Positions 1 to 64,000 of a stretch of DNA of 64,000 bases are shown piece by piece. Source of the DNA: Anaerohalosphaera lusitana (GTDB taxonomy: Bacteria > Planctomycetota > Phycisphaerae > Sedimentisphaerales > Anaerohalosphaeraceae); NCBI RefSeq assembly GCF_002007645.1, contig NZ_CP019791.1, positions 3,092,593-3,156,592 on the forward strand, given 5' to 3'. Position numbers and translations under genes: made by a program. Every line of letters begins with the position of its first letter. Position 1 is the stretch's first letter. The notes beneath the pieces are model-generated. The model was not told the origin of the DNA. It saw only the letters and a program-made list of their open reading frames with translations, and did no database searches.

Positions 1-43
1 ATTTTGATCTCGCTGGTCATTGTTTTCCGACATAAAGTCTTTC

Positions 44-74
44 CAGAATAAAGCCCGGCCACTCAAAAACCGGG
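44..74 (-). terminator. Intrinsic terminator after the HEAT-repeat gene
   Basis: On the minus strand a CCCGG/CCGGG stem (54-58 with 70-74) lies 6 bases past the stop codon of the HEAT-repeat gene and is followed by CTTTATT. The stem is only 5 bp and the U-run is broken, so it is plausible but not strong. Confidence 0.45.
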
Positions 75-79
75 ATTGG

Positions 80-1867
80 TCAGCTTCTGGCCTGATCGAG
101 GATCAGGTCCGTGACCTTTTCGCTCGGCAGATTCAATGCGCCATACGCACTGGCTGCTGCAGTTCGCAGATCAGGGTCGGCATCCTTGGAACTGACCAGA
201 CCATATACATCGTCGATCTGACCATCTTCAAGAAGATTACCGTTCTTTTTCGCAGAGATCGCAAGCGATCCAAACGCGCTGATCCGTACGTCCATCGGAT
301 TATTCTGAGCTAGAGCAGCAGTTGCCAAAGCCCTCTGCGCGTCGGGACTTTCCAGTCTCGCCAGCGTCCTGCCCGCCTCTGTCTGCATTTCAGGCCAGTC
401 ATAGTTAGTCGCCTTGATAAGAACAGGGCGAGCCTTTGAAAGGTCCACAACCTTGTTCTCAGCAATCGCAAGTCGTGTCATCACTTTCGCTGCACGCATA
501 GCATAAATTCGCGACAGTTGGTCGCCGAGATCATCGACGCCCTGCTCGAAATCAACCGCATTCGAGAGATTCTCTATGATCAGCTTGCTTCCAACAAATT
601 CTTCGCTTGGATCAGCACTGCCGATAGCAATTGCCGCACTGTACCTTACAGCCATATCGGAGAAGCTCAGCGCCTCTACCAACGGCTGCTTAACGCCCAG
701 TGAATAAAGCAGAGACTTTTCACCGGCACTGGCTGCAAGCGCCTCAACAGAGTACAAGGCAACATGTGCGTTCTCATCCTTCAGTGCCCTTTCGAGCGAC
801 TGATGCAGGTACTTCGGACCGGCCGTCTTAGCGTATGTGATCGCATCGGCGTGCCCCTCGCCAAAGTAGTCTGGCTGATCGACGCCGGTTCCTTCTGCCT
901 TGAAGAACGAAGCGATCCAAAGCGAAATAGCCTTGCCGAACGAATCATCCGCTTTCAGCGAATTCTCACAAGATCGCATGGCCATGAGCTCATTGAAATA
1001 ATCTTTTGCCACCTCTTCACGGACCAGCTTCTTCTGGTCCTCGTCCCAGAACCAGATATTGCCAAAATCATAGTCCGCCGAGGGTGCAAGCGACTGGTTG
1101 TGATAGTAGTACCTTTCCCCGAGCTGGAAGAAAAGCTCTGCCGCTGATACCTTCACTGCCGAGGGGTCGATGTCCTTGATCATCTCCACTGCGAGCTGAC
1201 GCATCTGGTCTGACGCGGCATTCTCAGCAACATACTTGAGATACGGTACGCTCTGGAAATAACCGATCTTACCAAGGGCACGAACGATCTCCATTTTGAC
1301 AGCCATGTTATCGGTCTGCAATGCTGCCGCAAGGGGCCTGATGGCTTCGCGCCCTATCTTCGGCAGTGCATTTACGATGTTTGCAAATTCGTCTTTCCTG
1401 CCTTCATCCGCAAGAGCGTCAAGCATGTACGGAATAGCGTATTCGCCCGCGTTCTGCAGACGTTCAGTTGCCGCGATCCTGCCGCGGATGGTGGTGCTTA
1501 GTCTGCGTATTTCCTGCGTAATGATCTCAGGATCTGTCCTTCTTATGTACCGCCCTGCTTCTATGATCTCAAGAACCTGGGAACTCACTTCTTCAAGCGC
1601 TGATTCGGTACTGATAAGCTTGAGCAGAAGCTGGTACCCCTGAGGGTTGTCCTCACTGATTGCGAGAACATTCAGCGGATCGGGGTCGCTTGCTATCAGC
1701 TCCTGTGCATATCCTTCGGCCAGGTCAAATCGGCCTATGCGAGCATAATGCAAAAAATCGGTCCAATTGTTCTTTAATTCTCTTGGTATGTCTTCCTGAG
1801 CCAGGGCAGTTCCGCCAGCGAGAATAACTATAGAAAACAACACAAGTGACAGTTTTTTGGCAAACAT
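80..1867 (-). CDS. Exported HEAT-repeat protein
   Basis: A 595-residue protein with a clear Sec signal peptide (about residues 1-24, ending ...GGTALA before a Gln) and alpha-helical HEAT/armadillo-type repeats. The clearest repeats are at roughly residues 140-240, with the characteristic spacing of paired helices, Ala/Leu ridges and a LGKIG turn; weaker repeats fill the C-terminal half. Such solenoids usually act as protein-binding scaffolds, here in the periplasm. An ATG also exists at 1882, but the ATG at 1867 is preferred because GGAG lies 7 bases ahead of it and the signal peptide then starts normally (M-F-A-K-K). The gene stands alone under a near-perfect sigma-70 promoter at 1931-1958. 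The partner and exact role are unknown. Confidence 0.85.
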   Translation of the reverse strand: MFAKKLSLVLFSIVILAGGTALAQEDIPRELKNNWTDFLHYARIGRFDLAEGYAQELIASDPDPLNVLAISEDNPQGYQLLLKLISTESALEEVSSQVLEIIEAGRYIRRTDPEIITQEIRRLSTTIRGRIAATERLQNAGEYAIPYMLDALADEGRKDEFANIVNALPKIGREAIRPLAAALQTDNMAVKMEIVRALGKIGYFQSVPYLKYVAENAASDQMRQLAVEMIKDIDPSAVKVSAAELFFQLGERYYYHNQSLAPSADYDFGNIWFWDEDQKKLVREEVAKDYFNELMAMRSCENSLKADDSFGKAISLWIASFFKAEGTGVDQPDYFGEGHADAITYAKTAGPKYLHQSLERALKDENAHVALYSVEALAASAGEKSLLYSLGVKQPLVEALSFSDMAVRYSAAIAIGSADPSEEFVGSKLIIENLSNAVDFEQGVDDLGDQLSRIYAMRAAKVMTRLAIAENKVVDLSKARPVLIKATNYDWPEMQTEAGRTLARLESPDAQRALATAALAQNNPMDVRISAFGSLAISAKKNGNLLEDGQIDDVYGLVSSKDADPDLRTAAASAYGALNLPSEKVTDLILDQARS

Positions 1868-1930
1868 TAAAAATCTCCACATACCAATAGCAGCTATTAA
1901 CAGGCTCGGCCTGAAAAAACAGTTCGTGCC

Positions 1931-1958
1931 ATTATAATTTACGCACCCACTCTGTCAA
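1931..1958 (-). promoter_or_regulatory. Sigma-70 promoter, HEAT-repeat gene
   Basis: On the minus strand TTGACA (1953-1958) and TATAAT (1931-1936) are separated by 16 bases, matching both consensus hexamers exactly. Transcription would begin near 1924, giving a leader of about 57 bases before the ATG at 1867. Confidence 0.8.
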
Positions 1959-2007
1959 TTAAAAACCACACCTTGGACTGTCGCCCAGGGGGCAAACTAA
2001 CCACTCC

Positions 2008-2625
2008 CTATCTGTACAGGCCTTTATTTGCTATAAATTCCGCAACCTCGGACGGAACAAGGTCATTAAGCGGCTCCTGATCGCGGACTCGCCGCCGAAC
2101 TTCGGTACTGCTGATCTCGACACTGGGAGTAGATATCATGTTCCTTTTCAGCTTTGCTGCCCTATCCTGCCCCAGAGCTTCTTTAATTGGGCCGAAATCA
2201 GGTATTTCCACGCCGCCTCGATTCATGATGCAAACGCTGCATTCATCCAGAAATTCATCAGCATGATACCATTTGTGAAGATCCCTGACCGCATCGGCGC
2301 CTATAAGCCAGTAAAGATGCGCATCATCGCCATAAAGCTGCCTGAAATACCGCACAGTGTCCAGCGAATAGCTCGGCTCAGGCCTGGTAAGCTCACACTC
2401 ACTGACTTCGAACTCATCGGACCCGGCAATTGCAAGCAGTATCATTTCCAGGCGATCCCTATCGCATGCCTTTGGCTTGTTTTTTTTGTGCGGCGAGCGT
2501 TTTGCAGGTATAAAAACAATCTTCTCGGCACTAAGCTGCTTCCGCGAGTCCTGCGCAACTGTCAGATGCCCCAGATGTATGGGGTCGAAGCTGCCGCCGA
2601 ACAGTGCTATGCGGTTACCGCTCAT
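2008..2625 (-). CDS. nadD: Nicotinate-nucleotide adenylyltransferase
   Basis: This enzyme transfers AMP from ATP to nicotinate mononucleotide, giving deamido-NAD in cytosolic NAD synthesis. The 205-residue protein has the nucleotidyltransferase signature GGSFDPIHLGHL at residues 9-20 (the H-x-G-H motif) and the late ISSTEVR motif near residue 177, and its length is normal for NadD. The reading frame is open further upstream to 2730, but the ATG at 2625 is chosen because it directly precedes the catalytic domain and has AGGAA ahead of it; the extra 35 residues contain no conserved sequence. It is not obviously in an operon. Confidence 0.95.
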   Translation of the reverse strand: MSGNRIALFGGSFDPIHLGHLTVAQDSRKQLSAEKIVFIPAKRSPHKKNKPKACDRDRLEMILLAIAGSDEFEVSECELTRPEPSYSLDTVRYFRQLYGDDAHLYWLIGADAVRDLHKWYHADEFLDECSVCIMNRGGVEIPDFGPIKEALGQDRAAKLKRNMISTPSVEISSTEVRRRVRDQEPLNDLVPSEVAEFIANKGLYR

Positions 2626-2805
2626 GCAAATTCCTGCTTGCTTAAAAAAGCGGTATTGTAACAAAAAGCATGTGCAAGTGAAAACAGTATTACACAAAGA
2701 CTCCCATATTAATGCAATTTTTGCCTTCAAAAAGGGTTATCACATGCCAAAACAAGAGAAATAAGACCACTCGACAGGGAAAATACTGAAGTTGCATCGG
2801 TCCGA

Positions 2806-2835
2806 TTGACGATAAGAACATATAAATCAGATACT
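2806..2835 (+). promoter_or_regulatory. Putative promoter of the Lys-rich protein gene
   Basis: TTGACG (2806-2811) and GATACT (2830-2835) are separated by 18 bases. The hexamers differ from consensus at one and two positions. The leader to the ATG at 2888 would be about 45 bases. Confidence 0.45.
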
Positions 2836-2887
2836 TATGAAAAATCCGGTTTAGTTTTTTCGCTTTTGTCGAAAGGAGATCCTTGTT

Positions 2888-3289
2888 ATGGCAAAAAAGA
2901 AAGCCGCCAAAAAGAAGGCAAAGAAAAAGAAGGCAGCAGCTAAGAAGCCTGCAACCAAAAAGGCGCCGCGTAAGAAAAAAGCCACCGCGCGTAAGGCTGC
3001 AAGCAAGGCTGTAGCCAAAAAGCCAGCAGCAAAGAAGGCTAAGAAGAAGGCTGCAAAGAAAAAGACCAGAAAGAAAGCCGCATCTAAGACCACCAAGGCT
3101 GCTGCCAAGAAGAAGACCAAGAAAAAGGCCAAGAAGAAAACTGCTAAAAAGAGCCCAGCCAAAAAAGCAACTAAGAAAAAAGCTGCTAAGAAGAAGGCTA
3201 AAAAGGCTCCAAAGAAGAAGGCTGCTAAGAAGAAAGCCACCAAAAAGGCCGCAAAAAAGAAGAAAAAGAAAGCTACCAGGAAGAAATAA
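2888..3289 (+). CDS. Lys/Ala-rich histone-H1-like protein
   Basis: A 133-residue protein made almost wholly of Lys, Ala, Thr, Pro and Arg in degenerate AAKKKA-type repeats, like the C-terminal tail of eukaryotic histone H1 or the bacterial Hc1/AlgP-type nucleoid proteins. There is no globular domain and no acidic residue. Such a chain is expected to be disordered and to bind DNA or RNA non-specifically by charge; nucleoid compaction is the usual proposal, and this is inference. The start is firm: AAAGGAGAT precedes the ATG and the gene has its own promoter and terminator. Long antisense frames over it are shadows of the low-complexity sequence. Repeat number is likely to vary between strains. 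Confidence 0.85.
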   Translation: MAKKKAAKKKAKKKKAAAKKPATKKAPRKKKATARKAASKAVAKKPAAKKAKKKAAKKKTRKKAASKTTKAAAKKKTKKKAKKKTAKKSPAKKATKKKAAKKKAKKAPKKKAAKKKATKKAAKKKKKKATRKK

Positions 3290-3330
3290 ACCTGAACTAA
3301 ACTGGATTTGCCGGGCAAAACCGGTATTTA

Positions 3331-3371
3331 AATGGAAGGTTCGCATGCCACGGCAGGACCTTCCATTTTTT
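3331..3371 (+). terminator. Strong intrinsic terminator, Lys-rich gene
   Basis: A perfect 10-bp stem, AATGGAAGGT (3331-3340) with ACCTTCCATT (3358-3367), is followed by a run of T to 3371. It lies 41 bases past the stop of the Lys-rich gene. Confidence 0.85.
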
Positions 3372-3413
3372 CATGTGAACGCCTGCAGTATGCCGGACCT
3401 GGATATGATCAAC

Positions 3414-3442
3414 TTGACATGAAATGTTTTGGAACTTAGACT
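3414..3442 (+). promoter_or_regulatory. Promoter of the coiled-coil lipoprotein gene
   Basis: TTGACA (3414-3419) is followed after 17 bases by TAGACT (3437-3442). The leader to the ATG at 3536 is about 87 bases. Confidence 0.6.
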
Positions 3443-3535
3443 TTTATCAGTCGGCATGTAAAGTCGTCAGCTCAATATCACTGAATGCAACGAACTCTCT
3501 ACAAATATTTCAGCTAATCTTGAACGAGGAATCCG

Positions 3536-3892
3536 ATGAAAAAGACTTCTATTTTTTTTCCGCTGATCATTATTGGTATCTGCCTTTCGCTTACAGGATG
3601 CCAGGATCAAACTCAGTCCATAAGCGAGAGACAGGCCCGCCTGGTCGCCAGTCAGAACATGCAGCTCAAGGCGCAGCTCGAGCAAAAGGACGCTGAGATC
3701 GCCAACCTGCAGGAAGAACTTGAGGACTGCAGAGGACAGATCGCAAAAATGGAAGAAGCCTCCGCTGCGGCTGCCGGCAACATGATGGAGATGATCAAAT
3801 CCAGCACAGAATCACTGACCAAGCAGAATATCGAACTGCGGGCAAAAGTTAAAGAGCTTGAAGCAAAACTGGCCAAAGAGTCCGCAGATTAA
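3536..3892 (+). CDS. Small coiled-coil lipoprotein
   Basis: A 118-residue protein with a lipoprotein signal peptide (lipobox LTGC, lipidated Cys at residue 22) and a mature part that is one long heptad-patterned helix rich in Glu, Gln, Lys and Leu. The arrangement resembles Lpp-like or other small envelope coiled-coil lipoproteins, which form trimers or tether the envelope; no specific family could be assigned. GAGGAA lies 5 bases ahead of the ATG. It has its own promoter and no cotranscribed neighbour, since the next gene converges on it. Confidence 0.8.
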   Translation: MKKTSIFFPLIIIGICLSLTGCQDQTQSISERQARLVASQNMQLKAQLEQKDAEIANLQEELEDCRGQIAKMEEASAAAAGNMMEMIKSSTESLTKQNIELRAKVKELEAKLAKESAD

Positions 3893-3966
3893 ACTCAAGC
3901 TGCCTCAAATAAAACTCGCTCCAGCCGTCCAGCCAGGGCGAGTTTATAATAATGCATCGCAGCTCA

Positions 3967-5013
3967 CTATGGAGCCAAAAAGATGTCATCGGCGGACTTT
4001 GGCACTTCAGTGCCGGAATAGTCAGTTACGCCCTGAACGGTATAAATGTCATCACCATTGACTTTCCTGTCGCGATTGAAGCTTACAGATATGTCGCCAA
4101 AAAGAAGGTTTTGTCCACGACCGCCGTGGCTTCTGCTCATTGCCCGCTGCAGGTCATCGTTCAGAACGACTTCACGGAAAATGTATTGGCCGGATCGCGG
4201 GTCCTTTTGCAGGACGCTTTCGAATATTGGATTGAGGTCGCCGAAAAGAACGAACTGTTTTCTAAGTGCCTTTTGAGCACCCTTTTCACACATGAACGCA
4301 AAGCTGTAACTCAGGTTCTTTCTTGCGGGAAAGTCGACAAGTTCAGCCATCTGCTGTTTGCTGACATCTACTGGCTCATGTTCCTTCCTTGCGGGGCAGA
4401 TCAGATTCTCAGGATCAACATAGCCCTTCTTGACAAGCACCCAGACCGGCTGGGTATTACTGTTTTTTCTTTCTGTCTGCTCACCGATCTTCCACCAGGG
4501 ATTCTGCCCGGCCGCATTGCCGAAACATGGGGCGCTGCCGTTGCTGTCCTGTGCGTAGCTTTTGAGGCCAACTCCCACTCCCGCAAGATTTGCCTGACAT
4601 GCTTTTTCCCAGGAAGCCTGTCTGATACGATTAAGGGATGGAATACCGAGCGAAATAACAGCAAGAACAATAGCCGCAACTGCGGCGACATCGGTAATAT
4701 TGCTCCACCACCTACGGCCGGCACTTCCAACGGCTGCCGGTTCGGTCTGCTCGATCTCAACCTGTTCTCGGGTACGCTCGGCGCTTGCGGCAAGTTTAAG
4801 TCGCGCAACTGTTATCTCAGCGAGCTCATCAGGGCAAGGTTCTTCGCGCACATGGCCCAACGGGTCCAGGGTTTCCTGCAATTTAGAAAAGAGTTCAGCG
4901 GCTCTTTTGTCACTTGCAATAAGATCGCGCGCCCTGTCAATCCGTTCCTGGGACCCGCAACGGAAATAAAAGTCTAGAATGATGTCCTTTTCTTCTTTGC
5001 TTAGACTCTTCAT
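3967..5013 (-). CDS. Anti-sigma-like / pseudopilin-like membrane protein
   Basis: A 348-residue protein coupled to the sigma factor gene before it: the two overlap in ATGA at 5010-5013. Residues 1-110 are soluble and helical, like the cytoplasmic part of an ECF anti-sigma factor, though no HxxxCxxC zinc motif is present. One membrane helix follows at about 113-133. The remainder resembles the planctomycete DUF1559 pseudopilin family: an arginine-containing helix ending in a QANLAGVGVGLKSYAQD-type segment, and near the C-terminus an SHGGRGQNLLFGD motif, a relaxed form of the family's H-x9-DG signature. The C-terminal part is predicted to be periplasmic. Operon position suggests it controls the sigma factor; this is inference, and a pseudopilin-type sensor domain is unusual for that job. 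Confidence 0.75.
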   Translation of the reverse strand: MKSLSKEEKDIILDFYFRCGSQERIDRARDLIASDKRAAELFSKLQETLDPLGHVREEPCPDELAEITVARLKLAASAERTREQVEIEQTEPAAVGSAGRRWWSNITDVAAVAAIVLAVISLGIPSLNRIRQASWEKACQANLAGVGVGLKSYAQDSNGSAPCFGNAAGQNPWWKIGEQTERKNSNTQPVWVLVKKGYVDPENLICPARKEHEPVDVSKQQMAELVDFPARKNLSYSFAFMCEKGAQKALRKQFVLFGDLNPIFESVLQKDPRSGQYIFREVVLNDDLQRAMSRSHGGRGQNLLFGDISVSFNRDRKVNGDDIYTVQGVTDYSGTEVPKSADDIFLAP

Positions 5014-5627
5014 TGTCTTTTCGAGCTCCGATTAAGTTCCTTCCAGCGTTTCGTAAAATGTACAACAGCCGTATGCAAACGACTTTTTACAGTTCCGATT
5101 GGTATACTGAGGATCTCGGCCATTTGTTTGTAAGAAAATTGCTCAAAGTATGCCAGAATCAGTATTCCGCGCAGATTTTCGGGCATTTTCGATACAACTT
5201 CGCGCACGCGCTGTGCAGTTTCGTCCTTAGTTGCCTCTGCATCGGGCGTTAGATCGTAGGAATCGAGAAGATTCACAACGTCATCAACGCTCACTCCGCC
5301 CGAATCTGCTATTGCTCCGAGTCCAAGGGAACTTGTACGTTGCTGTTTACGTAACGCATCCTTGGCTTTGTTCGCTGCAATCGTAAAAAGCCAGGGATGT
5401 AACGGCCTGCTGGGGTCGAACTTGTCCTTGCTCGCATAGAGTTGGAGAAATGTTTCCTGGAAGACGTCCTCAACGAGATCCTGCTGATTCAAGAACCTGC
5501 GCAAAAAAGCATATAAGGGGTTTTTGTATCTGCTTACAATCTCCTGGAACGCATCCTCATCCCCCTCCTTGTACCGCTCAAGTAGTTCAGCGTCACTCGG
5601 CCTGTCTGCAACTGCTTTCTTCTTCAT
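5010..5627 (-). CDS. ECF-family RNA polymerase sigma factor
   Basis: A 205-residue sigma-70 family protein with region 2 at about residues 14-85 (including the DLVEDVFQETFLQLY core-binding and -10 recognition helices) and region 4 at about 140-195 (helix-turn-helix MAEILSIPIGTVKSRLH). Regions 1.2 and 3 are missing, as in ECF factors. It directs RNA polymerase to a small regulon. A promoter lies 42 bases upstream at 5669-5696. The partner gene begins within its stop codon, as expected for a sigma/anti-sigma pair. Because the promoter looks like ordinary sigma-70, autoregulation is not evident from sequence. Confidence 0.92.
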   Translation of the reverse strand: MKKKAVADRPSDAELLERYKEGDEDAFQEIVSRYKNPLYAFLRRFLNQQDLVEDVFQETFLQLYASKDKFDPSRPLHPWLFTIAANKAKDALRKQQRTSSLGLGAIADSGGVSVDDVVNLLDSYDLTPDAEATKDETAQRVREVVSKMPENLRGILILAYFEQFSYKQMAEILSIPIGTVKSRLHTAVVHFTKRWKELNRSSKRQ

Positions 5628-5668
5628 AGTTTTCGCCTGTGATCAATGAATTTGCGCTAACATTATAT

Positions 5669-5696
5669 ATTATAGGCAACCTGAGCGCGATTGAAA
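5669..5696 (-). promoter_or_regulatory. Promoter of the sigma/anti-sigma operon
   Basis: On the minus strand TTTCAA (5691-5696) and TATAAT (5669-5674) are separated by 16 bases. A second TATAAT-like hexamer overlaps just downstream. Confidence 0.5.
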
Positions 5697-5708
5697 CAGC
5701 AAAATGGC

Positions 5709-5741
5709 AAAAAAAGCAGGCCGGTCTCATGTGTACCGGCC
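5709..5741 (-). terminator. Intrinsic terminator after the 111-aa lipoprotein
   Basis: On the minus strand GGCCGGT (5735-5741) pairs with ACCGGCC (5719-5725) and is followed by TGCTTTTTTT. It ends the lipoprotein transcript before the sigma factor promoter. Confidence 0.85.
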
Positions 5742-5787
5742 CTCTTTTGTTCAGTAATAATAACTATTGCAGATAATTTCGACTGCG

Positions 5788-6123
5788 CTATCGCTCATTC
5801 GGCACGAAAAATAAGACGGGCACAACCTCCCGAGATTCTATGTCGAGCTGGTCGAGCAGGATGCTCAATTGCTCGCCTGTATAAGAAAACTCTTCGCCAG
5901 CATCGAGCTGCTCGGAAATGAGGATACGTCTGCTGTCCATGTCTACGAGCATTGCTGTGCCTGGCACATCGGGCCTGATCTTAGACTCGAAACCGCCGCC
6001 CACCTGATACTTGTTGGCGGGCAGATTCTTGCCGACATAGGGGCTGCCGCAGCCGAGAGTGGAGAGCATTACAGAGCCTAAAACACAAACAATAATTGCA
6101 AGTTTGAGAACCTTAGTTTTCAT
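5788..6123 (-). CDS. Small lipoprotein of unknown function
   Basis: A 111-residue protein with a lipoprotein signal peptide (hydrophobic segment 8-24, lipobox STLGC, lipidated Cys25) followed by a mature domain of about 85 residues with mixed beta/alpha character. The motif TAMLVDMDSRRILISEQL suggests a small beta sheet. No family was recognised. AAAAGGAGCG lies 5 bases before the ATG, so the start is firm. The leader contains two interleaved inverted repeats (6141-6189), described separately. Confidence 0.75.
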   Translation of the reverse strand: MKTKVLKLAIIVCVLGSVMLSTLGCGSPYVGKNLPANKYQVGGGFESKIRPDVPGTAMLVDMDSRRILISEQLDAGEEFSYTGEQLSILLDQLDIESREVVPVLFFVPNER

Positions 6124-6140
6124 TAATCGCTCCTTTTCAG

Positions 6141-6189
6141 ATTTTCATAAAGCCAGGTTGCATTCAGTCAGATGAAAATTCGGCTTTAT
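6141..6189 (-). promoter_or_regulatory. Interleaved inverted repeats in a leader (possible pseudoknot)
   Basis: Just upstream of the ribosome binding site of the 111-aa lipoprotein gene, two 8-bp inverted repeats interlock in the order B', A', loop, B, A. ATAAAGCC pairs with GGCTTTAT (6182-6189 with 6147-6154) and ATTTTCAT pairs with ATGAAAAT (6172-6179 with 6141-6148). Both pairings can form together only as an H-type pseudoknot; otherwise they are alternatives. It could be a translational control element, but no known riboswitch consensus was recognised. Confidence 0.35.
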
Positions 6190-6259
6190 GTTACAGAAAA
6201 TTTGAGATTTTAAAAGCTTTTTATGTCTTCACCAGCAGTTATCTGTCCAATCAGGTGAA

Positions 6260-6754
6260 TCAGAGCACCTCAGCCTTTTCGATCATGATGGTTTCGGTCG
6301 GAACGTCGTCGTGCATGCCGTGTCTGCCGGTTTCTACCTCTGCGATCTCGTCTACGACGTCCATGCCCTCTACCACCTTACCGAAAACAGCATAGCCGGG
6401 ATTGGCCGGGCCCTGATAATTCAGGAACGCGTTGTCGTTGTGATTGATGAAAAACTGGCTTGTTGCGCTGTTGGGGTCGTTCGTGCGTGCCATCGCAAGT
6501 GTGCCCCTATCATTCGCAAGGCCGTTATCGGCTTCGTTGACGATGGGGTCGCGCGTCTTTTTCTGGTTCATGTCCGGGGTCATGCCGCCGCCCTGGACCA
6601 TGAAGCCGTTGATGACGCGGTGAAAGATCGTGCCGTCAAAGAAGCCGTCCTGCACGTACTGCAGAAAATTCTTTGTCGTTACCGGGGCCTGATCTTCAAA
6701 CAACTCAATAGTAATGTCACCTTTGCTGGTGGTAAGCTTAACCTGGTTAGCCAT
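6260..6754 (-). CDS. ppiB: Cytosolic cyclophilin-type peptidyl-prolyl isomerase
   Basis: A 164-residue cyclophilin that isomerises Xaa-Pro bonds during folding. The catalytic stretch [14 protein letters not shown] is at about residues 44-57, with SQFFINHND at about 100-108. No signal peptide is present, so it should be cytosolic. GAGG lies 6 bases before the ATG. It follows the lipoprotein cyclophilin by 40 bases and probably shares its transcript. The two proteins are similar along the whole catalytic domain, pointing to an old tandem duplication with one copy sent to the envelope. Confidence 0.93.
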
Positions 6755-6794
6755 TTGGTACCTCGAAAAATGTATCGTTACCGGGTTGCGTATC

Positions 6795-7604
6795 TTAAAA
6801 CCGTTCAGCGTCGACTTGCGTGTCTGTCGCGACTTCGGCTTTTTCGATAATTACCGGATCGGCGGGCACATTCTGGAACTCACCTACGGTTTCAGTCTGG
6901 ACCTGGGCGATTTCCTGAACGACGTCCATGCCCTCGACGACCTTGCCGAACACCGCGTAACCGGGCTGGCCGGGGCCGCCGTAGTTGAGATGCGGATTAT
7001 CGGTCAAGTTGATGAAGAACTGATTGGTTGCACTGTCCGGGTCGGTTTTGCGGGCCATTGCGACTGTGCCTCGCTGGTTGGCGAGATTGCTGCCTGCTTC
7101 GTTCTTGATCGATGCATTCATCGGTGCACGTTCCATGGTAGGCGTGAGACCGCCGCCCTGGATCATGAAGCCAGGTATCACGCGATGGAAAATTGTGCCG
7201 TCATAATCGCCGTCAAGTACATAGCTCATGAAGTTCGCGACGGTGATCGGAGCATCTTCCTGGTAGAGCTCAATAACGATTTCGCCCTTAGTTGTGGCTA
7301 GCCGTACCTTCAGGGGTTCATCCTGGGCGGCCTGCTCTTCCTCGGGCTGGTCCGAATCCTCTTGATCGGGTTCCTGTTCAGGCTCGGCAGCAGATTCTTC
7401 TTCGGCAGGTTCAGTTTCTATTTCCTCAGTCGGCTCCTGTCGAGCACGTTCAGCTTCAGGCTCGGTCGGCTCATCGGGCTGTACTTGTTCGGTTTCTGGC
7501 TGTTCGATCTCCGTTGCTTCCTCGTCGCCGCCGCAGCCAGCAATTCCAAAACTGATGACCCCTGCAACCAGCGCGAATGTCAACAAGTATTTGAGTGACT
7601 TCAT
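6795..7604 (-). CDS. Envelope lipoprotein cyclophilin
   Basis: A 269-residue protein: lipoprotein signal peptide (lipobox GIAGC, lipidated Cys24), an extremely acidic Glu/Gln/Pro linker at about residues 27-97, then a complete cyclophilin domain (about 99-262) with [14 protein letters not shown] and [10 protein letters not shown]. It should catalyse prolyl isomerisation of exported proteins while tethered to a membrane. The frame extends to 7631, but the ATG at 7604 is chosen because AAAGGA lies 7 bases upstream and it begins a normal signal peptide. It heads a two-gene transcript from the promoter at 7667-7694. Confidence 0.9.
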
Positions 7605-7666
7605 AGTTTGTCCTTTCATGGTCAGACCCACATTTTCAGATTCTGAATTAGATACCCTTTTCGGCT

Positions 7667-7694
7667 ATTATAACAGTCGCCGGCTCACTGGCAA
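7667..7694 (-). promoter_or_regulatory. Promoter of the cyclophilin pair
   Basis: On the minus strand TTGCCA (7689-7694) and TATAAT (7667-7672) are separated by 16 bases. The leader to the ATG at 7604 is about 55 bases. Confidence 0.6.
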
Positions 7695-7737
7695 GCGGAC
7701 AGCGGGTCAAATGCAAAAAAACCGCTGGTACGTCCGG

Positions 7738-9096
7738 TCATTCATTGAGCCGGCTGACTTTTTCGACATAGGCATCCGGGTCGAATTTGCGTTTAAGGCC
7801 GTTGGCGTTCATGTAGCGCACTTTGCCGAATACGCCCCTTTCGGCCCATGCGCGATCGTGTTTGCCGAAGCACCAGGCGATTCCCGTGTAGCTGTTGGCG
7901 TCACGGCCGTCGAGTTCGTACTTGTTATTCAAGTAAAGAGCGAGCTCAAAGCCCTGAGCGGGGTTTTTGGTCCATTCCAGTATCTTCTTGCCCCAGTACA
8001 TTCGCATGTAGCCGTGCATTTTGCCGGTTATGACCATTTCGTGCTGAGCGGCGTTCCAGTATGGATCGTGCGTTTGGGCCTGCTCCAGTTCCTCGAGCGA
8101 GTAGAGGTGTTCTCGTTTGTCTTTGCTGTGGTGTTCGAGGGTCGCTTTTGCCCAGGGGGGCAGGCCTTCGTATTTGTCGTAATCGTCATTATAGGCGACG
8201 AAATTGTGGGCGAGCTCGCGGCGTACTATCAATTCTTCGAGGTAAGCTTCTTTGCCTTCTTTCTTGCCGGTGTAGCTTTTTACGCGGAGTGCGATGTGCA
8301 GCGGCGAGATCTGGCCGAAATGCAGATAAGGACTCACGTTGGAAAGCACGTCTTTGCACGGGTCGTTTCGGCCGTCGGCGTAGTCCTTGATCTTGTGGTC
8401 GATAAACTCATCCAGAAACTTGTTGGCCTGGGTTGTGCCGCCCTGGTAGAACCGGCTTTTGCTGACGCTGCGGTCGAGTTTGAGCTTCTTTATTGCTTTA
8501 GAGGCATTCTGGACATCGAAGCCTTTCAGGTTCATTTTAGTTGTCTTGACCTTGGGTTTGCGTTCTTTCAGATCGACCATGAAGCGGTCCAGATGCTTGT
8601 TTATTCGGGGCCTGAGGGTGCCTGCGCTGAAATTCTCTTTCTGTGAAGCGGTCTCGATGGGAACGATGAGGTTCGTTTCGATTTCGACGAATCTGCGATC
8701 GAGCTTTTCGCCGGCTTGTTCTCGCCATTTACGCTGGATGTGCAAGTGGCCGGCATCTACGATGACCATAGCGGCTTTTTGTGAATGCTCGATAAGGCCT
8801 TTGACAATGTCGCCGTTATGCACCACGATGGCTATACCGCGTTTCTGGACCTCAGTGATTGTCTCGCTCAATCCTTCGAGCATGAACCAGTAGTGCCTTT
8901 CATTTGCTTCCGGATAGTCGTCAGTCAGGCCGAAATATACTACCACCCCCAAGCTCAGCTCGTTGGCCTGGTCGATCGCGTACTCGAGGGCATGATTGCA
9001 CTGAGCCCGTTGAGCTGCCTGCATCCAGTACAACACGTATTCGCCGTCATGAACAGGGCTGTCATTCAAAATTTCGATACGTTCATCCTGTATCAT
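7738..9096 (-). CDS. phrB: Class II CPD photolyase
   Basis: A 452-residue flavoprotein that repairs cyclobutane pyrimidine dimers with light. The N-terminal photolyase alpha/beta domain (about 20-150, with VLYWMQAAQRAQCNHAL) and the C-terminal FAD-binding helical domain are both complete. The class II hallmark region GIAWCFGKHDRAWAERGVFG lies near the C-terminus at about 403-422, and RRELAHNF and YLHFGQISP motifs are present. It uses FADH- and repairs DNA in the cytosol. GGGGAGGA precedes the ATG. The FMN-barrel gene upstream ends 18 bases before this start, so the two are probably cotranscribed. Its presence suggests that this organism or its relatives meet sunlight. Confidence 0.95.
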   Translation of the reverse strand: MIQDERIEILNDSPVHDGEYVLYWMQAAQRAQCNHALEYAIDQANELSLGVVVYFGLTDDYPEANERHYWFMLEGLSETITEVQKRGIAIVVHNGDIVKGLIEHSQKAAMVIVDAGHLHIQRKWREQAGEKLDRRFVEIETNLIVPIETASQKENFSAGTLRPRINKHLDRFMVDLKERKPKVKTTKMNLKGFDVQNASKAIKKLKLDRSVSKSRFYQGGTTQANKFLDEFIDHKIKDYADGRNDPCKDVLSNVSPYLHFGQISPLHIALRVKSYTGKKEGKEAYLEELIVRRELAHNFVAYNDDYDKYEGLPPWAKATLEHHSKDKREHLYSLEELEQAQTHDPYWNAAQHEMVITGKMHGYMRMYWGKKILEWTKNPAQGFELALYLNNKYELDGRDANSYTGIAWCFGKHDRAWAERGVFGKVRYMNANGLKRKFDPDAYVEKVSRLNE

Positions 9097-9114
9097 GGTC
9101 GGTCCTCCCCTATT

Positions 9115-9558
9115 TTAGGGTTTGATCTCTGTTACGTGCTGAAAGTTGTCGACGAAAATGTAGCTGTCCACGTTTACGCAGAAGAAAGCAGAATCTTCAC
9201 TCTTGGCGAAAGGTTCGAGCTCAGGGTGTTTTCCCAGGTACCTGCCGAAAATGTCCGCTCGTGGCTTTTCGACTTCTATGGCTTTGCCGACAGCGGTTGC
9301 GGCGACGGCATTGGTGAAATCGCCGGCGGTGTTTTCCCTGTCGTCGACGAGCAGTGAAACCCGGCCGTCCTGCTTGATATTGTCATACTTGCGTGTTTTT
9401 CGTGGGGTTGCGAAACATATGACCTTAAAATCCTCACTGGTTGAAAAAGCGACAAGGTTTGCATACGGCTGTCCCTGGTGCTGGGTGCAAAGGACCGCAA
9501 GTCGCTGGGAAGTTAGCAGTTCGTTAAGTTTCAGGTGTTCGCTGGTGTTGTTGGGCAT
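9115..9558 (-). CDS. Pyridoxamine-5'-phosphate-oxidase-like FMN-binding protein
   Basis: A 147-residue split-barrel protein of the PNPOx/flavin-reductase-like superfamily. The N-terminal half has the typical barrel strands (LAVLCTQHQGQPYANLVAF, then IC FATPRKTRKYDNI and the VSLLVDDREN strand). These small proteins bind FMN, F420 or haem and act as oxidoreductases or flavin carriers; the substrate cannot be read from sequence. It lies directly ahead of the photolyase, so a role in supplying reduced flavin is conceivable but unproven. AAGG is about 8 bases before the ATG. The region upstream is the large palindrome at 9588-9756. Confidence 0.8.
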   Translation of the reverse strand: MPNNTSEHLKLNELLTSQRLAVLCTQHQGQPYANLVAFSTSEDFKVICFATPRKTRKYDNIKQDGRVSLLVDDRENTAGDFTNAVAATAVGKAIEVEKPRADIFGRYLGKHPELEPFAKSEDSAFFCVNVDSYIFVDNFQHVTEIKP

Positions 9559-9587
9559 AGCCGGACCTTTTTATCAATTACCGAATC

Positions 9588-9756
9588 GATAGGGCACCTC
9601 TAACAATTCATTTTGGCGGACAAGCGAATCTTTTTGGTTCCGAGCGGCGTCAGACAAAAACCGCTTTAGCTACTACTAAAGCTGATTTGTCTTCCTTGCC
9701 GGAACGCAAAAATCTTCTACTTGCCGCTCAAAAGCATTTGTTAGAGCTCCCCTATA
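9588..9756. repeat. Large imperfect palindrome (about 165 bp)
   Basis: The stretch folds back on itself around position 9674. The ends match as ATAGGG-cacCTCTAACAA (from 9589) with the complement of TTGTTAGAGctcCCCTAT (to 9755). Inward, the matching pieces are CATTTTG/CTTTTGAG, GCGG-CAAG, TTTTTG/CAAAAA, GTTCCG/CGGAAC, GACAAA/TTTGTC and a perfect GCTTTAG/CTAAAGC around a six-base loop. Arms are about 75-80 bases with small bulges. It is non-coding. It resembles a MITE-like or REP-type mobile palindrome or the gene of a long-hairpin RNA; the window shows no second copy that I could find. Confidence 0.6.
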
Positions 9757-9953
9757 TTTTTACTGCTGTACTATGTCTTCATCATAAAACGGGAGTAAAC
9801 TGTTGGATATGATTTTTTCTGTTTTTTTACAGTTTAAAACTGCAATCGGGGTAAAAATCGACAAGAATTTTGAAATATGCTGAACAAAACTTCATGTTTG
9901 CCCGATATATTCAACAGGGTTAGGCCCCATGAAATTTCAGTAGTAATACCTGA

Positions 9954-10089
9954 TTTACAATTTGCTCGTTGGTGCTAGGCTGTACTTTGGATTATGATGT
10001 GTGTATGCCTAATTGGCTAATGAGATAAATACAAGCTTTCATCACCCTCCTCCGAAGCCAGTTCCTCTCATCGAGGGCTGGCTTTTTTT
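9954..10089 (+). ncRNA. Possible small RNA with its own promoter and terminator
   Basis: In the 650-base gap between the FMN-barrel gene and the release-factor-like gene, a promoter-like pair TTTACA (9954-9959) and TAGGCT (9976-9981), spaced 16 bases, is followed about 75 bases later by a strong terminator (10055-10089). No open reading frame with a ribosome site lies between. The transcript would be about 100 bases. The alternative is that the terminator merely ends some longer rightward transcript. Nothing in it matches 4.5S, 6S, tmRNA or RNase P RNA that I could recognise. Confidence 0.25.
10055..10089 (+). terminator. Strong orphan intrinsic terminator
   Basis: AAGCCAG (10055-10061) pairs with CTGGCTT (10078-10084), with an inner CCTC/GAGG stem, followed by seven T. 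No rightward protein gene ends within several kilobases upstream, so it must serve an RNA or another untranslated transcript. Confidence 0.85.
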
Positions 10090-10207
10090 GTGCGCATTCA
10101 TTTGCTGCTTACTGCAATGATTCAAAAGGAGTTATTCTTGCCACTTTATGTGCGAGCCATTATCATTACTACAGACGGCACGGCTATTGAAGTGAGAGAA
10201 GGAACGT

Positions 10208-10567
10208 ATGAATTTTGGTGTAAGCGAGAAAAAGGAGTCAGCGCTGCGGGAGCGCATGAGCAAGCTGGATATAGTGGAGTCCGACCTTGAGGAGTCATTC
10301 GCACGTTCTTCCGGGCCGGGTGGCCAAAGCGTCAACAAGGTGGCTACATGCGTCATTCTAAAGCACAAGCCAACGGGACATATTGTCAAAATGGGCAAGG
10401 AGCGTTCGCAATTGCTCAACCGTTATTATGCGCGTAAACGGCTTTGTGAGCTCATAGAAGAGAAAAGACTTGGACGCAAGAGCCCACAGGCACGCAAAGC
10501 TGCAAAAATACGCAAGCAGAAACAGCGACGTAAACGGAGGACCAGAAAGAAACTGGACGAAAAGTGA
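10208..10567 (+). CDS. GGQ release-factor-like protein (ribosome rescue)
   Basis: A 119-residue protein consisting only of the class I release-factor catalytic domain. The RSSGPGGQSVNK motif places GGQ at residues 38-40, and the C-terminal tail (about 85-119) is very rich in Lys and Arg. Family members (ArfB/YaeJ, mitochondrial C12orf65 and bacterial relatives) hydrolyse peptidyl-tRNA on stalled ribosomes; the basic tail enters the empty mRNA channel. There is no codon-recognition domain, so stop-codon reading is not expected. AAGGAA precedes the ATG at 10208; an internal ATG at 10256 is also possible. It is followed after 24 bases by the lipoprotein gene, probably one transcript. Confidence 0.88.
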   Translation: MNFGVSEKKESALRERMSKLDIVESDLEESFARSSGPGGQSVNKVATCVILKHKPTGHIVKMGKERSQLLNRYYARKRLCELIEEKRLGRKSPQARKAAKIRKQKQRRKRRTRKKLDEK

Positions 10568-10591
10568 ATCATTGCTGATGGAGGAATATCG

Positions 10592-11386
10592 ATGCAGATA
10601 ACATCACAACGTTTTGCAATCACAGGGGGCAGGATCGCCGTTTTGGGCACTATGATCGCTGTTTTGGCATTCTGTTCATCATGCGGGCCGGATAAGGATG
10701 CCCTGGCGCGACAGCGTTTTGAGAGAATGGCGAGCGTTATGGAGCGTCAAGGGTTTTCGGAAGATGATAACAGCGATGGGCAGGCTGCGGAAATCCCGGT
10801 ACACGTCGAGATAGTCGCTACGAATTCCGAGAACTATGCCGCTCTGGAATCGCTTTGGGAGGAGGCTGAAACGGACGATGTGACCGTTTATAATGCAGCA
10901 CAATTTCGGGATTCGGGTTTGAGAGTCGCGGTTGCGGGAGAGGGACTGGGCGAGAGGCTGGACGAGGTCAAGCAGAACCTGCATTTGTACGAAGGTTCGG
11001 ATATGGTACTTCTGCTCACGCCCGGTGTAAGCGGCTACATGCCGTTGGGCAAAGGCATTTATCAGGCTTCATTCGTCTATGATCGGACCGAATATTCACC
11101 TGGGACGAGCAGCTTCGAGAATGCGAGGCGTTATCTGCGTCTCTCGGCAGAGCGCACAGCGGGCGATAAAATACGTCTGCGAATAGTGCCCGCTTTTGAC
11201 AATTTGCAGAGTGATAAATCGGGTCTGGACATGAACGCCCTGTCCGCGCAGGCCGTTCTTGAGTCTGGTGAGAGCGTTTTGTTGGCCGAGAAAGCCGAAC
11301 CGCGTTCTCCCGGAACTGCGCTGCTGAGCTACAAAGGAGTCGAATATCGTTTTCGAACGGTTCTTGTAATAACTCCCAATCCCTGA
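10592..11386 (+). CDS. Putative lipoprotein of unknown function
   Basis: A 264-residue protein with an N-terminal hydrophobic segment ending in a lipobox-like FCSSC (Cys at about residue 31), so probably membrane anchored. The mature part alternates predicted helices and strands (RVAVAGEGLGERLDEV, MVLLLTPGVSG) and ends in a strand-rich segment (YKGVEYRFRTVLVITP). No family was recognised. GGAGG lies 7 bases before the ATG. It follows the release-factor-like gene closely. A hairpin (11408-11429) lies after its stop. Confidence 0.75.
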   Translation: MQITSQRFAITGGRIAVLGTMIAVLAFCSSCGPDKDALARQRFERMASVMERQGFSEDDNSDGQAAEIPVHVEIVATNSENYAALESLWEEAETDDVTVYNAAQFRDSGLRVAVAGEGLGERLDEVKQNLHLYEGSDMVLLLTPGVSGYMPLGKGIYQASFVYDRTEYSPGTSSFENARRYLRLSAERTAGDKIRLRIVPAFDNLQSDKSGLDMNALSAQAVLESGESVLLAEKAEPRSPGTALLSYKGVEYRFRTVLVITPNP

Positions 11387-11407
11387 GCGCAAGGTTAAAG
11401 GTCATAG

Positions 11408-11429
11408 AAGAGGTTTCTAATCACCTCTT
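11408..11429 (+). terminator. Weak terminator-like hairpin
   Basis: AAGAGGT (11408-11414) pairs perfectly with ACCTCTT (11423-11429), 22 bases after the lipoprotein stop. There is no U-run behind it, so termination is uncertain. Confidence 0.3.
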
Positions 11430-11504
11430 GAATAATCAGCCGAGTTGAAGTAGACTTTCTGCGGAAATCAATATTGCACCTATAAACGAGGGACAACTGG
11501 AAAA

Positions 11505-12113
11505 ATGAAGAAGCCGTACAGTCTGCTAGCGTTCGGGACACTAATGGTGCTGGCAAGCATCCCCCCTGCCTTATTCTTTGACTATGCGCACTATTACACG
11601 TTTTTCTCGATTGGTATGCTGCTGGTGATGATGGGGCTGTATGAACTGCAGACAGATCGCGGGCTTTTCTCAAGCTGGAAGCCGCGTCAGCACATTGTCT
11701 TCTGGGGAGGTACCATAGCGGTTTGCATTTTTCTCGACCAGTTTGGTCTCGATGCGGGATACTGGCATTATCCGTGGTATTCGAACGTCTTCGATGAAAT
11801 ACTCAAATATGTATTCGAGTGGGCGGTGCCGTTCGTATATCTGGGATTCGGGCTGCTGATCGGGGAGAATTTCCTGCACAAGCGGGGAGTCGGGAGGGTA
11901 ACCGCTTTTTTGGTGTCATTGCTGGTTTTTGTGACCGCACTGGGAATATTCACAGAGTTTTTCAATCTGTACGTATACTCGTGGAAGATAACCGACATGC
12001 CATTTACCGATGCTAAGGTGGGCGGTTTTTTCGTGATGTTCCAGACGTTCGGTTTCTGGGCGATGGCGATCATAGGTTATTCGAAACACGCACTTATAAG
12101 GCGGATGAGCTAG
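11505..12113 (+). CDS. Six-helix membrane protein of unknown function
   Basis: A 202-residue integral membrane protein with six hydrophobic segments, at about residues 6-26, 28-46, 65-84, 107-127, 133-156 and 167-190. Polar and aromatic residues (YWHYPWYS, EFFNLYVYSW) sit in the loops. No signature of a known transporter or enzyme was found. The ribosome site is weak (ACGAGGGACAACTGGAAAA before the ATG). The last four bases overlap the end of the convergent MBL-fold gene. Confidence 0.75.
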   Translation: MKKPYSLLAFGTLMVLASIPPALFFDYAHYYTFFSIGMLLVMMGLYELQTDRGLFSSWKPRQHIVFWGGTIAVCIFLDQFGLDAGYWHYPWYSNVFDEILKYVFEWAVPFVYLGFGLLIGENFLHKRGVGRVTAFLVSLLVFVTALGIFTEFFNLYVYSWKITDMPFTDAKVGGFFVMFQTFGFWAMAIIGYSKHALIRRMS

Positions 12114-12898
12114 TCGATCTGTATAACGTGCGACGCTTCATACAGCGGAGCGACAGTCAGGTCAAAGCTCATGTTCAGGCGTTTTCGCTTGAAGGCAGTG
12201 TGCATTTCATCCAGAACTATCTCTGGGCGGTTTCGCTGTTCGCTGAGGTGGCCGAGCATGACGGCTGTGGGAGGTTTTTCGCTAATGTCCGCAACTTCGC
12301 ATATGAGCTCGGCGGTGATGGGGTTGGGCATGTGCCATCTGCTGTTGGGATTCCAGTTCTCACGCAAAAGCTGGAGATCATGATTCGACTCGATGTAGAC
12401 GAAATCGGCGTCGATCATTACATCACGAATTGCGGCAGCGTCGAAGAAATCCGCAGCGACAACGATCCGTCGCCCGTCGTGTGCAATTTCGAAAGCATGC
12501 GTGAGGTGGCCGGGGGCGTGAGGCACTTCTATCGGCCGTACTGTCAAATCTCCGATTACAAAAGACCTGGCCGCATATGAGTTCACATCGAGTTCAGCGA
12601 AACGGTAGCCTCGGAAGTGTTTGCCGGGGAGCAGATCGACGGACTCCTCGTGTATGTACAGGGGCACCATCCGCTGCTGGAGCACCTTCAAGGCGGAGTA
12701 GTTGATGTGGTCGCCGTGCAGGTGGGTCACGAGCACAGCGTCGGGGCCGCCATCGAGGCCGAACTGCTGATCGAACGCAGCTCGGACAGCTTTCTGGCTG
12801 CGAAATCCGCAATCTATTACGAGCCTGGTAGTGCGGGAGGACAGCACGAGGCAGTTGCCTTTGCTAGAGCTTATAAGTGTCTGAAAAGTCAGAGCCAT
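12110..12898 (-). CDS. MBL-fold metallo-hydrolase
   Basis: A 262-residue metallo-beta-lactamase-fold enzyme. The metal-binding THLHGDH motif is at residues 58-64, with further ligands in VPHAPGHL, AADFF and MLGHLSEQRN. The order SSSKGNC ... THxHxDH ... HLSxxRN matches the YycJ/WalJ-like branch, which includes exonuclease-like phosphodiesterases acting on nucleic acid. Two metal ions are expected. It begins 4 bases after the tex stop codon and is almost certainly cotranscribed with tex, which fits a nucleic-acid role. Substrate is not proven. Confidence 0.85.
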   Translation of the reverse strand: MALTFQTLISSSKGNCLVLSSRTTRLVIDCGFRSQKAVRAAFDQQFGLDGGPDAVLVTHLHGDHINYSALKVLQQRMVPLYIHEESVDLLPGKHFRGYRFAELDVNSYAARSFVIGDLTVRPIEVPHAPGHLTHAFEIAHDGRRIVVAADFFDAAAIRDVMIDADFVYIESNHDLQLLRENWNPNSRWHMPNPITAELICEVADISEKPPTAVMLGHLSEQRNRPEIVLDEMHTAFKRKRLNMSFDLTVAPLYEASHVIQID

Positions 12899-12902
12899 GC
12901 GA

Positions 12903-15203
12903 CTACCATCCTATCTTGAGTTGATCGGCCAGAGGCTTGTTCGGGTCGACGGTTGATTTTTTGCTTTCGGGGTTTTTGCCTCGGCCTTTACCGCGATCGT
13001 TTCGCGGCTTTTTGCCGCCCTGCCGTTTCGGTTTCTCTTGTTTAGGCTTGTCTTCCTTTTTAGATGGTTCTTTTTTCAAGCTCAGAGCGATACGCTTTCG
13101 CGAGATGTCGACGTCGAGCACACGGACCTCGACCTGCTGCTGGACCTTGACGACTTCATTTGGGTCCTCGACGAAACGGTCGGCCATTTCGCTGATGTGG
13201 ATCAGGCCGTCCTGATGCACGCCGATGTCGACGAATGCACCGAAGGCGGTGATATTTGTGACGATGCCGGGCAGTTTCATGCCGATCTTGAGATCGGACA
13301 TTTCGTTGACACCTTCGGCAAAGCTGAATGCATCGAATTTTTCGCGCGGGTCCCGGCCGGGCTTGCTGAGTTCAGATTTTATGTCAGCCAAGGTGGGAAG
13401 ACCGACCTTTTCGGTGACGTATTTGTGAAGGTCTATTTTGTCACGCAGTTCTGCGTTGGTTATCAGATCGCCAAGGCCGCAATTGAGGTCCTTTGCCATC
13501 TGCTCGACAACGGGATAGCTTTCGGGGTGGACAGCACTTGCGTCGAGCGGGTTCCGGGCGTCTCTGACACGCAGGAAGCCGGCGCACTGCTCGAAAGTTT
13601 TGGCACCAAGGCCGGGGACGTTCTTGAAATCCTCGCGGGATTTGAATGGACCGTTCTGGTCGCGGTGCGCGACGAAGCGTTCCGCGAGTGATGGTCCCAG
13701 GCCGGAGACGTAAGTAAGGAGCTGTTTGCTGGCGGTGTTGACTTCTACGCCCACCGCGTTTACACAACTGACGACTGTATCGTCGAGGCTGTTTTTGAGC
13801 ATGGTCTGGTCGACGTCGTGCTGGTACTGACCGACACCGATGGACTTGGGGTCGATCTTGACGAGCTCTGCGAGTGGATCCATGAGCCGTCTGCCTATGG
13901 ATACGGAGCCGCGGACGGTGAGGTCGTAGTCGGGGAACTCTTCGCGTGCAGCTTCGGATGCCGAGTATATCGATGCGCCGCTCTCGTTGACCATTACGAC
14001 GGTAATGCTTTTTGGCAGACCGATAGAGCGTATGAACGCCTCGGTTTCACGGCTGGCTGTGCCGTTGCCTATGGCGACAGCTTCGATGCCGAACCGTTCG
14101 CAAAGGGCCGCGACTTTCGCCTTTTCCTGCTCGATCTTGCCTGCGCCTGAGTTGTGCGGGAAGATGGTGTCGTTGTGCACCAGTTTGCCCTGCTTGTCGA
14201 GGCAGACCACCTTGCAGCCGGTGCGGAAGCCAGGGTCGATCGCCAGCACCGCCTTACCGCCAAGCGGCGCAGCCATCAGGAGTTGACGCAAGTTTTCGAC
14301 GAAGACCTTGATCGCTTCGCTGTCGGCACGTTTTTTTGTTTCGAGCCGCATCTCTGTTTCCATGCTGAGCATGATCAGACGTTTGAATGCGTCCCGTATT
14401 GCCGCTTTTACATGGGGTGTGCTGGGAGTTCCTTCCTTGACGAACAGCTCGTCAAGTATTTCCTCGGCCCGCTCCTGGGGGACGCTGATCCTGAGCGTGA
14501 GGAACTTTTCTTTTGCACCTCGGCGCATGGCGAGGATGCGGTGGCTCGGAGCCTTGGATATAGCTTCGGAGAAATCGAAATAGTCCTTGTATTTGGCACC
14601 TTCTTCTTCCTTGCCGGGGATGACCTTGCTGACGAATTCGCCGTGATTACGGTAAAGTTCACGGATGCGTTCGCGAGCCTGCTGGTCCTCGCTGACCCAT
14701 TCGGCGATTATGTCCCGTGCGCCTGCGAGCGCGTCATCGGCGGTTTCGACGCCCTTCTCTGTGTCCACATATTTGACGGCTTCGGATGCGGGGTCGAAGT
14801 CCTTTTCCTGCTCGAACATGGCTTTTGCCAGCGGTTCGAGGCCCTTTTCTTTGGCGATGGTCGCACGAGTGCGGCGTTTGGGTTTGTAGGGCAGGTATAT
14901 GTCCTCGAGCACGGTCATTGTTTCGGCCGCCTCGATCTTCTTTTTCAGTGCCGGTGTCAGCTTGCCCTGTTCGTCTATTGACTTGAGTATGGCCTCTCGG
15001 CGTTTGTCGAGTTCGGCCAGTTGGTTGAGTCTGTCACGTATGGCCGTGATCGCAACCTCGTCCAGGGAGCCGGTCGCTTCCTTACGGTACCGGGCTATAA
15101 AGGGTACGGTCGCACCGTCTTCGAGCAACTGGGTAACTGCTGCGACCTGCTTGAGTGAAATATTCAGTTCATCCGCTATTTTACTGACGTACTTAGCTTC
15201 CAT
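12903..15203 (-). CDS. tex: Tex-family RNA-binding transcription accessory protein
   Basis: A 766-residue Tex protein with all parts in normal order: N-terminal helical domain, a YqgF/RNase-H-like domain (about 325-450, starting AIDPGFRTGCK), helix-hairpin-helix units (about 490-560, GLGAKTFEQCAGF), and an S1 RNA-binding domain (about 645-715, ITAFGAFVDIGVHQDGLIH). It ends in a Lys/Gly-rich tail. Tex is a highly conserved cytosolic protein that binds RNA and affects transcription; its precise biochemical role is not settled. TAGGA lies 7 bases before the ATG. The MBL-fold gene follows immediately. Confidence 0.95.
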   Translation of the reverse strand: MEAKYVSKIADELNISLKQVAAVTQLLEDGATVPFIARYRKEATGSLDEVAITAIRDRLNQLAELDKRREAILKSIDEQGKLTPALKKKIEAAETMTVLEDIYLPYKPKRRTRATIAKEKGLEPLAKAMFEQEKDFDPASEAVKYVDTEKGVETADDALAGARDIIAEWVSEDQQARERIRELYRNHGEFVSKVIPGKEEEGAKYKDYFDFSEAISKAPSHRILAMRRGAKEKFLTLRISVPQERAEEILDELFVKEGTPSTPHVKAAIRDAFKRLIMLSMETEMRLETKKRADSEAIKVFVENLRQLLMAAPLGGKAVLAIDPGFRTGCKVVCLDKQGKLVHNDTIFPHNSGAGKIEQEKAKVAALCERFGIEAVAIGNGTASRETEAFIRSIGLPKSITVVMVNESGASIYSASEAAREEFPDYDLTVRGSVSIGRRLMDPLAELVKIDPKSIGVGQYQHDVDQTMLKNSLDDTVVSCVNAVGVEVNTASKQLLTYVSGLGPSLAERFVAHRDQNGPFKSREDFKNVPGLGAKTFEQCAGFLRVRDARNPLDASAVHPESYPVVEQMAKDLNCGLGDLITNAELRDKIDLHKYVTEKVGLPTLADIKSELSKPGRDPREKFDAFSFAEGVNEMSDLKIGMKLPGIVTNITAFGAFVDIGVHQDGLIHISEMADRFVEDPNEVVKVQQQVEVRVLDVDISRKRIALSLKKEPSKKEDKPKQEKPKRQGGKKPRNDRGKGRGKNPESKKSTVDPNKPLADQLKIGW

Positions 15204-15280
15204 TACAAAGTCCTAAAAAAGCAAACAAATATTTTGCGTCAATGTTACTATCTTTTCGAAATTATGAATATAAAATTGTC

Positions 15281-15297
15281 GCTTGCAAAACGCAAGC
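15281..15297 (-). terminator. Terminator-like hairpin after the flavoprotein gene
   Basis: GCTTGC and GCAAGC (15281-15286, 15292-15297) form a short perfect stem 11 bases past the stop of the flavoprotein gene, followed on the minus strand by GACAATTTTAT. The U-run is poor. Confidence 0.4.
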
Positions 15298-15307
15298 TCT
15301 CAATTCC

Positions 15308-16897
15308 TTATCCGGAAATAACAGCCTCTGCAACTTTTATTCCGTCGACCGCGGCTGATATTATTCCGCCTGCGTAACCTGCTCCTTCGCCTGCGGGATA
15401 GAGGCCGGCGGTGTTCAGGCTGCAGAAATCGTCTCCGCGTAATATCCTTACCGGTGAGCTGCTGCGTGTTTCCACGCCAGTTAGCACCGCGTCGGGCATG
15501 TCGAAGTTTTCGAGTTTTCTGCTCATTGCGGGGATCGCTTCGCAGATCGCGGCGGCGACATAATCGGGGAGGCAATGGCGGAGGTCGCAGCCGGTAACGC
15601 CCGGTCGAAATGACGGAAGGACATTTCCGAACCGCGTTGTCGGTCGGCCCGCGAGAAAATCGCCTACTGTCTGGGCCGGGGCGTTATACGTCTCGCCGCC
15701 CATTTCAAAGGCCTTTTGCTCCCACTTGCGCTGAAACTCTATGCCCGCAAGATCATCGCCTGGGCCGAAATCTTCGGGTTTTACGCCGACGAGTATGGCA
15801 GCGTTGGCGTTTTCTCGATCGCGGGCGAACGAACTCATGCCGTTGGTGACGACCTGGCCGGGCTCGCTGGCTGCGCCGATGACTTCACCGCCGGGGCACA
15901 TGCAGAAGGTGTAGGCTGATCGGCCGGTATCGCTGTGGTGGACGAGTTTGTATTCTGCTGCGCCCAGGCGAGGGTGGCCGGCGTACTTGCCGTACTGTGC
16001 CTTGTCGATCATATCCTGCGGGTGTTCGATACGCACGCCAATTGCGAACGGCTTGCGGGCCATCTGCACGCCTGTGCGATTGAGCATTGCGAACGTGTCG
16101 CGTGCGCTGTGTCCGATCGCGAGGATCACGGTTTCGGTGTGGATGGCTTCGCCGCTTGCAAGACGCAAGCCGCGGACATGAGAGTTTTCGATCAGCAACT
16201 CATCCATACGGGTTTCAAAACGAACATTGCCGCCGAGAGTTATTATCTTTTCTCTGATTCGGGCGACCATACCGACAAGCACATCCGTGCCGATGTGGGG
16301 CTTGGCGATGTATCGAATTTCTTCGGGAGCACCGGCCTGGATTAACTCCGCGATCACTTTATCAACCCTGCAGGCGCGGTCCTTTATGCCGGTGGTAAGC
16401 TTGCCGTCTGAGAAAGTGCCTGCGCCGCCCTCTCCGAACTGCACGTTTGAATGCTCGTCAAGTATACCCTTGTTCCAGAATCTCGCGACGTCTGCTGCGC
16501 GATCTTTTGCAGGCTTGCCGCGTTCGAGGATTATCGGTTTGAGGCCGGCTTCGGCAAGCAGCAGGCCCGCGAAAAGGCCGGAAGGTCCTGTACCGACGAT
16601 GACCGGACGGGACTTAGGTATCCTAGTCAAAGAAGGAGGTGTATATTCTCGTTCTTTTGGCTTCTGAACGCCTTTGAGTGAGTCCAGGCGTCCTGTGAGC
16701 TCATCTTCGTCCTGTAGTTGCGTATCAACTGAATACACGAACGATACGCCGCGCCGTTTGCGTGCATCGATACTGCGGCGGTATATGCGCCAGTTCTGAA
16801 TCTGTTCCGGTTTGACGCCCAGACGTTTGCAAACTTCGCGCAGCAGATCCTGCTCTGTATGATCCAACGGTAAACTTATGTCATTGATCCTTAGCAT
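15308..16897 (-). CDS. FAD-dependent oxidoreductase (COG2509 type)
   Basis: A flavoprotein of about 529 residues. After an N-terminal extension of about 95 residues comes the dinucleotide-binding motif VGTGPSGLFAGLLLAEAGL and the ILERG strand. NVQFGEGGAGTFSDGKLTTGI and a C-terminal PAGEGAGYAGGIISAAVDG FAD motif follow. This family of uncharacterised FAD-dependent dehydrogenases is widespread; the substrate is unknown. The start is uncertain: an in-frame TTG at 16912 and a GTG also exist, but the ATG at 16897 has CAGGG ahead of it. The gene lies 18-34 bases after the second signal peptidase and may share its transcript. Confidence 0.85.
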   Translation of the reverse strand: MLRINDISLPLDHTEQDLLREVCKRLGVKPEQIQNWRIYRRSIDARKRRGVSFVYSVDTQLQDEDELTGRLDSLKGVQKPKEREYTPPSLTRIPKSRPVIVGTGPSGLFAGLLLAEAGLKPIILERGKPAKDRAADVARFWNKGILDEHSNVQFGEGGAGTFSDGKLTTGIKDRACRVDKVIAELIQAGAPEEIRYIAKPHIGTDVLVGMVARIREKIITLGGNVRFETRMDELLIENSHVRGLRLASGEAIHTETVILAIGHSARDTFAMLNRTGVQMARKPFAIGVRIEHPQDMIDKAQYGKYAGHPRLGAAEYKLVHHSDTGRSAYTFCMCPGGEVIGAASEPGQVVTNGMSSFARDRENANAAILVGVKPEDFGPGDDLAGIEFQRKWEQKAFEMGGETYNAPAQTVGDFLAGRPTTRFGNVLPSFRPGVTGCDLRHCLPDYVAAAICEAIPAMSRKLENFDMPDAVLTGVETRSSSPVRILRGDDFCSLNTAGLYPAGEGAGYAGGIISAAVDGIKVAEAVISG

Positions 16898-16930
16898 CAC
16901 CCTGCCGGTCAATCCCTAAACCACCCCAGG

Positions 16931-18433
16931 TCATTCATTTTCATCCACCCCGCCGTAGATCGGCTTCATCTTGCCCAGGTTCGGCACGATCGGCAGTGCT
17001 CCCTCGAACGGCTTGTAAGCATCGCCCCAGTAGAGGAAAAACGCCTTGCCTACAAGGTACCCACGAGGCACGATGCCTTCGCGGTATGTCCTTCCTTCGT
17101 TGCCGATACCGGGTCCGCGCCACATGCGGCTGTCGTGGCTGATCGGGCTGTTGTCGCCGGCCATGAAATACTCGTCTTCATCAAGCGTAAACGGCTCGTT
17201 GGGTCGTGGACGCAGGACATTGCTTCCGTAATACATGTCACGCCATATCTCAATGTGACTTATGTCGATGTTGCTGGCACCGTAGATTTCTACGCCGGGC
17301 TTGTAATCGCGGCGATGCACTCCCATATCACCACGCTGGCGGCCTGCATCGTATTTGAGTACATTTTCACCAATGCGCAAAACGACCATGTGATCCACTA
17401 TTTCAAAGCTGAACTCTGAGCCGTTCCACACACTTACTCCTGGAATATCGCGCTGAACAAGGACTTCCCTCTGTTCACCTGTGAAACGGTCAATGATCAT
17501 CTGACCGGCAAAATCGACCCAACCACGGTAGAGGACATTGTTCTTTTTCAGACCTGCTCCGATCATGCCGTCATCACTTGCGGAAGTGACATTGAAGACA
17601 ACACGGAGATCACTAACTTCGGGTCTTATAGCTATGGGATTGCTGTTATACGCATATCTGGCTTCGAAGTCGTGTCCGGTCCGGTCGACATAGTGTAGTG
17701 TGTTGATCCGGCTTTGCGGACTGACCAGTGAGAATACGGCCGAGTTTTCGACACTGGTGTTCCATATAGAACCATCTACATTTTCAAAAGGCTGCTGCCA
17801 GACTTGGTTAGTGTACGGCCCTTTGTCTTCGAGAGCCGCTGCGAGGCGATCCGCACGTCCGCCTGGCTGATAATCGTTTATGTATAGCGGCATCCAGAGT
17901 TCGTCCTGCACTTTTGGGGGTTTGCGCCGTATAAGGCCGTCGATATAAACGTCACCGTCTATCAGCTCCACGGTTTCGCCCGGCTTTGCGATAAGGCGTT
18001 TAATGTAGTTTTCCTCGGGCCGGATGGGATATTTGAACACGACGACATCCCAGCGATCAGGTTCTTTGAACTGGTAGGCAGCTTTGGAAACGAAAATACG
18101 GTCTCCGTTCGTTACGGCAGGCATCACTTCCGGGCTTGCCCAGTACGCGCAACTGGGGCATCTGGCATGCGGCAGTTCGCTGACTTCATCCGTTCCGAGA
18201 TCGTATTCGTAGCCGCAGCGGGGACATCTGAGGTGGTAATGGTCGCCGCGCAGTGTCTCGGCCATGCTTCCGGTGGGTATTCTGAAGGCCTCTACTACGA
18301 ACGCGCGGAATACAAATGCCAGCACAACGGCGATAAGCAGCCATTCGAACGTGTTTACAACACCGGCAAGTGTGGTATTGTAACGAGGCTCGAACTGTGA
18401 TCCGGGCTGGTTTTCGCGAAATCCTTTTCCCAT
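16931..18433 (-). CDS. lepB: Signal peptidase I with zinc ribbon and large insert (copy 2)
   Basis: A 500-residue membrane serine protease that removes Sec signal peptides. One membrane helix (about 28-48) precedes the catalytic Ser56 in IPTGSM; the catalytic Lys is Lys117 in GDRIFVSK. Between them sits a zinc ribbon with Cys70, Cys73, Cys92 and Cys95. After the usual RLIAKPGETVEL core there is an insert of roughly 220 residues rich in beta strands, then the conserved GDNSPISHDSR box near residue 430. Usual Gram-negative enzymes are 250-330 residues. It lies 25 bases after a closely related copy and is probably cotranscribed with it. Confidence 0.9.
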   Translation of the reverse strand: MGKGFRENQPGSQFEPRYNTTLAGVVNTFEWLLIAVVLAFVFRAFVVEAFRIPTGSMAETLRGDHYHLRCPRCGYEYDLGTDEVSELPHARCPSCAYWASPEVMPAVTNGDRIFVSKAAYQFKEPDRWDVVVFKYPIRPEENYIKRLIAKPGETVELIDGDVYIDGLIRRKPPKVQDELWMPLYINDYQPGGRADRLAAALEDKGPYTNQVWQQPFENVDGSIWNTSVENSAVFSLVSPQSRINTLHYVDRTGHDFEARYAYNSNPIAIRPEVSDLRVVFNVTSASDDGMIGAGLKKNNVLYRGWVDFAGQMIIDRFTGEQREVLVQRDIPGVSVWNGSEFSFEIVDHMVVLRIGENVLKYDAGRQRGDMGVHRRDYKPGVEIYGASNIDISHIEIWRDMYYGSNVLRPRPNEPFTLDEDEYFMAGDNSPISHDSRMWRGPGIGNEGRTYREGIVPRGYLVGKAFFLYWGDAYKPFEGALPIVPNLGKMKPIYGGVDENE

Positions 18434-18458
18434 TTACTCAGCTCCATGAATGTCATTC

Positions 18459-20081
18459 TTAATCGGTCGCGGTGTCGGTTTGATAACGGCCGCCGTATAT
18501 GGCTTTCATACCCCTGGTGTTGGGTACGAGCCTCGGGCCGAACCCCTTGTTCCCGATCTTTGGCTGATAACCGCCCGGCCAGTAGACAAAGAACGCCTTG
18601 CCGACCAGGTATTCACGCGGTACAACACCTTCGCGATACTCTCTGCCGCTGTTTCCTAGGCCGGGCTGATCCCAAAGCCTGCTGTCGAAGCTGGCTGGGC
18701 TGTTGTCACCGCACACGAAATACTGGTCGTCTGAAAGTGTGAACGGGTCACCTGCTCCTGCTCGTAGAATGTGGTCGCCATTTTGCGTAACCTGCGTGTA
18801 GTGCATGTCGCGGAATAGGCCTACATGACTGAGGGTCAATTCGCCGGCACCGAATATTTTTGCTTCGGGCATGACCTTGATTATTGTTCCAGCGTCGTCT
18901 CTGTCACGTCCCAGATCATATTCTATTTGAGAATCGCCGAATTCAAGTACGAGTCTGTGGTCGACATTCATAAAACGGAATCGTTTTGCTTCGTCGCCCT
19001 GGACCCACTTGCCTTGCCCGGCCGCAAGCTCTGTTATGGTGTCCTCAGCGTCTATTCGCGAAATGACCATGGTTCCGTCTGAGTTAACCCGGCCCCTGTA
19101 ACGGATCCCGTATTTCGTCAGTTCTGCGCCGAGCACTGCATCGCCCTGCCCTGCCTGTACCTGGAACTGGGCCATCAGGTCACTGCATACGGGCATAAAC
19201 TTGTAACTCCTTGGATTGTTATAAGCATATGAGGCGCGGAAATCGTTGCCTTTACTTGTGTCATAATAGATAGTATGGATATTATCCGGGGAGCTTTCGA
19301 GTTTGAACAGCCTTCCAGAATTTTCGGTCAGATCCCACTGAGAACCTTCGGTATTTACAAAGGGCTGGACCCAGGTATGGCCGTTGTATCTGGCGATCTC
19401 AGGCTCGACCGGGTGATAGTCATTATCATAGACAGACATCCACATTTCTTCCTGAACATTTTCAGGTTTGCGTGCCATTTTGCCGTCTATGTAGATGTCT
19501 CCGTCGACTATTTCCACCGTCTCGCCGGGCAGTGCGATCATTCGTTTGATGTAGTTGATCGCCGGCTCAACAGGATTTTTGAAGACAACAACATCCCAGC
19601 GGCTGGGTTCGATGAACTGGTAAATGCACTTGAGGACGAATATTCTGTCGCCCTTTGTCACCGGACCGACCCTTTCAGGGGGGACCACGGGACGACCGTA
19701 AGACAGCTTTACCGGGGCCATAAAATAGCCGCAGCTTGGACAACGCGGAGGCAGGGTTCTTTGGACCCTGTTGCCTCGGCCAGTACGGAGAGGCTCGATA
19801 ACTACATTATCACCTCCGGGGGTCACGTTCGGGGACAGATTGTATCTCTGGTGGTCAAAGCCGTAATCATAAAGGTATCCGCACTGAGAGCATCGCAGTT
19901 TGAAGTGAGCGCCCTTTAGGCTGCTGGCCATGCTGCCGGTGGGTATCGTGTAGGCCTGCATTACAAATACGATAAAGACAAGCGTGACCGAAAATGCCAT
20001 CAGCACCCATTCAGCCGTTCCGAGTACGGAATCCGCTAAACCAGACTTTTTGTTCTTATTCCGTTTATTTCTTTGCGCCAA
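18459..20081 (-). CDS. lepB: Signal peptidase I with zinc ribbon and large insert (copy 1)
   Basis: A 540-residue paralogue of the next gene. The N-terminus is very basic (residues 1-13), then a membrane helix (about 24-43), catalytic Ser50 in IPTGSM and Lys151 in GDRIFVLK. The zinc ribbon between them uses Cys64, Cys67, Cys114 and Cys117, with a longer loop than in copy 2. The beta-rich insert and the GDNSPASFDSR box are also present. The start is a TTG at 20081, supported by AAAGG 8 bases upstream. Two active-looking enzymes side by side suggest divided substrate sets, which is inference. The first of a probable three-gene transcript with copy 2 and the flavoprotein. Confidence 0.9.
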   Translation of the reverse strand: MAQRNKRNKNKKSGLADSVLGTAEWVLMAFSVTLVFIVFVMQAYTIPTGSMASSLKGAHFKLRCSQCGYLYDYGFDHQRYNLSPNVTPGGDNVVIEPLRTGRGNRVQRTLPPRCPSCGYFMAPVKLSYGRPVVPPERVGPVTKGDRIFVLKCIYQFIEPSRWDVVVFKNPVEPAINYIKRMIALPGETVEIVDGDIYIDGKMARKPENVQEEMWMSVYDNDYHPVEPEIARYNGHTWVQPFVNTEGSQWDLTENSGRLFKLESSPDNIHTIYYDTSKGNDFRASYAYNNPRSYKFMPVCSDLMAQFQVQAGQGDAVLGAELTKYGIRYRGRVNSDGTMVISRIDAEDTITELAAGQGKWVQGDEAKRFRFMNVDHRLVLEFGDSQIEYDLGRDRDDAGTIIKVMPEAKIFGAGELTLSHVGLFRDMHYTQVTQNGDHILRAGAGDPFTLSDDQYFVCGDNSPASFDSRLWDQPGLGNSGREYREGVVPREYLVGKAFFVYWPGGYQPKIGNKGFGPRLVPNTRGMKAIYGGRYQTDTATD

Positions 20082-20429
20082 AACTACGGCCTTTCGCTAT
20101 CACCAAGAAACGATTTGCAACTCCATCAAGAATTACAAAAAAGTTGACCTCATCTAAATCCAGAATAGATGCATGTGCGGCTACGAAAAAATTAAAACCT
20201 GATTATTGCATCCAGAGCCCTGGCGGTCAAGAAGGTATTGCATTTTTCGGACATTACAACCCGCCGAGTGCCCATAATTGAACGATATGAGGCGATACTT
20301 CTATTAGAAATCTGCTTAAATATGCTTTTAATCACTTGGCCAGCAGAACTCGATAGCGGCAATGATGCAATCATTAAATGAAGGATTTGCTTTTAATGCA
20401 GCAGCGTCAAAAATATCCAAAAATATTTC
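20082..20429. other. Gene-free stretch between signal peptidase and HU genes
   Basis: About 350 bases of AT-rich sequence between the divergent signal peptidase and HU genes. Short open frames here have no ribosome sites or protein-like composition. A TTGACC ... TAGATG pair at 16 bases spacing (around 20142-20169, rightward) is a weak promoter candidate. No repeat or RNA gene was recognised. Confidence 0.4.
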
Positions 20430-20458
20430 TTGCTCGTTAGAAGTCTTTATTGTATAGT
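20430..20458 (+). promoter_or_regulatory. Promoter of the HU gene
   Basis: TTGCTC (20430-20435) and TATAGT (20453-20458) are separated by exactly 17 bases. The transcript would start near 20465 and carry a leader of about 150 bases before the HU start codon. Confidence 0.6.
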
Positions 20459-20464
20459 GATTTG

Positions 20465-20543
20465 CGATAGCTAACTGATTTTTAACAGCGTTCACAGCCA
20501 CTTGGATCAGCTATCGTTTCCGCCCTTAATTACGGGGATTTTT
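20465..20543 (+). promoter_or_regulatory. Structured HU leader, possible attenuator
   Basis: The HU leader holds a long-range perfect 8-bp stem, CGATAGCT (20465-20472) with AGCTATCG (20509-20516). A small CCC/GGG hairpin follows at about 20523-20537 with ATTTTTT behind it, a terminator-like arrangement. This could be a control point on HU expression; the second hairpin is short and the idea is tentative. Confidence 0.3.
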
Positions 20544-20616
20544 TGTGCCTCAGCGGGGCTATTGAGTCTATTAACATCGATTTTTCTTTAATAAACTGCT
20601 AGTTTCGGGGAAGTCC

Positions 20617-20925
20617 ATGGCAACCGTAACAAAGAAAGAACTCATCGACCGCATAGCGGATCAAACACAAGCAAAAAGAGTTGTAGTCAAGCGGATCATT
20701 CAGTCATTTCTCGATGAGATGGTGACTGAACTTTCGGATGACAACCGGCTTGAATTCCGTGATTTCGGCGTCTTCGAAACTCGAACCCGTGCAGCAAGAG
20801 TAGCACAAAACCCTAAGACTCTTGAAAGAGTGCAAGTACCTGCTAAAAGAACAGTAAAGTTCAAGATGGGCAGGCTTATGAGGGAAAAACTGAGCACACC
20901 CGTTGAAATGAGCGAAACCGAATAA
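20617..20925 (+). CDS. hup: HU-family DNA-binding protein
   Basis: A 102-residue histone-like protein. It has the HU/IHF helical dimerisation part (about 1-45, KKELIDRIADQTQAKRVVVKRII) and the strand-turn-arm region containing EFRDFGVFETRTRAARVAQNP, where the Pro that intercalates into DNA lies at the arm tip (Asn-Pro). It bends and packs DNA as a dimer. The C-terminus carries about ten residues beyond the usual end. GGGGAAG precedes the ATG by about 4 bases. Confidence 0.95.
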   Translation: MATVTKKELIDRIADQTQAKRVVVKRIIQSFLDEMVTELSDDNRLEFRDFGVFETRTRAARVAQNPKTLERVQVPAKRTVKFKMGRLMREKLSTPVEMSETE

Positions 20926-21013
20926 CAATCTTTGTTTAGTTTACGGTTGATCCGATCATCTCACGAATCGTTGTGCCGGCCATTGGCCAGAATCGAGAAC
21001 CAGGAGTTCTAAA

Positions 21014-21211
21014 ATGTCTGACGGAATTGTTAAGTGGTTCGACAGGAAAAAAGGGTATGGGTTTATTTCCTGCGGGCCCGATCCAGATGTCTTTATCCAC
21101 CATTCTAACCTCGTTGATCGTGCAAAGCTGCCCAATGAAGGCGATCGCGTTCAGTTCGAGGTAGAGAGCGGCGAGAAAGGCCCTGTAGCCAAGAGAGTCG
21201 CTATAGTGTAA
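21014..21211 (+). CDS. csp: Cold-shock-domain protein
   Basis: A 65-residue single-stranded nucleic-acid-binding protein. Both RNA-binding motifs are present: KGYGFI (RNP1, residues 14-19) and DVFIHHS (RNP2, about 26-32). Size and composition are those of CspA-type RNA chaperones. AGGAG lies 8 bases ahead of the ATG. It follows HU by 88 bases and could be read from the same transcript, since no terminator was seen between them. Confidence 0.95.
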   Translation: MSDGIVKWFDRKKGYGFISCGPDPDVFIHHSNLVDRAKLPNEGDRVQFEVESGEKGPVAKRVAIV

Positions 21212-21305
21212 GTTGACTCGCCGCATCATTGCGCAAGTTCATTTATGAGCGAGTGGGGGAAGTGCGGATTAAATTGGGGATAAGGGGGGAGCTGAAAAAA
21301 GTGAA

Positions 21306-21379
21306 TACGCCCGAGAGGATTCGAACCCCTAACCCTCGGTTCCGAAGACCGATGCTCTGTCCAGTTGAGCTACGGGCGC
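21306..21379 (-). tRNA. tRNA-Arg (anticodon UCG)
   Basis: A 74-base cloverleaf on the minus strand: 7-bp acceptor stem, D stem GCTC/GAGC, anticodon stem TCGGT/ACCGA around loop CTTCGGA, five-base variable loop, and T arm AGGGG-TTCGAAT-CCTCT. The anticodon TCG reads CGA (Arg). The first pair of the acceptor stem is G1-U72 rather than Watson-Crick, discriminator A73 follows, and CCA is not encoded. A consensus promoter lies just upstream. Confidence 0.93.
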
Positions 21380-21392
21380 CTGTGGTCGTGGT

Positions 21393-21421
21393 AATATATT
21401 GTCCGCAGAGATGTCTGTCAA
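21393..21421 (-). promoter_or_regulatory. Promoter of tRNA-Arg
   Basis: On the minus strand TTGACA (21416-21421) and TATATT (21393-21398) are separated by 17 bases, 14 bases before the tRNA 5' end. Confidence 0.8.
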
Positions 21422-21485
21422 CAACTAAGACGTGAGAATGGGCAGTTTTGGCATACGGGTCATTCATCTGTCCAGCTAAACGCAA

Positions 21486-21509
21486 CAGAGCGACCGTGAA
21501 GCCGCTCTG
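21486..21509 (-). terminator. Terminator-like hairpin after nfnB
   Basis: CAGAGCG (minus strand, complement of 21503-21509) pairs with CGCTCTG (complement of 21486-21492) around a 10-base loop, 38 bases past the stop. It is followed by TTGCGTTT, a moderate U-run. Confidence 0.5.
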
Positions 21510-21546
21510 CTGATCCAACCGGAACATTTCAAATTTCAAACAGCCT

Positions 21547-23013
21547 CTAGTCTTTTAGATAGTCGTTCATAGCAGCAGCGGCTATGCGTCCCTGGCCCAT
21601 TGCCAGGATAACAGTTGCTGCACCCAGAACGATGTCTCCGCCTGCGTAGACGCCATCGAGAGAGGTTTTGCAGTCTTCGTCGACGACGATATTGCCCCAT
21701 TTATTCATTTCAAGGCCCGGCGTGGTCTGGCCTATCAGGGGATTGGCACCGTTGCCGATCGCAACGATGACGGTGTCGACATCTATTTCGAATTCACTGC
21801 CTTCGATAGGTACAGGGCGTCTTCTGCCTGAATCGTCAGGCTCACCCAGCTCGTACTTAAGGCATTCAAGAGATTTGACGTAACCATCGCCGTCTCCCAG
21901 GATGCGCTTCGGGTTCTGCAGTGTTTTGAATATGATCCCTTCTTCTTTGGCGTGGTGCACCTCTTCGACCCGCGCAGGCATTTCCGCTTCGCTGCGGCGG
22001 TAGATCAGGTAGACCTCTTCTGCGCCAAGACGGACCGCGGTACGAGCTGCGTCCATCGCGACATTTCCGCCGCCGAGCACAGCAACCTTCTTAGATACAG
22101 CGATCGGCGTATCTGCGCCTTCGCCGAACTGATAGGCCTTCATGAGGTTTGCACGGGTGAGGTATTCGTTCGCGCTGTAGACACCAACGAGCTGTTCGCC
22201 CTCAATGTTCATGAATCGCGGCAGACCGGCACCTACGCCTATGTACGCGGCGTCAAAGCCGTCCTCTTCGAGAAGCTGTTTGACGGTTCGGGTACGGCCT
22301 ACGATGAAATTGCACTCAAACTTGACGCCCATCTTCTCCAGGCCCTTGATCTCGCGTTCAACGATGGCCTTGGGCAGACGGAATTCGGGGATACCATAAA
22401 CAAGCACACCGCCAGGCTTGTGGAACGCTTCGAAGACGGTCACATCATGTCCCGCCCTGCGGCAGTCTGTGGCAACTACTACGCCGCCGGGACCTGAACC
22501 TATGACTGCGACCTTCTTGCCGGTGGGCGGAGCTATCTTTGGTGTTGAATCGTTTTCTTCGCCCCAGTCAGCGACGAAACGTTCGAGACGCCCTATCGCG
22601 ACTGCCTTGTCGACATCCTTGAATCTCTTGGCGACTGTGCATTTTTCCTGGCACTGTACTTCCTGCGGGCATACACGGCCGCATACAGATGGAAGCAGGG
22701 AGTTTTCCTTGATGATTTCCAGAGCCTGCTGGTACTGACCGTCCGCGATTGCAGACACGAAATCCTTGATCTTGATCTTTACAGGACAACCGGCCACGCA
22801 GGGGGCGTTCTTACACTGCAGGCATCGCAACGCTTCCAGTCTTGCCTGGGTTTCGGTATAGCCAGTCGCGACTTCGTCAATATTGTCGCGCCGCTCAGTT
22901 GCATCCTGAGCGGGCATGCCCTGCGGCGGGATCTCATATCTCTCTTTGGGCTTTAAATCGCCGTTGTTATGTTTTTCGAGTAGTTCCTGTAAAAGCTTCT
23001 TATCGTCAGTCAC
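21547..23013 (-). CDS. nfnB: NfnB/SudA-type large flavoprotein subunit
   Basis: A 488-residue iron-sulphur flavoprotein of the glutamate-synthase-small-subunit type. Two cysteine clusters in the N-terminus (LRCLQCKNAPCVAGCP, then CGRVCPQEVQCQEKC) bind [4Fe-4S] centres. FAD- and NAD(P)-binding motifs follow (AVIGSGPGGVVVATDC and AVLGGGNVAMDAARTAVRLG), with a C-terminal YAGGDIVLGAATVILAMGQG FAD motif. Paired with the gene before it, this is the layout of NfnAB (electron-bifurcating NADH:ferredoxin NADP oxidoreductase) and of sulfide dehydrogenase SudAB. It acts in the cytosol. A lone GltD is less likely because no glutamate synthase large subunit is nearby. Confidence 0.85.
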   Translation of the reverse strand: MTDDKKLLQELLEKHNNGDLKPKERYEIPPQGMPAQDATERRDNIDEVATGYTETQARLEALRCLQCKNAPCVAGCPVKIKIKDFVSAIADGQYQQALEIIKENSLLPSVCGRVCPQEVQCQEKCTVAKRFKDVDKAVAIGRLERFVADWGEENDSTPKIAPPTGKKVAVIGSGPGGVVVATDCRRAGHDVTVFEAFHKPGGVLVYGIPEFRLPKAIVEREIKGLEKMGVKFECNFIVGRTRTVKQLLEEDGFDAAYIGVGAGLPRFMNIEGEQLVGVYSANEYLTRANLMKAYQFGEGADTPIAVSKKVAVLGGGNVAMDAARTAVRLGAEEVYLIYRRSEAEMPARVEEVHHAKEEGIIFKTLQNPKRILGDGDGYVKSLECLKYELGEPDDSGRRRPVPIEGSEFEIDVDTVIVAIGNGANPLIGQTTPGLEMNKWGNIVVDEDCKTSLDGVYAGGDIVLGAATVILAMGQGRIAAAAMNDYLKD

Positions 23014-23066
23014 AAGTAAACTCCATGGTATATTTTCTGCTGCTTGGATCGGCAGTCTTGGGTTCT

Positions 23067-23936
23067 CTATTTATTATTGTTCGCGTCAAGACCGATACGG
23101 CACTTATGCTGATACTGCTCGTAGGCCTTTTTCTCGAGGTCCTTGTAAGCAGCCTGCCTTTTCATCATTTGATCGAAATCTACCTGGTGGCCGTCGAATT
23201 CGGGGCCGTCGACACAGACGAATTTCGTCTCACCTCCGACTTCGACACGGCAACCGCCGCACATGCCCGTGCCGTCGACCATGATGGTGTTAAGCGAAAC
23301 CTGCGTTGGCACATCGTACTTGCGGGTAACTTCGCTGCAGAATTTCATCATTATCGCGGGGCCTATTACCATCGCGAGATCAGGTTTTGGCGATTGTTTG
23401 CAAATTTCTTCCAGAGGCTCGGTGACCAATGCTTTTCGCCCGCATGATCCATCGTCCGTAACTATGATCAGTTCATCACTGATAGATGCGAAGTCTTCTT
23501 CGAGGATAAGCAAGTTCTTTGTTCTGGCTCCAAGGACAGTCACAATTTCATTGCCTGCGTCCTTGAGAGCCCTTGCTATGGGAAGCAAGGGTGCGTTTCC
23601 AATGCCGCCGCCGACACAGACAACTTTGCCGAACTTCTCTATGTGCGTTGGGGTGCCAAGCGGCCCTGCAATATAGCCCATTTCATCACCAATGTTCAGC
23701 TCGGACATCTGGGCCGTGGTTTTACCAACTCTCTGCCATACCAGGCGAATAGTTCCTTTTTCGGTGTCAGCCCCGGCAATTGTGAGTGGAATGCGTTCAC
23801 CAATTTCGGCATCGAGGCCGACGATTACAAACTGACCCGGCTTGCGGGCTTCGGCTATCAGCGGAGCTTTGACATCGACTGTGAAGACATTTTCTGACAA
23901 TTGCTGCTTTTTAATTATCTTGTGCGCCACGTTCAC
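23067..23936 (-). CDS. nfnA: NfnA/SudB-type FAD/NAD-binding subunit
   Basis: A 289-residue ferredoxin-reductase-fold protein: N-terminal FAD-binding barrel, an NAD-binding domain (about 100-220, VCVGGGIGNAPLLPIARAL), and a C-terminal [2Fe-2S] cluster region GMCGGCRVEVGG ... FVCVDG (about 222-243), as in dihydroorotate dehydrogenase electron-transfer subunits. It precedes nfnB by 53 bases on one transcript. The pair would balance NADH, NADPH and ferredoxin pools, a task typical of anaerobes; this function is family knowledge plus gene order. Confidence 0.85.
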   Translation of the reverse strand: MNVAHKIIKKQQLSENVFTVDVKAPLIAEARKPGQFVIVGLDAEIGERIPLTIAGADTEKGTIRLVWQRVGKTTAQMSELNIGDEMGYIAGPLGTPTHIEKFGKVVCVGGGIGNAPLLPIARALKDAGNEIVTVLGARTKNLLILEEDFASISDELIIVTDDGSCGRKALVTEPLEEICKQSPKPDLAMVIGPAIMMKFCSEVTRKYDVPTQVSLNTIMVDGTGMCGGCRVEVGGETKFVCVDGPEFDGHQVDFDQMMKRQAAYKDLEKKAYEQYQHKCRIGLDANNNK

Positions 23937-23950
23937 CTTTCACGAAAAAT

Positions 23951-24290
23951 CTGTCTGGAATTCGTGCGTTCCGGGCGGTCCTGTACCGCAATCTCAGAGC
24001 GCAGTTGAGAAAAGTGCAGGTATGATATGCAAGTTGTATCCATATGTCAAACGAAACAGTAAGCATCAACCGTTATACGGGGACAACCTTGCATTGGTCG
24101 GTGGTGATGCAGAAAAACACCTAAAAAACACTAGCAACTGTAAGGTACTGTCAGGCATGAACTTATGCTGCCATGGTTTTTGGAAATCGACAAATCTACA
24201 AAAGCAAAAAAATATTTCACAATTTGATATTTTTAGAAATTCTTATAGCTACCAAGCCCCCTGCTTATGGACTGGCACTCGAACCCCTGC
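23951..24290. other. Gap between nfn and efflux operons
   Basis: About 340 bases without a convincing gene. It holds the nfn promoter (24022-24050). Near 24258-24293 two short hairpins (CCAAGC/GCTTATGG and GGCA/TGCC around a TTCGAG loop) vaguely recall a tRNA T-arm, but no cloverleaf can be built. A 165-residue rightward open frame across the region is judged spurious. Confidence 0.4.
24022..24050 (-). promoter_or_regulatory. Promoter of the nfnAB operon
   Basis: On the minus strand TTGACA (24045-24050) and TATCAT (24022-24027) are separated by 17 bases. The leader to the nfnA start is about 80 bases. Confidence 0.7.
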
Positions 24291-25586
24291 CTATTCATGT
24301 CGGAGTGATTCGATCGGATCCATATGCGCCGCTCTGTAAGCTGGATATATTCCAAATGCAAGTCCGACTGCTGCACTAATACCGAAGGCCAGAACAAGCG
24401 AACCGGGAGTAATTACCGTCCGCATCTGACCGAAATAGGTAACTAATATGGGAATCAGTGATCCCACCGCCATCCCCAGTATACCGCCGCAGAGTGTCAG
24501 GATCAGCGTCTCTGAAAGGAACTGCATTACAATATCCCTCTGCCTGGCACCAAGTGCACGTCGGATGCCTATTTCGCGTGTACGTTCACTGACAGTCGCC
24601 ATCATAATGTTCATGATACCGATGCCGCCCACCAGAAGGCTGATAGCCGCGATAGAACCAAGGACGATGGTAAATATACGCTGGACATCTTTAGCGCGCT
24701 GCATAAGCTCCAGCGGCACAATAATTTCGTAATCATTCTTCTTGTGAAATCTAGATAGTATAGACTGCACGCTCCGCCTTGTAGACAGAACCTGGTCGAT
24801 TGTGCGCGACTGCACAATAATTTCCTGTAACTCAACACGCTCCAGTGTGGCACCGCCGGCTCCCATTTGGATTGATGTTTCTCCAAATCGCGTCCGGGCC
24901 GTTGTAAGAGGGATATAGATTTTGCCCGTATTCGCACCGCGTTCCTTTTCCGGATTGTTTTTCCCGCCCTGCAGCTCTGATGCAGCTATGTCTTTCTGCG
25001 CAGAAACCACACCGACCACACTGTAATAATCTCCACCCACTTTTATGTTCTGTCCCAGCGGATCGTCAAACAGAAAGAGTTCGTTGCGAACCTTATCATC
25101 GATTACACATACAGCCTGTTTGTAATGTGTATCTGTTGTCGTAATGAAACGTCCATACTTTAGGCTCAAGGACAATATTTCCCGATACCACGGCACAGTT
25201 CCGATGACCTCGGTTGAGACCCGGCTGTTGCGATAAAGAGCCTGATCCGAAATACGTCTGTTTGGCACGAGCACACGCACGTTCGGTATTGCACCGCGAA
25301 ACCGCTCCGCATCGTCGTAAGTCAAACCATATTCTTTGAGCGTCTGCTGTTGACCGATGGATGATTTGTCTTCTGGGGGCGGGACCGTTTTGATGATGAT
25401 GTTTCGACTGCCCAACTGCGATATTTTTTCCTGAGCATCCTGGCTGGCCCCTTCTCCAATCGCCAACATTGAAACGACGGAACTGACGCCGAAAATAATC
25501 CCAAGCATCGTAAGGGTTGACCGTAGACGGTGCATCCAAAGGCTTTTAACTCCCAGTTTCAGCGTGCGTTTGAAACGAAAAATCAT
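24291..25586 (-). CDS. macB: MacB-like ABC transporter permease
   Basis: A 431-residue permease of the MacB/FtsX type. The N-terminal helix (about 20-42, LTMLGIIFGVSSVVSMLAIG) is followed by a large periplasmic domain (MacB_PCD, about 45-290) and three C-terminal helices with the FtsX motif and a signature RTREIGIRRALGARQRDI segment. It works as a dimer with the ATPase encoded just upstream and, in a tripartite pump, with an adaptor and TolC to push substrates out of the periplasm. It is the last gene of the four-gene operon, starting 12 bases after the ATPase stop. Confidence 0.92.
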   Translation of the reverse strand: MIFRFKRTLKLGVKSLWMHRLRSTLTMLGIIFGVSSVVSMLAIGEGASQDAQEKISQLGSRNIIIKTVPPPEDKSSIGQQQTLKEYGLTYDDAERFRGAIPNVRVLVPNRRISDQALYRNSRVSTEVIGTVPWYREILSLSLKYGRFITTTDTHYKQAVCVIDDKVRNELFLFDDPLGQNIKVGGDYYSVVGVVSAQKDIAASELQGGKNNPEKERGANTGKIYIPLTTARTRFGETSIQMGAGGATLERVELQEIIVQSRTIDQVLSTRRSVQSILSRFHKKNDYEIIVPLELMQRAKDVQRIFTIVLGSIAAISLLVGGIGIMNIMMATVSERTREIGIRRALGARQRDIVMQFLSETLILTLCGGILGMAVGSLIPILVTYFGQMRTVITPGSLVLAFGISAAVGLAFGIYPAYRAAHMDPIESLRHE

Positions 25587-25598
25587 GAAAGGCCGCCC

Positions 25599-26330
25599 TT
25601 AATTATATACGTCTTCTGCAATCTGCCCATCGAACAATCTGATCGCTCTTTGAGCATGCGTTGCAATATTCTCATCGTGTGTTACAACTACCAACGTCTT
25701 GCCTTCCTCGTGCAAACGGTCGAGGATGTCGAGGATGTCCGAACCGCTTTGCGAGTCGAGATTACCTGTCGGCTCATCCGCCAAGATGATCAGCGGGTCG
25801 TTCGCCAAAGCCCTTGCGATAGCAACCCGCTGCTGCTGACCACCACTTAATTCCGAAGGACGATGCCGCATTCTGTCACCAAGACCCACCATTTCAGCAA
25901 GCTCTTTGGCCCTTTCGTTACTCTCCTCTTCACTGTAGTTCTGGTAAAACATGGGTATTTCTATGTTTTCTATGACATTCAATTGAGAGATGAGATTGAA
26001 GGACTGAAAAATAAAACCGATCCTTGCTCCGCGTATTTTGGAAAGTTCATCATCTTCCAGTTCTGAGACATCTACCCCTCCCAGTTTATAGCTGCCGCTC
26101 GTGGGCCGATCGAGACACCCAATCATATTCAGCAGTGTAGACTTTCCCGACCCGCTGGGGCCCATTATAGTCACATATTCGCCGGTATTGATCGTCATGT
26201 CAATTTCACGCAATACCCGCAGTTTTGTCGGGCCAAGCTGATAATTCTTGCAAAGTTTTTCCATTAAAAGAATGGACTCTTTTTGCGCATTGGCATCAAT
26301 ATGGGTCATAAGGCTATTATCTTCCATCAA
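25599..26330 (-). CDS. ABC transporter ATPase (MacB/LolD type)
   Basis: A 243-residue ATPase with Walker A GPSGSGKS, the Q-loop IFQSFNLISQLNVIEN, signature LSGGQQQRVAIARAL and Walker B LIILADEPTG with the D-loop NLDSQSG. It powers the neighbouring permease on the cytosolic side. Its start overlaps the adaptor stop in ATGA (26327-26330), so translation is coupled. In classical MacB this domain is fused to the permease; here it is separate, as in many non-proteobacterial pumps. Confidence 0.95.
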   Translation of the reverse strand: MMEDNSLMTHIDANAQKESILLMEKLCKNYQLGPTKLRVLREIDMTINTGEYVTIMGPSGSGKSTLLNMIGCLDRPTSGSYKLGGVDVSELEDDELSKIRGARIGFIFQSFNLISQLNVIENIEIPMFYQNYSEEESNERAKELAEMVGLGDRMRHRPSELSGGQQQRVAIARALANDPLIILADEPTGNLDSQSGSDILDILDRLHEEGKTLVVVTHDENIATHAQRAIRLFDGQIAEDVYN

Positions 26331-28231
26331 TTCTGTCCCCGACTCTGCGTTTCCACACTGCCCCCGCCACCAGGAGCTTTCGATGGTATGTTGTCGCCGG
26401 ACTGCGTTTCTCTCGAGGCGCCGCGTTCGCCCCTTCCGGAACGTCTGCGTCCCTGGGGTGAGCCTTGCTCTTCGCGGGCTGCCTGTCCATCATTGGGTGA
26501 ACCTTCATCTTCGCTCTGGCCATCCTCTGCCCGACGGTTTTTCCATGCATTGTTAGACTGGACATAACCAGATTCCCCAGAGTAACTGTCGAATAAAGGA
26601 GGATTCATAAGCACCTGTTCACCTTCTTCCAGGCCTTCTACGATCTGAACCATTGTGTCCGTAAAAGCTCCTGTGCGAACCTGCCGTTCTTCAGGGCCGG
26701 GCTCTGATTCTACGTAACAGACCTTTCTACCACCACGGTTAGCCACAACCTGGATCGGAACCTGCAGCACCTCTTCCATATCCCTGACCAATATCTCCAC
26801 ACTGCAGGACATGCGTGTTCTCAGAAATTCATGTGTACCATCTATACTTACAAGCGTCTTATATACTTTCAGGTCTGGGTTCATCCAGCCCTGCTGCTGG
26901 TCAGGTAGCGGAGCAACCTCCAGCACTTCGCCATGCAGGGTTCTATCAGGGAAGGCATCCATGATGATCTGTGCCGGCTGACCGGCCCTTACTTTGTCCA
27001 CTTCGGTCTCATGGACGCTGATCTCTGCGACCATGGCAGCGGTATCCGGCATCGAAATAATGGTCTGGCCTTCGTAGACAACTTCACCTTTGGCAATTAT
27101 ACCGCCTGAACCGCCTCGTCTCATAGCTCTGAACGTATCGCCGCTACCGCCCTCTCCGTAGATCACCAGCCCCGGCGCAACCGCTCTAATTGTGCAAAAT
27201 TCTATCTGCTCCCGCAGTTCTTCCACGAAATTGCGTTGCGAATTATACCGCTCCTCCCAATTGTTCAAGCTTGCCTGGGCTTGCGCCAGTCTGGATCGGC
27301 ATTGAGCGTAGGTCCGCTCAAGCTCTCGGCCAGCTTCAACGTAATCACTGAGATATTGCTCAGCGTTCTTCGGAAAATCGTAATTAAGGAACAGATCGAG
27401 ATTAACCTGAGCATTTTCCCGGGAAAACTGACGACTTGTAACATCCAGCCTGTCCCGCTCCAACTGCAGATCCGAAACATAGTCCGCTTCGTGCAGCTTT
27501 TCGGAGCCTGCCAGTGTGTCCTCAGCAGTTGTAAGGTTGCCTTCGGCGAGAACAATCTCGTCTCTGAGCCTTTTGAGTTCCTGCCCTGCTGAAGAACCGT
27601 CCAGAAGGTTAGGGTCATTTTTGACCTTTTCGAGGAAAGGGGACACATGCCCTGTCAGGCTTTCTGCCTCGTCGACGTTTTTCGTCAACTGGGCCGCAAG
27701 CTGTTTGCCGAGATATTTTTCCAGATCAAGCAGTGCAAACCGCACAGTAAGCCTTGCATTTGAACTGTCACTTTCGTTTTGTATGACCTGAATATCATAA
27801 GCTTCTTTGGCGGCTGTATAGTTCTCCTGGTCGCCTGCCAGCTCCATTTCTTCTTCCTGAAGTCGATCTTCCAAACTCGAAGAGTCGAGCTCGACCAGCA
27901 CCATACCATTATCAACATCTTCCTGGGTAACATAGGTTCCAGGCGGCACGATGTCGAGGATGGCAATATCGGATATACCCCTCATACGCTCCACCCGGCA
28001 CTTGTACTGAATGGAATCCTTCGCGCGTATGCTGCCTCCTTCGGTCACTGTCACCATAAGGTCACCTCGGCGAACGGGTACTGTCTGCTCTTCGTTAACA
28101 TCGACAGCGCCAGTCTGTGCAGCCAGAAACCAGACGGTCGCCACGATGACGGCTGCTGCCAAGAATATTATCAGCTTCTTCTTATGTCTCATTGAAGATT
28201 TGCTCTTTTTCTGTGTATTCTTGCTTGGCAT
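26327..28231 (-). CDS. HlyD/MacA-like efflux adaptor, long
   Basis: A 634-residue periplasmic adaptor anchored by one N-terminal helix (about 20-41). It has a lipoyl-like half (VTVTEGGSIRAKDSIQYKC), a long alpha-helical hairpin (about 110-330, Glu/Leu/Gln-rich coiled coil), the second lipoyl half (FCTIRAVAPGLVIYGEG) and barrel plus membrane-proximal domains. The C-terminus adds about 75 residues of low complexity rich in Gly, Ser, Arg, Glu and Gln. It would link the MacB-like permease to the TolC protein encoded just upstream. MacA proteins are about 370 residues, so the hairpin and tail are unusually long. Confidence 0.9.
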   Translation of the reverse strand: MPSKNTQKKSKSSMRHKKKLIIFLAAAVIVATVWFLAAQTGAVDVNEEQTVPVRRGDLMVTVTEGGSIRAKDSIQYKCRVERMRGISDIAILDIVPPGTYVTQEDVDNGMVLVELDSSSLEDRLQEEEMELAGDQENYTAAKEAYDIQVIQNESDSSNARLTVRFALLDLEKYLGKQLAAQLTKNVDEAESLTGHVSPFLEKVKNDPNLLDGSSAGQELKRLRDEIVLAEGNLTTAEDTLAGSEKLHEADYVSDLQLERDRLDVTSRQFSRENAQVNLDLFLNYDFPKNAEQYLSDYVEAGRELERTYAQCRSRLAQAQASLNNWEERYNSQRNFVEELREQIEFCTIRAVAPGLVIYGEGGSGDTFRAMRRGGSGGIIAKGEVVYEGQTIISMPDTAAMVAEISVHETEVDKVRAGQPAQIIMDAFPDRTLHGEVLEVAPLPDQQQGWMNPDLKVYKTLVSIDGTHEFLRTRMSCSVEILVRDMEEVLQVPIQVVANRGGRKVCYVESEPGPEERQVRTGAFTDTMVQIVEGLEEGEQVLMNPPLFDSYSGESGYVQSNNAWKNRRAEDGQSEDEGSPNDGQAAREEQGSPQGRRRSGRGERGASRETQSGDNIPSKAPGGGGSVETQSRGQN

Positions 28232-28257
28232 AAACTCGAACCTTCATTAATTTGCAA

Positions 28258-29868
28258 TTACCTGTCTTGTTCCCACATTCCGTCAGGCTTAACCCGCAGG
28301 ATACCTACATCGCGGAAGAAACTCAACTTCGCGATCATATGATCTACCAATGCATTGAGCACATCGTCCTGGGCCTGCACCAGTGCATCTTCCGAGTCGA
28401 GCAGCAGTCGGACCGTTCCCCGGCCGTACTGGAGTGACAATTTTTCGACCTGAACTCTCTTTTCAGCAAGCTCCAGGCCCATCTTCTGGATCCGGTAACT
28501 TTCAGCCGTCTGAACGAGTTCTCGGTATGCATCACGAACCTGAAGCTTGACCCTGTCCACCTCTTCATCATAGTCTCGCTGTTGCCGCTGCACATTTATC
28601 AGCGCTTCCCTGTAATCGTTACGCTCCGCCCTACGGTCCAACGGCAGATTAGCGGTAATCCCTGCACTGTATGCTCCGTCATGAAATCTAAGGCGGGTTA
28701 TTTCAGTATCGGGAGTTGAATCGACGTCAGCACTTGCTACTAAATCCACCTGCGTTACCAAACCATCCGCTGCAAGAATTAGTTTTCTTTCAGAATCGTC
28801 CAATCTGTCCCGCACATTGCTCAAATCGAGACGAAGTTCCTGTGCTGTTTTTATCGCCTCTTCCGCGCTGTATTCCGGCTCACTGACACCTATATCCTGC
28901 AAAGCCGTTAATTCGTCCGGGTCCAGCTCCACATCAACATCTGTGGGCAGAGCAAGTGTTATCTTGAAATTATCAAGAGCCTGCTCATAGTTCTGAACAG
29001 CCGAAACGACATTCTGCTCGGCACTGAGCAGTCGCTGTTCGGCTTCTGCAAGATCGTATGCCGGCCGCTGCCCCACCTCTACCTCCATGCGAAGCTGATT
29101 GGTCGAATCGACAAGTCGCTGATAGCTGGCTTGCTGGATTTCAACGCGGTTTTTCTGCAAAAGGACCCTGTAGTACTCGCTGATAACCGAAACTACAAAA
29201 TCCTTACGAAATCTATTGAACGATCTTATGTTGTAAAGAACGTTTCTCTCTGCCTGTGTAAGGTTCTCACGTGCTATACGACCGGCTCCATTGCCGATCA
29301 GGGGTGCAGCCAAACTGGCAGACAAAACAGATCCCAGCGATGTCTGCGGATCCCCTGTCAGATACCTAAACCAGTCCGCTGTCAGGCTGGTGCCTATCAG
29401 GATACCATCGCCTAAAAGGAAATCTCTTCTCACACCACCCGATGACTCTATGGTCGTCGACTCGTCAGCGGGTGTATTTTCATAAAAGGCATCTACTGTC
29501 CCGAACCACTGCGTGGCATATTGATAGCGCGTAAGCGTCAGATCGAGCGCAGACAGATAAAGAGACTCCTTCTGTGTCTGGTAAGATCTATTGAAGTTGG
29601 TAGCCATCTCTACCGCACTGGCCTGACTGAGCACGCCGGACTCAGGAATCCTTGAAACCACATCAATCTGATTCGGTTCGCCGTCGCTTATCCTGTAATT
29701 GGCTTTATAACCAAATCTCTCCTGCCATTTATTATTCAGGATCTTATAGACATCTTCGTCCGCTTCCGACTTGTATTCATCCGGCGTCTTGCACCCAAAT
29801 GAAAAAACCAGCAATCCAACTAACGCAAAAAGAGATATTGATCGCACAGACCTGCACAAGTTACTCAT
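28258..29868 (-). CDS. TolC-family outer membrane efflux protein
   Basis: A 536-residue outer membrane channel protein. The signal peptide ends in a lipobox-like SFGC (Cys at about 25), so it may be lipidated as many OprM-type channels are. Two long helical repeat units (about 165-330 and 370-520) with the AERNVLYNIRSF and ALDNFKITL features are typical of OEP repeats. The frame is open to 29955, but the ATG at 29868 is preferred because it begins the signal peptide and has GAGAGG ahead. It heads the operon TolC - adaptor - ATPase - permease, a complete tripartite exporter. Confidence 0.9.
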   Translation of the reverse strand: MSNLCRSVRSISLFALVGLLVFSFGCKTPDEYKSEADEDVYKILNNKWQERFGYKANYRISDGEPNQIDVVSRIPESGVLSQASAVEMATNFNRSYQTQKESLYLSALDLTLTRYQYATQWFGTVDAFYENTPADESTTIESSGGVRRDFLLGDGILIGTSLTADWFRYLTGDPQTSLGSVLSASLAAPLIGNGAGRIARENLTQAERNVLYNIRSFNRFRKDFVVSVISEYYRVLLQKNRVEIQQASYQRLVDSTNQLRMEVEVGQRPAYDLAEAEQRLLSAEQNVVSAVQNYEQALDNFKITLALPTDVDVELDPDELTALQDIGVSEPEYSAEEAIKTAQELRLDLSNVRDRLDDSERKLILAADGLVTQVDLVASADVDSTPDTEITRLRFHDGAYSAGITANLPLDRRAERNDYREALINVQRQQRDYDEEVDRVKLQVRDAYRELVQTAESYRIQKMGLELAEKRVQVEKLSLQYGRGTVRLLLDSEDALVQAQDDVLNALVDHMIAKLSFFRDVGILRVKPDGMWEQDR

Positions 29869-30143
29869 AAACCTCTCGTTCTTTGATAACCGTATTTGAT
29901 GACTAGACGTGCGGGAAACACGTTTATTGCAAAGAAATGTAATTTTTGGCCACATTGATCAATGCCTGAGATACGGAAAGAAGCAGAAAACCACGATAAG
30001 GCTGGCAAACCTGACTCAAATAAAAGCAGAATCGCAAAGATAAAGTGGGTTGCTCAATACCGCAATGTATCATAACATCTTCTATTGCCGTAATACAAAC
30101 GGATTATATGGGACCAAAATTAATCCGGGGGGGACAAGAAAAA

Positions 30144-32519
30144 ATGCGGGGGACCAAATGGTATATTATGGCCATTTTGTTTTTGCTGATCGGGCTGGGT
30201 ACCACGAGTGCACAGGATGAAAAGGCTGAAGTGCATGTTGGCGTGGTCATAGATGGTCCATGGGAGAACAACGCGGGAGTATCGAATCTTTTCGTCAGCG
30301 AAATACTCAAGCTCACAGGTAACGAATTCAATGTCGTTTTTTCGCCGAAGCATACCTTTATAGCCGACTGGTCACAGGAGAGCATCGAGGGGGGGATCGA
30401 GAGATTTCTTGCGGACGAAGAAATAGACATTGTGATGACACCGGGGATCATTGGTTCGCACTATCTGAGCACTCGAGGGCCGCTTGGCAAACCCGGCATT
30501 GCACCGTTCGTTCTGGATGCCAAAATACAGAGCCTGACGGTCACCGATTCTGGAACCAGCGGTGTGAAAAATCTGACTTATGTGCTCATAGGCGGCAGCG
30601 TCTCTGAGAGCCTCACGGATTTTCTTGAGGTCGTCAAATTCAAACACATAACATTTCTGATTGGTCAGCCGGTTGCAAAGGCGATACCACGGTTACCAGG
30701 TGGGCTGGTTCGTGAGGCTGAAAAGATGGATCTAAGCGCGGACTATCTCGAGGTCAGTGAATCCGCTGAAATAACTCTTAAAAAGCTCAAAGCTAGAACT
30801 GATGCAGTTTACGTCAACCCGTTGATGAATATAAGCGGTAAAGAGCTGGCCCGACTTGCTGAAGGACTCAAGGAACGAGATATTCCGAGTTTCTCAGCAA
30901 TCGGTAAGGACGGAGTGGAAGTTGGCTTTCTAATGTCCACGCTTCCGGAATCGCTGTTCCAGAGAATTGCAAGGCGAACGGCATTAAATCTGCAGTCGAT
31001 ACTGCTGGGCACGGAACCGAGCGAGCTGCCTGTAAGACTTGCCGGCAGAGAGGAACTGACGCTGAACGTCGAAACGGCTGAGGCGATCAGGCTTGAGATA
31101 CCGTGGAATCTACGTCTGGAGGCGGACCTGATCGGCAAGACAGAAAGGGAAAGACTCCCGAAGCTGAGTATGGAGCGGGTACTGTCCGAAGCGGTTGCAA
31201 AGAACCTTGACATCGCGGCACAGGAACGGATGGTTGCTGCGGGGTCTGCACAAGTAAGAGATGCTCTGGCCGTGTTGCTGCCTCAGATCGATTTATCCAC
31301 GCAGGTTGTTCAGGTAGATAAGGACAGGATCGAAGCTGCGCCGGGTGAAGCAGCGGAGCGGGAATACAGCACAGGATTTGAATTCAGGCAGCTTTTATAT
31401 TCCGAGCAGGCATGGGCAAGTTACGACATAGAAGAGTTTCTGCAGGCCGCCCGTTTGCAGGAGCTCAACGAAGTCAGGCTGGATATAACGCAGCAGGCCG
31501 GTACGGCTTACCTGGACGTATTGCGTGCGCAAACAAGGCTCCGGGTGCGTATGAGTGATCTGCGTCTGACTCGTTCAAACCTGCAGATGGCCAGGGAAAG
31601 ACGTGAGGTCGGAGTCAGCGGGCCGGGCGAAGTGTACAGGTGGGAGAATCGCCTTGCCACACGAAAACAGGAGGTACTAAATGCCGAAGCGGATCTGCAG
31701 ATAGCTATGCTAGAGGTAAACCGCCTTCTACACAGACCGATTGATATGCAGTTCGCTGTAGCGGAGACAAGTCTTGGAGATGATGAGCTGCTTCTCAACA
31801 GATTGAACTTTTTTGAAAGCCTGAGTACGAGGAAAGCGGTTTTGAACTTTGCGGATGCTTTGGTTAAGACCGGCCTTGCCAGATCGCCGCAGATACGGAA
31901 CGTCAAAGCATTGATAGATGCCAAACGCAGGGAACAAAAAAGCACTGAAAACGCGATGTGGCAACCTGATGTGGCTTTCGTATTCGACTTCTCTCATCGT
32001 TTCGCAGAAGAAGGAGTAGGAGAAAGATTTCTTAAAGCGAGCCCGGAAAACGACACGGATTGGGCAGCGGGCATTTCAATTGATTTCCCCTTGTACAGCG
32101 GAGGAAGTAAAACCGCCAGGATCATCCAAACCACCCAGGAACTGGCTGAACTTATTTTCACGCTCGGTTCCGCTCGCGAACAGGTCGAACAGCGGGTGCG
32201 GGCCGCAATGGAAACTGCGACGGCATCATACAGGAACATCGGATTGTCGAGAAAAGCCGAAGCTGCGGCAGCTAAGAATCTGGATCTGACGGTCGATTCT
32301 TATGCGCAAGGCGTGGTGTCGATACTGGATCTGCTCGATGCTCAGAACGCGGCAGTGCAGGCCGAGCTGGCATCCGCGAACGCGGTTTATGACTTCCTAA
32401 TAGACCTTATGGAAGTCCAGCGGGCAGCAAGCATTTTTAACATACTTATGGAGGATGAAGCCGAGGAGATAATGTTCGGACAATTGAGACAGGCAGTGAA
32501 AACTGATACCGGGAGGTAG
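30144..32519 (+). CDS. ABC substrate-binding-like domain fused to a TolC channel
   Basis: A 791-residue protein with a Sec signal peptide (about 1-23, ending TTSAQ). Residues about 28-320 resemble type I periplasmic substrate-binding proteins of the ABC_sub_bind (TrpX-like) group: VHVGVVIDGPWENNAGV at the start, ITFLIGQPVAKAIP and DAVYVNPLMNISGKELARLAEGLKERDIP later. Residues about 350-785 form two TolC/OEP repeats (LSMERVLSEAVAKNLDIAAQERM; GISIDFPLYSGGSKTARI). Frame and codon use are continuous through the junction. The start at 30144 is preferred over 30045 because it begins the signal peptide. A solute-binding domain on an outer membrane channel would sit in the periplasm; function unknown. 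Confidence 0.85.
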   Translation: MRGTKWYIMAILFLLIGLGTTSAQDEKAEVHVGVVIDGPWENNAGVSNLFVSEILKLTGNEFNVVFSPKHTFIADWSQESIEGGIERFLADEEIDIVMTPGIIGSHYLSTRGPLGKPGIAPFVLDAKIQSLTVTDSGTSGVKNLTYVLIGGSVSESLTDFLEVVKFKHITFLIGQPVAKAIPRLPGGLVREAEKMDLSADYLEVSESAEITLKKLKARTDAVYVNPLMNISGKELARLAEGLKERDIPSFSAIGKDGVEVGFLMSTLPESLFQRIARRTALNLQSILLGTEPSELPVRLAGREELTLNVETAEAIRLEIPWNLRLEADLIGKTERERLPKLSMERVLSEAVAKNLDIAAQERMVAAGSAQVRDALAVLLPQIDLSTQVVQVDKDRIEAAPGEAAEREYSTGFEFRQLLYSEQAWASYDIEEFLQAARLQELNEVRLDITQQAGTAYLDVLRAQTRLRVRMSDLRLTRSNLQMARERREVGVSGPGEVYRWENRLATRKQEVLNAEADLQIAMLEVNRLLHRPIDMQFAVAETSLGDDELLLNRLNFFESLSTRKAVLNFADALVKTGLARSPQIRNVKALIDAKRREQKSTENAMWQPDVAFVFDFSHRFAEEGVGERFLKASPENDTDWAAGISIDFPLYSGGSKTARIIQTTQELAELIFTLGSAREQVEQRVRAAMETATASYRNIGLSRKAEAAAAKNLDLTVDSYAQGVVSILDLLDAQNAAVQAELASANAVYDFLIDLMEVQRAASIFNILMEDEAEEIMFGQLRQAVKTDTGR

Positions 32520-32544
32520 CTGTTTCGGCCAGGGTGGGTAAGAA

Positions 32545-32574
32545 AACCTGCGACAGATGATTCTGCCGCAGGTT
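32545..32574 (-). terminator. Shared hairpin between convergent genes
   Basis: AACCTGCG (32545-32552) pairs with CGCAGGTT (32567-32574). On the minus strand, 10 bases after the dockerin protein stop, it is followed by TTTTC, giving a fair terminator. Rightward it could also stop the TolC-fusion transcript, though the tail there is TTAA. Confidence 0.65.
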
Positions 32575-32583
32575 AATGAAAGG

Positions 32584-35500
32584 TCAATTGTCTATTCGCA
32601 TCCAGTTGCCGGTCAGCAAGACAAGGTCATCGACCTCAACGCGGTTGTCAGCGTTGAGGTCAGCATAGGAACACAGGCCGCAATCGCTGCTGAGCCACCA
32701 TTGCGCAAAAAGCGAAAAATCCGTAAAATCGACGTCGCTGTCAAGATCCACATCGCCGGCTATCGAGGTAACGGCAGAAACTGTCTGAGAAGACTGGGTC
32801 TCGTTCTGCCACAGACTCTTATCCCGGGCCTTTACACTGAACTGATACTCCGTTTCCGGCGTCAAACCGGTAAGTGTATAGGTTGTGTCATCCTGCCACG
32901 CTGAGTCGTACTGACCGTTTGTTGTGCAAGTGAAGAAGTATTCGACTCCGTCTGCGTCATTTACGTCGGCTGCAGTCATTGTAACGGTAGTCGGGCCAAC
33001 GCTGTGCGGAGCTGTAGCCCAAGTAATCGGGTCAGGTGTGGGGCCCGTATAGTCCGCTTCCGTATAGGGTTTCAGTTTGCTGCCGGTGATGACCTGCCGT
33101 GAGATGCCTGGGCCCTGCCACGCTACCGCAAGGTTGTCACCGCCCCCGCCTTCTTTCATCAGGGCCTCAATGTAGTAAGTATTGCCGGCGGTAAGCCAGA
33201 AATATGCCGACTGCTGCTCGGGATAGTCCGTCCATGACCTGGAAGAAGTCCAGCCCGGCACGGAGGCAACCTCAACAGCACTATCGGCTTTGCCGTCGGT
33301 ACTGAACAACAGACTGCCGTTATCATCGGAGGCGATCCAGAAGGTGTAGCTGCCCGTGACGGTCGGCTTGAGAAAAGCCCGCATGCGCACGCCGTAGCTG
33401 TCCAATCTGTCGGTTGGTGCCTCAAAGCTTTGCATTACAGCTACCTCATCCGGCGAATACGGGTATTTCGAGCTGCCTGTAAGATCGGAGACAGCACTGC
33501 CTCCAATGCTTTTAAAGGTTTCCATCAGCGCGCCCTGATCGCTTGCAACCACGAGCTCAACGCCGGCGGTCATATCAGAATCTTTTACCTTGTATGTAAA
33601 CGAGTCCGAACCGTAGTAGCCAGCATCGGGCATATATGTTATGGTTCCGTTGTCATTTACTACCGCGGTGCCGTGAGCGGGCTGAGTACAGCTTTGCAGG
33701 GTCGAAGGACTGCCGCCCTCCAGTTTAGAGTCGTTACGAAGGACATCGATCACATTCTTGACACCGTGATAGATAGCCTTTTTGTCATCGCCAAGCGTAT
33801 AGATATTGGTGTTGACACCGGTAATTATGCCTTTCGCGTCAAGTTCGAATTCGTAAATGCGGTCGGCGATGCTAACTTTCGTGATGTAGCCCTTATCATT
33901 ACGTTCGAGCCAGGCGTGATCAATCGTGTACTCGGCATGACGATATGGAGTTGTCACTCCGTGTGTATCGTACATGACGACCTTATTCAGGCCCGCTGAC
34001 ACGAAATCCAGGAACGTAACTGCTTCATTGATGTTGGCCTTTAGCGGATCGAGGTCGTTCTCAACCGCCCTTCTGAAACGATCTATTGCACCGATCAGCC
34101 GTCCTTCAGAGTGCGCCCAGTGATGATTGGCCTGTGTCGCGAGAGACTCCTGCGGTGCGCTTAGGAAGAATTTGATGTTGATACGCATCGAGGCCTGCTC
34201 GTTCCACGCACTTCCGGGACCTGTGGCCCAGTATGCATCCCATGCCTCGTCCCATGTCTGGGTGCTTTCGTTCCAGAGGCCCGTGTCCTTGAAGTGCTGT
34301 TTGGTTGCGTTCCAGTCGATCCAGTCATTGCTACCGGCAATTACGTCAGGTCCCCCTCCCTGAACGAGGAACTGCCCCCATCGCCGCCGCATGTCCTTGT
34401 TGGCCCGGCTGTTTACATAGCCGTCAAGTGAATGGGTAACTTCATGGCCCATTACAAAGGTGAAGTAGTCACCCCTGCACGCATCGTTGTAAAGAACCTG
34501 GTTTACCGGCTGCTGGAGATCCCAGTCCCATTCTGCCGAATCGTTGCCTTCGCCCCAGTTAAAGGTATTCTTCGTACTGGTGAAGTGCGCGACCATGCCG
34601 CCGCGGCCGTCGTTATAGTAATGGTCCAGCGTCAGTACCGCATCCGGGAAAAGCTCCTGCGGGTGCCAGGTCATAAAATCGCGAACTGATTCGATCTGGC
34701 CGCGTGTTGCTTTCTGATTGTCTCCCACATGCAGGGAGCACATCAAATAAATTTCGCGATGAACACCGGTGAGCCCGACCGCATCTGCTACATTCTGACG
34801 ATGCGTAGGTGTATCGGGCAGCATATAATGCATGGTCATCAGATTCTGGCCTGCGATACTTGGAACATGGTGATAATAACTAACGTTCAGCGGATCGTCC
34901 ATCTGCAGGAAGTCGTATTTCTGTACATGCTGCGAATACTGCTGGAACATCTGCTGGCGTTCGTTAACGGTGGCTGACTGCATGTTTGCAACTATGCCGC
35001 TAAGAGCGGTTCGGACTTCATTGAGCAGAGCCTGGCTGTTGGCTTCAAGAGCAATGCCCAGATCCGAAAGATTAGCATCGTAAATCGCTTCGAGATCGCT
35101 TATGTAGTCGGCAACTGTTTTGGCCTGGCCCCAAGCGATGTAAACCTTATCTCCATAATGGCCGCCGATCAGTGCATCGTAAACGCCGTCACCATTGTAA
35201 TCCGCAAAATCAACGATCGCGCCGTCAGTTGCGGATTTCATATTGACCGAGGCACCAGTTGGGTCGGTAAAGACCATTGTACCGCCGGTATTGAGTCCGC
35301 CGTTGAGTTCGGGATCGAACCAGTAAAGCACGCTGCCCCAGTTGATGCCGCGTATGAAATCTGACATGCCGTTTCGGTTGATGTCAAATATCCGCGGATA
35401 CAAATTGTACGAGCCGCTCAAAACAGTCTCGTAGTTCTCATACCGCGCGTCAGATGCTGTTCCGACATTTTTGTAAAGATTCATGCCGCCCGACCATGAG

Positions 35501-36999
35501 CCGGTAATAATGTCTGTCAGCCCATCATTGTCCCAATCGCCTGCATCGAATCGCTGGTCCGTCAGCACGAGATATGAACCGTCGGTTTTCCTGGCGTACT
35601 GTACGGATGAATAGCTTGGAGTCTGCCCTGCGGCTGCGGTGTTCTCGAAGACAGCAACTTTTCTCGTGTTATCGACAGCGACCAGATCGAGCACGCCGTC
35701 GCCCGTCATATCAGCCAGAGTGATCGGAAGATTGCCGGAGCCCAGATAAATATTCGAACCGCCGGCTTTGACACGCACGCCCGCAGCGAAATTTGCGTTC
35801 GCAGGTGATCCATTGTTAATGTAAAGCCATACGCTTCTGCTGTGGCCTACAAGAATATCGTTGTCTCCGTCGCCCTCCCAGTCGATCGCTCGGGGGACTC
35901 GCATGCCGTTATGGGAAATGTCCGAACCGGCTGCCTGCAGCGGCTGGAAATCGTCAAACACGGTCGTTCTTTTTGACGCATCCGGGCCGGGATCCTCAAA
36001 GATAGTCAGATTCATTTTTCCTTTGCTGAAGCCGCCCTTCTGATCCTCTATCGTAACTGTAAACGAATCGTTGCCGGAGTAACCAGCATCGGCAGTATAT
36101 GTGAATGTGCCGTCGCCGTTATAGGTCGCCGATCCGTGGTCGGGCTGAGTGAAAGAGACAACTCTGAGGTCGTCTTTCTCAGGGTCGTAGCTCTTGAACA
36201 AAACGCTTTCTGTGGAAAAAGAAGCGGTATTTATACCGTTTGTCTTTGTGGGCCACACCTTGGGAGCGTGGTTGTCGATCAGGGTGCCTATTGTGGCTGG
36301 ATCGAGAACTGTTTCGTAAATGTACAGTTCGTCGAGTCGCCCCTGAAAATATCTCGGGCTGGAAGAATCGTCGGTTTTCACTATCGAATCAACAGCCACG
36401 TTAACCTGACCCTGCGCACCGGTCGCCTCATCATTGATTGCCCCGTCAACGTACACCTGTGTCTGACCTGTTGAAGAGTCACGCGTAAATGTCAAATGGT
36501 GCCAGTGGCCGTCATTGACGGGATCATCCGTTACAGCGAGTTTCTGTCCATTGACAGCGATAAGCATTCGGCCCTGTGAATCAATGCTGCCGATATAAAT
36601 ACTGCCTGCTCCGGCCGAAGCACCTACTACGGCTGGTGACTGGGCCAATGTGGTATTTCCGCTTTGCTGTGTTCGGACCCAAAAAGCGACGCTGAATGTG
36701 CCGGACAGCGAAGAGGAAAGATCAGCAGTCGATGACAGGTACTGGTCAGTGCCGTTGAATTCGAGACAGGTGTATTGACGGCCTGACTGAAAAGCCGCCC
36801 CTGTCATGTTCTGCAGATCAAGATCAGCCCCACCAACAGGATCAGCAACAGCCTGAGCGGTGCTGACAGCGCCGAAGGCATCATCGTGCCAATCCGGCCC
36901 CTCGTCGAAATTCCAGTGATGAACCAGTCCGGCGGGAATCGCAAATGCCGGAGAAACGGTCAGTACAGCTACAGCAATCAAGTACAGGTAATTTTTCAT
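32584..36999 (-). CDS. Giant secreted LamG/FG-GAP/metallopeptidase/PA14/dockerin protein
   Basis: A 1471-residue exported protein. Domains in order: signal peptide (1-19); LamG/concanavalin-like lectin (about 20-240); a cadherin-like beta domain (about 260-340); FG-GAP/VCBS-type repeats with DxDxDG calcium loops (about 370-650); a helical region; a putative zinc metallopeptidase section with HEVTH at about residue 850 and a following NEQASMR helix; a second cadherin-like domain; a PA14 domain (about 1170-1310, GSYTFWIASDDNGSL); a fibronectin-III-like domain; and a dockerin-like tail with two EF-hand loops (GDVDLDSDVDFTDF, ADLNADNRVEVDDL). It probably binds and processes extracellular polymer. 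The ATG at 36999 follows AAGGG. The peptidase family is not certain. Confidence 0.85.
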   Translation of the reverse strand: MKNYLYLIAVAVLTVSPAFAIPAGLVHHWNFDEGPDWHDDAFGAVSTAQAVADPVGGADLDLQNMTGAAFQSGRQYTCLEFNGTDQYLSSTADLSSSLSGTFSVAFWVRTQQSGNTTLAQSPAVVGASAGAGSIYIGSIDSQGRMLIAVNGQKLAVTDDPVNDGHWHHLTFTRDSSTGQTQVYVDGAINDEATGAQGQVNVAVDSIVKTDDSSSPRYFQGRLDELYIYETVLDPATIGTLIDNHAPKVWPTKTNGINTASFSTESVLFKSYDPEKDDLRVVSFTQPDHGSATYNGDGTFTYTADAGYSGNDSFTVTIEDQKGGFSKGKMNLTIFEDPGPDASKRTTVFDDFQPLQAAGSDISHNGMRVPRAIDWEGDGDNDILVGHSRSVWLYINNGSPANANFAAGVRVKAGGSNIYLGSGNLPITLADMTGDGVLDLVAVDNTRKVAVFENTAAAGQTPSYSSVQYARKTDGSYLVLTDQRFDAGDWDNDGLTDIITGSWSGGMNLYKNVGTASDARYENYETVLSGSYNLYPRIFDINRNGMSDFIRGINWGSVLYWFDPELNGGLNTGGTMVFTDPTGASVNMKSATDGAIVDFADYNGDGVYDALIGGHYGDKVYIAWGQAKTVADYISDLEAIYDANLSDLGIALEANSQALLNEVRTALSGIVANMQSATVNERQQMFQQYSQHVQKYDFLQMDDPLNVSYYHHVPSIAGQNLMTMHYMLPDTPTHRQNVADAVGLTGVHREIYLMCSLHVGDNQKATRGQIESVRDFMTWHPQELFPDAVLTLDHYYNDGRGGMVAHFTSTKNTFNWGEGNDSAEWDWDLQQPVNQVLYNDACRGDYFTFVMGHEVTHSLDGYVNSRANKDMRRRWGQFLVQGGGPDVIAGSNDWIDWNATKQHFKDTGLWNESTQTWDEAWDAYWATGPGSAWNEQASMRINIKFFLSAPQESLATQANHHWAHSEGRLIGAIDRFRRAVENDLDPLKANINEAVTFLDFVSAGLNKVVMYDTHGVTTPYRHAEYTIDHAWLERNDKGYITKVSIADRIYEFELDAKGIITGVNTNIYTLGDDKKAIYHGVKNVIDVLRNDSKLEGGSPSTLQSCTQPAHGTAVVNDNGTITYMPDAGYYGSDSFTYKVKDSDMTAGVELVVASDQGALMETFKSIGGSAVSDLTGSSKYPYSPDEVAVMQSFEAPTDRLDSYGVRMRAFLKPTVTGSYTFWIASDDNGSLLFSTDGKADSAVEVASVPGWTSSRSWTDYPEQQSAYFWLTAGNTYYIEALMKEGGGGDNLAVAWQGPGISRQVITGSKLKPYTEADYTGPTPDPITWATAPHSVGPTTVTMTAADVNDADGVEYFFTCTTNGQYDSAWQDDTTYTLTGLTPETEYQFSVKARDKSLWQNETQSSQTVSAVTSIAGDVDLDSDVDFTDFSLFAQWWLSSDCGLCSYADLNADNRVEVDDLVLLTGNWMRIDN

Positions 37000-37139
37000 C
37001 TCACACCCTTCTATTTCACACAATTCACTAAGAAGTATACAACATCTATCGTCTAAAAAGCTTCTTTATTTTAGCAGAATGCTCTCTGATAAGCAAATTC
37101 GGCCAGTATTTAACGTCATCTCGTGGGCAAATTGGAGCC

Positions 37140-37172
37140 AAAAAAAGAGCACGATCGGGAAATCGTGCTCTT
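37140..37172 (-). terminator. Strong terminator after the sulfatase gene
   Basis: AAGAGCACGAT and ATCGTGCTCTT (37145-37155, 37162-37172) form an 11-bp perfect stem with a six-base loop, followed on the minus strand by seven T. The sulfatase stop is 26 bases before it. Confidence 0.9.
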
Positions 37173-37197
37173 AAATAACATCTACTACTGCAAAACG

Positions 37198-38769
37198 CTA
37201 CATAGTAGCCTTTATCGACTCTATTGGCGGTTTTTTAACTTTGTATTTCTCCATCAACGCGATCAGCTCTTTCTTCAAGGTCTTGACCTGATCGGAATAT
37301 TCGGGATCATTATAGCGGTTTACAAGCTCCTGCGGATCCTTTTTCAGGTCGAAGAACTGCCATTCGCCCGCATCGTAAAACTGCATCAGCTTGTAACGCT
37401 GCGTACGGACACCGTGGTGCGGCGGTACATTGTGCTCGCCCTTTTCATAATAGTGATAATACAACGAGTCTCGCCAGTTCTCCGGGGGCTTACCGTCCAG
37501 TATGGGCCTTAGAGAGACACCGTGCATATCCGCAGGTACCTTCCGGCCCGCGGCGTCCAGGAAAGTAGGCCCGAAATCGATATTCTGGCCAAATGCTTTT
37601 ACCCGCGTTCCGGGTTTGGCAACTCCGGGCCATTTTATCACGAAGGGCATGCGGAACGACTCTTCGAACATCCATCGCTTGTCGTACCAGCCGTGCTCAC
37701 CGAGATAGAACCCCTGGTCAGAGCTGTAGATCACGATGGTATCCCTGTCCAGCCCCTTTTCTTTGAGATAATCGAGCACCCTGCCGATGTTGTCATCCAC
37801 CGATGCCACACACCGCAGGTAATCCTTGATGTATCGCTGATATTTCCAGCGGACCAGATCCTTGCCCTTTGGATCCTTCTGGCGGAATTCTTCGTTTTTG
37901 GGTTCGTAGGCAGCGTCCCATTTTTTTCGCTGCTCTTCGGTCATCCTGTTCCGTTCGAAGTTTGCAAACTTACGGCCCAACGCATCAGGCTTTTTACTGC
38001 CGGTGACCTTGAGATCATAGTCGTACATCATGTGACGACCGATCTCCATTTCGTTTTTCTTGAGAAGATCGGTACGGTTGGAGTAATCGTCGAAAAGCGT
38101 GTCCGGCTCAGGTATTTCCACATCATCGTACATAGTCAGATGGTCAGGACCCGGCGCCCAGATCCGATGAGGAGCCTTGTGCTGACACATCAGCATGAAA
38201 GGTTTTGACTCATCACGGGAGTCGAGCCATTCCAACGAGAGGTCGGTAACTATATCCGTGACATAACCTGTATAACGTTTGCGTCCTTCAGCGGTCTTGA
38301 AATCAGGATTGTAATAACTCCCCTGACCGGGCAGTATCTCCCAGTGATCGAAACCCGTGGGAGCTGTTTTCAGGTGCCACTTACCGATCAGGCCCGTCTG
38401 ATACCCTGCTTTTTGCAGCAGCTTGGGGAAAGTCTGCTGTGAGCCGTCAAAGGTATTGAGATTGGTCATAAGGCCGTTCGCATGGCTGTGCTTGCCCGTA
38501 AGTATCGCGGCCCGGCTGGGTGCACAGATGGAATTGCAGCAGTAGCAACGATCCAGGATCGCACCTTCTTTAGCAATTCGGTCAATATTCGGCGTTTTAT
38601 TTATCTTTGAGCCATACGCGGAAATGGCCTGCACCGCATGATCGTCCGAGAAAATGAACACAATATTAGGCTTTTTGCTTTTCTCATCAGCCGAAAAAAC
38701 GGATTCCAGGGTAAACGGTATAGTAGCGGCAACTGTACCAGCGGCCTTCAGAAATTGCCTGCGATCCAT
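37198..38769 (-). CDS. Secreted sulfatase (formylglycine type, family S1)
   Basis: A 523-residue sulfatase that hydrolyses sulfate esters. The CAPSR motif (about residue 79-83, [12 protein letters not shown]) carries the Cys that is oxidised to formylglycine by a separate maturase. Metal ligands are visible in FIFSDDHA and [18 protein letters not shown]. The C-terminal [25 protein letters not shown] stretch is usual in polysaccharide sulfatases. The signal peptide begins [10 protein letters not shown], a Tat-like motif with a single Arg pair. The ATG at 38769 is chosen because GGAG precedes it. The neighbouring GH27 gene suggests a sulfated galactose-containing glycan as substrate, which is inference. 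Confidence 0.92.
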
Positions 38770-38804
38770 ATAGAACTCCAAATAAATAATGAATTAGTAC
38801 CGAC

Positions 38805-38833
38805 AGAATACATATTGATGGAATTTATGTCAA
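38805..38833 (-). promoter_or_regulatory. Promoter of the sulfatase gene
   Basis: On the minus strand TTGACA (38828-38833) and TATTCT (38805-38810) are separated by 17 bases. Confidence 0.7.
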
Positions 38834-38894
38834 TATATAGATACATCCAGTCCTGTTCAAAGCTTCACCTATGCAGTACGCAAACTTCCCATCC

Positions 38895-38923
38895 TTGCCA
38901 TCAGGTCTATTTTCGCTTAATCT
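38895..38923 (+). promoter_or_regulatory. Putative promoter of the GH27 gene
   Basis: TTGCCA (38895-38900) and TAATCT (38918-38923) are separated by 17 bases. It is back to back with the sulfatase promoter, leaving about 60 bases between the two -35 boxes for a shared regulator. Confidence 0.5.
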
Positions 38924-38970
38924 ATGATTGGGTAATACTGAATTCTCAATCTTTTTCAGGAGTCGATCAG

Positions 38971-40971
38971 ATGTCAAAAAACACACTCAGTATTCTTGTG
39001 GGCTCAGTCATTCTAATAGCATCGGTTTTTGTCTGCAGCACGGCAACAGCAGCACCGACTGACGAGCAAACTAAAACAATCTGGCTGGACGAACTGGACA
39101 TCGGCAAGATCCAGGAAGGCTGGGGCGAAAGCAAGGCGAATAAATCGATTGACGGCAATCCGCTCAGCATCGGAGGCCAGAGCTTCGAAAGAGGCATCGG
39201 CACACATGCAGACAGCATTATGCTGATCGATCTTGATGGTAATGCCCAGAGCTTTTCGGCAAAGGTTGGCATTGACGATGAAGTAAAATATGCAGTTGCA
39301 AAAGTCGAATTTCAGGTAATGACGGATGACAAGATAGTCTGGGAAAGCGGCCCGATGGGACCTACCGACGGCGCGAAAGACGTAGAGATAGATTTGGACG
39401 GCGTGAAAAGGCTTGCATTGATGGTGACCGACGGCGGAAACGGTATAGATTATGATCATGCCGACTGGGCCATGGCCAAGATTGAATACTCCGGGAGTAC
39501 CCCAAAGACTATTGAGATGCCAAAACCAGAACCTTATATTCTGACGCCTGAACCAGGACCTGAGCCCCGCATCACAGGCCCGAAAGTTTTCGGAGTCCGC
39601 CCCGGCTCACCAATACTGTTTACGGTTACCGCGACAGGCGACAGGCCCATTAAATTCAAAGCATACGAGCTGCCTGACGGTGTTTCACTCGACCCTGACA
39701 CAGGCCAGATGCGAGGTGAGCTGGACAAGAAAGGACAATACGAGCTGACTCTAAAGGCCAGCAACAAACTCGGCACCGACACAAGAAAGTTTCGGCTGGT
39801 ATGCGGGGACACGATCGCTCTCACTCCGCCGATGGGCTGGAACAGTTGGAACTGCTGGGGCTGTGCGGTCGACGCGGAAAAAGTCCGAGCTACCGCAAAG
39901 GCAATGGTCGAGAGCGGACTGATCAATCACGGCTGGTCGTACATCAATATCGACGATTGCTGGATGCGCAAAGAAGGAGCAAACAACCCGATGATCGCAG
40001 GTAAGCCTCGTGACGATCAAGGCAACCTGCTGCCGAATGCGAAGTTCCCGGACATGAAAGGCTTGACGGATCACATTCACGCTCTGGGCCTCAAGGCAGG
40101 TACATACATCTCTCCGGGCCCAACCACATGTCAGGGCTTTGAGGGAAGCTGGGAGCACGAGTTTCAGGACGCAGCCCAATTTGCTGAATGGGGCTTTGAC
40201 TATCTCAAGTACGACTGGTGCGGTTATTCGTCCGTCGTCAAGCCGGACTCACTTGAAAACCTAAAGAAGCCATACGAACTGATGCGTGAAGCACTGGACG
40301 AGGTCGACAGAGACATCGTTTACAGCATCTGTCAGTACGGATGGGGCGACGTCTGGGAATGGGGCGAAGAGGTAGGCGGCAACCTCTGGCGTACTACGGG
40401 CGACATTTATGATTCCTGGAGCAGCATGGCAGGCATAGGCTTTGCTCAGAATAAATGCAGCCCCTATGCGAAGCCCGGCCACTGGAACGATCCGGACATG
40501 CTCGTAGTCGGCAAGGTGGGCTGGGGTCCGAATCTGCATGACAGCAATCTGTCGCCTGACGAGCAGTACACTCACATCAGCCTCTGGTCACTTTTGAGTG
40601 CTCCCCTGCTGATAGGTTGTCCGATCGAGCAGATCGACGAATTCACAATGAACCTGCTAACAAATGACGAGGTTCTGGGAGTCAATCAGGATCCGCTGGG
40701 TGATCAGGCCAGCCGGGTCATGCAGAATGGCTCTCTGGAAGTCTGGGCAAAGGACATGGAAGACGGCTCAAAGGCTCTGGGCTTTTTCAACCGTCACGGC
40801 CTGCTCGCAAAGGACATAAAGATCGATTGGGATACACTGGGCATCAGCGGCAAATGGAAATTCCGAGACCTCTGGCGTCAGAAGGATGTCGGCACTTACT
40901 CAGGCAGCTTTATGGCCAAGGAAGTACCTGCCCACGGTGTTTACATGGTAAGAATATGGCCCGCCAAATAA
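38971..40971 (+). CDS. NPCBM-linked GH27 alpha-galactosidase-like enzyme
   Basis: A 666-residue secreted glycoside hydrolase: signal peptide (about 1-28, ending ATAAP), an NPCBM carbohydrate-binding domain (about 33-180, with GQSFERGIGTHADS), a small Ig-like domain (about 200-285), then the GH27 TIM barrel (about 290-585) and a C-terminal beta domain. The family hallmarks are LTPPMGWNSWN, YINIDDCWM, YLKYDWCGY (nucleophile Asp) and RTTGDIYDSW (acid/base Asp). GH27 enzymes release alpha-galactose or beta-L-arabinopyranose with retention. The true start is the ATG at 38971 with CAGGAG ahead; the frame opens much earlier, inside the sulfatase promoter region. Probably acts with the divergent sulfatase. 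Confidence 0.93.
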   Translation: MSKNTLSILVGSVILIASVFVCSTATAAPTDEQTKTIWLDELDIGKIQEGWGESKANKSIDGNPLSIGGQSFERGIGTHADSIMLIDLDGNAQSFSAKVGIDDEVKYAVAKVEFQVMTDDKIVWESGPMGPTDGAKDVEIDLDGVKRLALMVTDGGNGIDYDHADWAMAKIEYSGSTPKTIEMPKPEPYILTPEPGPEPRITGPKVFGVRPGSPILFTVTATGDRPIKFKAYELPDGVSLDPDTGQMRGELDKKGQYELTLKASNKLGTDTRKFRLVCGDTIALTPPMGWNSWNCWGCAVDAEKVRATAKAMVESGLINHGWSYINIDDCWMRKEGANNPMIAGKPRDDQGNLLPNAKFPDMKGLTDHIHALGLKAGTYISPGPTTCQGFEGSWEHEFQDAAQFAEWGFDYLKYDWCGYSSVVKPDSLENLKKPYELMREALDEVDRDIVYSICQYGWGDVWEWGEEVGGNLWRTTGDIYDSWSSMAGIGFAQNKCSPYAKPGHWNDPDMLVVGKVGWGPNLHDSNLSPDEQYTHISLWSLLSAPLLIGCPIEQIDEFTMNLLTNDEVLGVNQDPLGDQASRVMQNGSLEVWAKDMEDGSKALGFFNRHGLLAKDIKIDWDTLGISGKWKFRDLWRQKDVGTYSGSFMAKEVPAHGVYMVRIWPAK

Positions 40972-41001
40972 CTCATTATTTCCTTTAACAAAATCTATAT
41001 C

Positions 41002-41032
41002 AGCCTGGCAGAGTCATCTGTCGGGCTTTTTC
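41002..41032 (+). terminator. Terminator after the GH27 gene
   Basis: An 11-bp stem with two G-U pairs, AGCCTGGCAGA (41002-41012) and TCTGTCGGGCT (41017-41027), has a four-base loop and is followed by TTTTT, 31 bases past the stop. Confidence 0.8.
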
Positions 41033-41192
41033 TTTGCGCGAAAGGCCCGAGGTTTGCCACAAATTGCGATTTTGTATATTGCAAGACAGGACATTGGACC
41101 ACATAATGACAGAACAGCTTTCAGGCAGACAAACAGATGGGGGTAATACTGAAGTGCTTGTCCACAGGCATTATAAACCAATCGTTAAGGTA

Positions 41193-42293
41193 ATGCTGAA
41201 AAAGACGCAGACTGCCAACTGCATGTTAATTGCGTCATCGCTGATACTCCTCTGCCTCTCAGCAGGCTGCAATCATCAAGAGCCCGAAGAAATTGTCAGG
41301 CCCGTCCAGTGGGCCCGAGTCGAGGCGAGAACTTCAGGTTTCACGAGAACTTTCTCAGGTGTGTCGCAGGCCTCAGTCAGATCCGAATTGAGTTTCAGAG
41401 TGGGCGGAACCATTGAGAGGATTGCTGTCGATGAGGGTGATCCCGTTTCGAGCGGACAGATACTTGCCGAACTTGAAAAAGAAGATTTCAGACTCAAGAT
41501 CAAGGAAGCAGAGGCTGCTTTAGCCAAAGCTAAGGCACAGGCCCGTAACGCTCAGGCGAACTACACGCGAGCGAAGCGACTGTACGAACAAAACAATATA
41601 TCCCTTAACGAACTGGACGTTGCGAGGGCTGAAGCTGAATCAGCCCAGGCAAACGTCGACGTCGCCCAGACGGCACTGAGACTGGCTGAGAGAAGGTTTG
41701 AGTATACAACCATGAAAGCCAATCGGGAGGGATGGGTAACACGCATTCACGCAGAAGAAAATGAGAATATCTCTTCCGGGCAGCCCGTCATGACCCTTGT
41801 CTCGGGCGAAAAAATGGAAGTACAAATAGGCATACCGGAAGATCTCATCGGATCAGTTAAAAAAGGGCAGCAGGCAGCAGTAGAGTTTGAAGCCTGGCCT
41901 GAACGCGAGTACGAAGGAGAAGTTACAGAGGTTGGTGTGACAGTCGGCCGGACCGCGACGACGTTTCCGGTTGCCGTGACCTTGAAAAAGTCTGATACAA
42001 AAGTGAGACTGGGCATGGCTGCTGATGTCACACTCTATTTTGCGGGTAAGCGAACGGCATTTCTCGTCCCCGCCATTGCAGTTGGCGAGGATATAAACGG
42101 TAAATTTGTGTATGTGCTCGAAGAAAAAAACAACGGCTATGCCATAGCGACTCGTCGAAAAGTAATCACAGGCAGATTGACAGAGGAAGGACTGGAAGTG
42201 CTTTCTGGGTTGGAAAGAGGTGAGCGGATCATAACCCATGGAGTCACGCGTATTTCAGACGGGGAAAAGGTCAGGATGCTCAGGGAGAAGTAG
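41193..42293 (+). CDS. RND efflux periplasmic adaptor lipoprotein
   Basis: A 366-residue membrane-fusion protein. The signal peptide ends in lipobox LSAGC (Cys26). The biotin/lipoyl halves flank a helical hairpin (about 95-155, ARNAQANYTRAKRLYEQNN), with the barrel and membrane-proximal domains after it (SVKKGQQAAVEFEAWP; RKVITGRLTEEGLEVLSGL). It couples an inner-membrane RND pump to an outer channel. In-frame upstream ATG codons at 41034 and 41106 exist; 41193 is preferred since it gives a normal lipoprotein signal peptide, though its ribosome site (AAGG) is very close. The pump gene follows after 2 bases. Confidence 0.9.
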   Translation: MLKKTQTANCMLIASSLILLCLSAGCNHQEPEEIVRPVQWARVEARTSGFTRTFSGVSQASVRSELSFRVGGTIERIAVDEGDPVSSGQILAELEKEDFRLKIKEAEAALAKAKAQARNAQANYTRAKRLYEQNNISLNELDVARAEAESAQANVDVAQTALRLAERRFEYTTMKANREGWVTRIHAEENENISSGQPVMTLVSGEKMEVQIGIPEDLIGSVKKGQQAAVEFEAWPEREYEGEVTEVGVTVGRTATTFPVAVTLKKSDTKVRLGMAADVTLYFAGKRTAFLVPAIAVGEDINGKFVYVLEEKNNGYAIATRRKVITGRLTEEGLEVLSGLERGERIITHGVTRISDGEKVRMLREK

Positions 42294-42295
42294 CA

Positions 42296-45200
42296 ATGCC
42301 TTCAAATGTTACGCGTTGGGCCATCGAGAAAAACCGTATCATGATAACGCTTCTCGTGTTGGTTGCGATCGGCGGAGTGGCTGCATATCTTACAATGCCG
42401 CGAAGCGAGGACCCCGGCTTCATCGTAAGGACCGCTCTGGTGACATGCATGTTTCCCGGCGCTACCGCCGAACGGATCGATCAGCTCGTAGCCGATCCCC
42501 TGGAGAATTCGATCCGTCAGATGCCGGAGGTAGAGACCATACGAAGTCAGTCAAAGATGGGGGCCGCGATAATCAAAATCGATATTTCGGAACGCTACAC
42601 AGAGCTGCGTCCCATCTGGGACGATCTGAGAAGACGTGTAGCTGATGCGAAAAACGAACTTCCTCAGGATGTCATCGGCCCTTTTGTCAATGACGATTTC
42701 GGGGATGTCTTCGGGATAATCGTGACTGTTACCGGCGAAACAGGCCCGTCCGGCGGGGCTTACGATTATTCACGGCTTGAAGACATTGCAAGAGATACGA
42801 GGGATGAACTCCTTCTCATTGAAGAGGTCGCGAGAGTAGAAATACAGGGCATTCAGGAGGAAAGAATATTCATAGAATACAGCAATGCAAAACTTGCTGA
42901 ACTTGGCATATCGCCCTATCAGCTCAAGCAGATTCTGGACAATCGCAACATTGTCATTCCGGGCGGCAGTATCACTACAGGAGATGAACGGATCGTATTG
43001 GAGCCAAGCGGTAATTTCGAATCGCTTGAAGACCTCAGGCAGACAGTAATTCGACTGCCGGAGAGATCGGAACTGGTTTATTTGCAGGATATAGCGGAGA
43101 TAAACAGGGGATATATGGACCCTCCGGAAACCAAGGTTCGTGCAAACGGAATACCGGGCCTGTCACTTGGCATAAATCTTCGTGAAGGAGGCAATATAAT
43201 CGAGTTGGGCGAACAGGTGAAAGAGCTGATCCGCAGGCTTGAGCGTTATTACCCCGTGGGCATCGATTTCGACATAATAATATTCCAGCCGTTCCACGTA
43301 AGCAGACGGGTAAGGACTTTCAGCCTGAACCTGATCCAGGCAATCACCATAGTTGTCATTGTCATGCTTTTGACAATGGGTGTCAGGACCGGGTTTGTCG
43401 TGGGGGCACTCATACCAATGACGATACTGTCCAGCTTTCTCATCATGTCAGTTCTGGGCATCTGGATCGATCAGATATCACTGGCGGCGATGATAATTGC
43501 ACTTGGTATGCTGGTGGACGCTGCTATAGTAGTTTGCGAGTCTACAATGGTGCTCCGCAACGAAGGCAAGGATCCTGTGCAGGCAGCAATACTGGCCGCA
43601 GATGAGCACAAGCTGCCTCTGATGACGTCCGCACTGACGACATCGGCTGCATTCTTACCGATCTTTCTGGCGGAATCGGAGGTGGGAGAATACACCGCGC
43701 CCCTGTTCAAGGTGGTTACGATTACGCTTCTGGCCTCATGGGTGCTGTCAATGACAATGACGCCGCTGCTGAGCGTCTGGTTCATGAGGGTAAAAAAAGA
43801 GATCAAAGCGGAAAGCTTCAACACAAGGGTGATGCAGAGATACCGCTCACTGTTGATCTCGATGCTGAAGCATCCGATCCTGAGTCTTTCGATCACTGCT
43901 CTGATATTCATAGCTTCAATAATATCATTTGGATTTGTCCCGGAAGAATTTTTCCCGCCAAGTGATAAAACCACGTTCACTGCAGAGTTCGAACTGCCTT
44001 ACGCAACTCCAATAGAAAGAACAGACAAGATCGTCAGGGAAATAGAAGCTTTCATGCAGCGCGAACTGAAAGCAGATGGCGACAGGGCCGAGGGCATTAT
44101 GAACTGGGCCACTTTCATCGGTCAGGGTCCCCCAAGATTCGAACTGCCCTTCAGTCCGGTTCAGGCCGCCCCGGAGTATGCCATGATGCTTGTCAATACT
44201 ACCTCGGTGGAAGTGATAACAGAGAAATGTATACCGGCACTACAGGATTTCACAGAGCGATATCCAGGCATGATAACCAAGATCAGACCGCTGCAGTTGG
44301 GTCCGCCGATCGTCTCACCAATAGAGGTTCGAATTTCCGGCGAAGACAATGAACGGCTTTTTGAAAATGTTGAACTTGTGCGCAAATACATGGACGAAAA
44401 CAGCAACATCAGAAATGTGCGCGACGACTGGGGCCGACGGGTGAAAAAGATATTCGTTCGGGTAAGTCAAACCAGAGCTCGTCGCGCCGGGCTCACCAGC
44501 CGGGACGTGGCAGTATCGCTGCAGACGGTCCTCAGCGGCCTCGAATCCACACAGTACCGTGAAACTGAGGATGTAATACCCGTGGTGATCAGAACGGTCA
44601 CCGCGGAAAGGGATGATATTGGCAAACTCGAAACGCACAACATCTACGTTCAGCAGACAGGTCGATCCGTGCCGCTGGAGCAGGTGGCGGATCTGGAACT
44701 TCAATGGGATTGGCCCAAGATATACAGGCGAAACGGCAGAAAAACTGTAACTCTTTTTGCCGACGTCGCAGGCGATGTTACTGCGATCGAAACTGCGAAT
44801 CGGCTGGACGAATGGCTCAGTGATGAGGCAGAAGACTGGCCTTTGGGTTATAACTATGAACTCGGCGGTGAACTCGAAAAGTCGGGCGAGTCAAACGCAT
44901 CCATTCTGGAAAAACTTCCAATCGCCGGCCTGGTCATCTTTCTGCTGCTGGTCGCGCAGTTCAACTCGCTACGCAAAACATTGATCATTCTACTGACGGT
45001 ACCACTTGGAATAATAGGCGTTGTCTTCGGGCTGGTGGTTACGCAATCATATTTCGGCTTTATGACACTGCTCGGGATCGTGGCGCTTACCGGAATAGTG
45101 GTTAACGATGCGATCGTGCTTCTGGAAAGGATCGATCTTGAGCGTGAGTATTACGGTTTTGAGGTACACAGAGCTATAGTTGAGGCCGCCCAGCGGAGAA

Positions 45201-45430
45201 TGCGACCGATCCTGCTGACCTCCGTAACGACCGTATGCGGTTTACTGCCGCTCTGGCTGGGAGGCGGCATAATGTTCGAACCTATGGCGGTGACGCTCAT
45301 CTTCGGCCTGATCTTTGCGACTGTGCTGACACTCGGCGTTGTGCCGGTCATATATGCCGTTCTCTATCGTATCAATTTCAAGGGGTATACGTATCATTTT
45401 GACCCTAGCGGGCAACGCACTGCCGATTAA
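42296..45430 (+). CDS. RND efflux pump permease (AcrB/MMPL-type)
   Basis: A 1044-residue inner-membrane proton-driven pump with the usual twelve helices in two halves, each with a large periplasmic loop. TM4 contains ALGMLVDAAIVVCE with the acidic residue of the proton relay; FVPEEFFPPSDKTTF and VNDAIVLLERIDLE are further hallmarks. Motifs fit the hydrophobe/amphiphile efflux (HAE) group, and its length matches. Substrate is unknown. No outer membrane channel gene follows; the TolC proteins at 28-32 kb are candidates. It converges with the rmlD-like gene with 5 bases between stops. Confidence 0.95.
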   Translation: MPSNVTRWAIEKNRIMITLLVLVAIGGVAAYLTMPRSEDPGFIVRTALVTCMFPGATAERIDQLVADPLENSIRQMPEVETIRSQSKMGAAIIKIDISERYTELRPIWDDLRRRVADAKNELPQDVIGPFVNDDFGDVFGIIVTVTGETGPSGGAYDYSRLEDIARDTRDELLLIEEVARVEIQGIQEERIFIEYSNAKLAELGISPYQLKQILDNRNIVIPGGSITTGDERIVLEPSGNFESLEDLRQTVIRLPERSELVYLQDIAEINRGYMDPPETKVRANGIPGLSLGINLREGGNIIELGEQVKELIRRLERYYPVGIDFDIIIFQPFHVSRRVRTFSLNLIQAITIVVIVMLLTMGVRTGFVVGALIPMTILSSFLIMSVLGIWIDQISLAAMIIALGMLVDAAIVVCESTMVLRNEGKDPVQAAILAADEHKLPLMTSALTTSAAFLPIFLAESEVGEYTAPLFKVVTITLLASWVLSMTMTPLLSVWFMRVKKEIKAESFNTRVMQRYRSLLISMLKHPILSLSITALIFIASIISFGFVPEEFFPPSDKTTFTAEFELPYATPIERTDKIVREIEAFMQRELKADGDRAEGIMNWATFIGQGPPRFELPFSPVQAAPEYAMMLVNTTSVEVITEKCIPALQDFTERYPGMITKIRPLQLGPPIVSPIEVRISGEDNERLFENVELVRKYMDENSNIRNVRDDWGRRVKKIFVRVSQTRARRAGLTSRDVAVSLQTVLSGLESTQYRETEDVIPVVIRTVTAERDDIGKLETHNIYVQQTGRSVPLEQVADLELQWDWPKIYRRNGRKTVTLFADVAGDVTAIETANRLDEWLSDEAEDWPLGYNYELGGELEKSGESNASILEKLPIAGLVIFLLLVAQFNSLRKTLIILLTVPLGIIGVVFGLVVTQSYFGFMTLLGIVALTGIVVNDAIVLLERIDLEREYYGFEVHRAIVEAAQRRMRPILLTSVTTVCGLLPLWLGGGIMFEPMAVTLIFGLIFATVLTLGVVPVIYAVLYRINFKGYTYHFDPSGQRTAD

Positions 45431-45435
45431 GATGT

Positions 45436-46287
45436 TCAGACAATACTGTCAATAAACTCAGCCAGGGGTTCCTGCCAGGATCTGGCTGGTTCACCCACTA
45501 GAGCCGTTAATTTTCCACAATCGAAGCAACTGTTAAGGGGCCTCTGTGCCGCTGTTGGAAACTCGGAACTATCGCACGGTTCGATCTCGACATTTGAGCC
45601 CGCATGGACAAATATGAATCTGGCAACTTCAAAGCGAGATGCGTATCCTAACGCTGCAAAATGGAAAATGCCCTTGGGAAATCTGTCAAGAGTGATAAGC
45701 TTGCAAATCGTCTTTACGGCCTCTATTGTAGACGTAGGCGAGCCCTTCTGATCATCGACAACCTTGAGCCTGTCCCTTGTTTTCGCTAATTCGAGCAGCT
45801 TCGTGATAAAATTGCTTCCATGCCGGCCATACGTCCACTGCACCCGCATGATCAGATGCTCACAGCCGCTCTGTTTCAGCAGTTTTTCGCCTTCGAGCTT
45901 GCTTGCCCCGTACACATTTACAGGGTCAGGTTCATCGTCTTCGGTATAGGGCGTTTCCGATTTGCCGTTGAAGACAAAATCGGTACTTATATGGATAACC
46001 CTGCTTTTCATATCTGCAGCAATCTTGCCCAGCCGGGCCACTGCTTCTGCATTTACTTTGTAAGCCAGTTCGGGCTCACTTTCGGCCTTCTCGACATTTG
46101 TATAAGCTGCGCAGTTTATTATCAGTGATTCAGGTTGTATAACCCGCTTCAAGGCGTCCTCGTCGCAAATATCCAGCTCGGGCAGATCAAAGCCCCGTGC
46201 GTCATAACCGCACTTTCGCAGCTCTTCCATCAGATCGCGGCCCAGCATACCGCAAGCACCTAAAACTATAACATCTTTATCAGCCAT
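45436..46287 (-). CDS. rfbD: dTDP-4-dehydrorhamnose-reductase-like SDR
   Basis: A 283-residue NADPH-dependent reductase of the RmlD type: Rossmann motif GACGMLGRDL (about 9-18), NCAAYTNVEKAESEPELAYKVNA, catalytic HISTDFVFNG and VYGASKLEGE. It reduces a 4-keto nucleotide sugar, the last step of dTDP-rhamnose synthesis in cytosol. The start at 46287 overlaps the rmlC-like gene by 8 bases. GGGAA lies 7 bases before it; an ATG at 46305 is also in frame. Confidence 0.9.
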   Translation of the reverse strand: MADKDVIVLGACGMLGRDLMEELRKCGYDARGFDLPELDICDEDALKRVIQPESLIINCAAYTNVEKAESEPELAYKVNAEAVARLGKIAADMKSRVIHISTDFVFNGKSETPYTEDDEPDPVNVYGASKLEGEKLLKQSGCEHLIMRVQWTYGRHGSNFITKLLELAKTRDRLKVVDDQKGSPTSTIEAVKTICKLITLDRFPKGIFHFAALGYASRFEVARFIFVHAGSNVEIEPCDSSEFPTAAQRPLNSCFDCGKLTALVGEPARSWQEPLAEFIDSIV

Positions 46288-46801
46288 CCTTACGTTCCCA
46301 ATCATACGGTATGTGGTTATCATGCGGGCCGGTTCTGTATTCGTCAGGACTGTTGTAGTCGTACATCTCGGAAACTATATTGATAATGTACGCTTCTTCA
46401 TTTCCGACACACATCCATCCGTGCTGAATTCCGGGTGGTATCCGCACGAGACCGGGACAGTGCTCTCCGAGATATATCTGATTTACCGTACCGTAAGTCG
46501 ATGACTCCTTGCGTTCGTCATACAGAGCGACCTTGATAAGCCCCTTTGGAACATAGAAGTGATCGGTCTGTTTCTTATGAAAGTGCCACGCTTTTACAAT
46601 CCCCGGATATGTTGTGGTAAAATAAACCTGACCGAATTTCTCGAACCAGGGGTCATCCGCCCTCATGATCTCGCCCAGGCGGCCGCGCTCATCCGGTATA
46701 ACTTTGGCTCTACGGATTTCAACGCCGTCGATCACATCGCCGGAACTACGGAGTATCAGCCCCTCATCAACTTTGACAGCCCTTAGTGGTAGATTGCTCA
46801 T
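46280..46801 (-). CDS. rfbC: dTDP-4-dehydrorhamnose-3,5-epimerase-like protein
   Basis: A 173-residue cupin of the RmlC family, which epimerises C3 and C5 of a 4-keto sugar. The cupin core with KAWHFHKKQTDHFYV, IPPGIQHGW and YNSPDEYR is clear. The usual RGLHxQ motif is replaced by KAWHFH, keeping the catalytic His. It begins in the stop of the rmlA-like gene (ATGA overlap, 46798-46801). The altered active-site motif may signal a different sugar than dTDP-rhamnose. Confidence 0.87.
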   Translation of the reverse strand: MSNLPLRAVKVDEGLILRSSGDVIDGVEIRRAKVIPDERGRLGEIMRADDPWFEKFGQVYFTTTYPGIVKAWHFHKKQTDHFYVPKGLIKVALYDERKESSTYGTVNQIYLGEHCPGLVRIPPGIQHGWMCVGNEEAYIINIVSEMYDYNSPDEYRTGPHDNHIPYDWERKDG

Positions 46802-47523
46802 TGGGGCGGCTCCTTTGCAACTAATTCGTTAACCTTGTTGAGCGACCTGAAAGTACCTGCATCACTCCACCAGCCCGAGAGCTGCTCGAATTTCAGTTGC
46901 TCTTTTTGAATATAGATGTTGTTCACATCCGTTATTTCAAATTCACCTCTGCCGGATGGCTTGAGCGTTTTGATGTATTCGTACACACGATGGTCGTAAA
47001 AATAAACTCCTGTGACTATCAGGTTTGATTTTGGCTGAGCGGGCTTTTCTTCAATACCTACGATGCGGTCCCCATCGACCTGTGCTACACCAAAACGTTC
47101 TGGGTCGGCCACTTCCTTGAGCAGAAGTTTTGCGCCCTCACTCTGCTTCCTGAAAGCGTCTGCATAGGGTTTGAGATCAGCCTGAAAGATATTATCCCCC
47201 AGTATCACGGCAACCGAGCTGCCTGCCGCGAAATTCTCAGCGAGACCGAGAGCCTGAGCAATCCCGCCTGCTTCGTCCTGTACCTTATAGGTAAACTTGC
47301 AATTGAACTCACGACCTGAGCCCAGCAGGTTGACAACATCTCCCATATGCTCAAGTCCTGTAACCACAAGGATTTCCGTCACACCCGCTGCTGTGAGTTT
47401 TTCTATCGGGTAATATATCATGGGTTTGCGGCCAACCGGCAAAAGATGCTTGTTGGTTACCTTTGTAAGCGGGTGCAAACGCGTCCCAAGTCCTCCAGCC
47501 AAAATCACGCCCTTAAGTTCCAC
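46798..47523 (-). CDS. rfbA: Glucose-1-phosphate nucleotidyltransferase (short RmlA)
   Basis: A 241-residue sugar-nucleotide synthase making dTDP-glucose or a relative. The signature GVILAGGLGTRLHPLT (residues 5-20) and KHLLPVGRKPMIYYP are intact, with SVAVILGDN and GWWSDAGT further on. It is shorter than Escherichia coli RmlA (about 290) and lacks its C-terminal helical extension, like the short RmlA found in many bacteria and archaea. The start is GTG at 47523, with AAGGAG 7 bases upstream. It is first in the three-gene operon; a 4,6-dehydratase (rmlB) is not in the window. Confidence 0.92.
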   Translation of the reverse strand: MELKGVILAGGLGTRLHPLTKVTNKHLLPVGRKPMIYYPIEKLTAAGVTEILVVTGLEHMGDVVNLLGSGREFNCKFTYKVQDEAGGIAQALGLAENFAAGSSVAVILGDNIFQADLKPYADAFRKQSEGAKLLLKEVADPERFGVAQVDGDRIVGIEEKPAQPKSNLIVTGVYFYDHRVYEYIKTLKPSGRGEFEITDVNNIYIQKEQLKFEQLSGWWSDAGTFRSLNKVNELVAKEPPQ

Positions 47524-47558
47524 AGGTGCTCTCCTTTCAAAAATAGCTTATTAAGGGG

Positions 47559-47587
47559 ATTCTACCCCGAGTCCAACTTCACGTCAA
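47559..47587 (-). promoter_or_regulatory. Promoter of the rml-like operon
   Basis: On the minus strand TTGACG (47582-47587) and TAGAAT (47559-47564) are separated by 17 bases, about 45 bases before the GTG start. Confidence 0.7.
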
Positions 47588-47821
47588 CTATAAGCAGTTA
47601 TGAAACTTATAGGCCTTCTTTTTTTGCTTATTTTTCAGCAAAACTACTCAAAGATATGTTGTAATTACGGAATTTCACGATTAAATAGAATATGCGGGTG
47701 ACACTTTCAGCAGGGAAGCGAACAGAATTAACGGATTTTTCGAGCAATCTTGAAGCTGGAAGGCCTAAAATTGCCAAACAGATTGTTGCCATCGGAGGCC
47801 AAAAAGAGGGGACGCATTTCG

Positions 47822-49498
47822 GTGACTGAGCCGTTGCGTTCAACACGGCCAGAAAATGACCCCACAGCAGCAGCTAAAGACTCGCGCAATTCGGAAAGCC
47901 AAAAAAACAAACTTCGAGTCTTACTTATTGAAGACGAGACTCCACATGTCTACCTGATAAGACGGGCGTTCAAGAATTCACCGCAAAGTTTTGAACTCGT
48001 CACGAGCAGGTGTTTAGAAGATGCCAAAAAGCTCATTGCCCAGCACTTGTTCGATGTACTTGTAACCGACCTTATGCTGCCGGACGGACGAGGCGTCGAT
48101 CTTCTAAAAGACGCAGATATCACATGCAAAGTACCAATTGTGGTTATGACAAGTTACGGAGGCGAGGACATTGCGGTAGACGCCCTGAAAGCAGGAGCGA
48201 TGGATTATGTCGTAAAGTCCAATGACGCGTTTGAAGCACTGCCTCACATAACAAAAAACGCTGTCACGAGCTGGCGTGCCCGCGAGACCCGCAGAAAATC
48301 CGCTGAAGCCGTCATGAAGCGTGAAAGCCACCTGAGAATGGTCCTCGACGCGACTTCCGGCGGTGTCTGGGACCGGGACCTGGTATTGGACCAGGTCTAC
48401 TACGGCAGTAACTGGGCGAGCATGCTTGGGTACAAGCCGGAAGAAATCGTACCCCACACACGATTCTGGCACAGCCTGGTTCATCCGGATGACCGAGCTG
48501 ATGTCATGCGCGCGATGAACGATCATTTGTCCGGCAAATGCGACAAATACTCAGCAGAATTCAGAATACGAACCAAAACCGGCGAATATAAGTGGGTACT
48601 CAGTCGCGGAAAGGTCGTAGAACGTGACTCAGACGGCAAGCCAACGCGCATTGTCGGCACCCATACTGATATCTCCGAAAGAAAACTTGCTGAGCAGGAG
48701 ATACAAAAGATAAATGCAGAACTGGAGCAAAGGGTGCAGGAACGCACACGTGAACTAAGCGTAACGAATGAACAGCTTTGCAAGGAAATGGCTGAGCGAA
48801 AAATGCTCGAAAAGGAAGTTTTGAGCATCAGTGAGCGCGAACGTGAATGGACGGGTCAGGAGCTGCATGACAGCCTGGGACAGCAGCTCACCGGCATTGC
48901 CATAATGAGTAAAGTTCTGGCTAATAAACTGAAAGAGAAAGGGATCGCAGAATCGGAAAACGCCGACGCAATTTCCGAGATGATCAAACACAGCATTGAA
49001 AAAACCCGGGCAATAGCAAAAGGCCTGCACCCCATCGACATAGGTAATTCGGGTCTGTGCGAAGCGATGCGGAACCTTGCCGCTAATACAGCCAGTCTTT
49101 TCAGAGTTGAATGTTCGTTCAGCGGCGATGTCGAGATCGAGATTTGCGACACGGCAGCGGCAATGAATCTTTACCGGATCGCCCAGGAAGCCATAACAAA
49201 TGCAATCAGGCACGGGCATGCGGACAATATTGACGTAACACTAGATTGCAACGGAGAAAACGGTAATCTGCGTATCGTAAATGATGGAGCACCATTTTCT
49301 ATAAATACGGAAAAATCCAAAGGAATGGGCTTGCGTTTAATGAAACATCGTGCTGAAATGATAGACGGCAAGCTGGAGATTTGTCAGCGACGTGGCGGAG
49401 GAGCCATTGTCACATGCGCTTTTAAGTTGCCGCAGGAGTGGAGGAAAAATAATGCCACCGAGGTTGAGTTTACTCGGAGTGAGGACTGCGAGCAGTAA
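47822..49498 (+). CDS. Hybrid receiver-PAS-histidine kinase (NarX/DesK type)
   Basis: A soluble kinase of about 558 residues: receiver domain (about 31-155, phosphoacceptor Asp83 in LVTDLMLPDG), a PAS/PAC domain (about 175-300, YKWVLSRGKV ... GTHTDISERK), a coiled coil, HisKA_3 with the phosphorylated His in ELHDSLGQQL (about 349) and an HATPase domain. It should sense a cytosolic signal and receive phosphate through its own receiver. No good ATG exists; GTG at 47822 has AGAGGGG about 10 bases ahead, while the frame opens with a TTG at 47750 lacking a ribosome site. The next kinase gene overlaps its end by 47 bases. Confidence 0.88.
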   Translation: MTEPLRSTRPENDPTAAAKDSRNSESQKNKLRVLLIEDETPHVYLIRRAFKNSPQSFELVTSRCLEDAKKLIAQHLFDVLVTDLMLPDGRGVDLLKDADITCKVPIVVMTSYGGEDIAVDALKAGAMDYVVKSNDAFEALPHITKNAVTSWRARETRRKSAEAVMKRESHLRMVLDATSGGVWDRDLVLDQVYYGSNWASMLGYKPEEIVPHTRFWHSLVHPDDRADVMRAMNDHLSGKCDKYSAEFRIRTKTGEYKWVLSRGKVVERDSDGKPTRIVGTHTDISERKLAEQEIQKINAELEQRVQERTRELSVTNEQLCKEMAERKMLEKEVLSISEREREWTGQELHDSLGQQLTGIAIMSKVLANKLKEKGIAESENADAISEMIKHSIEKTRAIAKGLHPIDIGNSGLCEAMRNLAANTASLFRVECSFSGDVEIEICDTAAAMNLYRIAQEAITNAIRHGHADNIDVTLDCNGENGNLRIVNDGAPFSINTEKSKGMGLRLMKHRAEMIDGKLEICQRRGGGAIVTCAFKLPQEWRKNNATEVEFTRSEDCEQ

Positions 49499-51527
49499 AG
49501 GAAATCGCATCAGGCCGACATTGCTTTTAGCTGTCGGTTTGTCGATTCTTGTGATACTGTATATTTCAGTTGTTTCCGCAGAAAAACTGGGTCTTCGCCA
49601 TATCGAAACGGAAGCAGTAATGGAGATTCGGACTATCGGGGGCCTGGTAAAAGGTAAGGGATGTGAGAATGTATTGCCCGAGCTTTCTGCCGTACTTTCG
49701 TGTCTAGCCAGCCATTCGGACGTCGTAAGTGGTCTCAGCCAACAGGACCATGAACTGCTCAAGGTCGCAGTTGAACCATTTAACTGGCCTGACAGAAAAA
49801 ACCACCAAACTGCTTTTTTGTCAATATATGATTCATCGGGCACGGTCAAAGCATCAAATAAAAGAAAAGGAATTCGTCCACTACCGCTTGCAGACCCTCA
49901 ACAAATAACTTCACCCACAACTCAGGTCGCACTTAGCAGTAGCAGTAGTGGTTATCACCAACTTCTGGTCATTATTCCTATCACCATTGACAATCAGCTA
50001 CAAGGTTTTGCAGTAGGACAGCAGCAACTGGCAAATGTAATGTCAAGTGTGGCACGAAAGCATGACATAGAATTCGCGATCAGAAACTCCCGCAGAGATT
50101 CCGAAGACAGGGAGCAACCGCAAAGAATTCTCAGCAGTGATAAAGAGCTGCTGAATGCGTTGGCGGACCAGGTTTGGAACGAAACCAATGACTCTGCCAC
50201 AGAAAAACGGCTCGTGTTCAGGAGCAGATCCCTGATCCCCGGAGTTTTCCCAATCTATGATGCACTGGGGACACGAACAGGTGAACTGGCGATTTTGAAG
50301 GATATAACACACTCAGTAGCTGTTTTCGACCATGTTCTAGGCATATTTGCGATTCTAATAACTACAGCAGGTCTGTTTATCTTGATGATCCTCTTCGGGT
50401 TTATCAGACACATAAACAGAAATCTTTCTCAGACCCATTCACAACTTCTGGACGAAATAGAAGAAAGAAAAAAAGTAGAAGAATTTCTTAGAGAGAGTAA
50501 ACAGCGATACTCCCTGCTTACCCAAAGCATTCCCGGAATTGTATTTCAATTCAAAATGACGGGAGATGGGTCCTGCTCTGAAACTTTTATCGAAGGTAAC
50601 ATTCCCGAACTCTGCTGTGAATACGGTATAGATCAAAAGGAATGCGGGCTTTTCTTCGAACTCATACACGAGGATGATGTTGATGATGTAGTCGCCTCAT
50701 TGATCCAAGCAGCAAGTCTTGAAAGGACCTGGTCGGCTGAGTATCGAATAAAGTGCGCTCCCGGATCGGAACGATGGGTTCGAGCAACCGCAAATCCGGG
50801 CAGCACAGATGAGCACAATCGCACATTGTGGAATGGGGTAATGCTTGACGTGACCGACAAAAAGAAGGAGGAAAAAAACAGGCTCGAACTCGAAGAAGAA
50901 CTTCTAAGGATAAGTGAACGCGAGAGAAGACGCATAGGTTATGAACTGCATGACAGCATTGGGCAGCAATTAACAGGTATAGCATTCATGGTAAAGGCAA
51001 CACAGGCACGACTTGAATCTCGCGATCTGACCGAAGCAAAGGATATGGAGGACGTGTCAAGGCTAATAAATGACACTATTGATGAGACACGCGACCTTGC
51101 CAAAATGATCCATCCAATAGATCTGAAAGTAAGCGGTTTCCTGCCGGCACTCGAACAGCTTATGGCAATGAGTGAAAGCCTGTTCGGAATCGAGTGCAGG
51201 CTGATATGCGACAGCGCTGTGAGGTTTAGTACTTTTAGTGATGATACAGCAATGCATTTGTACAGAATAACCGAGGAAGCCATTCTGAACGCTATAAGAC
51301 ATGGGAAGGCAAAATCCGTTTGGGTTGAAATAAATAAAAGAGACAAAGACATGGTTTTGATAATCCAGAATGATGGCGAAGATTTCCCAGAAGCACCTGT
51401 CTCACAAAACGGTATGGGATTGAAGATAATGGATTACCGAGCACAGTTGATACATGGTTCTGTCACGATCGGACCGAGACCGGCTGGAGGCGCTCATTTA
51501 AGCTGTAAATTTCGGGAAAATAATTAG
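49452..51527 (+). CDS. Membrane sensor histidine kinase (HisKA_3)
   Basis: A 691-residue kinase. TM1 (about 23-42) and TM2 (about 298-320) bracket a large periplasmic sensor domain of roughly 250 residues with no recognised family. A PAS-like domain follows (about 360-470, ERTWSAEYRIKCAPGSERWVRA), then HisKA_3 with His in ELHDSIGQQLTGIAF (about 500) and an HATPase domain (GMGLKIMDYRA). GGAGGA precedes the ATG at 49452; the frame opens at 49392 but lacks a site. It overlaps the hybrid kinase by 47 bases, and the NarL-type regulator follows 27 bases later, so all three likely form one phosphorelay. Confidence 0.9.
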   Translation: MPPRLSLLGVRTASSKGNRIRPTLLLAVGLSILVILYISVVSAEKLGLRHIETEAVMEIRTIGGLVKGKGCENVLPELSAVLSCLASHSDVVSGLSQQDHELLKVAVEPFNWPDRKNHQTAFLSIYDSSGTVKASNKRKGIRPLPLADPQQITSPTTQVALSSSSSGYHQLLVIIPITIDNQLQGFAVGQQQLANVMSSVARKHDIEFAIRNSRRDSEDREQPQRILSSDKELLNALADQVWNETNDSATEKRLVFRSRSLIPGVFPIYDALGTRTGELAILKDITHSVAVFDHVLGIFAILITTAGLFILMILFGFIRHINRNLSQTHSQLLDEIEERKKVEEFLRESKQRYSLLTQSIPGIVFQFKMTGDGSCSETFIEGNIPELCCEYGIDQKECGLFFELIHEDDVDDVVASLIQAASLERTWSAEYRIKCAPGSERWVRATANPGSTDEHNRTLWNGVMLDVTDKKKEEKNRLELEEELLRISERERRRIGYELHDSIGQQLTGIAFMVKATQARLESRDLTEAKDMEDVSRLINDTIDETRDLAKMIHPIDLKVSGFLPALEQLMAMSESLFGIECRLICDSAVRFSTFSDDTAMHLYRITEEAILNAIRHGKAKSVWVEINKRDKDMVLIIQNDGEDFPEAPVSQNGMGLKIMDYRAQLIHGSVTIGPRPAGGAHLSCKFRENN

Positions 51528-51554
51528 GTAATAAGTTATACGAAAGAGGTTATT

Positions 51555-52259
51555 ATGAATCAGCATGTAAAAGCGACAGATGTAAAAAAGGCCCGCATTC
51601 TGCTGGTAGATGACCACCCCATAGTCAGGCAAGGATTAAGTGAACTGATCAACCACGAAGACGACATGGTTGTCTGCGGCCACGCTGAAGAATCCTATGA
51701 AGCAATGTCTTTCATCCGAAATGAGACTCTTGACATGGTCATAGTTGACATTTCCCTGCGTGAAACCAGCGGGATGGAACTGATCAAGGACATACGTGCA
51801 CAGAGACCTCACATGCCTATACTCACACTTTCAATGCATGACGAGTCACTTTACGCTGAGCGTGCGCTGCGGGCAGGAGCGAACGGGTACGTTATGAAAC
51901 AGGAAGCCACAGACGTATTGGTTGGCGCAATTCGCAAGGTCATGGACGGCGAATTACATCTCAGTGACAATATGGCTGCCAGAATGGTACGCAAGCTAGT
52001 CGGCGGTAAAATGAAAGTGGAATCATCCCCGATTGACCGTCTCAGCGATCGGGAACTGGAGGTATTTAGACTAACAGGCCAGGGCCTTGGAACAAGGCAC
52101 ATTGCTGAAAGGCTCCATCTGAGCATAAAAACGATCGAAACCTACAGAGCACACATCAAGGAAAAGCTTAGCTTAGGTGATGCTGCCGAACTTTTGCAGT
52201 ATGCCATACAGTGGGTAAACAGCGAAGTGATGTCGCAACCGCCTGAAACGCGGACCTGA
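51555..52259 (+). CDS. NarL/FixJ-type response regulator
   Basis: A 234-residue transcription factor: receiver domain with Asp65 in MVIVDISLRE and DDHPIVRQGL at the start, then a LuxR-type helix-turn-helix (about 165-225, LSDRELEVFRLTGQGLGTRHIAERLHLSIKTIETYRAHI). It is the probable output of the two HisKA_3 kinases ahead, which is the standard partner family. AAGAGG precedes the ATG. Target genes are unknown, but the neighbouring polysaccharide genes are candidates. Confidence 0.95.
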   Translation: MNQHVKATDVKKARILLVDDHPIVRQGLSELINHEDDMVVCGHAEESYEAMSFIRNETLDMVIVDISLRETSGMELIKDIRAQRPHMPILTLSMHDESLYAERALRAGANGYVMKQEATDVLVGAIRKVMDGELHLSDNMAARMVRKLVGGKMKVESSPIDRLSDRELEVFRLTGQGLGTRHIAERLHLSIKTIETYRAHIKEKLSLGDAAELLQYAIQWVNSEVMSQPPETRT

Positions 52260-52501
52260 GCCCGGGGGTAAAGCGTTAATACCAATGGGGGAGACAATTC
52301 AAGCAGTACACTCTGTGATAATCATAGACAACTGCACCTTCGACTGACCTTCTTATGCAAATGCTAAACCAAAGTCGCATTGTCTGTGATAACTGTTAAG
52401 GGTCTGACCGGAGGGACATTGAGACGGATATCCCGATTTACTGCTGAGCTCCTCATGCTATAATGTTGAGGCAAAAGTCTAAAAAGGAGCTTTGCTTTGT
52501 G

Positions 52502-53731
52502 ATGGGCCCATCGCTGAAAATTGTCTTTGTATCGTCATTCAAGCCGCGTAAATGCGGGATAGCCTCCTTTACCAGCGATCTCATATCAAGCACAAAGATG
52601 CTTCAGGGTGAACGTTTTTTTCCTGAAGTGATAGCCCTTGAGAGCGATGGTGAGTTCCAATACGATAAGCCCGTAACACTCCGCCTGAGAAAGAATGCGG
52701 AGTATCATTATGTATACGCCGCCGATTACGTAAACATGAGTGATGTTGACATGGTATGCATACAGCACGAGTACGGCCTCTTTGGCGGCGAGGCAGGCAG
52801 CCATCTTTCGATATTCCTCGAACGTGTAAAAAAACCGGTCATCACTACCCTGCATACCATATTGGACAAGCCCGACGTAAAGCAGTTCGAGCTTCTCAAG
52901 GAGATATGCGGCCGATCCGATAAGGTTGTGGTGATGAGTTACAGGGGGGCAACTTTGCTCAAAGAACTGTACCGGGTACCGGCTCGAAAAATAATACATA
53001 TCCCTCATGGCATACCTGATTTCCCATTTTCCGAAAGCACATCATGGAAGCGTGAATTAAATCTCGGTGACAGGCGTATAATCACGACATTCGGCCTTCT
53101 AAGCCCTAACAAAGGCATAGAAATAATGCTGAAAGCACTTACCACCATCATCAAGACCGATCCATCGGTACTTTACATGGTTTTAGGCACCGTACACCCG
53201 GAAATAGTGCGAAGAGAAGGTTACACCCTCCAAACCGATCTGGCGAAGAAAGCAAAACAGCTCGGAGTTGCAGGCCATGTAGCCTTTTATAATCGATTCG
53301 TAAGTGACCGTGAACTCCTAACCTTTTTGGGTGCTACAGACGTATATGTCAGCCCCTATCTGCATCCTGAGCAGGTTTCCAGCGGAACACTGGCCTTTGC
53401 GATAGGTTTTGGCAAAGCCGTGGTGTCTACGCCCTTTTACGCAGCGCAGGAATTGTTGGCCGATGGCAGAGGAAAACTGGTAGATTTCGGCAACAGTGAA
53501 GAACTTGCAGATACAGTAATCGATATTATCACCCATCCTGGCAAGTTGTGGGACATGAGAAGGCGTGCCTATGCTTACGGAAGGGAGATGCGATGGTCGA
53601 AAGTGAGCCGGGCCTACTGGGATCTGTTTTTGTCATGCCTTGAAAACAGAACCGAATCATACAATATTGTTACGACGGACGAAACCAGGTTGCCTTTTTT
53701 GCCCCATAACGCTCGAAACAAGGGACCATAA
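52502..53731 (+). CDS. GT4-type glycosyltransferase
   Basis: A 409-residue glycosyltransferase with the GT-B fold. An N-terminal VFVSSFKPRKCGIASFTSDL segment is typical of a GT4 subgroup. The C-terminal domain has ITTFGLLSPNKGIEIMLKAL, YVSPYLHPEQVSSGTLAFAIGFGKAVVSTPFY (the nucleotide-sugar E-x7-E region) and so uses an activated sugar, retaining configuration. AAGGAG lies 12 bases before ATG 52502, and an adjoining GTG at 52499 is equally possible. No membrane helix was seen. It may act on the glycan made by the surrounding deoxysugar genes. Confidence 0.88.
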   Translation: MGPSLKIVFVSSFKPRKCGIASFTSDLISSTKMLQGERFFPEVIALESDGEFQYDKPVTLRLRKNAEYHYVYAADYVNMSDVDMVCIQHEYGLFGGEAGSHLSIFLERVKKPVITTLHTILDKPDVKQFELLKEICGRSDKVVVMSYRGATLLKELYRVPARKIIHIPHGIPDFPFSESTSWKRELNLGDRRIITTFGLLSPNKGIEIMLKALTTIIKTDPSVLYMVLGTVHPEIVRREGYTLQTDLAKKAKQLGVAGHVAFYNRFVSDRELLTFLGATDVYVSPYLHPEQVSSGTLAFAIGFGKAVVSTPFYAAQELLADGRGKLVDFGNSEELADTVIDIITHPGKLWDMRRRAYAYGREMRWSKVSRAYWDLFLSCLENRTESYNIVTTDETRLPFLPHNARNKGP

Positions 53732-53949
53732 GAAAAGAAAACAGTTTTCCAAACTAAATAATATTATAGGTGTACATATTGCTTTGAATTTAATAAAATA
53801 GATATTGTTTCGAACTGAGAGACCGAAATACCAGGCGGATCGTAGGGATGTGCCGTTGATGACGGCGGAGTTGCGATAAACAGGGGTTGCCGGGAGAATC
53901 GGCAATCTAATGCACGCCAAAAAGTGATTATGAATGTGGGAGTTCGAGG

Positions 53950-54441
53950 ATGGTTCGCGAAACGACAATACTTATTGCTGAAGACGATGCAGGCCACTTT
54001 CTGCTGGTTAAGAAGAACCTCTGGCAAAGTTGTGTAGCTCAAGACATTCTTCACTTCAAGGACGGACAGGAGGTGCTTAATTTTTTGTTCAAGAGAGGTG
54101 ATGGACCGGTCAGAGAAGATGGACGCAGTTACCTGCTTCTTCTGGACATAAGAATGCCCAAAGTTGATGGTCGGGAGGTTCTCAGACAGATCAAACAGGA
54201 TGAAGACCTGCGTGATATGCCTGTGATCATGCTGACCACCACTGATGCACCTGACGAAATAAACCGTTGCTATGAGCTTGGCTGCAGCTTCTACATAATC
54301 AAGCCCGTTGATTACAGAGATTTTATGGATTCCGTCTCTAACCTTGGGGCATTTTTATCACTGTCAGGCGTTAAAATTCCCAGCCTTGCCGGATCGGGCG
54401 AGCATGAGCATATAGCTTCTGAACATAAGAGTCCTTACTGA
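53950..54441 (+). CDS. Rcp1-like single-domain response regulator
   Basis: A 163-residue stand-alone receiver with the Rcp1-type sequence: acidic pocket EDD (11-13), phosphoacceptor Asp66 in YLLLLDIRMPKVDG, conserved Thr in MLTTTDAPDE and Lys in YIIKPVDY. There is no output domain, so it passes phosphate on or binds a target protein. Rcp1-like regulators often serve phytochrome-type or PAS kinases. GGGAG is 7 bases before the ATG. The YbaK-like gene follows after 32 bases. Confidence 0.92.
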   Translation: MVRETTILIAEDDAGHFLLVKKNLWQSCVAQDILHFKDGQEVLNFLFKRGDGPVREDGRSYLLLLDIRMPKVDGREVLRQIKQDEDLRDMPVIMLTTTDAPDEINRCYELGCSFYIIKPVDYRDFMDSVSNLGAFLSLSGVKIPSLAGSGEHEHIASEHKSPY

Positions 54442-54473
54442 AGGTTCGAGGGGAAGAACCAGGAGGCAAGATC

Positions 54474-54935
54474 ATGAACTGCGTTGAATTTCTGGAAAAT
54501 GCAGGAGCTCACTTCAGCAGATCTGAACGGATTTCTGCCTTCACCTCACAGCAGGCCGTTGCTGAAAAGTGTCAGATTGCCGGCATAGCCAAAGCCGTCG
54601 CTCAAGCCTTGAGAATAGATGACGAAATTTTCCTGTTCGTATACCCTGAGGACCATGCAATAGACATGGATTCTGTGCGCGATGAGTTTGGAGCTGAATC
54701 TGTACATAGAGTCAACCAACAAGAATTGCTCTCTTTAGAGCATATCAAAAGCTCGTCCCTAACACCTCTGGGCAGCATGTACGGCCTGCTCACATTTGTG
54801 GACCGTAAAATAGGAATGCAAGATTATCTGGTTTTCAGCGATCCCGAAACCGGTGTTGATCTATGCATGGAACTGCCAGAATACAGAAGGTTGACCCATC
54901 CCAGGATGTTCAGCTTCGCTTACTCCACCCGGTGA
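54474..54935 (+). CDS. YbaK/EbsC-like protein (aminoacyl-tRNA deacylase family)
   Basis: A 153-residue protein that fits the YbaK/ProX/INS fold: AFTSQQAVAEKCQIAGIAKAVAQAL at about 22-46, FLFVYPEDHAIDMDSVRDEFGAESVHRV, LGSMYGLLTFVDRKIGMQDYLVFS and a C-terminal RRLTHPRMFSFAY. Family members hydrolyse mischarged aminoacyl-tRNAs such as Ala-tRNA-Pro; the key Lys (AKAV) is present, but a deacylase role is not proven. Some stand-alone relatives have unknown functions. AGGAGG precedes the ATG. Its pairing with an Rcp1-like regulator is unusual. Confidence 0.7.
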   Translation: MNCVEFLENAGAHFSRSERISAFTSQQAVAEKCQIAGIAKAVAQALRIDDEIFLFVYPEDHAIDMDSVRDEFGAESVHRVNQQELLSLEHIKSSSLTPLGSMYGLLTFVDRKIGMQDYLVFSDPETGVDLCMELPEYRRLTHPRMFSFAYSTR

Positions 54936-54973
54936 AACATTTTCTGTGAGCATAATTCCAGAACTCACGTAGT

Positions 54974-55117
54974 GATTATGTAAAGCCAGGTTCTTGCCAG
55001 ACCTGAGCAAGATCAGGAAGCCAGGTACGAATGCCTTTAAGGCTGAGATATGACAATAAGACCTATTGTCCGGCTCTTGATGAGGGTTCAGGCGTGCTCA
55101 TGAGCCTGGTTTTTATA
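54974..55117 (+). ncRNA. Possible structured RNA with tandem AGCCAGGT blocks
   Basis: Downstream of the YbaK-like gene two blocks each begin AGCCAGGT and contain TGCC and CTGAG at similar offsets (starting near 54988 and 55020). Within the first, CTTGC pairs with GCAAG, and CAGGT with ACCTG as an alternative. The region ends at the terminator 55071-55117. It may be a leader element, a small RNA or the 3' end of the preceding transcript. No known riboswitch consensus was recognised. Confidence 0.3.
55071..55117 (+). terminator. Strong intrinsic terminator
   Basis: GGCTC pairs with GAGCC and, inside it after a three-base bulge, ATGAG pairs with CTCAT, closing a 12-base loop; a run of five T follows TGG. 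It lies about 140 bases past the YbaK-like gene and ends that transcript or a small RNA. Confidence 0.75.
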
Positions 55118-55313
55118 TTTGAACACCAATTATTATCCATTCCCCCTATGCAAAACTGGCAAATACTATGCACTAGGACCGCGTTCACAGATTTACCTAT
55201 TCGCAAAGAGGCCCTGCCCCGATTGACGTTTGTAGATTGTTTCGTTAGCTTGATACTGTGACGAATTTAGTATTTTGTCAAAGAACTATGTTTTACCTAA
55301 GGGGGATCTTCCT

Positions 55314-56198
55314 ATGGGGCATGAACCTACACTCAGCGCAATGAAAGTAGCTATACTTGCAGGAGGCTTGGGTTCCAGATTGGCCGAAGAAACGCATTTG
55401 AAACCCAAACCAATGGTCGAAGTTGGCGGCAAGCCGATACTGTGGCACATCATGAGACACTATTCATATTACGGCTTCAGAAAATTTGCAATCGCCTTAG
55501 GCTACAAAGGTGACTACATAAAAAAATATATGACAGATTACTGCATGATGCACAGCGACCTGACTGTTGACATGCACAGCGGATCTGTAAAGGTCCACAA
55601 CGGCGGATCCCTGGACTGGTTAGTTGAACTCGTGGACACCGGACTGCACACCATGACCGGAGGACGGATCAAACGGCTGGAACCTCTGATCGGCAATCAA
55701 ACATTCATGCTGACCTGGGGAGATGGTGTTTCGGACATCGATCTTCGCAAGCTGCTGGCCTTCCACCGATCGCACGGCAAACTGGCTACTCTCACCGCTG
55801 TTCATCCTACCGCCAGGTTCGGCCATTTGGACCTGGATGGTGATTCTGTGGTCGAGTTTTCCGAAAAGCCCCAGACCCGGGAAGGTTGGATAAACGGCGC
55901 TTTCTTCGTGCTGGAACCAGAAATATTTGACTACATAGACGGCGACGGCACGCAATGGGAGAAAGAACCATTGGAAAGGTTGGCGATGGACGGCCAGCTC
56001 ATGGCGTACAAGCACACTTCCTTCTGGCAGTGCATGGATACTCTGAGAGACAAACGCCTGCTTGACTCTCTCTGGGATTCTGGAAAAGCCCCCTGGAAAG
56101 TCTGGGAAAGTGGTCCTGCAGCCGAAAGAAGGATTCGCGAAATAAGCGACAACTCTCCAAATCAGCGATCAAAACAAACGTATGAGGTGAAAGTATGA
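55314..56198 (+). CDS. rfbF: Glucose-1-phosphate cytidylyltransferase
   Basis: A 294-residue enzyme making CDP-glucose from CTP and glucose-1-phosphate. The signature VAILAGGLGSRLAEET (about 12-27) and KPKPMVEVGGKPILWHI are the RfbF/AscA form rather than RmlA. LTWGDGVSDIDL and a GWINGAFFVLEPE segment are typical of cytidylyltransferases. AAGGGGG lies 8 bases before the ATG at 55314; the frame opens with TTG at 55275. The SDR gene overlaps its end by 4 bases. CDP-glucose is the entry point for 3,6-dideoxy and branched sugars. Confidence 0.93.
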   Translation: MGHEPTLSAMKVAILAGGLGSRLAEETHLKPKPMVEVGGKPILWHIMRHYSYYGFRKFAIALGYKGDYIKKYMTDYCMMHSDLTVDMHSGSVKVHNGGSLDWLVELVDTGLHTMTGGRIKRLEPLIGNQTFMLTWGDGVSDIDLRKLLAFHRSHGKLATLTAVHPTARFGHLDLDGDSVVEFSEKPQTREGWINGAFFVLEPEIFDYIDGDGTQWEKEPLERLAMDGQLMAYKHTSFWQCMDTLRDKRLLDSLWDSGKAPWKVWESGPAAERRIREISDNSPNQRSKQTYEVKV

Positions 56199-57271
56199 AA
56201 GTTTTAGTCACAGGATCTCAAGGATATATCGGAACGGTCCTGACGCCATTACTGAAGGCTCAAGGACATGAGGTTACCGGCCTGGACGTAGATCTTTACG
56301 AACAATGCACTTTCGGCACAGATATGCCCGATATACCGTTTATTCACAAGGATGTACGTGATATTGCATTGGACGACCTGCAAGGATATGACGCCGTCAT
56401 ACACCTGGCTGCCTTGTCCAATGATCCGCTGGGCTTTCTGAATCCCGAGCTGACACTGGACATCAATTACAGGGCCTCTGCAAAGCTTGCTGAACTGTCC
56501 AAAGCTGCAGGTGTGAAACGTTTCGTTTTTTCTTCGTCCTGTAGCAACTATGGAGCTGGAGGAGAAGATTTCCTTACAGAAGAGTCACCATTCAACCCGG
56601 TAACTCCCTACGGCGAATCGAAAGTATTGGCCGAGAAAGCCATTTCCGCCCTTGCTGACGACTCGTTCAGTCCGATCTTCTTGCGCAACGCAACCGCATA
56701 CGGAGTCTCACCCAGGCTCAGATTCGATCTTGTTCTCAATAATCTTGTTGCCTGGGCCTTCACTACCGGCCTGGTCTATCTGAAAAGCGATGGAACACCC
56801 TGGCGCCCCATAGTACATGTGGAGGACATTTCCAGAGCATTCGGGGCGGTCCTGCAGACCCCTCGTTCAGCAATACATAATCAGGCCTTCAATGTCGGCG
56901 TCAACTCCGACAATCACCGCATAAAAGACATCGCACTGATCGTATCAGACACTGTCCCCGGCTGTCGCATAAAGATCGCGTCCAATGCATCACCTGACAA
57001 AAGATGCTACAGGGTTGATTGCAGCAAGATCCAACGAATCATACCAGAGTTCAAACCGCAATGGGATACAAGAAAAGGTGCCTACGAACTCTTCAGAGCT
57101 TACAGAAAGCACGGGCTGAAGCTGGAAGACTTTGAGGGACCGAGATTCCAACGAATAGGCCATATAAGAAAGATGCTTGAAAGAAAGAAACTGAATGACC
57201 AGTTACGCTGGCAGACATGTAAGATAACAGATCGCTCTCAAGAGAGCACACAGTCGGTTCCAACGACCTGA
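56195..57271 (+). CDS. NAD-dependent sugar epimerase/dehydratase (SDR)
   Basis: A 358-residue extended short-chain dehydrogenase: Rossmann motif GSQGYIGTVL (7-16), HLAALSNDPLG, catalytic FSSSCSNYGAGG and TPYGESK (Tyr and Lys of the active site). The active-site triad is SCS with no TDE, which speaks for an epimerase, reductase or 4-ketosugar-processing enzyme rather than a 4,6-dehydratase. It acts on a nucleotide sugar in the cytosol. Its start overlaps rfbF (ATGA). Because rfbG is absent from the window, the order of reactions in this pathway is open. Confidence 0.88.
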   Translation: MKVLVTGSQGYIGTVLTPLLKAQGHEVTGLDVDLYEQCTFGTDMPDIPFIHKDVRDIALDDLQGYDAVIHLAALSNDPLGFLNPELTLDINYRASAKLAELSKAAGVKRFVFSSSCSNYGAGGEDFLTEESPFNPVTPYGESKVLAEKAISALADDSFSPIFLRNATAYGVSPRLRFDLVLNNLVAWAFTTGLVYLKSDGTPWRPIVHVEDISRAFGAVLQTPRSAIHNQAFNVGVNSDNHRIKDIALIVSDTVPGCRIKIASNASPDKRCYRVDCSKIQRIIPEFKPQWDTRKGAYELFRAYRKHGLKLEDFEGPRFQRIGHIRKMLERKKLNDQLRWQTCKITDRSQESTQSVPTT

Positions 57272-57298
57272 ACAACTGAATCATCGGAGAGGATAGCC

Positions 57299-58531
57299 AT
57301 GCTCACAAAGACAAAGGTAAAGTGCAGATCCTGCGGAGAAGAAAACCTGAATACATTTCTGGATTTAGGCCATACCCCCGTAGCGGACAGGATACTTACG
57401 GCGGAACAACTGCAGCAGCCCGAGCCAAGGTACCCGCTCGAAGTAGCTTTTTGCCCGGAATGCTCGCTCGTACAGATCCTCGAAACAGTCGACCCAAAAG
57501 AGCTTTTCTGCAACGACTACCCTTACTACTCTTCCGTCTCTGCATATCTCATGGAACATTCGAGAAGGAATGCCGAGGAGTTGATCGAATCCCGTAAGTT
57601 AAACGGAGACAGTTTTGTCGTAGAACTCGCCAGCAATGACGGCTATCTTTTGCGAAATTATGTTGAGCATTCAATAGATTGCCTGGGTATTGACCCGGCT
57701 GAAGGGCCCGCCCGCGCTGCACAAAAGATCGGCGTCCCAACACTTTGCACATTCTTCACGGAGCAGCTAGCCGAAAGACTGGCCCGCCAGGGCAAAAAGG
57801 CTGATGTCATCCACGCCAACAACGTGCTGGCACATGTGGCCGATACTAATGGCTTCGTATCTGGCATACGAACCTTGCTCAAGGACGACGGTGTCGCGGT
57901 GATCGAGGTGCCTTATCTACACGACCTGATTCGTAAATGTGAGTTTGACACCATTTACCATCAGCACCTTTGCTACTTCTCCGTACACGCTCTGCGAAAA
58001 CTCTTCAAGTCACACGGCTTATCACTTAACAGAGCTCGAAAACTTGACATACACGGAGGCTCCTTGCGCCTGTTCGTAGAGCCATTCGAAAAAGTTGATG
58101 CCTCCGTAACCGAACTGCTCGACGTGGAACTGCATGAGGGCATTACCAACAGGGAATTCTATCGTGACTTCGGTATTCGAGTCGCCTCTGTAAGAACTTC
58201 CCTTATTGATCTGCTGGGAACCTTAAAGAATCAGGGCAAGACCATTGCCGCTTACGGCGCCGCTGCTAAAGGCTGTATGCTTTTAAACTACGTAGGCCTG
58301 GACACCTCGATCGTAGATTACATAGTAGACTTGAATCCGCATAAACAAGGTAAATTCATGACAGGCACACATCAGCCCATATCCCCCCCTGCCAGATTGC
58401 TGGATGATATGCCCGATCATGTGCTAATCCTGGCCTGGAACTTTGCGGACGAAATAATGGAACAGCAAAAGGAATATCACGACCGGGGCGGCAGATTCAT
58501 AATACCAATCCCTGAACCGCGAATTGTATAA
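57299..58531 (+). CDS. Nucleotide-sugar C-methyltransferase
   Basis: A 410-residue SAM-dependent methyltransferase of the TylC3/NovU type with three parts: an N-terminal zinc-binding module (about 9-60, CRSCGEE ... CPECSLVQI), a central class I methyltransferase core (about 95-215, [25 protein letters not shown]) and a C-terminal domain (about 300-405, [15 protein letters not shown]). Such enzymes add a methyl to C3 of a 4-keto nucleotide sugar, forming a branched sugar. GGAGAGG precedes the ATG. It is the closest of the three to the standard family. Confidence 0.92.
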
Positions 58532-58557
58532 ACTAAGTCATGAAATGTGGAGTAGGA

Positions 58558-59829
58558 ATGAAAACCATCAGTTTGAGATCATCAAAACAGTATGTCAGTC
58601 CGCAGAAGCTGGAAGAAGATACCGGCATAAAACTAAGAACATACAACTGCCCATCCTGTGAATCACAAGACGTTCATTGCTTTTATCACGTGCCAGAACT
58701 TCCTGTTCACAGTGTGCTGCTTCTAAAAAGTGTTGAGGCCGCAAAAAACTGCATGCGGGGTGATGTTGCCCTGGGCATGTGTCTGCACTGCGGCTTCGTT
58801 GCGAACCTTGCTTTCGATGAAAGCCTGATCCATTACGGCACGGACTGCGAAGAAAGTCAGGCTTTTTCGTCGGTCTTCAACGTATTCCACAAGAGACTGG
58901 CGGACTACCTGATCAATAAGTACAATTTAAAAAACAAACGAATAATTGAGATCGGGTGCGGCAAAGGCGAATTCCTCACACTTCTTTGTAAACAGGGAGG
59001 CAACCAGGGACTGGGATTTGATCCGGCTTATGTGCCGGGCCGAAACGAAGAGGAAAGCACCGTCGATGTAGATTTTGTACAGGATTTCTATTCGTCCGAT
59101 TATGCCGATGAAAATGCCGACTTCATCTGCTGCAAAATGACTCTCGAACATATAAATGACACAGGCAACTTCATCCAGCAGTTGCGAGACAATATTGGAA
59201 ACCAGCACGATACAACTGTCTTCTTCCAGGTTCCAAATATAACACGTATCTTCAACGAAATCGCATTCTGGGACGTCTACTACGAGCATTGCTCTTACTT
59301 TTCCGATTCCTCACTTTGCAATCTATTTGAAATGTGCGGATTCAAGATTCTCAGAAGCTGGTCCGATTACGGCAGCCAATACCTGATGATCGAAGCCAGG
59401 CCTGCCGAAAACAACACATGGCCCGAGGATTGCGTCAAACCCGAAATGCTCGGATTGACCAGACATTTTTCAAGCTCTGTCATGCACGTTCGGGATCGAT
59501 GGAAGAAATATCTTAATAGAAATCATGAACAAAGGAAACGCACGATCTTATGGGGTTCAGGATCTAAGGCTGTGTCATTTTTGAACAGTTTGCGCATCGG
59601 AAAAGAGATAGAATACATAGTCGACATAAATGCATTCCGCCAGAATACCTACAGTGCAGGTACTGCCCAAAAAATAGTCCGCCCCCAGTTCCTAAAGGAA
59701 TACAAACCAGACGAAGTGGTGATAATGAACCCCATCTACCGTGACGAAATAGGTGGATCGCTCGCTAAAATGGGACTCACGCCGAAAATCAGCACCGTAC
59801 TACTGCCTGACGTAATGGGCGCATTGTAA
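58558..59829 (+). CDS. C-methyltransferase-like protein (paralogue 1)
   Basis: A 423-residue protein with the same architecture: N-terminal Cys module (CPSCESQDVHCFYH ... CLHCGFVANL), methyltransferase core (about 130-235, IIEIGCGKGEFLTLLC; CCKMTLEHINDTG) and a C-terminal domain (WGSGSKAVSFLNSL; VVIMNPIYRDEIG). It is more diverged from TylC3-type enzymes than its predecessor, but the SAM motif GCGKGEF is intact. The ATG at 58558 with GGAG ahead is preferred to 58540. The next gene is its closest relative in the window. Product and position of methylation are unknown; transfer to something other than sugars is possible. Confidence 0.85.
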   Translation: MKTISLRSSKQYVSPQKLEEDTGIKLRTYNCPSCESQDVHCFYHVPELPVHSVLLLKSVEAAKNCMRGDVALGMCLHCGFVANLAFDESLIHYGTDCEESQAFSSVFNVFHKRLADYLINKYNLKNKRIIEIGCGKGEFLTLLCKQGGNQGLGFDPAYVPGRNEEESTVDVDFVQDFYSSDYADENADFICCKMTLEHINDTGNFIQQLRDNIGNQHDTTVFFQVPNITRIFNEIAFWDVYYEHCSYFSDSSLCNLFEMCGFKILRSWSDYGSQYLMIEARPAENNTWPEDCVKPEMLGLTRHFSSSVMHVRDRWKKYLNRNHEQRKRTILWGSGSKAVSFLNSLRIGKEIEYIVDINAFRQNTYSAGTAQKIVRPQFLKEYKPDEVVIMNPIYRDEIGGSLAKMGLTPKISTVLLPDVMGAL

Positions 59830-59840
59830 GGAGGGATCAA

Positions 59841-61007
59841 GTGCTAAAAGTTTGCCCGGTTTGCAGGAGCAAAGAAATTGACGAAATAGTTTACATCTCC
59901 GCAGTACCTGCTTTGGCAAACGTCTTGTGGAGTGACCAGGAAAGGGCAGTTTCTGCAAAAAAGGGAGACATCTGTTTGGTCATTTGCCGAAACTGCAGCT
60001 TTATTTTCAATTCGGCTTATGATCCCGATCTGGTAGATTACGACTGCTGTTATGAAAACTCGCTTCACTGCTCAAACACGTTCAACGGCTACTGTGAGCG
60101 CCTGGCGTCCGATCTAAGCCAAAGACTTCACCTCAAAGACAAGACCATCATAGAGATCGGATGCGGCCAGGGACAGTTCCTGTCAATGCTCCAGCATGCT
60201 GGCGATAATCTAGCGATTGGATTTGACCCCAGTTACCGCGGTGCAGAGCCTGAGGAACATGATAAGACAAAAATATACACTTGCATCTTTCCTCCAAAAC
60301 ACCCTCTCGAACAAGAGCCGGATTTTCTTTGCTGCAGACATGTTCTTGAGCATATATTCGAACCGGAGGCTTTTGTTGAAGAGGTCACGGCAGCCGCAAA
60401 ACCGCGTTGTAAACTCTATTTTGAGGTTCCGAACGCAAATTATATGTTGAGACTGCCTGGAATATGGGACCTGCTGTATGAGCACTTTGCCTATTACACC
60501 ACCACTGCCTTAAAATACCTCTTCCTTTCCGCAGGCTGTGAGAACATTCAGGTGACCGAGCGTTTTTATGATCAATACCTCGGCCTGGAGGCTTACACAG
60601 GTAAAAAAAGACTCAGCACCAATTGTCAGCCGCAAACACATCAGATTGTCACCTCAGCTCAAAAGTTTGGGAAAGCATACAAAGAAAAAGTACAAGAATG
60701 GGCAAAGTATTTGGACAGTCTCGTATCCAAAGGTGAGAAAGTTATCATCTGGGGAGCCGGCGCTAAGGGCATTATGTTCCTGAACTTTCTTGGCATGGAC
60801 TATAGAACAGTCCCTTTCATAACAGATATAAATCCAGCCAAACACGGCTGCTTCCTGACCGGTTCAGGTCAAATGGTCATCCCGCCTGAAGAATTGACAT
60901 CCTACCGCCCGGATAAGGTCATAATCATGAATCCCGCATACAAGAATGAGATCGAGGCCGACTTGCAACGCATGGACCTCCACAAGGCTCAAATACTGAT
61001 CGCGTGA
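59841..61007 (+). CDS. C-methyltransferase-like protein (paralogue 2)
   Basis: A 388-residue sister of the preceding protein, sharing order and motifs: CPVCRSKEIDEIVYI, CRNCSFIFNSAYD, IIEIGCGQGQFLSML, CCRHVLEHIFE, then IWGAGAKGIMFLNFL and VIIMNPAYKNEIE near the end. The start is a GTG at 59841 with GGAGGG 5 bases before it. It follows after 11 bases, so tandem duplication and divergence is the simple explanation. The SAM-binding motif is intact, so it should be active. Substrate unknown; a multi-step methylation of one glycan is one possibility. Confidence 0.85.
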   Translation: MLKVCPVCRSKEIDEIVYISAVPALANVLWSDQERAVSAKKGDICLVICRNCSFIFNSAYDPDLVDYDCCYENSLHCSNTFNGYCERLASDLSQRLHLKDKTIIEIGCGQGQFLSMLQHAGDNLAIGFDPSYRGAEPEEHDKTKIYTCIFPPKHPLEQEPDFLCCRHVLEHIFEPEAFVEEVTAAAKPRCKLYFEVPNANYMLRLPGIWDLLYEHFAYYTTTALKYLFLSAGCENIQVTERFYDQYLGLEAYTGKKRLSTNCQPQTHQIVTSAQKFGKAYKEKVQEWAKYLDSLVSKGEKVIIWGAGAKGIMFLNFLGMDYRTVPFITDINPAKHGCFLTGSGQMVIPPEELTSYRPDKVIIMNPAYKNEIEADLQRMDLHKAQILIA

Positions 61008-61104
61008 GCGGATCAAGCGATCTGGGATGAAATGCTGACCTGAAGCAATTTCACGGCCCATGAAAACAGAATTAAGCTGTCGCAACTTTTTCAAGCCAAA
61101 CCCA

Positions 61105-61140
61105 CAAAAGGTCCGACCATTTTCACATTGACCGGACCTT
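61105..61140 (-). terminator. Terminator of the large fibronectin/dockerin gene
   Basis: AAGGTCCG and CGGACCTT (61108-61115, 61133-61140) form an 8-bp perfect stem. On the minus strand it is followed by TTTTGTG, 31 bases past the stop. Rightward the tail is not U-rich, so it mainly serves the leftward gene. Confidence 0.65.
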
Positions 61141-61171
61141 GTCTTGGATCGCTTTCTGAAACTATACTTTA

Positions 61172-64000
61172 TCACTGAACCGGTGTCACTGTAACATCAC
61201 CAAACAGCACCTCGGTATGATGCGTCAGCAGGATGAATGAACCGTGTTGAGGAGCCGTAGCAGGTTCAGTCGCTACCATGGTCCAGTGCACAGGCTCTTG
61301 TTCATCCGATGGCCATACCTTAAAGCTGTATTCAGTCTCGCTGGTTGCAAGTGTCTTACATCTCATTTTGAATATATACTCTCGATTGTACTCGAGCGGT
61401 GCTGCGTCCCCAGTTGCGACTATGTTCCCTTCATGACCAAGTATTTGAAATACACCATCGGTCGGTTCGTCCTCTTGATTCCTGAATTGAAAGCGTGCCA
61501 AGGCACCAAGCGGCTTCCAACCAATCCTGGGCTGATCGTGATGTCTCCATTCTACATGCCCAGTCCAGCGCATTACAATGCCAAAAGAAGGCAGACCGCC
61601 TGGTTGATTAGGATCATGATTCGAAGAAAGCATTTTGATCGGAACAATAACCTCATAATCCTGCCAGCTCATATCACCCACCGCAATACAACGATCGTAT
61701 CCCGGAACAATGGATGTAACGCCTTGGTCACTGAGCTCCCACAAGCCATCCGTTACTTGTGCCGCATCGTTAATGCTGCCGGCTTCGGACCAGTCAATAC
61801 TGTAATTAGCAGGCGGATGCATCTGATCATTGTAGACTACTGTCACAGTATCGCTGGCTCTGCTGCCGTCTGACATAACAGCCGTTAGAGTCACATAGTT
61901 GAGGCCGGGTTCGAGAACGGTCAAAGGGATCTCGGCGTTGAAATCACCCTCGCTGGTTAAACGAAGATTATCTTCCGGGCCCAGAGACAACGGCAATTGA
62001 TATACACCATTTACCGCATAATCGAGTCTTTCAAGGGTCTGCGGCTCAGCAATGCTTCCCAGGATATTAACGAACCTCTGGGGGGTCCCATTCTGCCCGA
62101 ATTCCTGTCTTTTCCCATACCATACATCTATTGCGTTAGAACCGGGCACAGGATCGAAATATGTCTCAATGAAATGGTCTCCCTCAATTTCAAGCTCCGA
62201 TGGGTTCATCTGAGATTCCACCGCACCGCGATAACCCACGAAACCCCAGCCTTCGTCCGGGGACGCAGATATTCCTATCGTCTCGCCAATTACAAACTCG
62301 CTGCGGTTCGGATCTCGATCGTAATAATCATTCAGCCAGAAAGTAGCGAAACGCTCAAGATCAGCGTAGTCAACCGTATCATCTGAACCTGCGATGTCAC
62401 ACATAAGGCCGTCCCCAACAAGCAGCCATTGAGTCGCCATCGCAGCAAAATCACCGAACGTAACAAAGCAGTCGTTATCAAAATCTCCGGTGTCCGCATA
62501 ATTATTGTTTTCAATACAGATCGGCGATGCAACGGTCCTTACCTCACCGCTGCCAAATGTCGAAAACCTGACCGTATTTTTGGAAGGATCTCCATCGAAT
62601 TTTGTTACAGGCGGCACAGTGTTGATAAAGAAATCCGCACTTGCAACAGCAGCCGGTGCCTCACCGTTCAAAGAATGATTACCGCCGAAAACAGCGACTT
62701 TGCTCACACTGAACGGAAGCGTCATCTCCCTAAGAGTTGTCCAATTACCACCGTCAAACGAATACTCGAATTGATATGTATCCTGTACTCGCTCAATGGC
62801 AAGATAAATATGTCCGTAAGCATCGATTTCGTCATCGGGCCAGTTCTTCTGCGAGCCTGCGACAAAACGGCTTACATACACACCATTTTCTGTATCGCTG
62901 GAAAACGCCTCGATTTTTGCGAAATTCAGGTAGTCGTCTTCGGCCATCAAACCCTGAAATCGAGTCCCTGCTCCCCCCTGTGAATTGAATTTCACAACGG
63001 CCCTGAAATTGTCTTCCGAAACATTTTGAACCAATCTGGGAGCTTTGGTGCCTCTCGTAGAGATCAAGTGACTTGGACCATACGGCACAGAAATATTTAA
63101 ATGACCATCTAAAACATCCCACTGACCATCACCGATCGGGTTGACAAATTTCCAAACAGACTCTTCAAATGTATTGCCGTTGAACTGTTCAAGACAGGCA
63201 TCTTCAGGCACAAAATGTGCAAACACCTTCTCGTCCTCGGTTACGGACATAGAAACCTCTGTCTCGGTCGATTGAACCGATCCGCCCCAATAGGCAAACT
63301 TATAGCCATCTGAAGGCACAGCAGTCAACTGCAGCATCTCACCGACCCCATAGGTTGCTTTATTCGGATCCGCCAAAACAGTGCCCTCTCCCTCGGTGAT
63401 AAGTTGAATGACGCACTGGGTACTTGTAACAAATTGGCCCTGTACCTCAGTTGTATTATCCCTCTTGTCCGTGCAACTGATCATGTAATAATAGCTGGCA
63501 CCTGGAACCAGATCGGTAAGGACTATGCTATGCACCGATTGAAGCGTGTTCACATTGTATTCGCCAAGCTCATAAGCCTCGGTTTCGCCATATCTAACTA
63601 ATGTAGTTGCGGGTTCATCTGTCACCCACGACAATTCACATGAGCTGGCCATTGGATAGACAGTTAGTTCACTTATTACCGGCGGCGTAATATCAGGCTC
63701 ACTCGTGGTGAAAGTGTAACCTGAGTCCACGGTCTCGTTAAGTGCAGCATCGAGGCCGGATATCTGAAAATGATATGTGGTGCTGGGGCTAAGGCCTGTC
63801 AGCTCTACGGCATGATAGGTAGTCCATTCATTACCTGCAAACGAACCGACAGCATATTGTTCCGTCAAGCCGTAGTCCAAAACCGTAGTGCAGGGCTCAT
63901 CTGATGACCAGACAATACTCGCACGATCTTCCTCAACCGTAACACCCGGCGTTCCAAGAATTGGCGGCACATTATCAACTGTATCATCGGTGCTGAAAAC
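61172..64000 (-). CDS. Large secreted fibronectin/InlB/dockerin protein (N-terminus outside window)
   Basis: At least 942 residues; the frame is open to the window edge, so the 5' end is missing. Domains seen in order: two fibronectin-III or phosphatase-N-like domains (each ending in a YHF/YYM-I strand), an InlB-type B repeat (YWGGSV), a concanavalin-like DUF1349-type domain (FEESVWKFVNP ... WTTLREM), a dockerin-like pair of EF loops in the middle (GDFDNDCFVTFGDF; IAGSDDTVDYADL), a second InlB repeat (VGYRGAV), an Ig-like domain and a C-terminal beta domain with lectin character. No catalytic motif was recognised, though an enzyme could lie in the missing part. It is likely an extracellular glycan-binding protein. 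Confidence 0.8.
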   Translation of the reverse strand, partial: VFSTDDTVDNVPPILGTPGVTVEEDRASIVWSSDEPCTTVLDYGLTEQYAVGSFAGNEWTTYHAVELTGLSPSTTYHFQISGLDAALNETVDSGYTFTTSEPDITPPVISELTVYPMASSCELSWVTDEPATTLVRYGETEAYELGEYNVNTLQSVHSIVLTDLVPGASYYYMISCTDKRDNTTEVQGQFVTSTQCVIQLITEGEGTVLADPNKATYGVGEMLQLTAVPSDGYKFAYWGGSVQSTETEVSMSVTEDEKVFAHFVPEDACLEQFNGNTFEESVWKFVNPIGDGQWDVLDGHLNISVPYGPSHLISTRGTKAPRLVQNVSEDNFRAVVKFNSQGGAGTRFQGLMAEDDYLNFAKIEAFSSDTENGVYVSRFVAGSQKNWPDDEIDAYGHIYLAIERVQDTYQFEYSFDGGNWTTLREMTLPFSVSKVAVFGGNHSLNGEAPAAVASADFFINTVPPVTKFDGDPSKNTVRFSTFGSGEVRTVASPICIENNNYADTGDFDNDCFVTFGDFAAMATQWLLVGDGLMCDIAGSDDTVDYADLERFATFWLNDYYDRDPNRSEFVIGETIGISASPDEGWGFVGYRGAVESQMNPSELEIEGDHFIETYFDPVPGSNAIDVWYGKRQEFGQNGTPQRFVNILGSIAEPQTLERLDYAVNGVYQLPLSLGPEDNLRLTSEGDFNAEIPLTVLEPGLNYVTLTAVMSDGSRASDTVTVVYNDQMHPPANYSIDWSEAGSINDAAQVTDGLWELSDQGVTSIVPGYDRCIAVGDMSWQDYEVIVPIKMLSSNHDPNQPGGLPSFGIVMRWTGHVEWRHHDQPRIGWKPLGALARFQFRNQEDEPTDGVFQILGHEGNIVATGDAAPLEYNREYIFKMRCKTLATSETEYSFKVWPSDEQEPVHWTMVATEPATAPQHGSFILLTHHTEVLFGDVTVTPVQ

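Follow-up and report, generated by a model that had tools for sequence, protein, structure and literature searches.

A TolC-type outer-membrane factor fused to a substrate-binding-protein-like domain recurs in efflux operons

The usual view of efflux pumps places their control at the inner membrane and in contact with the periplasmic adaptor, TolC being a duct that such contact opens. In Escherichia coli, the lipoprotein YbjP docks on TolC in a 3:3 ratio, according to two reports (PMC13082787, PMC13095208). The HP1489–HP1486 system of Helicobacter pylori, a member of the Campylobacterota, is encoded by a single operon with genes for an outer-membrane factor (OMF), an adaptor and an ABC permease; in the text of its paper, the terms 'substrate-binding' and 'ABC_sub_bind' occur 0 times (PMC9570263). 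Three binding proteins of known structure are relevant here: 3lft (SP1069/TrpX), which binds Trp, 3lkv (VC_1101), which binds Phe, and 6hni (CD0873), which binds Tyr, as given in PMC6816091.

Here we describe a protein of Anaerohalosphaera lusitana that can be set beside these systems. Like the OMFs TolC, OprM and CusC (Pfam OEP, PF02321), it has an OEP repeat pair and a signal peptide, and its relatives lie in efflux operons; unlike them, it carries an extra domain of around 305 residues before repeat 1 and has no lipid anchor. With ABC_sub_bind (PF04392) proteins it shares the two-lobe class-I fold, several scaffold residues and a C-terminal domain stretch, but its domain sits on a channel rather than serving an importer. 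The comparison with TolC–YbjP, in which an extra periplasmic part, there a separate lipoprotein, also accompanies TolC at 3:3, is by analogy. The first-pass annotation did not recognise the design as described; likewise, we found no paper on a fusion of TolC to a substrate-binding protein (SBP) in the open-licence full texts searched, as judged by titles and abstracts.

The gene lies in a window of 64,000 nucleotides, the whole stretch of DNA that we analysed. It is a single stop-free frame within an 824-aa frame whose earliest possible start is a GTG at 30045; the ATG at 30144 opens a Sec-type signal peptide, read by eye as MRGTKWYIMAILFLLIGLGTTSA before the cut and Q after it. A lipobox pattern scan found none in the window protein, and none within the first 60 residues of the nine fused proteins scanned that have an N terminus. 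Pfam OEP matched the C-terminal half in two stretches (E = 1.7e-40, 139.3 bits against a cut-off of 22). The NCBIfam model for the TolC subfamily proper, TIGR01844, gave 122.7 bits against a cut-off of 225.15, and we therefore file the protein as an OMF and not as a member of the TolC subfamily.

Table 1. Features of the fused gene and of neighbouring efflux genes, in window positions.
Feature	Position	Strand	Length	Basis
Fused gene: signal peptide, ABC_sub_bind-like class-I SBP domain and TolC-type OMF	30144..32519	+	791 aa	Translation of the window
Signal peptide without lipobox, residues ~1–23	30144..30212	+		Sequence reading; lipobox scan
N-terminal SBP-like domain, residues 27–332	30222..31139	+		hhalign, PDB profile matches, model, fold search
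TolC/OEP repeat pair, residues ~339–766	31158..32441	+		Pfam OEP; E. coli TolC chains in the PDB by phmmer
HlyD-type periplasmic adaptor, likely partner (inferred)	41034..42293	+		Pfam
AcrB-type RND transporter, likely partner (inferred)	42296..45430	+		Pfam ACR_tran, E = 2.1e-157
Divergent TolC-type OMF, HlyD adaptor, ABC ATPase and MacB-type permease	24291..29955	-		Pfam

Taken alone, the N-terminal half of the window protein scored below threshold with Pfam ABC_sub_bind (17.6 bits against a gathering cut-off of 25.9) and matched NCBIfam TrpX weakly (22.6 bits against 390). Three of six homologues scanned did pass the ABC_sub_bind cut-off; we file the window protein as a divergent relative rather than a member of the family. 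We compared a profile of eight fused N termini with one of eleven stand-alone ABC_sub_bind proteins by hhalign and obtained a probability of 98.8% (E = 9.1e-17) over 277 columns, with no more than 0.2% for five column shuffles and 0.1% for the TolC half. The stand-alone set came from the window's phylum and used 11 of 12 loci, one at a contig edge (L037) being dropped; the fused set used eight of ten, without a locus whose N terminus is cut by the contig end (L023) and without Cetobacterium. A chance match was ruled out by the column shuffles together with the profile–profile comparison.

A profile of six fused N termini matched 3lkv (2.8e-10), 3lft (2e-7) and 6hni (0.057) in the PDB; a single-sequence phmmer search of the PDB with one Sulfurimonadaceae N terminus (L008) returned nothing relevant. 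A domain model predicted from a three-row alignment was of moderate quality (pLDDT 63.5, pTM 0.58), and its three best VIA-align matches, over model residues 1–273, were again 3lft, 3lkv and 6hni (Z = 14.8, 14.3 and 14.2; next 13.3). Foldseek ranked 6hnj, 6hni, 3lkv and 3lft at the top, with modest TM-scores of 0.46–0.57 for 3lft, 3lkv and 6hni. Together, the profile and model evidence supports a relationship of the N-terminal half to ABC_sub_bind (TrpX-like) class-I binding proteins, and the possibility named by the first-pass annotation, that this half might not have an SBP fold, is answered by the profile comparison in favour of that fold. Its central claim, that one polypeptide joins an ABC_sub_bind-like domain to a full TolC repeat pair, is confirmed: both parts lie in one intact frame. 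In the window genome the fused domain is the sole ABC_sub_bind-like match at E ≤ 0.01. Elsewhere in the same phylum, a stand-alone ABC_sub_bind frame overlaps the start of a frame that looks by eye like a histidine kinase (L046:550-3862), so the fold may serve as a sensor there.

Eight positions are identical in all 11 stand-alone rows of the alignment with the eight fused domains. Of these, G101 and P117 (8/8) and P248 (7/8) persist among the fused proteins. The other five are lost: 0/8 fused proteins have Gly 146, Trp 223, Asp 227 or Gly 276, and 1/8 has Ala 262. To judge from the fold, Asp 227 and its loop probably contact the ligand in relatives. With five of the eight invariant positions gone, the unaltered amino-acid binding of the solved relatives is unlikely in the fused domain. 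N143, G261, G289 and N308 are common to most rows, fused and stand-alone alike. Other residues are specific to the fusions: an acidic residue at 37, immediately after model strand 1 (residues 29–36), in all ten rows that can be read there, as well as R277 and N282, each present in 10 of 11 rows. Asp 174 is kept in 8/11 fused rows and is Gly in the window protein. This pattern suggests that the SBP-like domain is under a constraint of its own. In both Cetobacterium versions the second lobe is shortened, and a ligand cleft therefore cannot be essential for every member.

First noted in the window gene, the architecture turned up in one frame at ten further distinct loci in Campylobacterota, Fusobacteriota and the window's phylum, giving 11 with the window once two near-copies (L054 and H11) are excluded. 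Nine of the ten show 17–38% identity in each half; the tenth is the second of two Cetobacterium paralogues. A homologue on plasmid pSULKU01 of Sulfuricurvum kujiense has 98% query coverage at 29.6% identity, and two Sulfurimonadaceae metagenome-assembled genomes (MAGs) hold full-length relatives (L008, L009). Among 200 genomes of the phylum of these MAGs, three matched at E ≤ 1e-30, two of them new and the third the MAG of L009. At that threshold, 5 of the 392 genomes from the window's phylum gave a match, the window genome included; three others carry the fusion (G064, G241, G383) and one (G325) a plain OMF. The closest relative, in G383, is 36% and 38% identical in the two halves and lacks its first third, the contig ending there. 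Within the window's order, three of 148 genomes matched and only the window genome has the fusion; the matches in G325 and G648 proved to be plain OMFs without an N-terminal domain and were rejected. These genome counts may be low, since for each genome the searches scored no more than a few top candidates; one query (P0001) against genome contigs found no relative. The rare and scattered occurrence of the fusion suggests that it has been transferred horizontally or has often been lost. Directly 5' of the plain OMF in G325 lies a frame that looks by eye like a transposase (L052:3459-4877), the OMF itself apparently being without a signal peptide.

The Cetobacterium N termini are weak members: against a profile from which it had been left out, one gives a two-piece match at 9e-10, and the same profile did not report the other at E ≤ 10. 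We assign both to the family by their TolC half, by the tblastn match that the first paralogue gives at 95% coverage and by the 58% identity between the paralogues. In a tree of the TolC half, one branch divided ten fused proteins from eight plain OMFs (support 96/93; 98% of 200 bootstraps), and in a tree of the N-terminal domain ten fused and eleven stand-alone proteins separated with support of 100/100; both trees carried warnings of long branches and uneven composition. Within the fused group the trees differ: in the N-terminal tree the Cetobacterium pair, at the end of a very long branch, falls among Campylobacterota, and the window protein lies near the stand-alone proteins, which is not so in the TolC-half tree. 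We take these differences as noise, with domain swaps or a second fusion event possible. The trees fit a single origin of the fused proteins without proving it.

An adaptor gene directly follows the fused gene in 9 of the 11 distinct loci; the exceptions are the window and G241, where the fused gene lies on a 6.9-kb contig. In Sulfuricurvum and four further loci (L008, L009, L024, L025) the adaptor is followed by an RbbA-type ABC protein and an ABC-2 permease, and in G383 by the start of an RbbA-type ABC gene; Pfam underlies these calls for L009 and the G383 adaptor, and annotation, position and N-terminal sequence the rest. An RND pump follows the adaptor in G064 (Pfam) and for both Cetobacterium paralogues (annotation). 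A TetR-type gene lies 5' of the fused gene in the five Campylobacterota loci, called by Pfam in one, annotation in one and by-eye sequence in three. Rather than a lone oddity, the fusion is a part that recurs in efflux operons.

In two of the five Campylobacterota loci, the fused-OMF/RbbA operon overlaps at its end with an LpxR-type gene for an outer-membrane protein (PF09982, lipid A deacylase family; L024:2947-3939, L025:2747-3757), and on the Sulfuricurvum plasmid phospholipase A and patatin genes lie 2–7 kb upstream. These neighbours hint at a lipid or envelope link.

We tentatively propose, at somewhat less than an even chance, that the fused protein is the OMF of a tripartite efflux pump whose SBP collar is ligand-responsive, with the adaptor and RND pair at 41034–45430 as its likeliest completion. 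The protein would be the exit duct of the pump, each protomer bearing an additional class-I binding-protein domain, and would trimerise as TolC does. A full-length structure prediction was poor (pLDDT 45.3, pTM 0.28) and was not used, so the placing of the domain on the channel is one that we infer. The SBP fold ends around 10 residues before TolC repeat 1, and the three domains should therefore form a collar outside the duct, near the equatorial zone where the TolC N-terminal helix begins; this would be the zone in which YbjP docks on E. coli TolC. In an altered cleft, the collar may bind a solute of the periplasm that is not a free amino acid, and binding would then modulate pump assembly or channel opening. 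A ligand-sensing collar is, marginally, our first choice over a structural collar and over substrate loading.

The domain could instead be a retired binding protein, a purely structural collar that takes no ligand and serves to stiffen the duct, to touch peptidoglycan or the adaptor, or to keep the trimer steady; we regard this as distinctly possible, if on balance doubtful. Such a collar could replace the lipid anchor of OprM-type factors, in line with the absence of a lipobox from the nine scanned proteins. Conservation cuts both ways, as the scaffold residues G101, P117 and P248 persist while the other five invariant positions are lost, but the acidic residue 37, where class-I cleft loops lie, and R277 and N282 are conserved, and a structural part would hardly need a two-lobe hinge fold. 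The Cetobacterium versions, which lack part of lobe 2 and remain in a pump operon, suit a structural role, as does YbjP, reported to act by neither allostery nor signalling (PMC13082787). Ligand sensing could also take the form of a ligand-gated export channel, a design that the first-pass annotation had raised, in which the three domains would sense a periplasmic solute in a reshaped cleft and open or recruit a duct shared by RND and ABC-2 engines; we consider this form unlikely.

Which pump the fused channel serves in the window genome is a separate question. Six RND loci were found there at E ≤ 1e-20, five of them with an OMF within 3 kb; the pair in the table is the only one without an adjacent OMF. 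Its adaptor begins 8.5 kb downstream of the fused gene on the same strand, with three genes between, two of which lie on the opposite strand; the three encode a large LamG/PA14 protein, a sulfatase and an alpha-galactosidase. Among the six pumps of the genome, this RND transporter is the best match to the partner in G064 (632 bits; next 588, a small margin) and to that in Cetobacterium (625; next 487). Its adaptor is likewise the best among those compared, at 131 (G064) and 160 (Cetobacterium) bits against 112 and 89 for the next, a comparison that covered the frames within the sequence taken for each of the six RND loci, together with the window adaptors, but without the adaptor of RND locus L032. 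We therefore think it most likely that this adaptor and RND pair complete the pump. Against this, the fused gene is not in an operon with the pair, its closest relative, in G383, goes with an RbbA-type exporter rather than an RND pump, and the genome has four other OMF genes that also lie away from RND genes. Candidates for an RbbA-type partner in this genome were rejected: all 13 matches at E ≤ 1e-15 were the size of an ATPase cassette (frames of 235–434 aa).

A partnership with the divergent MacAB-like cluster next to the fused gene, across at least 188 bp of intergenic DNA, appears improbable, even though partners of ABC type occur in 6/11 fused loci: the cluster contains an OMF gene of its own and a MacB-type rather than an RbbA-type transporter, and it is the window RND pair that resembles the known RND partners of fused genes. 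The LamG/PA14 protein, between the fused gene and the sulfatase/alpha-galactosidase pair (32584-37023, minus strand), is a secreted-looking protein of 1479 aa with LamG, PA14, FG-GAP and Ig-like parts and, by eye, a dockerin-like C terminus. At 47750-52259, two histidine kinases in succession, the first with PAS and receiver domains, are followed by a LuxR-type response regulator; the frames of the two kinases overlap.

Substrate loading, in which the domain would capture a periplasmic substrate and pass it to the pump as an importer SBP does, but for export, is very unlikely. In importers, permeases receive their substrate from SBP domains, the periplasm is where RND and MacB-type pumps pick up substrates, and the fused genes are operon-linked to pumps; however, the same fusion also accompanies RbbA-type ABC-2 exporters, which are thought to draw substrates from the cytoplasm or inner membrane, and in TolC the N-terminal helix runs on the outside of the channel wall, well away from the sites at which substrates enter RND pumps. 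We rank loading lowest because of this distance from pump entry and this association with ABC-2 exporters; direct loading of the channel is also hard to reconcile with a domain expected outside the tunnel wall. A frame error or chance joining of two genes, a possibility named by the first-pass annotation to which the sub-threshold Pfam score of the window protein alone might lend colour, has a negligible chance and is excluded by the ten other one-frame loci, among them the complete plasmid pSULKU01 with one annotated CDS (WP_041667226.1, 'ABC transporter substrate binding protein').

Both halves belong to known families; their fusion is a recurrent and, as far as the literature searched shows, undescribed variant of the OMF of tripartite efflux. 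It can go unnoticed behind annotations such as 'TolC family protein' or 'ABC transporter substrate binding protein', as it already does in public records. The fusion provides, in covalent form, a counterpart to YbjP, the TolC accessory lipoprotein described recently. A recurrent duct that carries a binding-protein fold offers a way to ask whether the outer-membrane end of a pump senses ligand; if the gated-channel reading were true, this would be an efflux pump regulated at its outer-membrane end.
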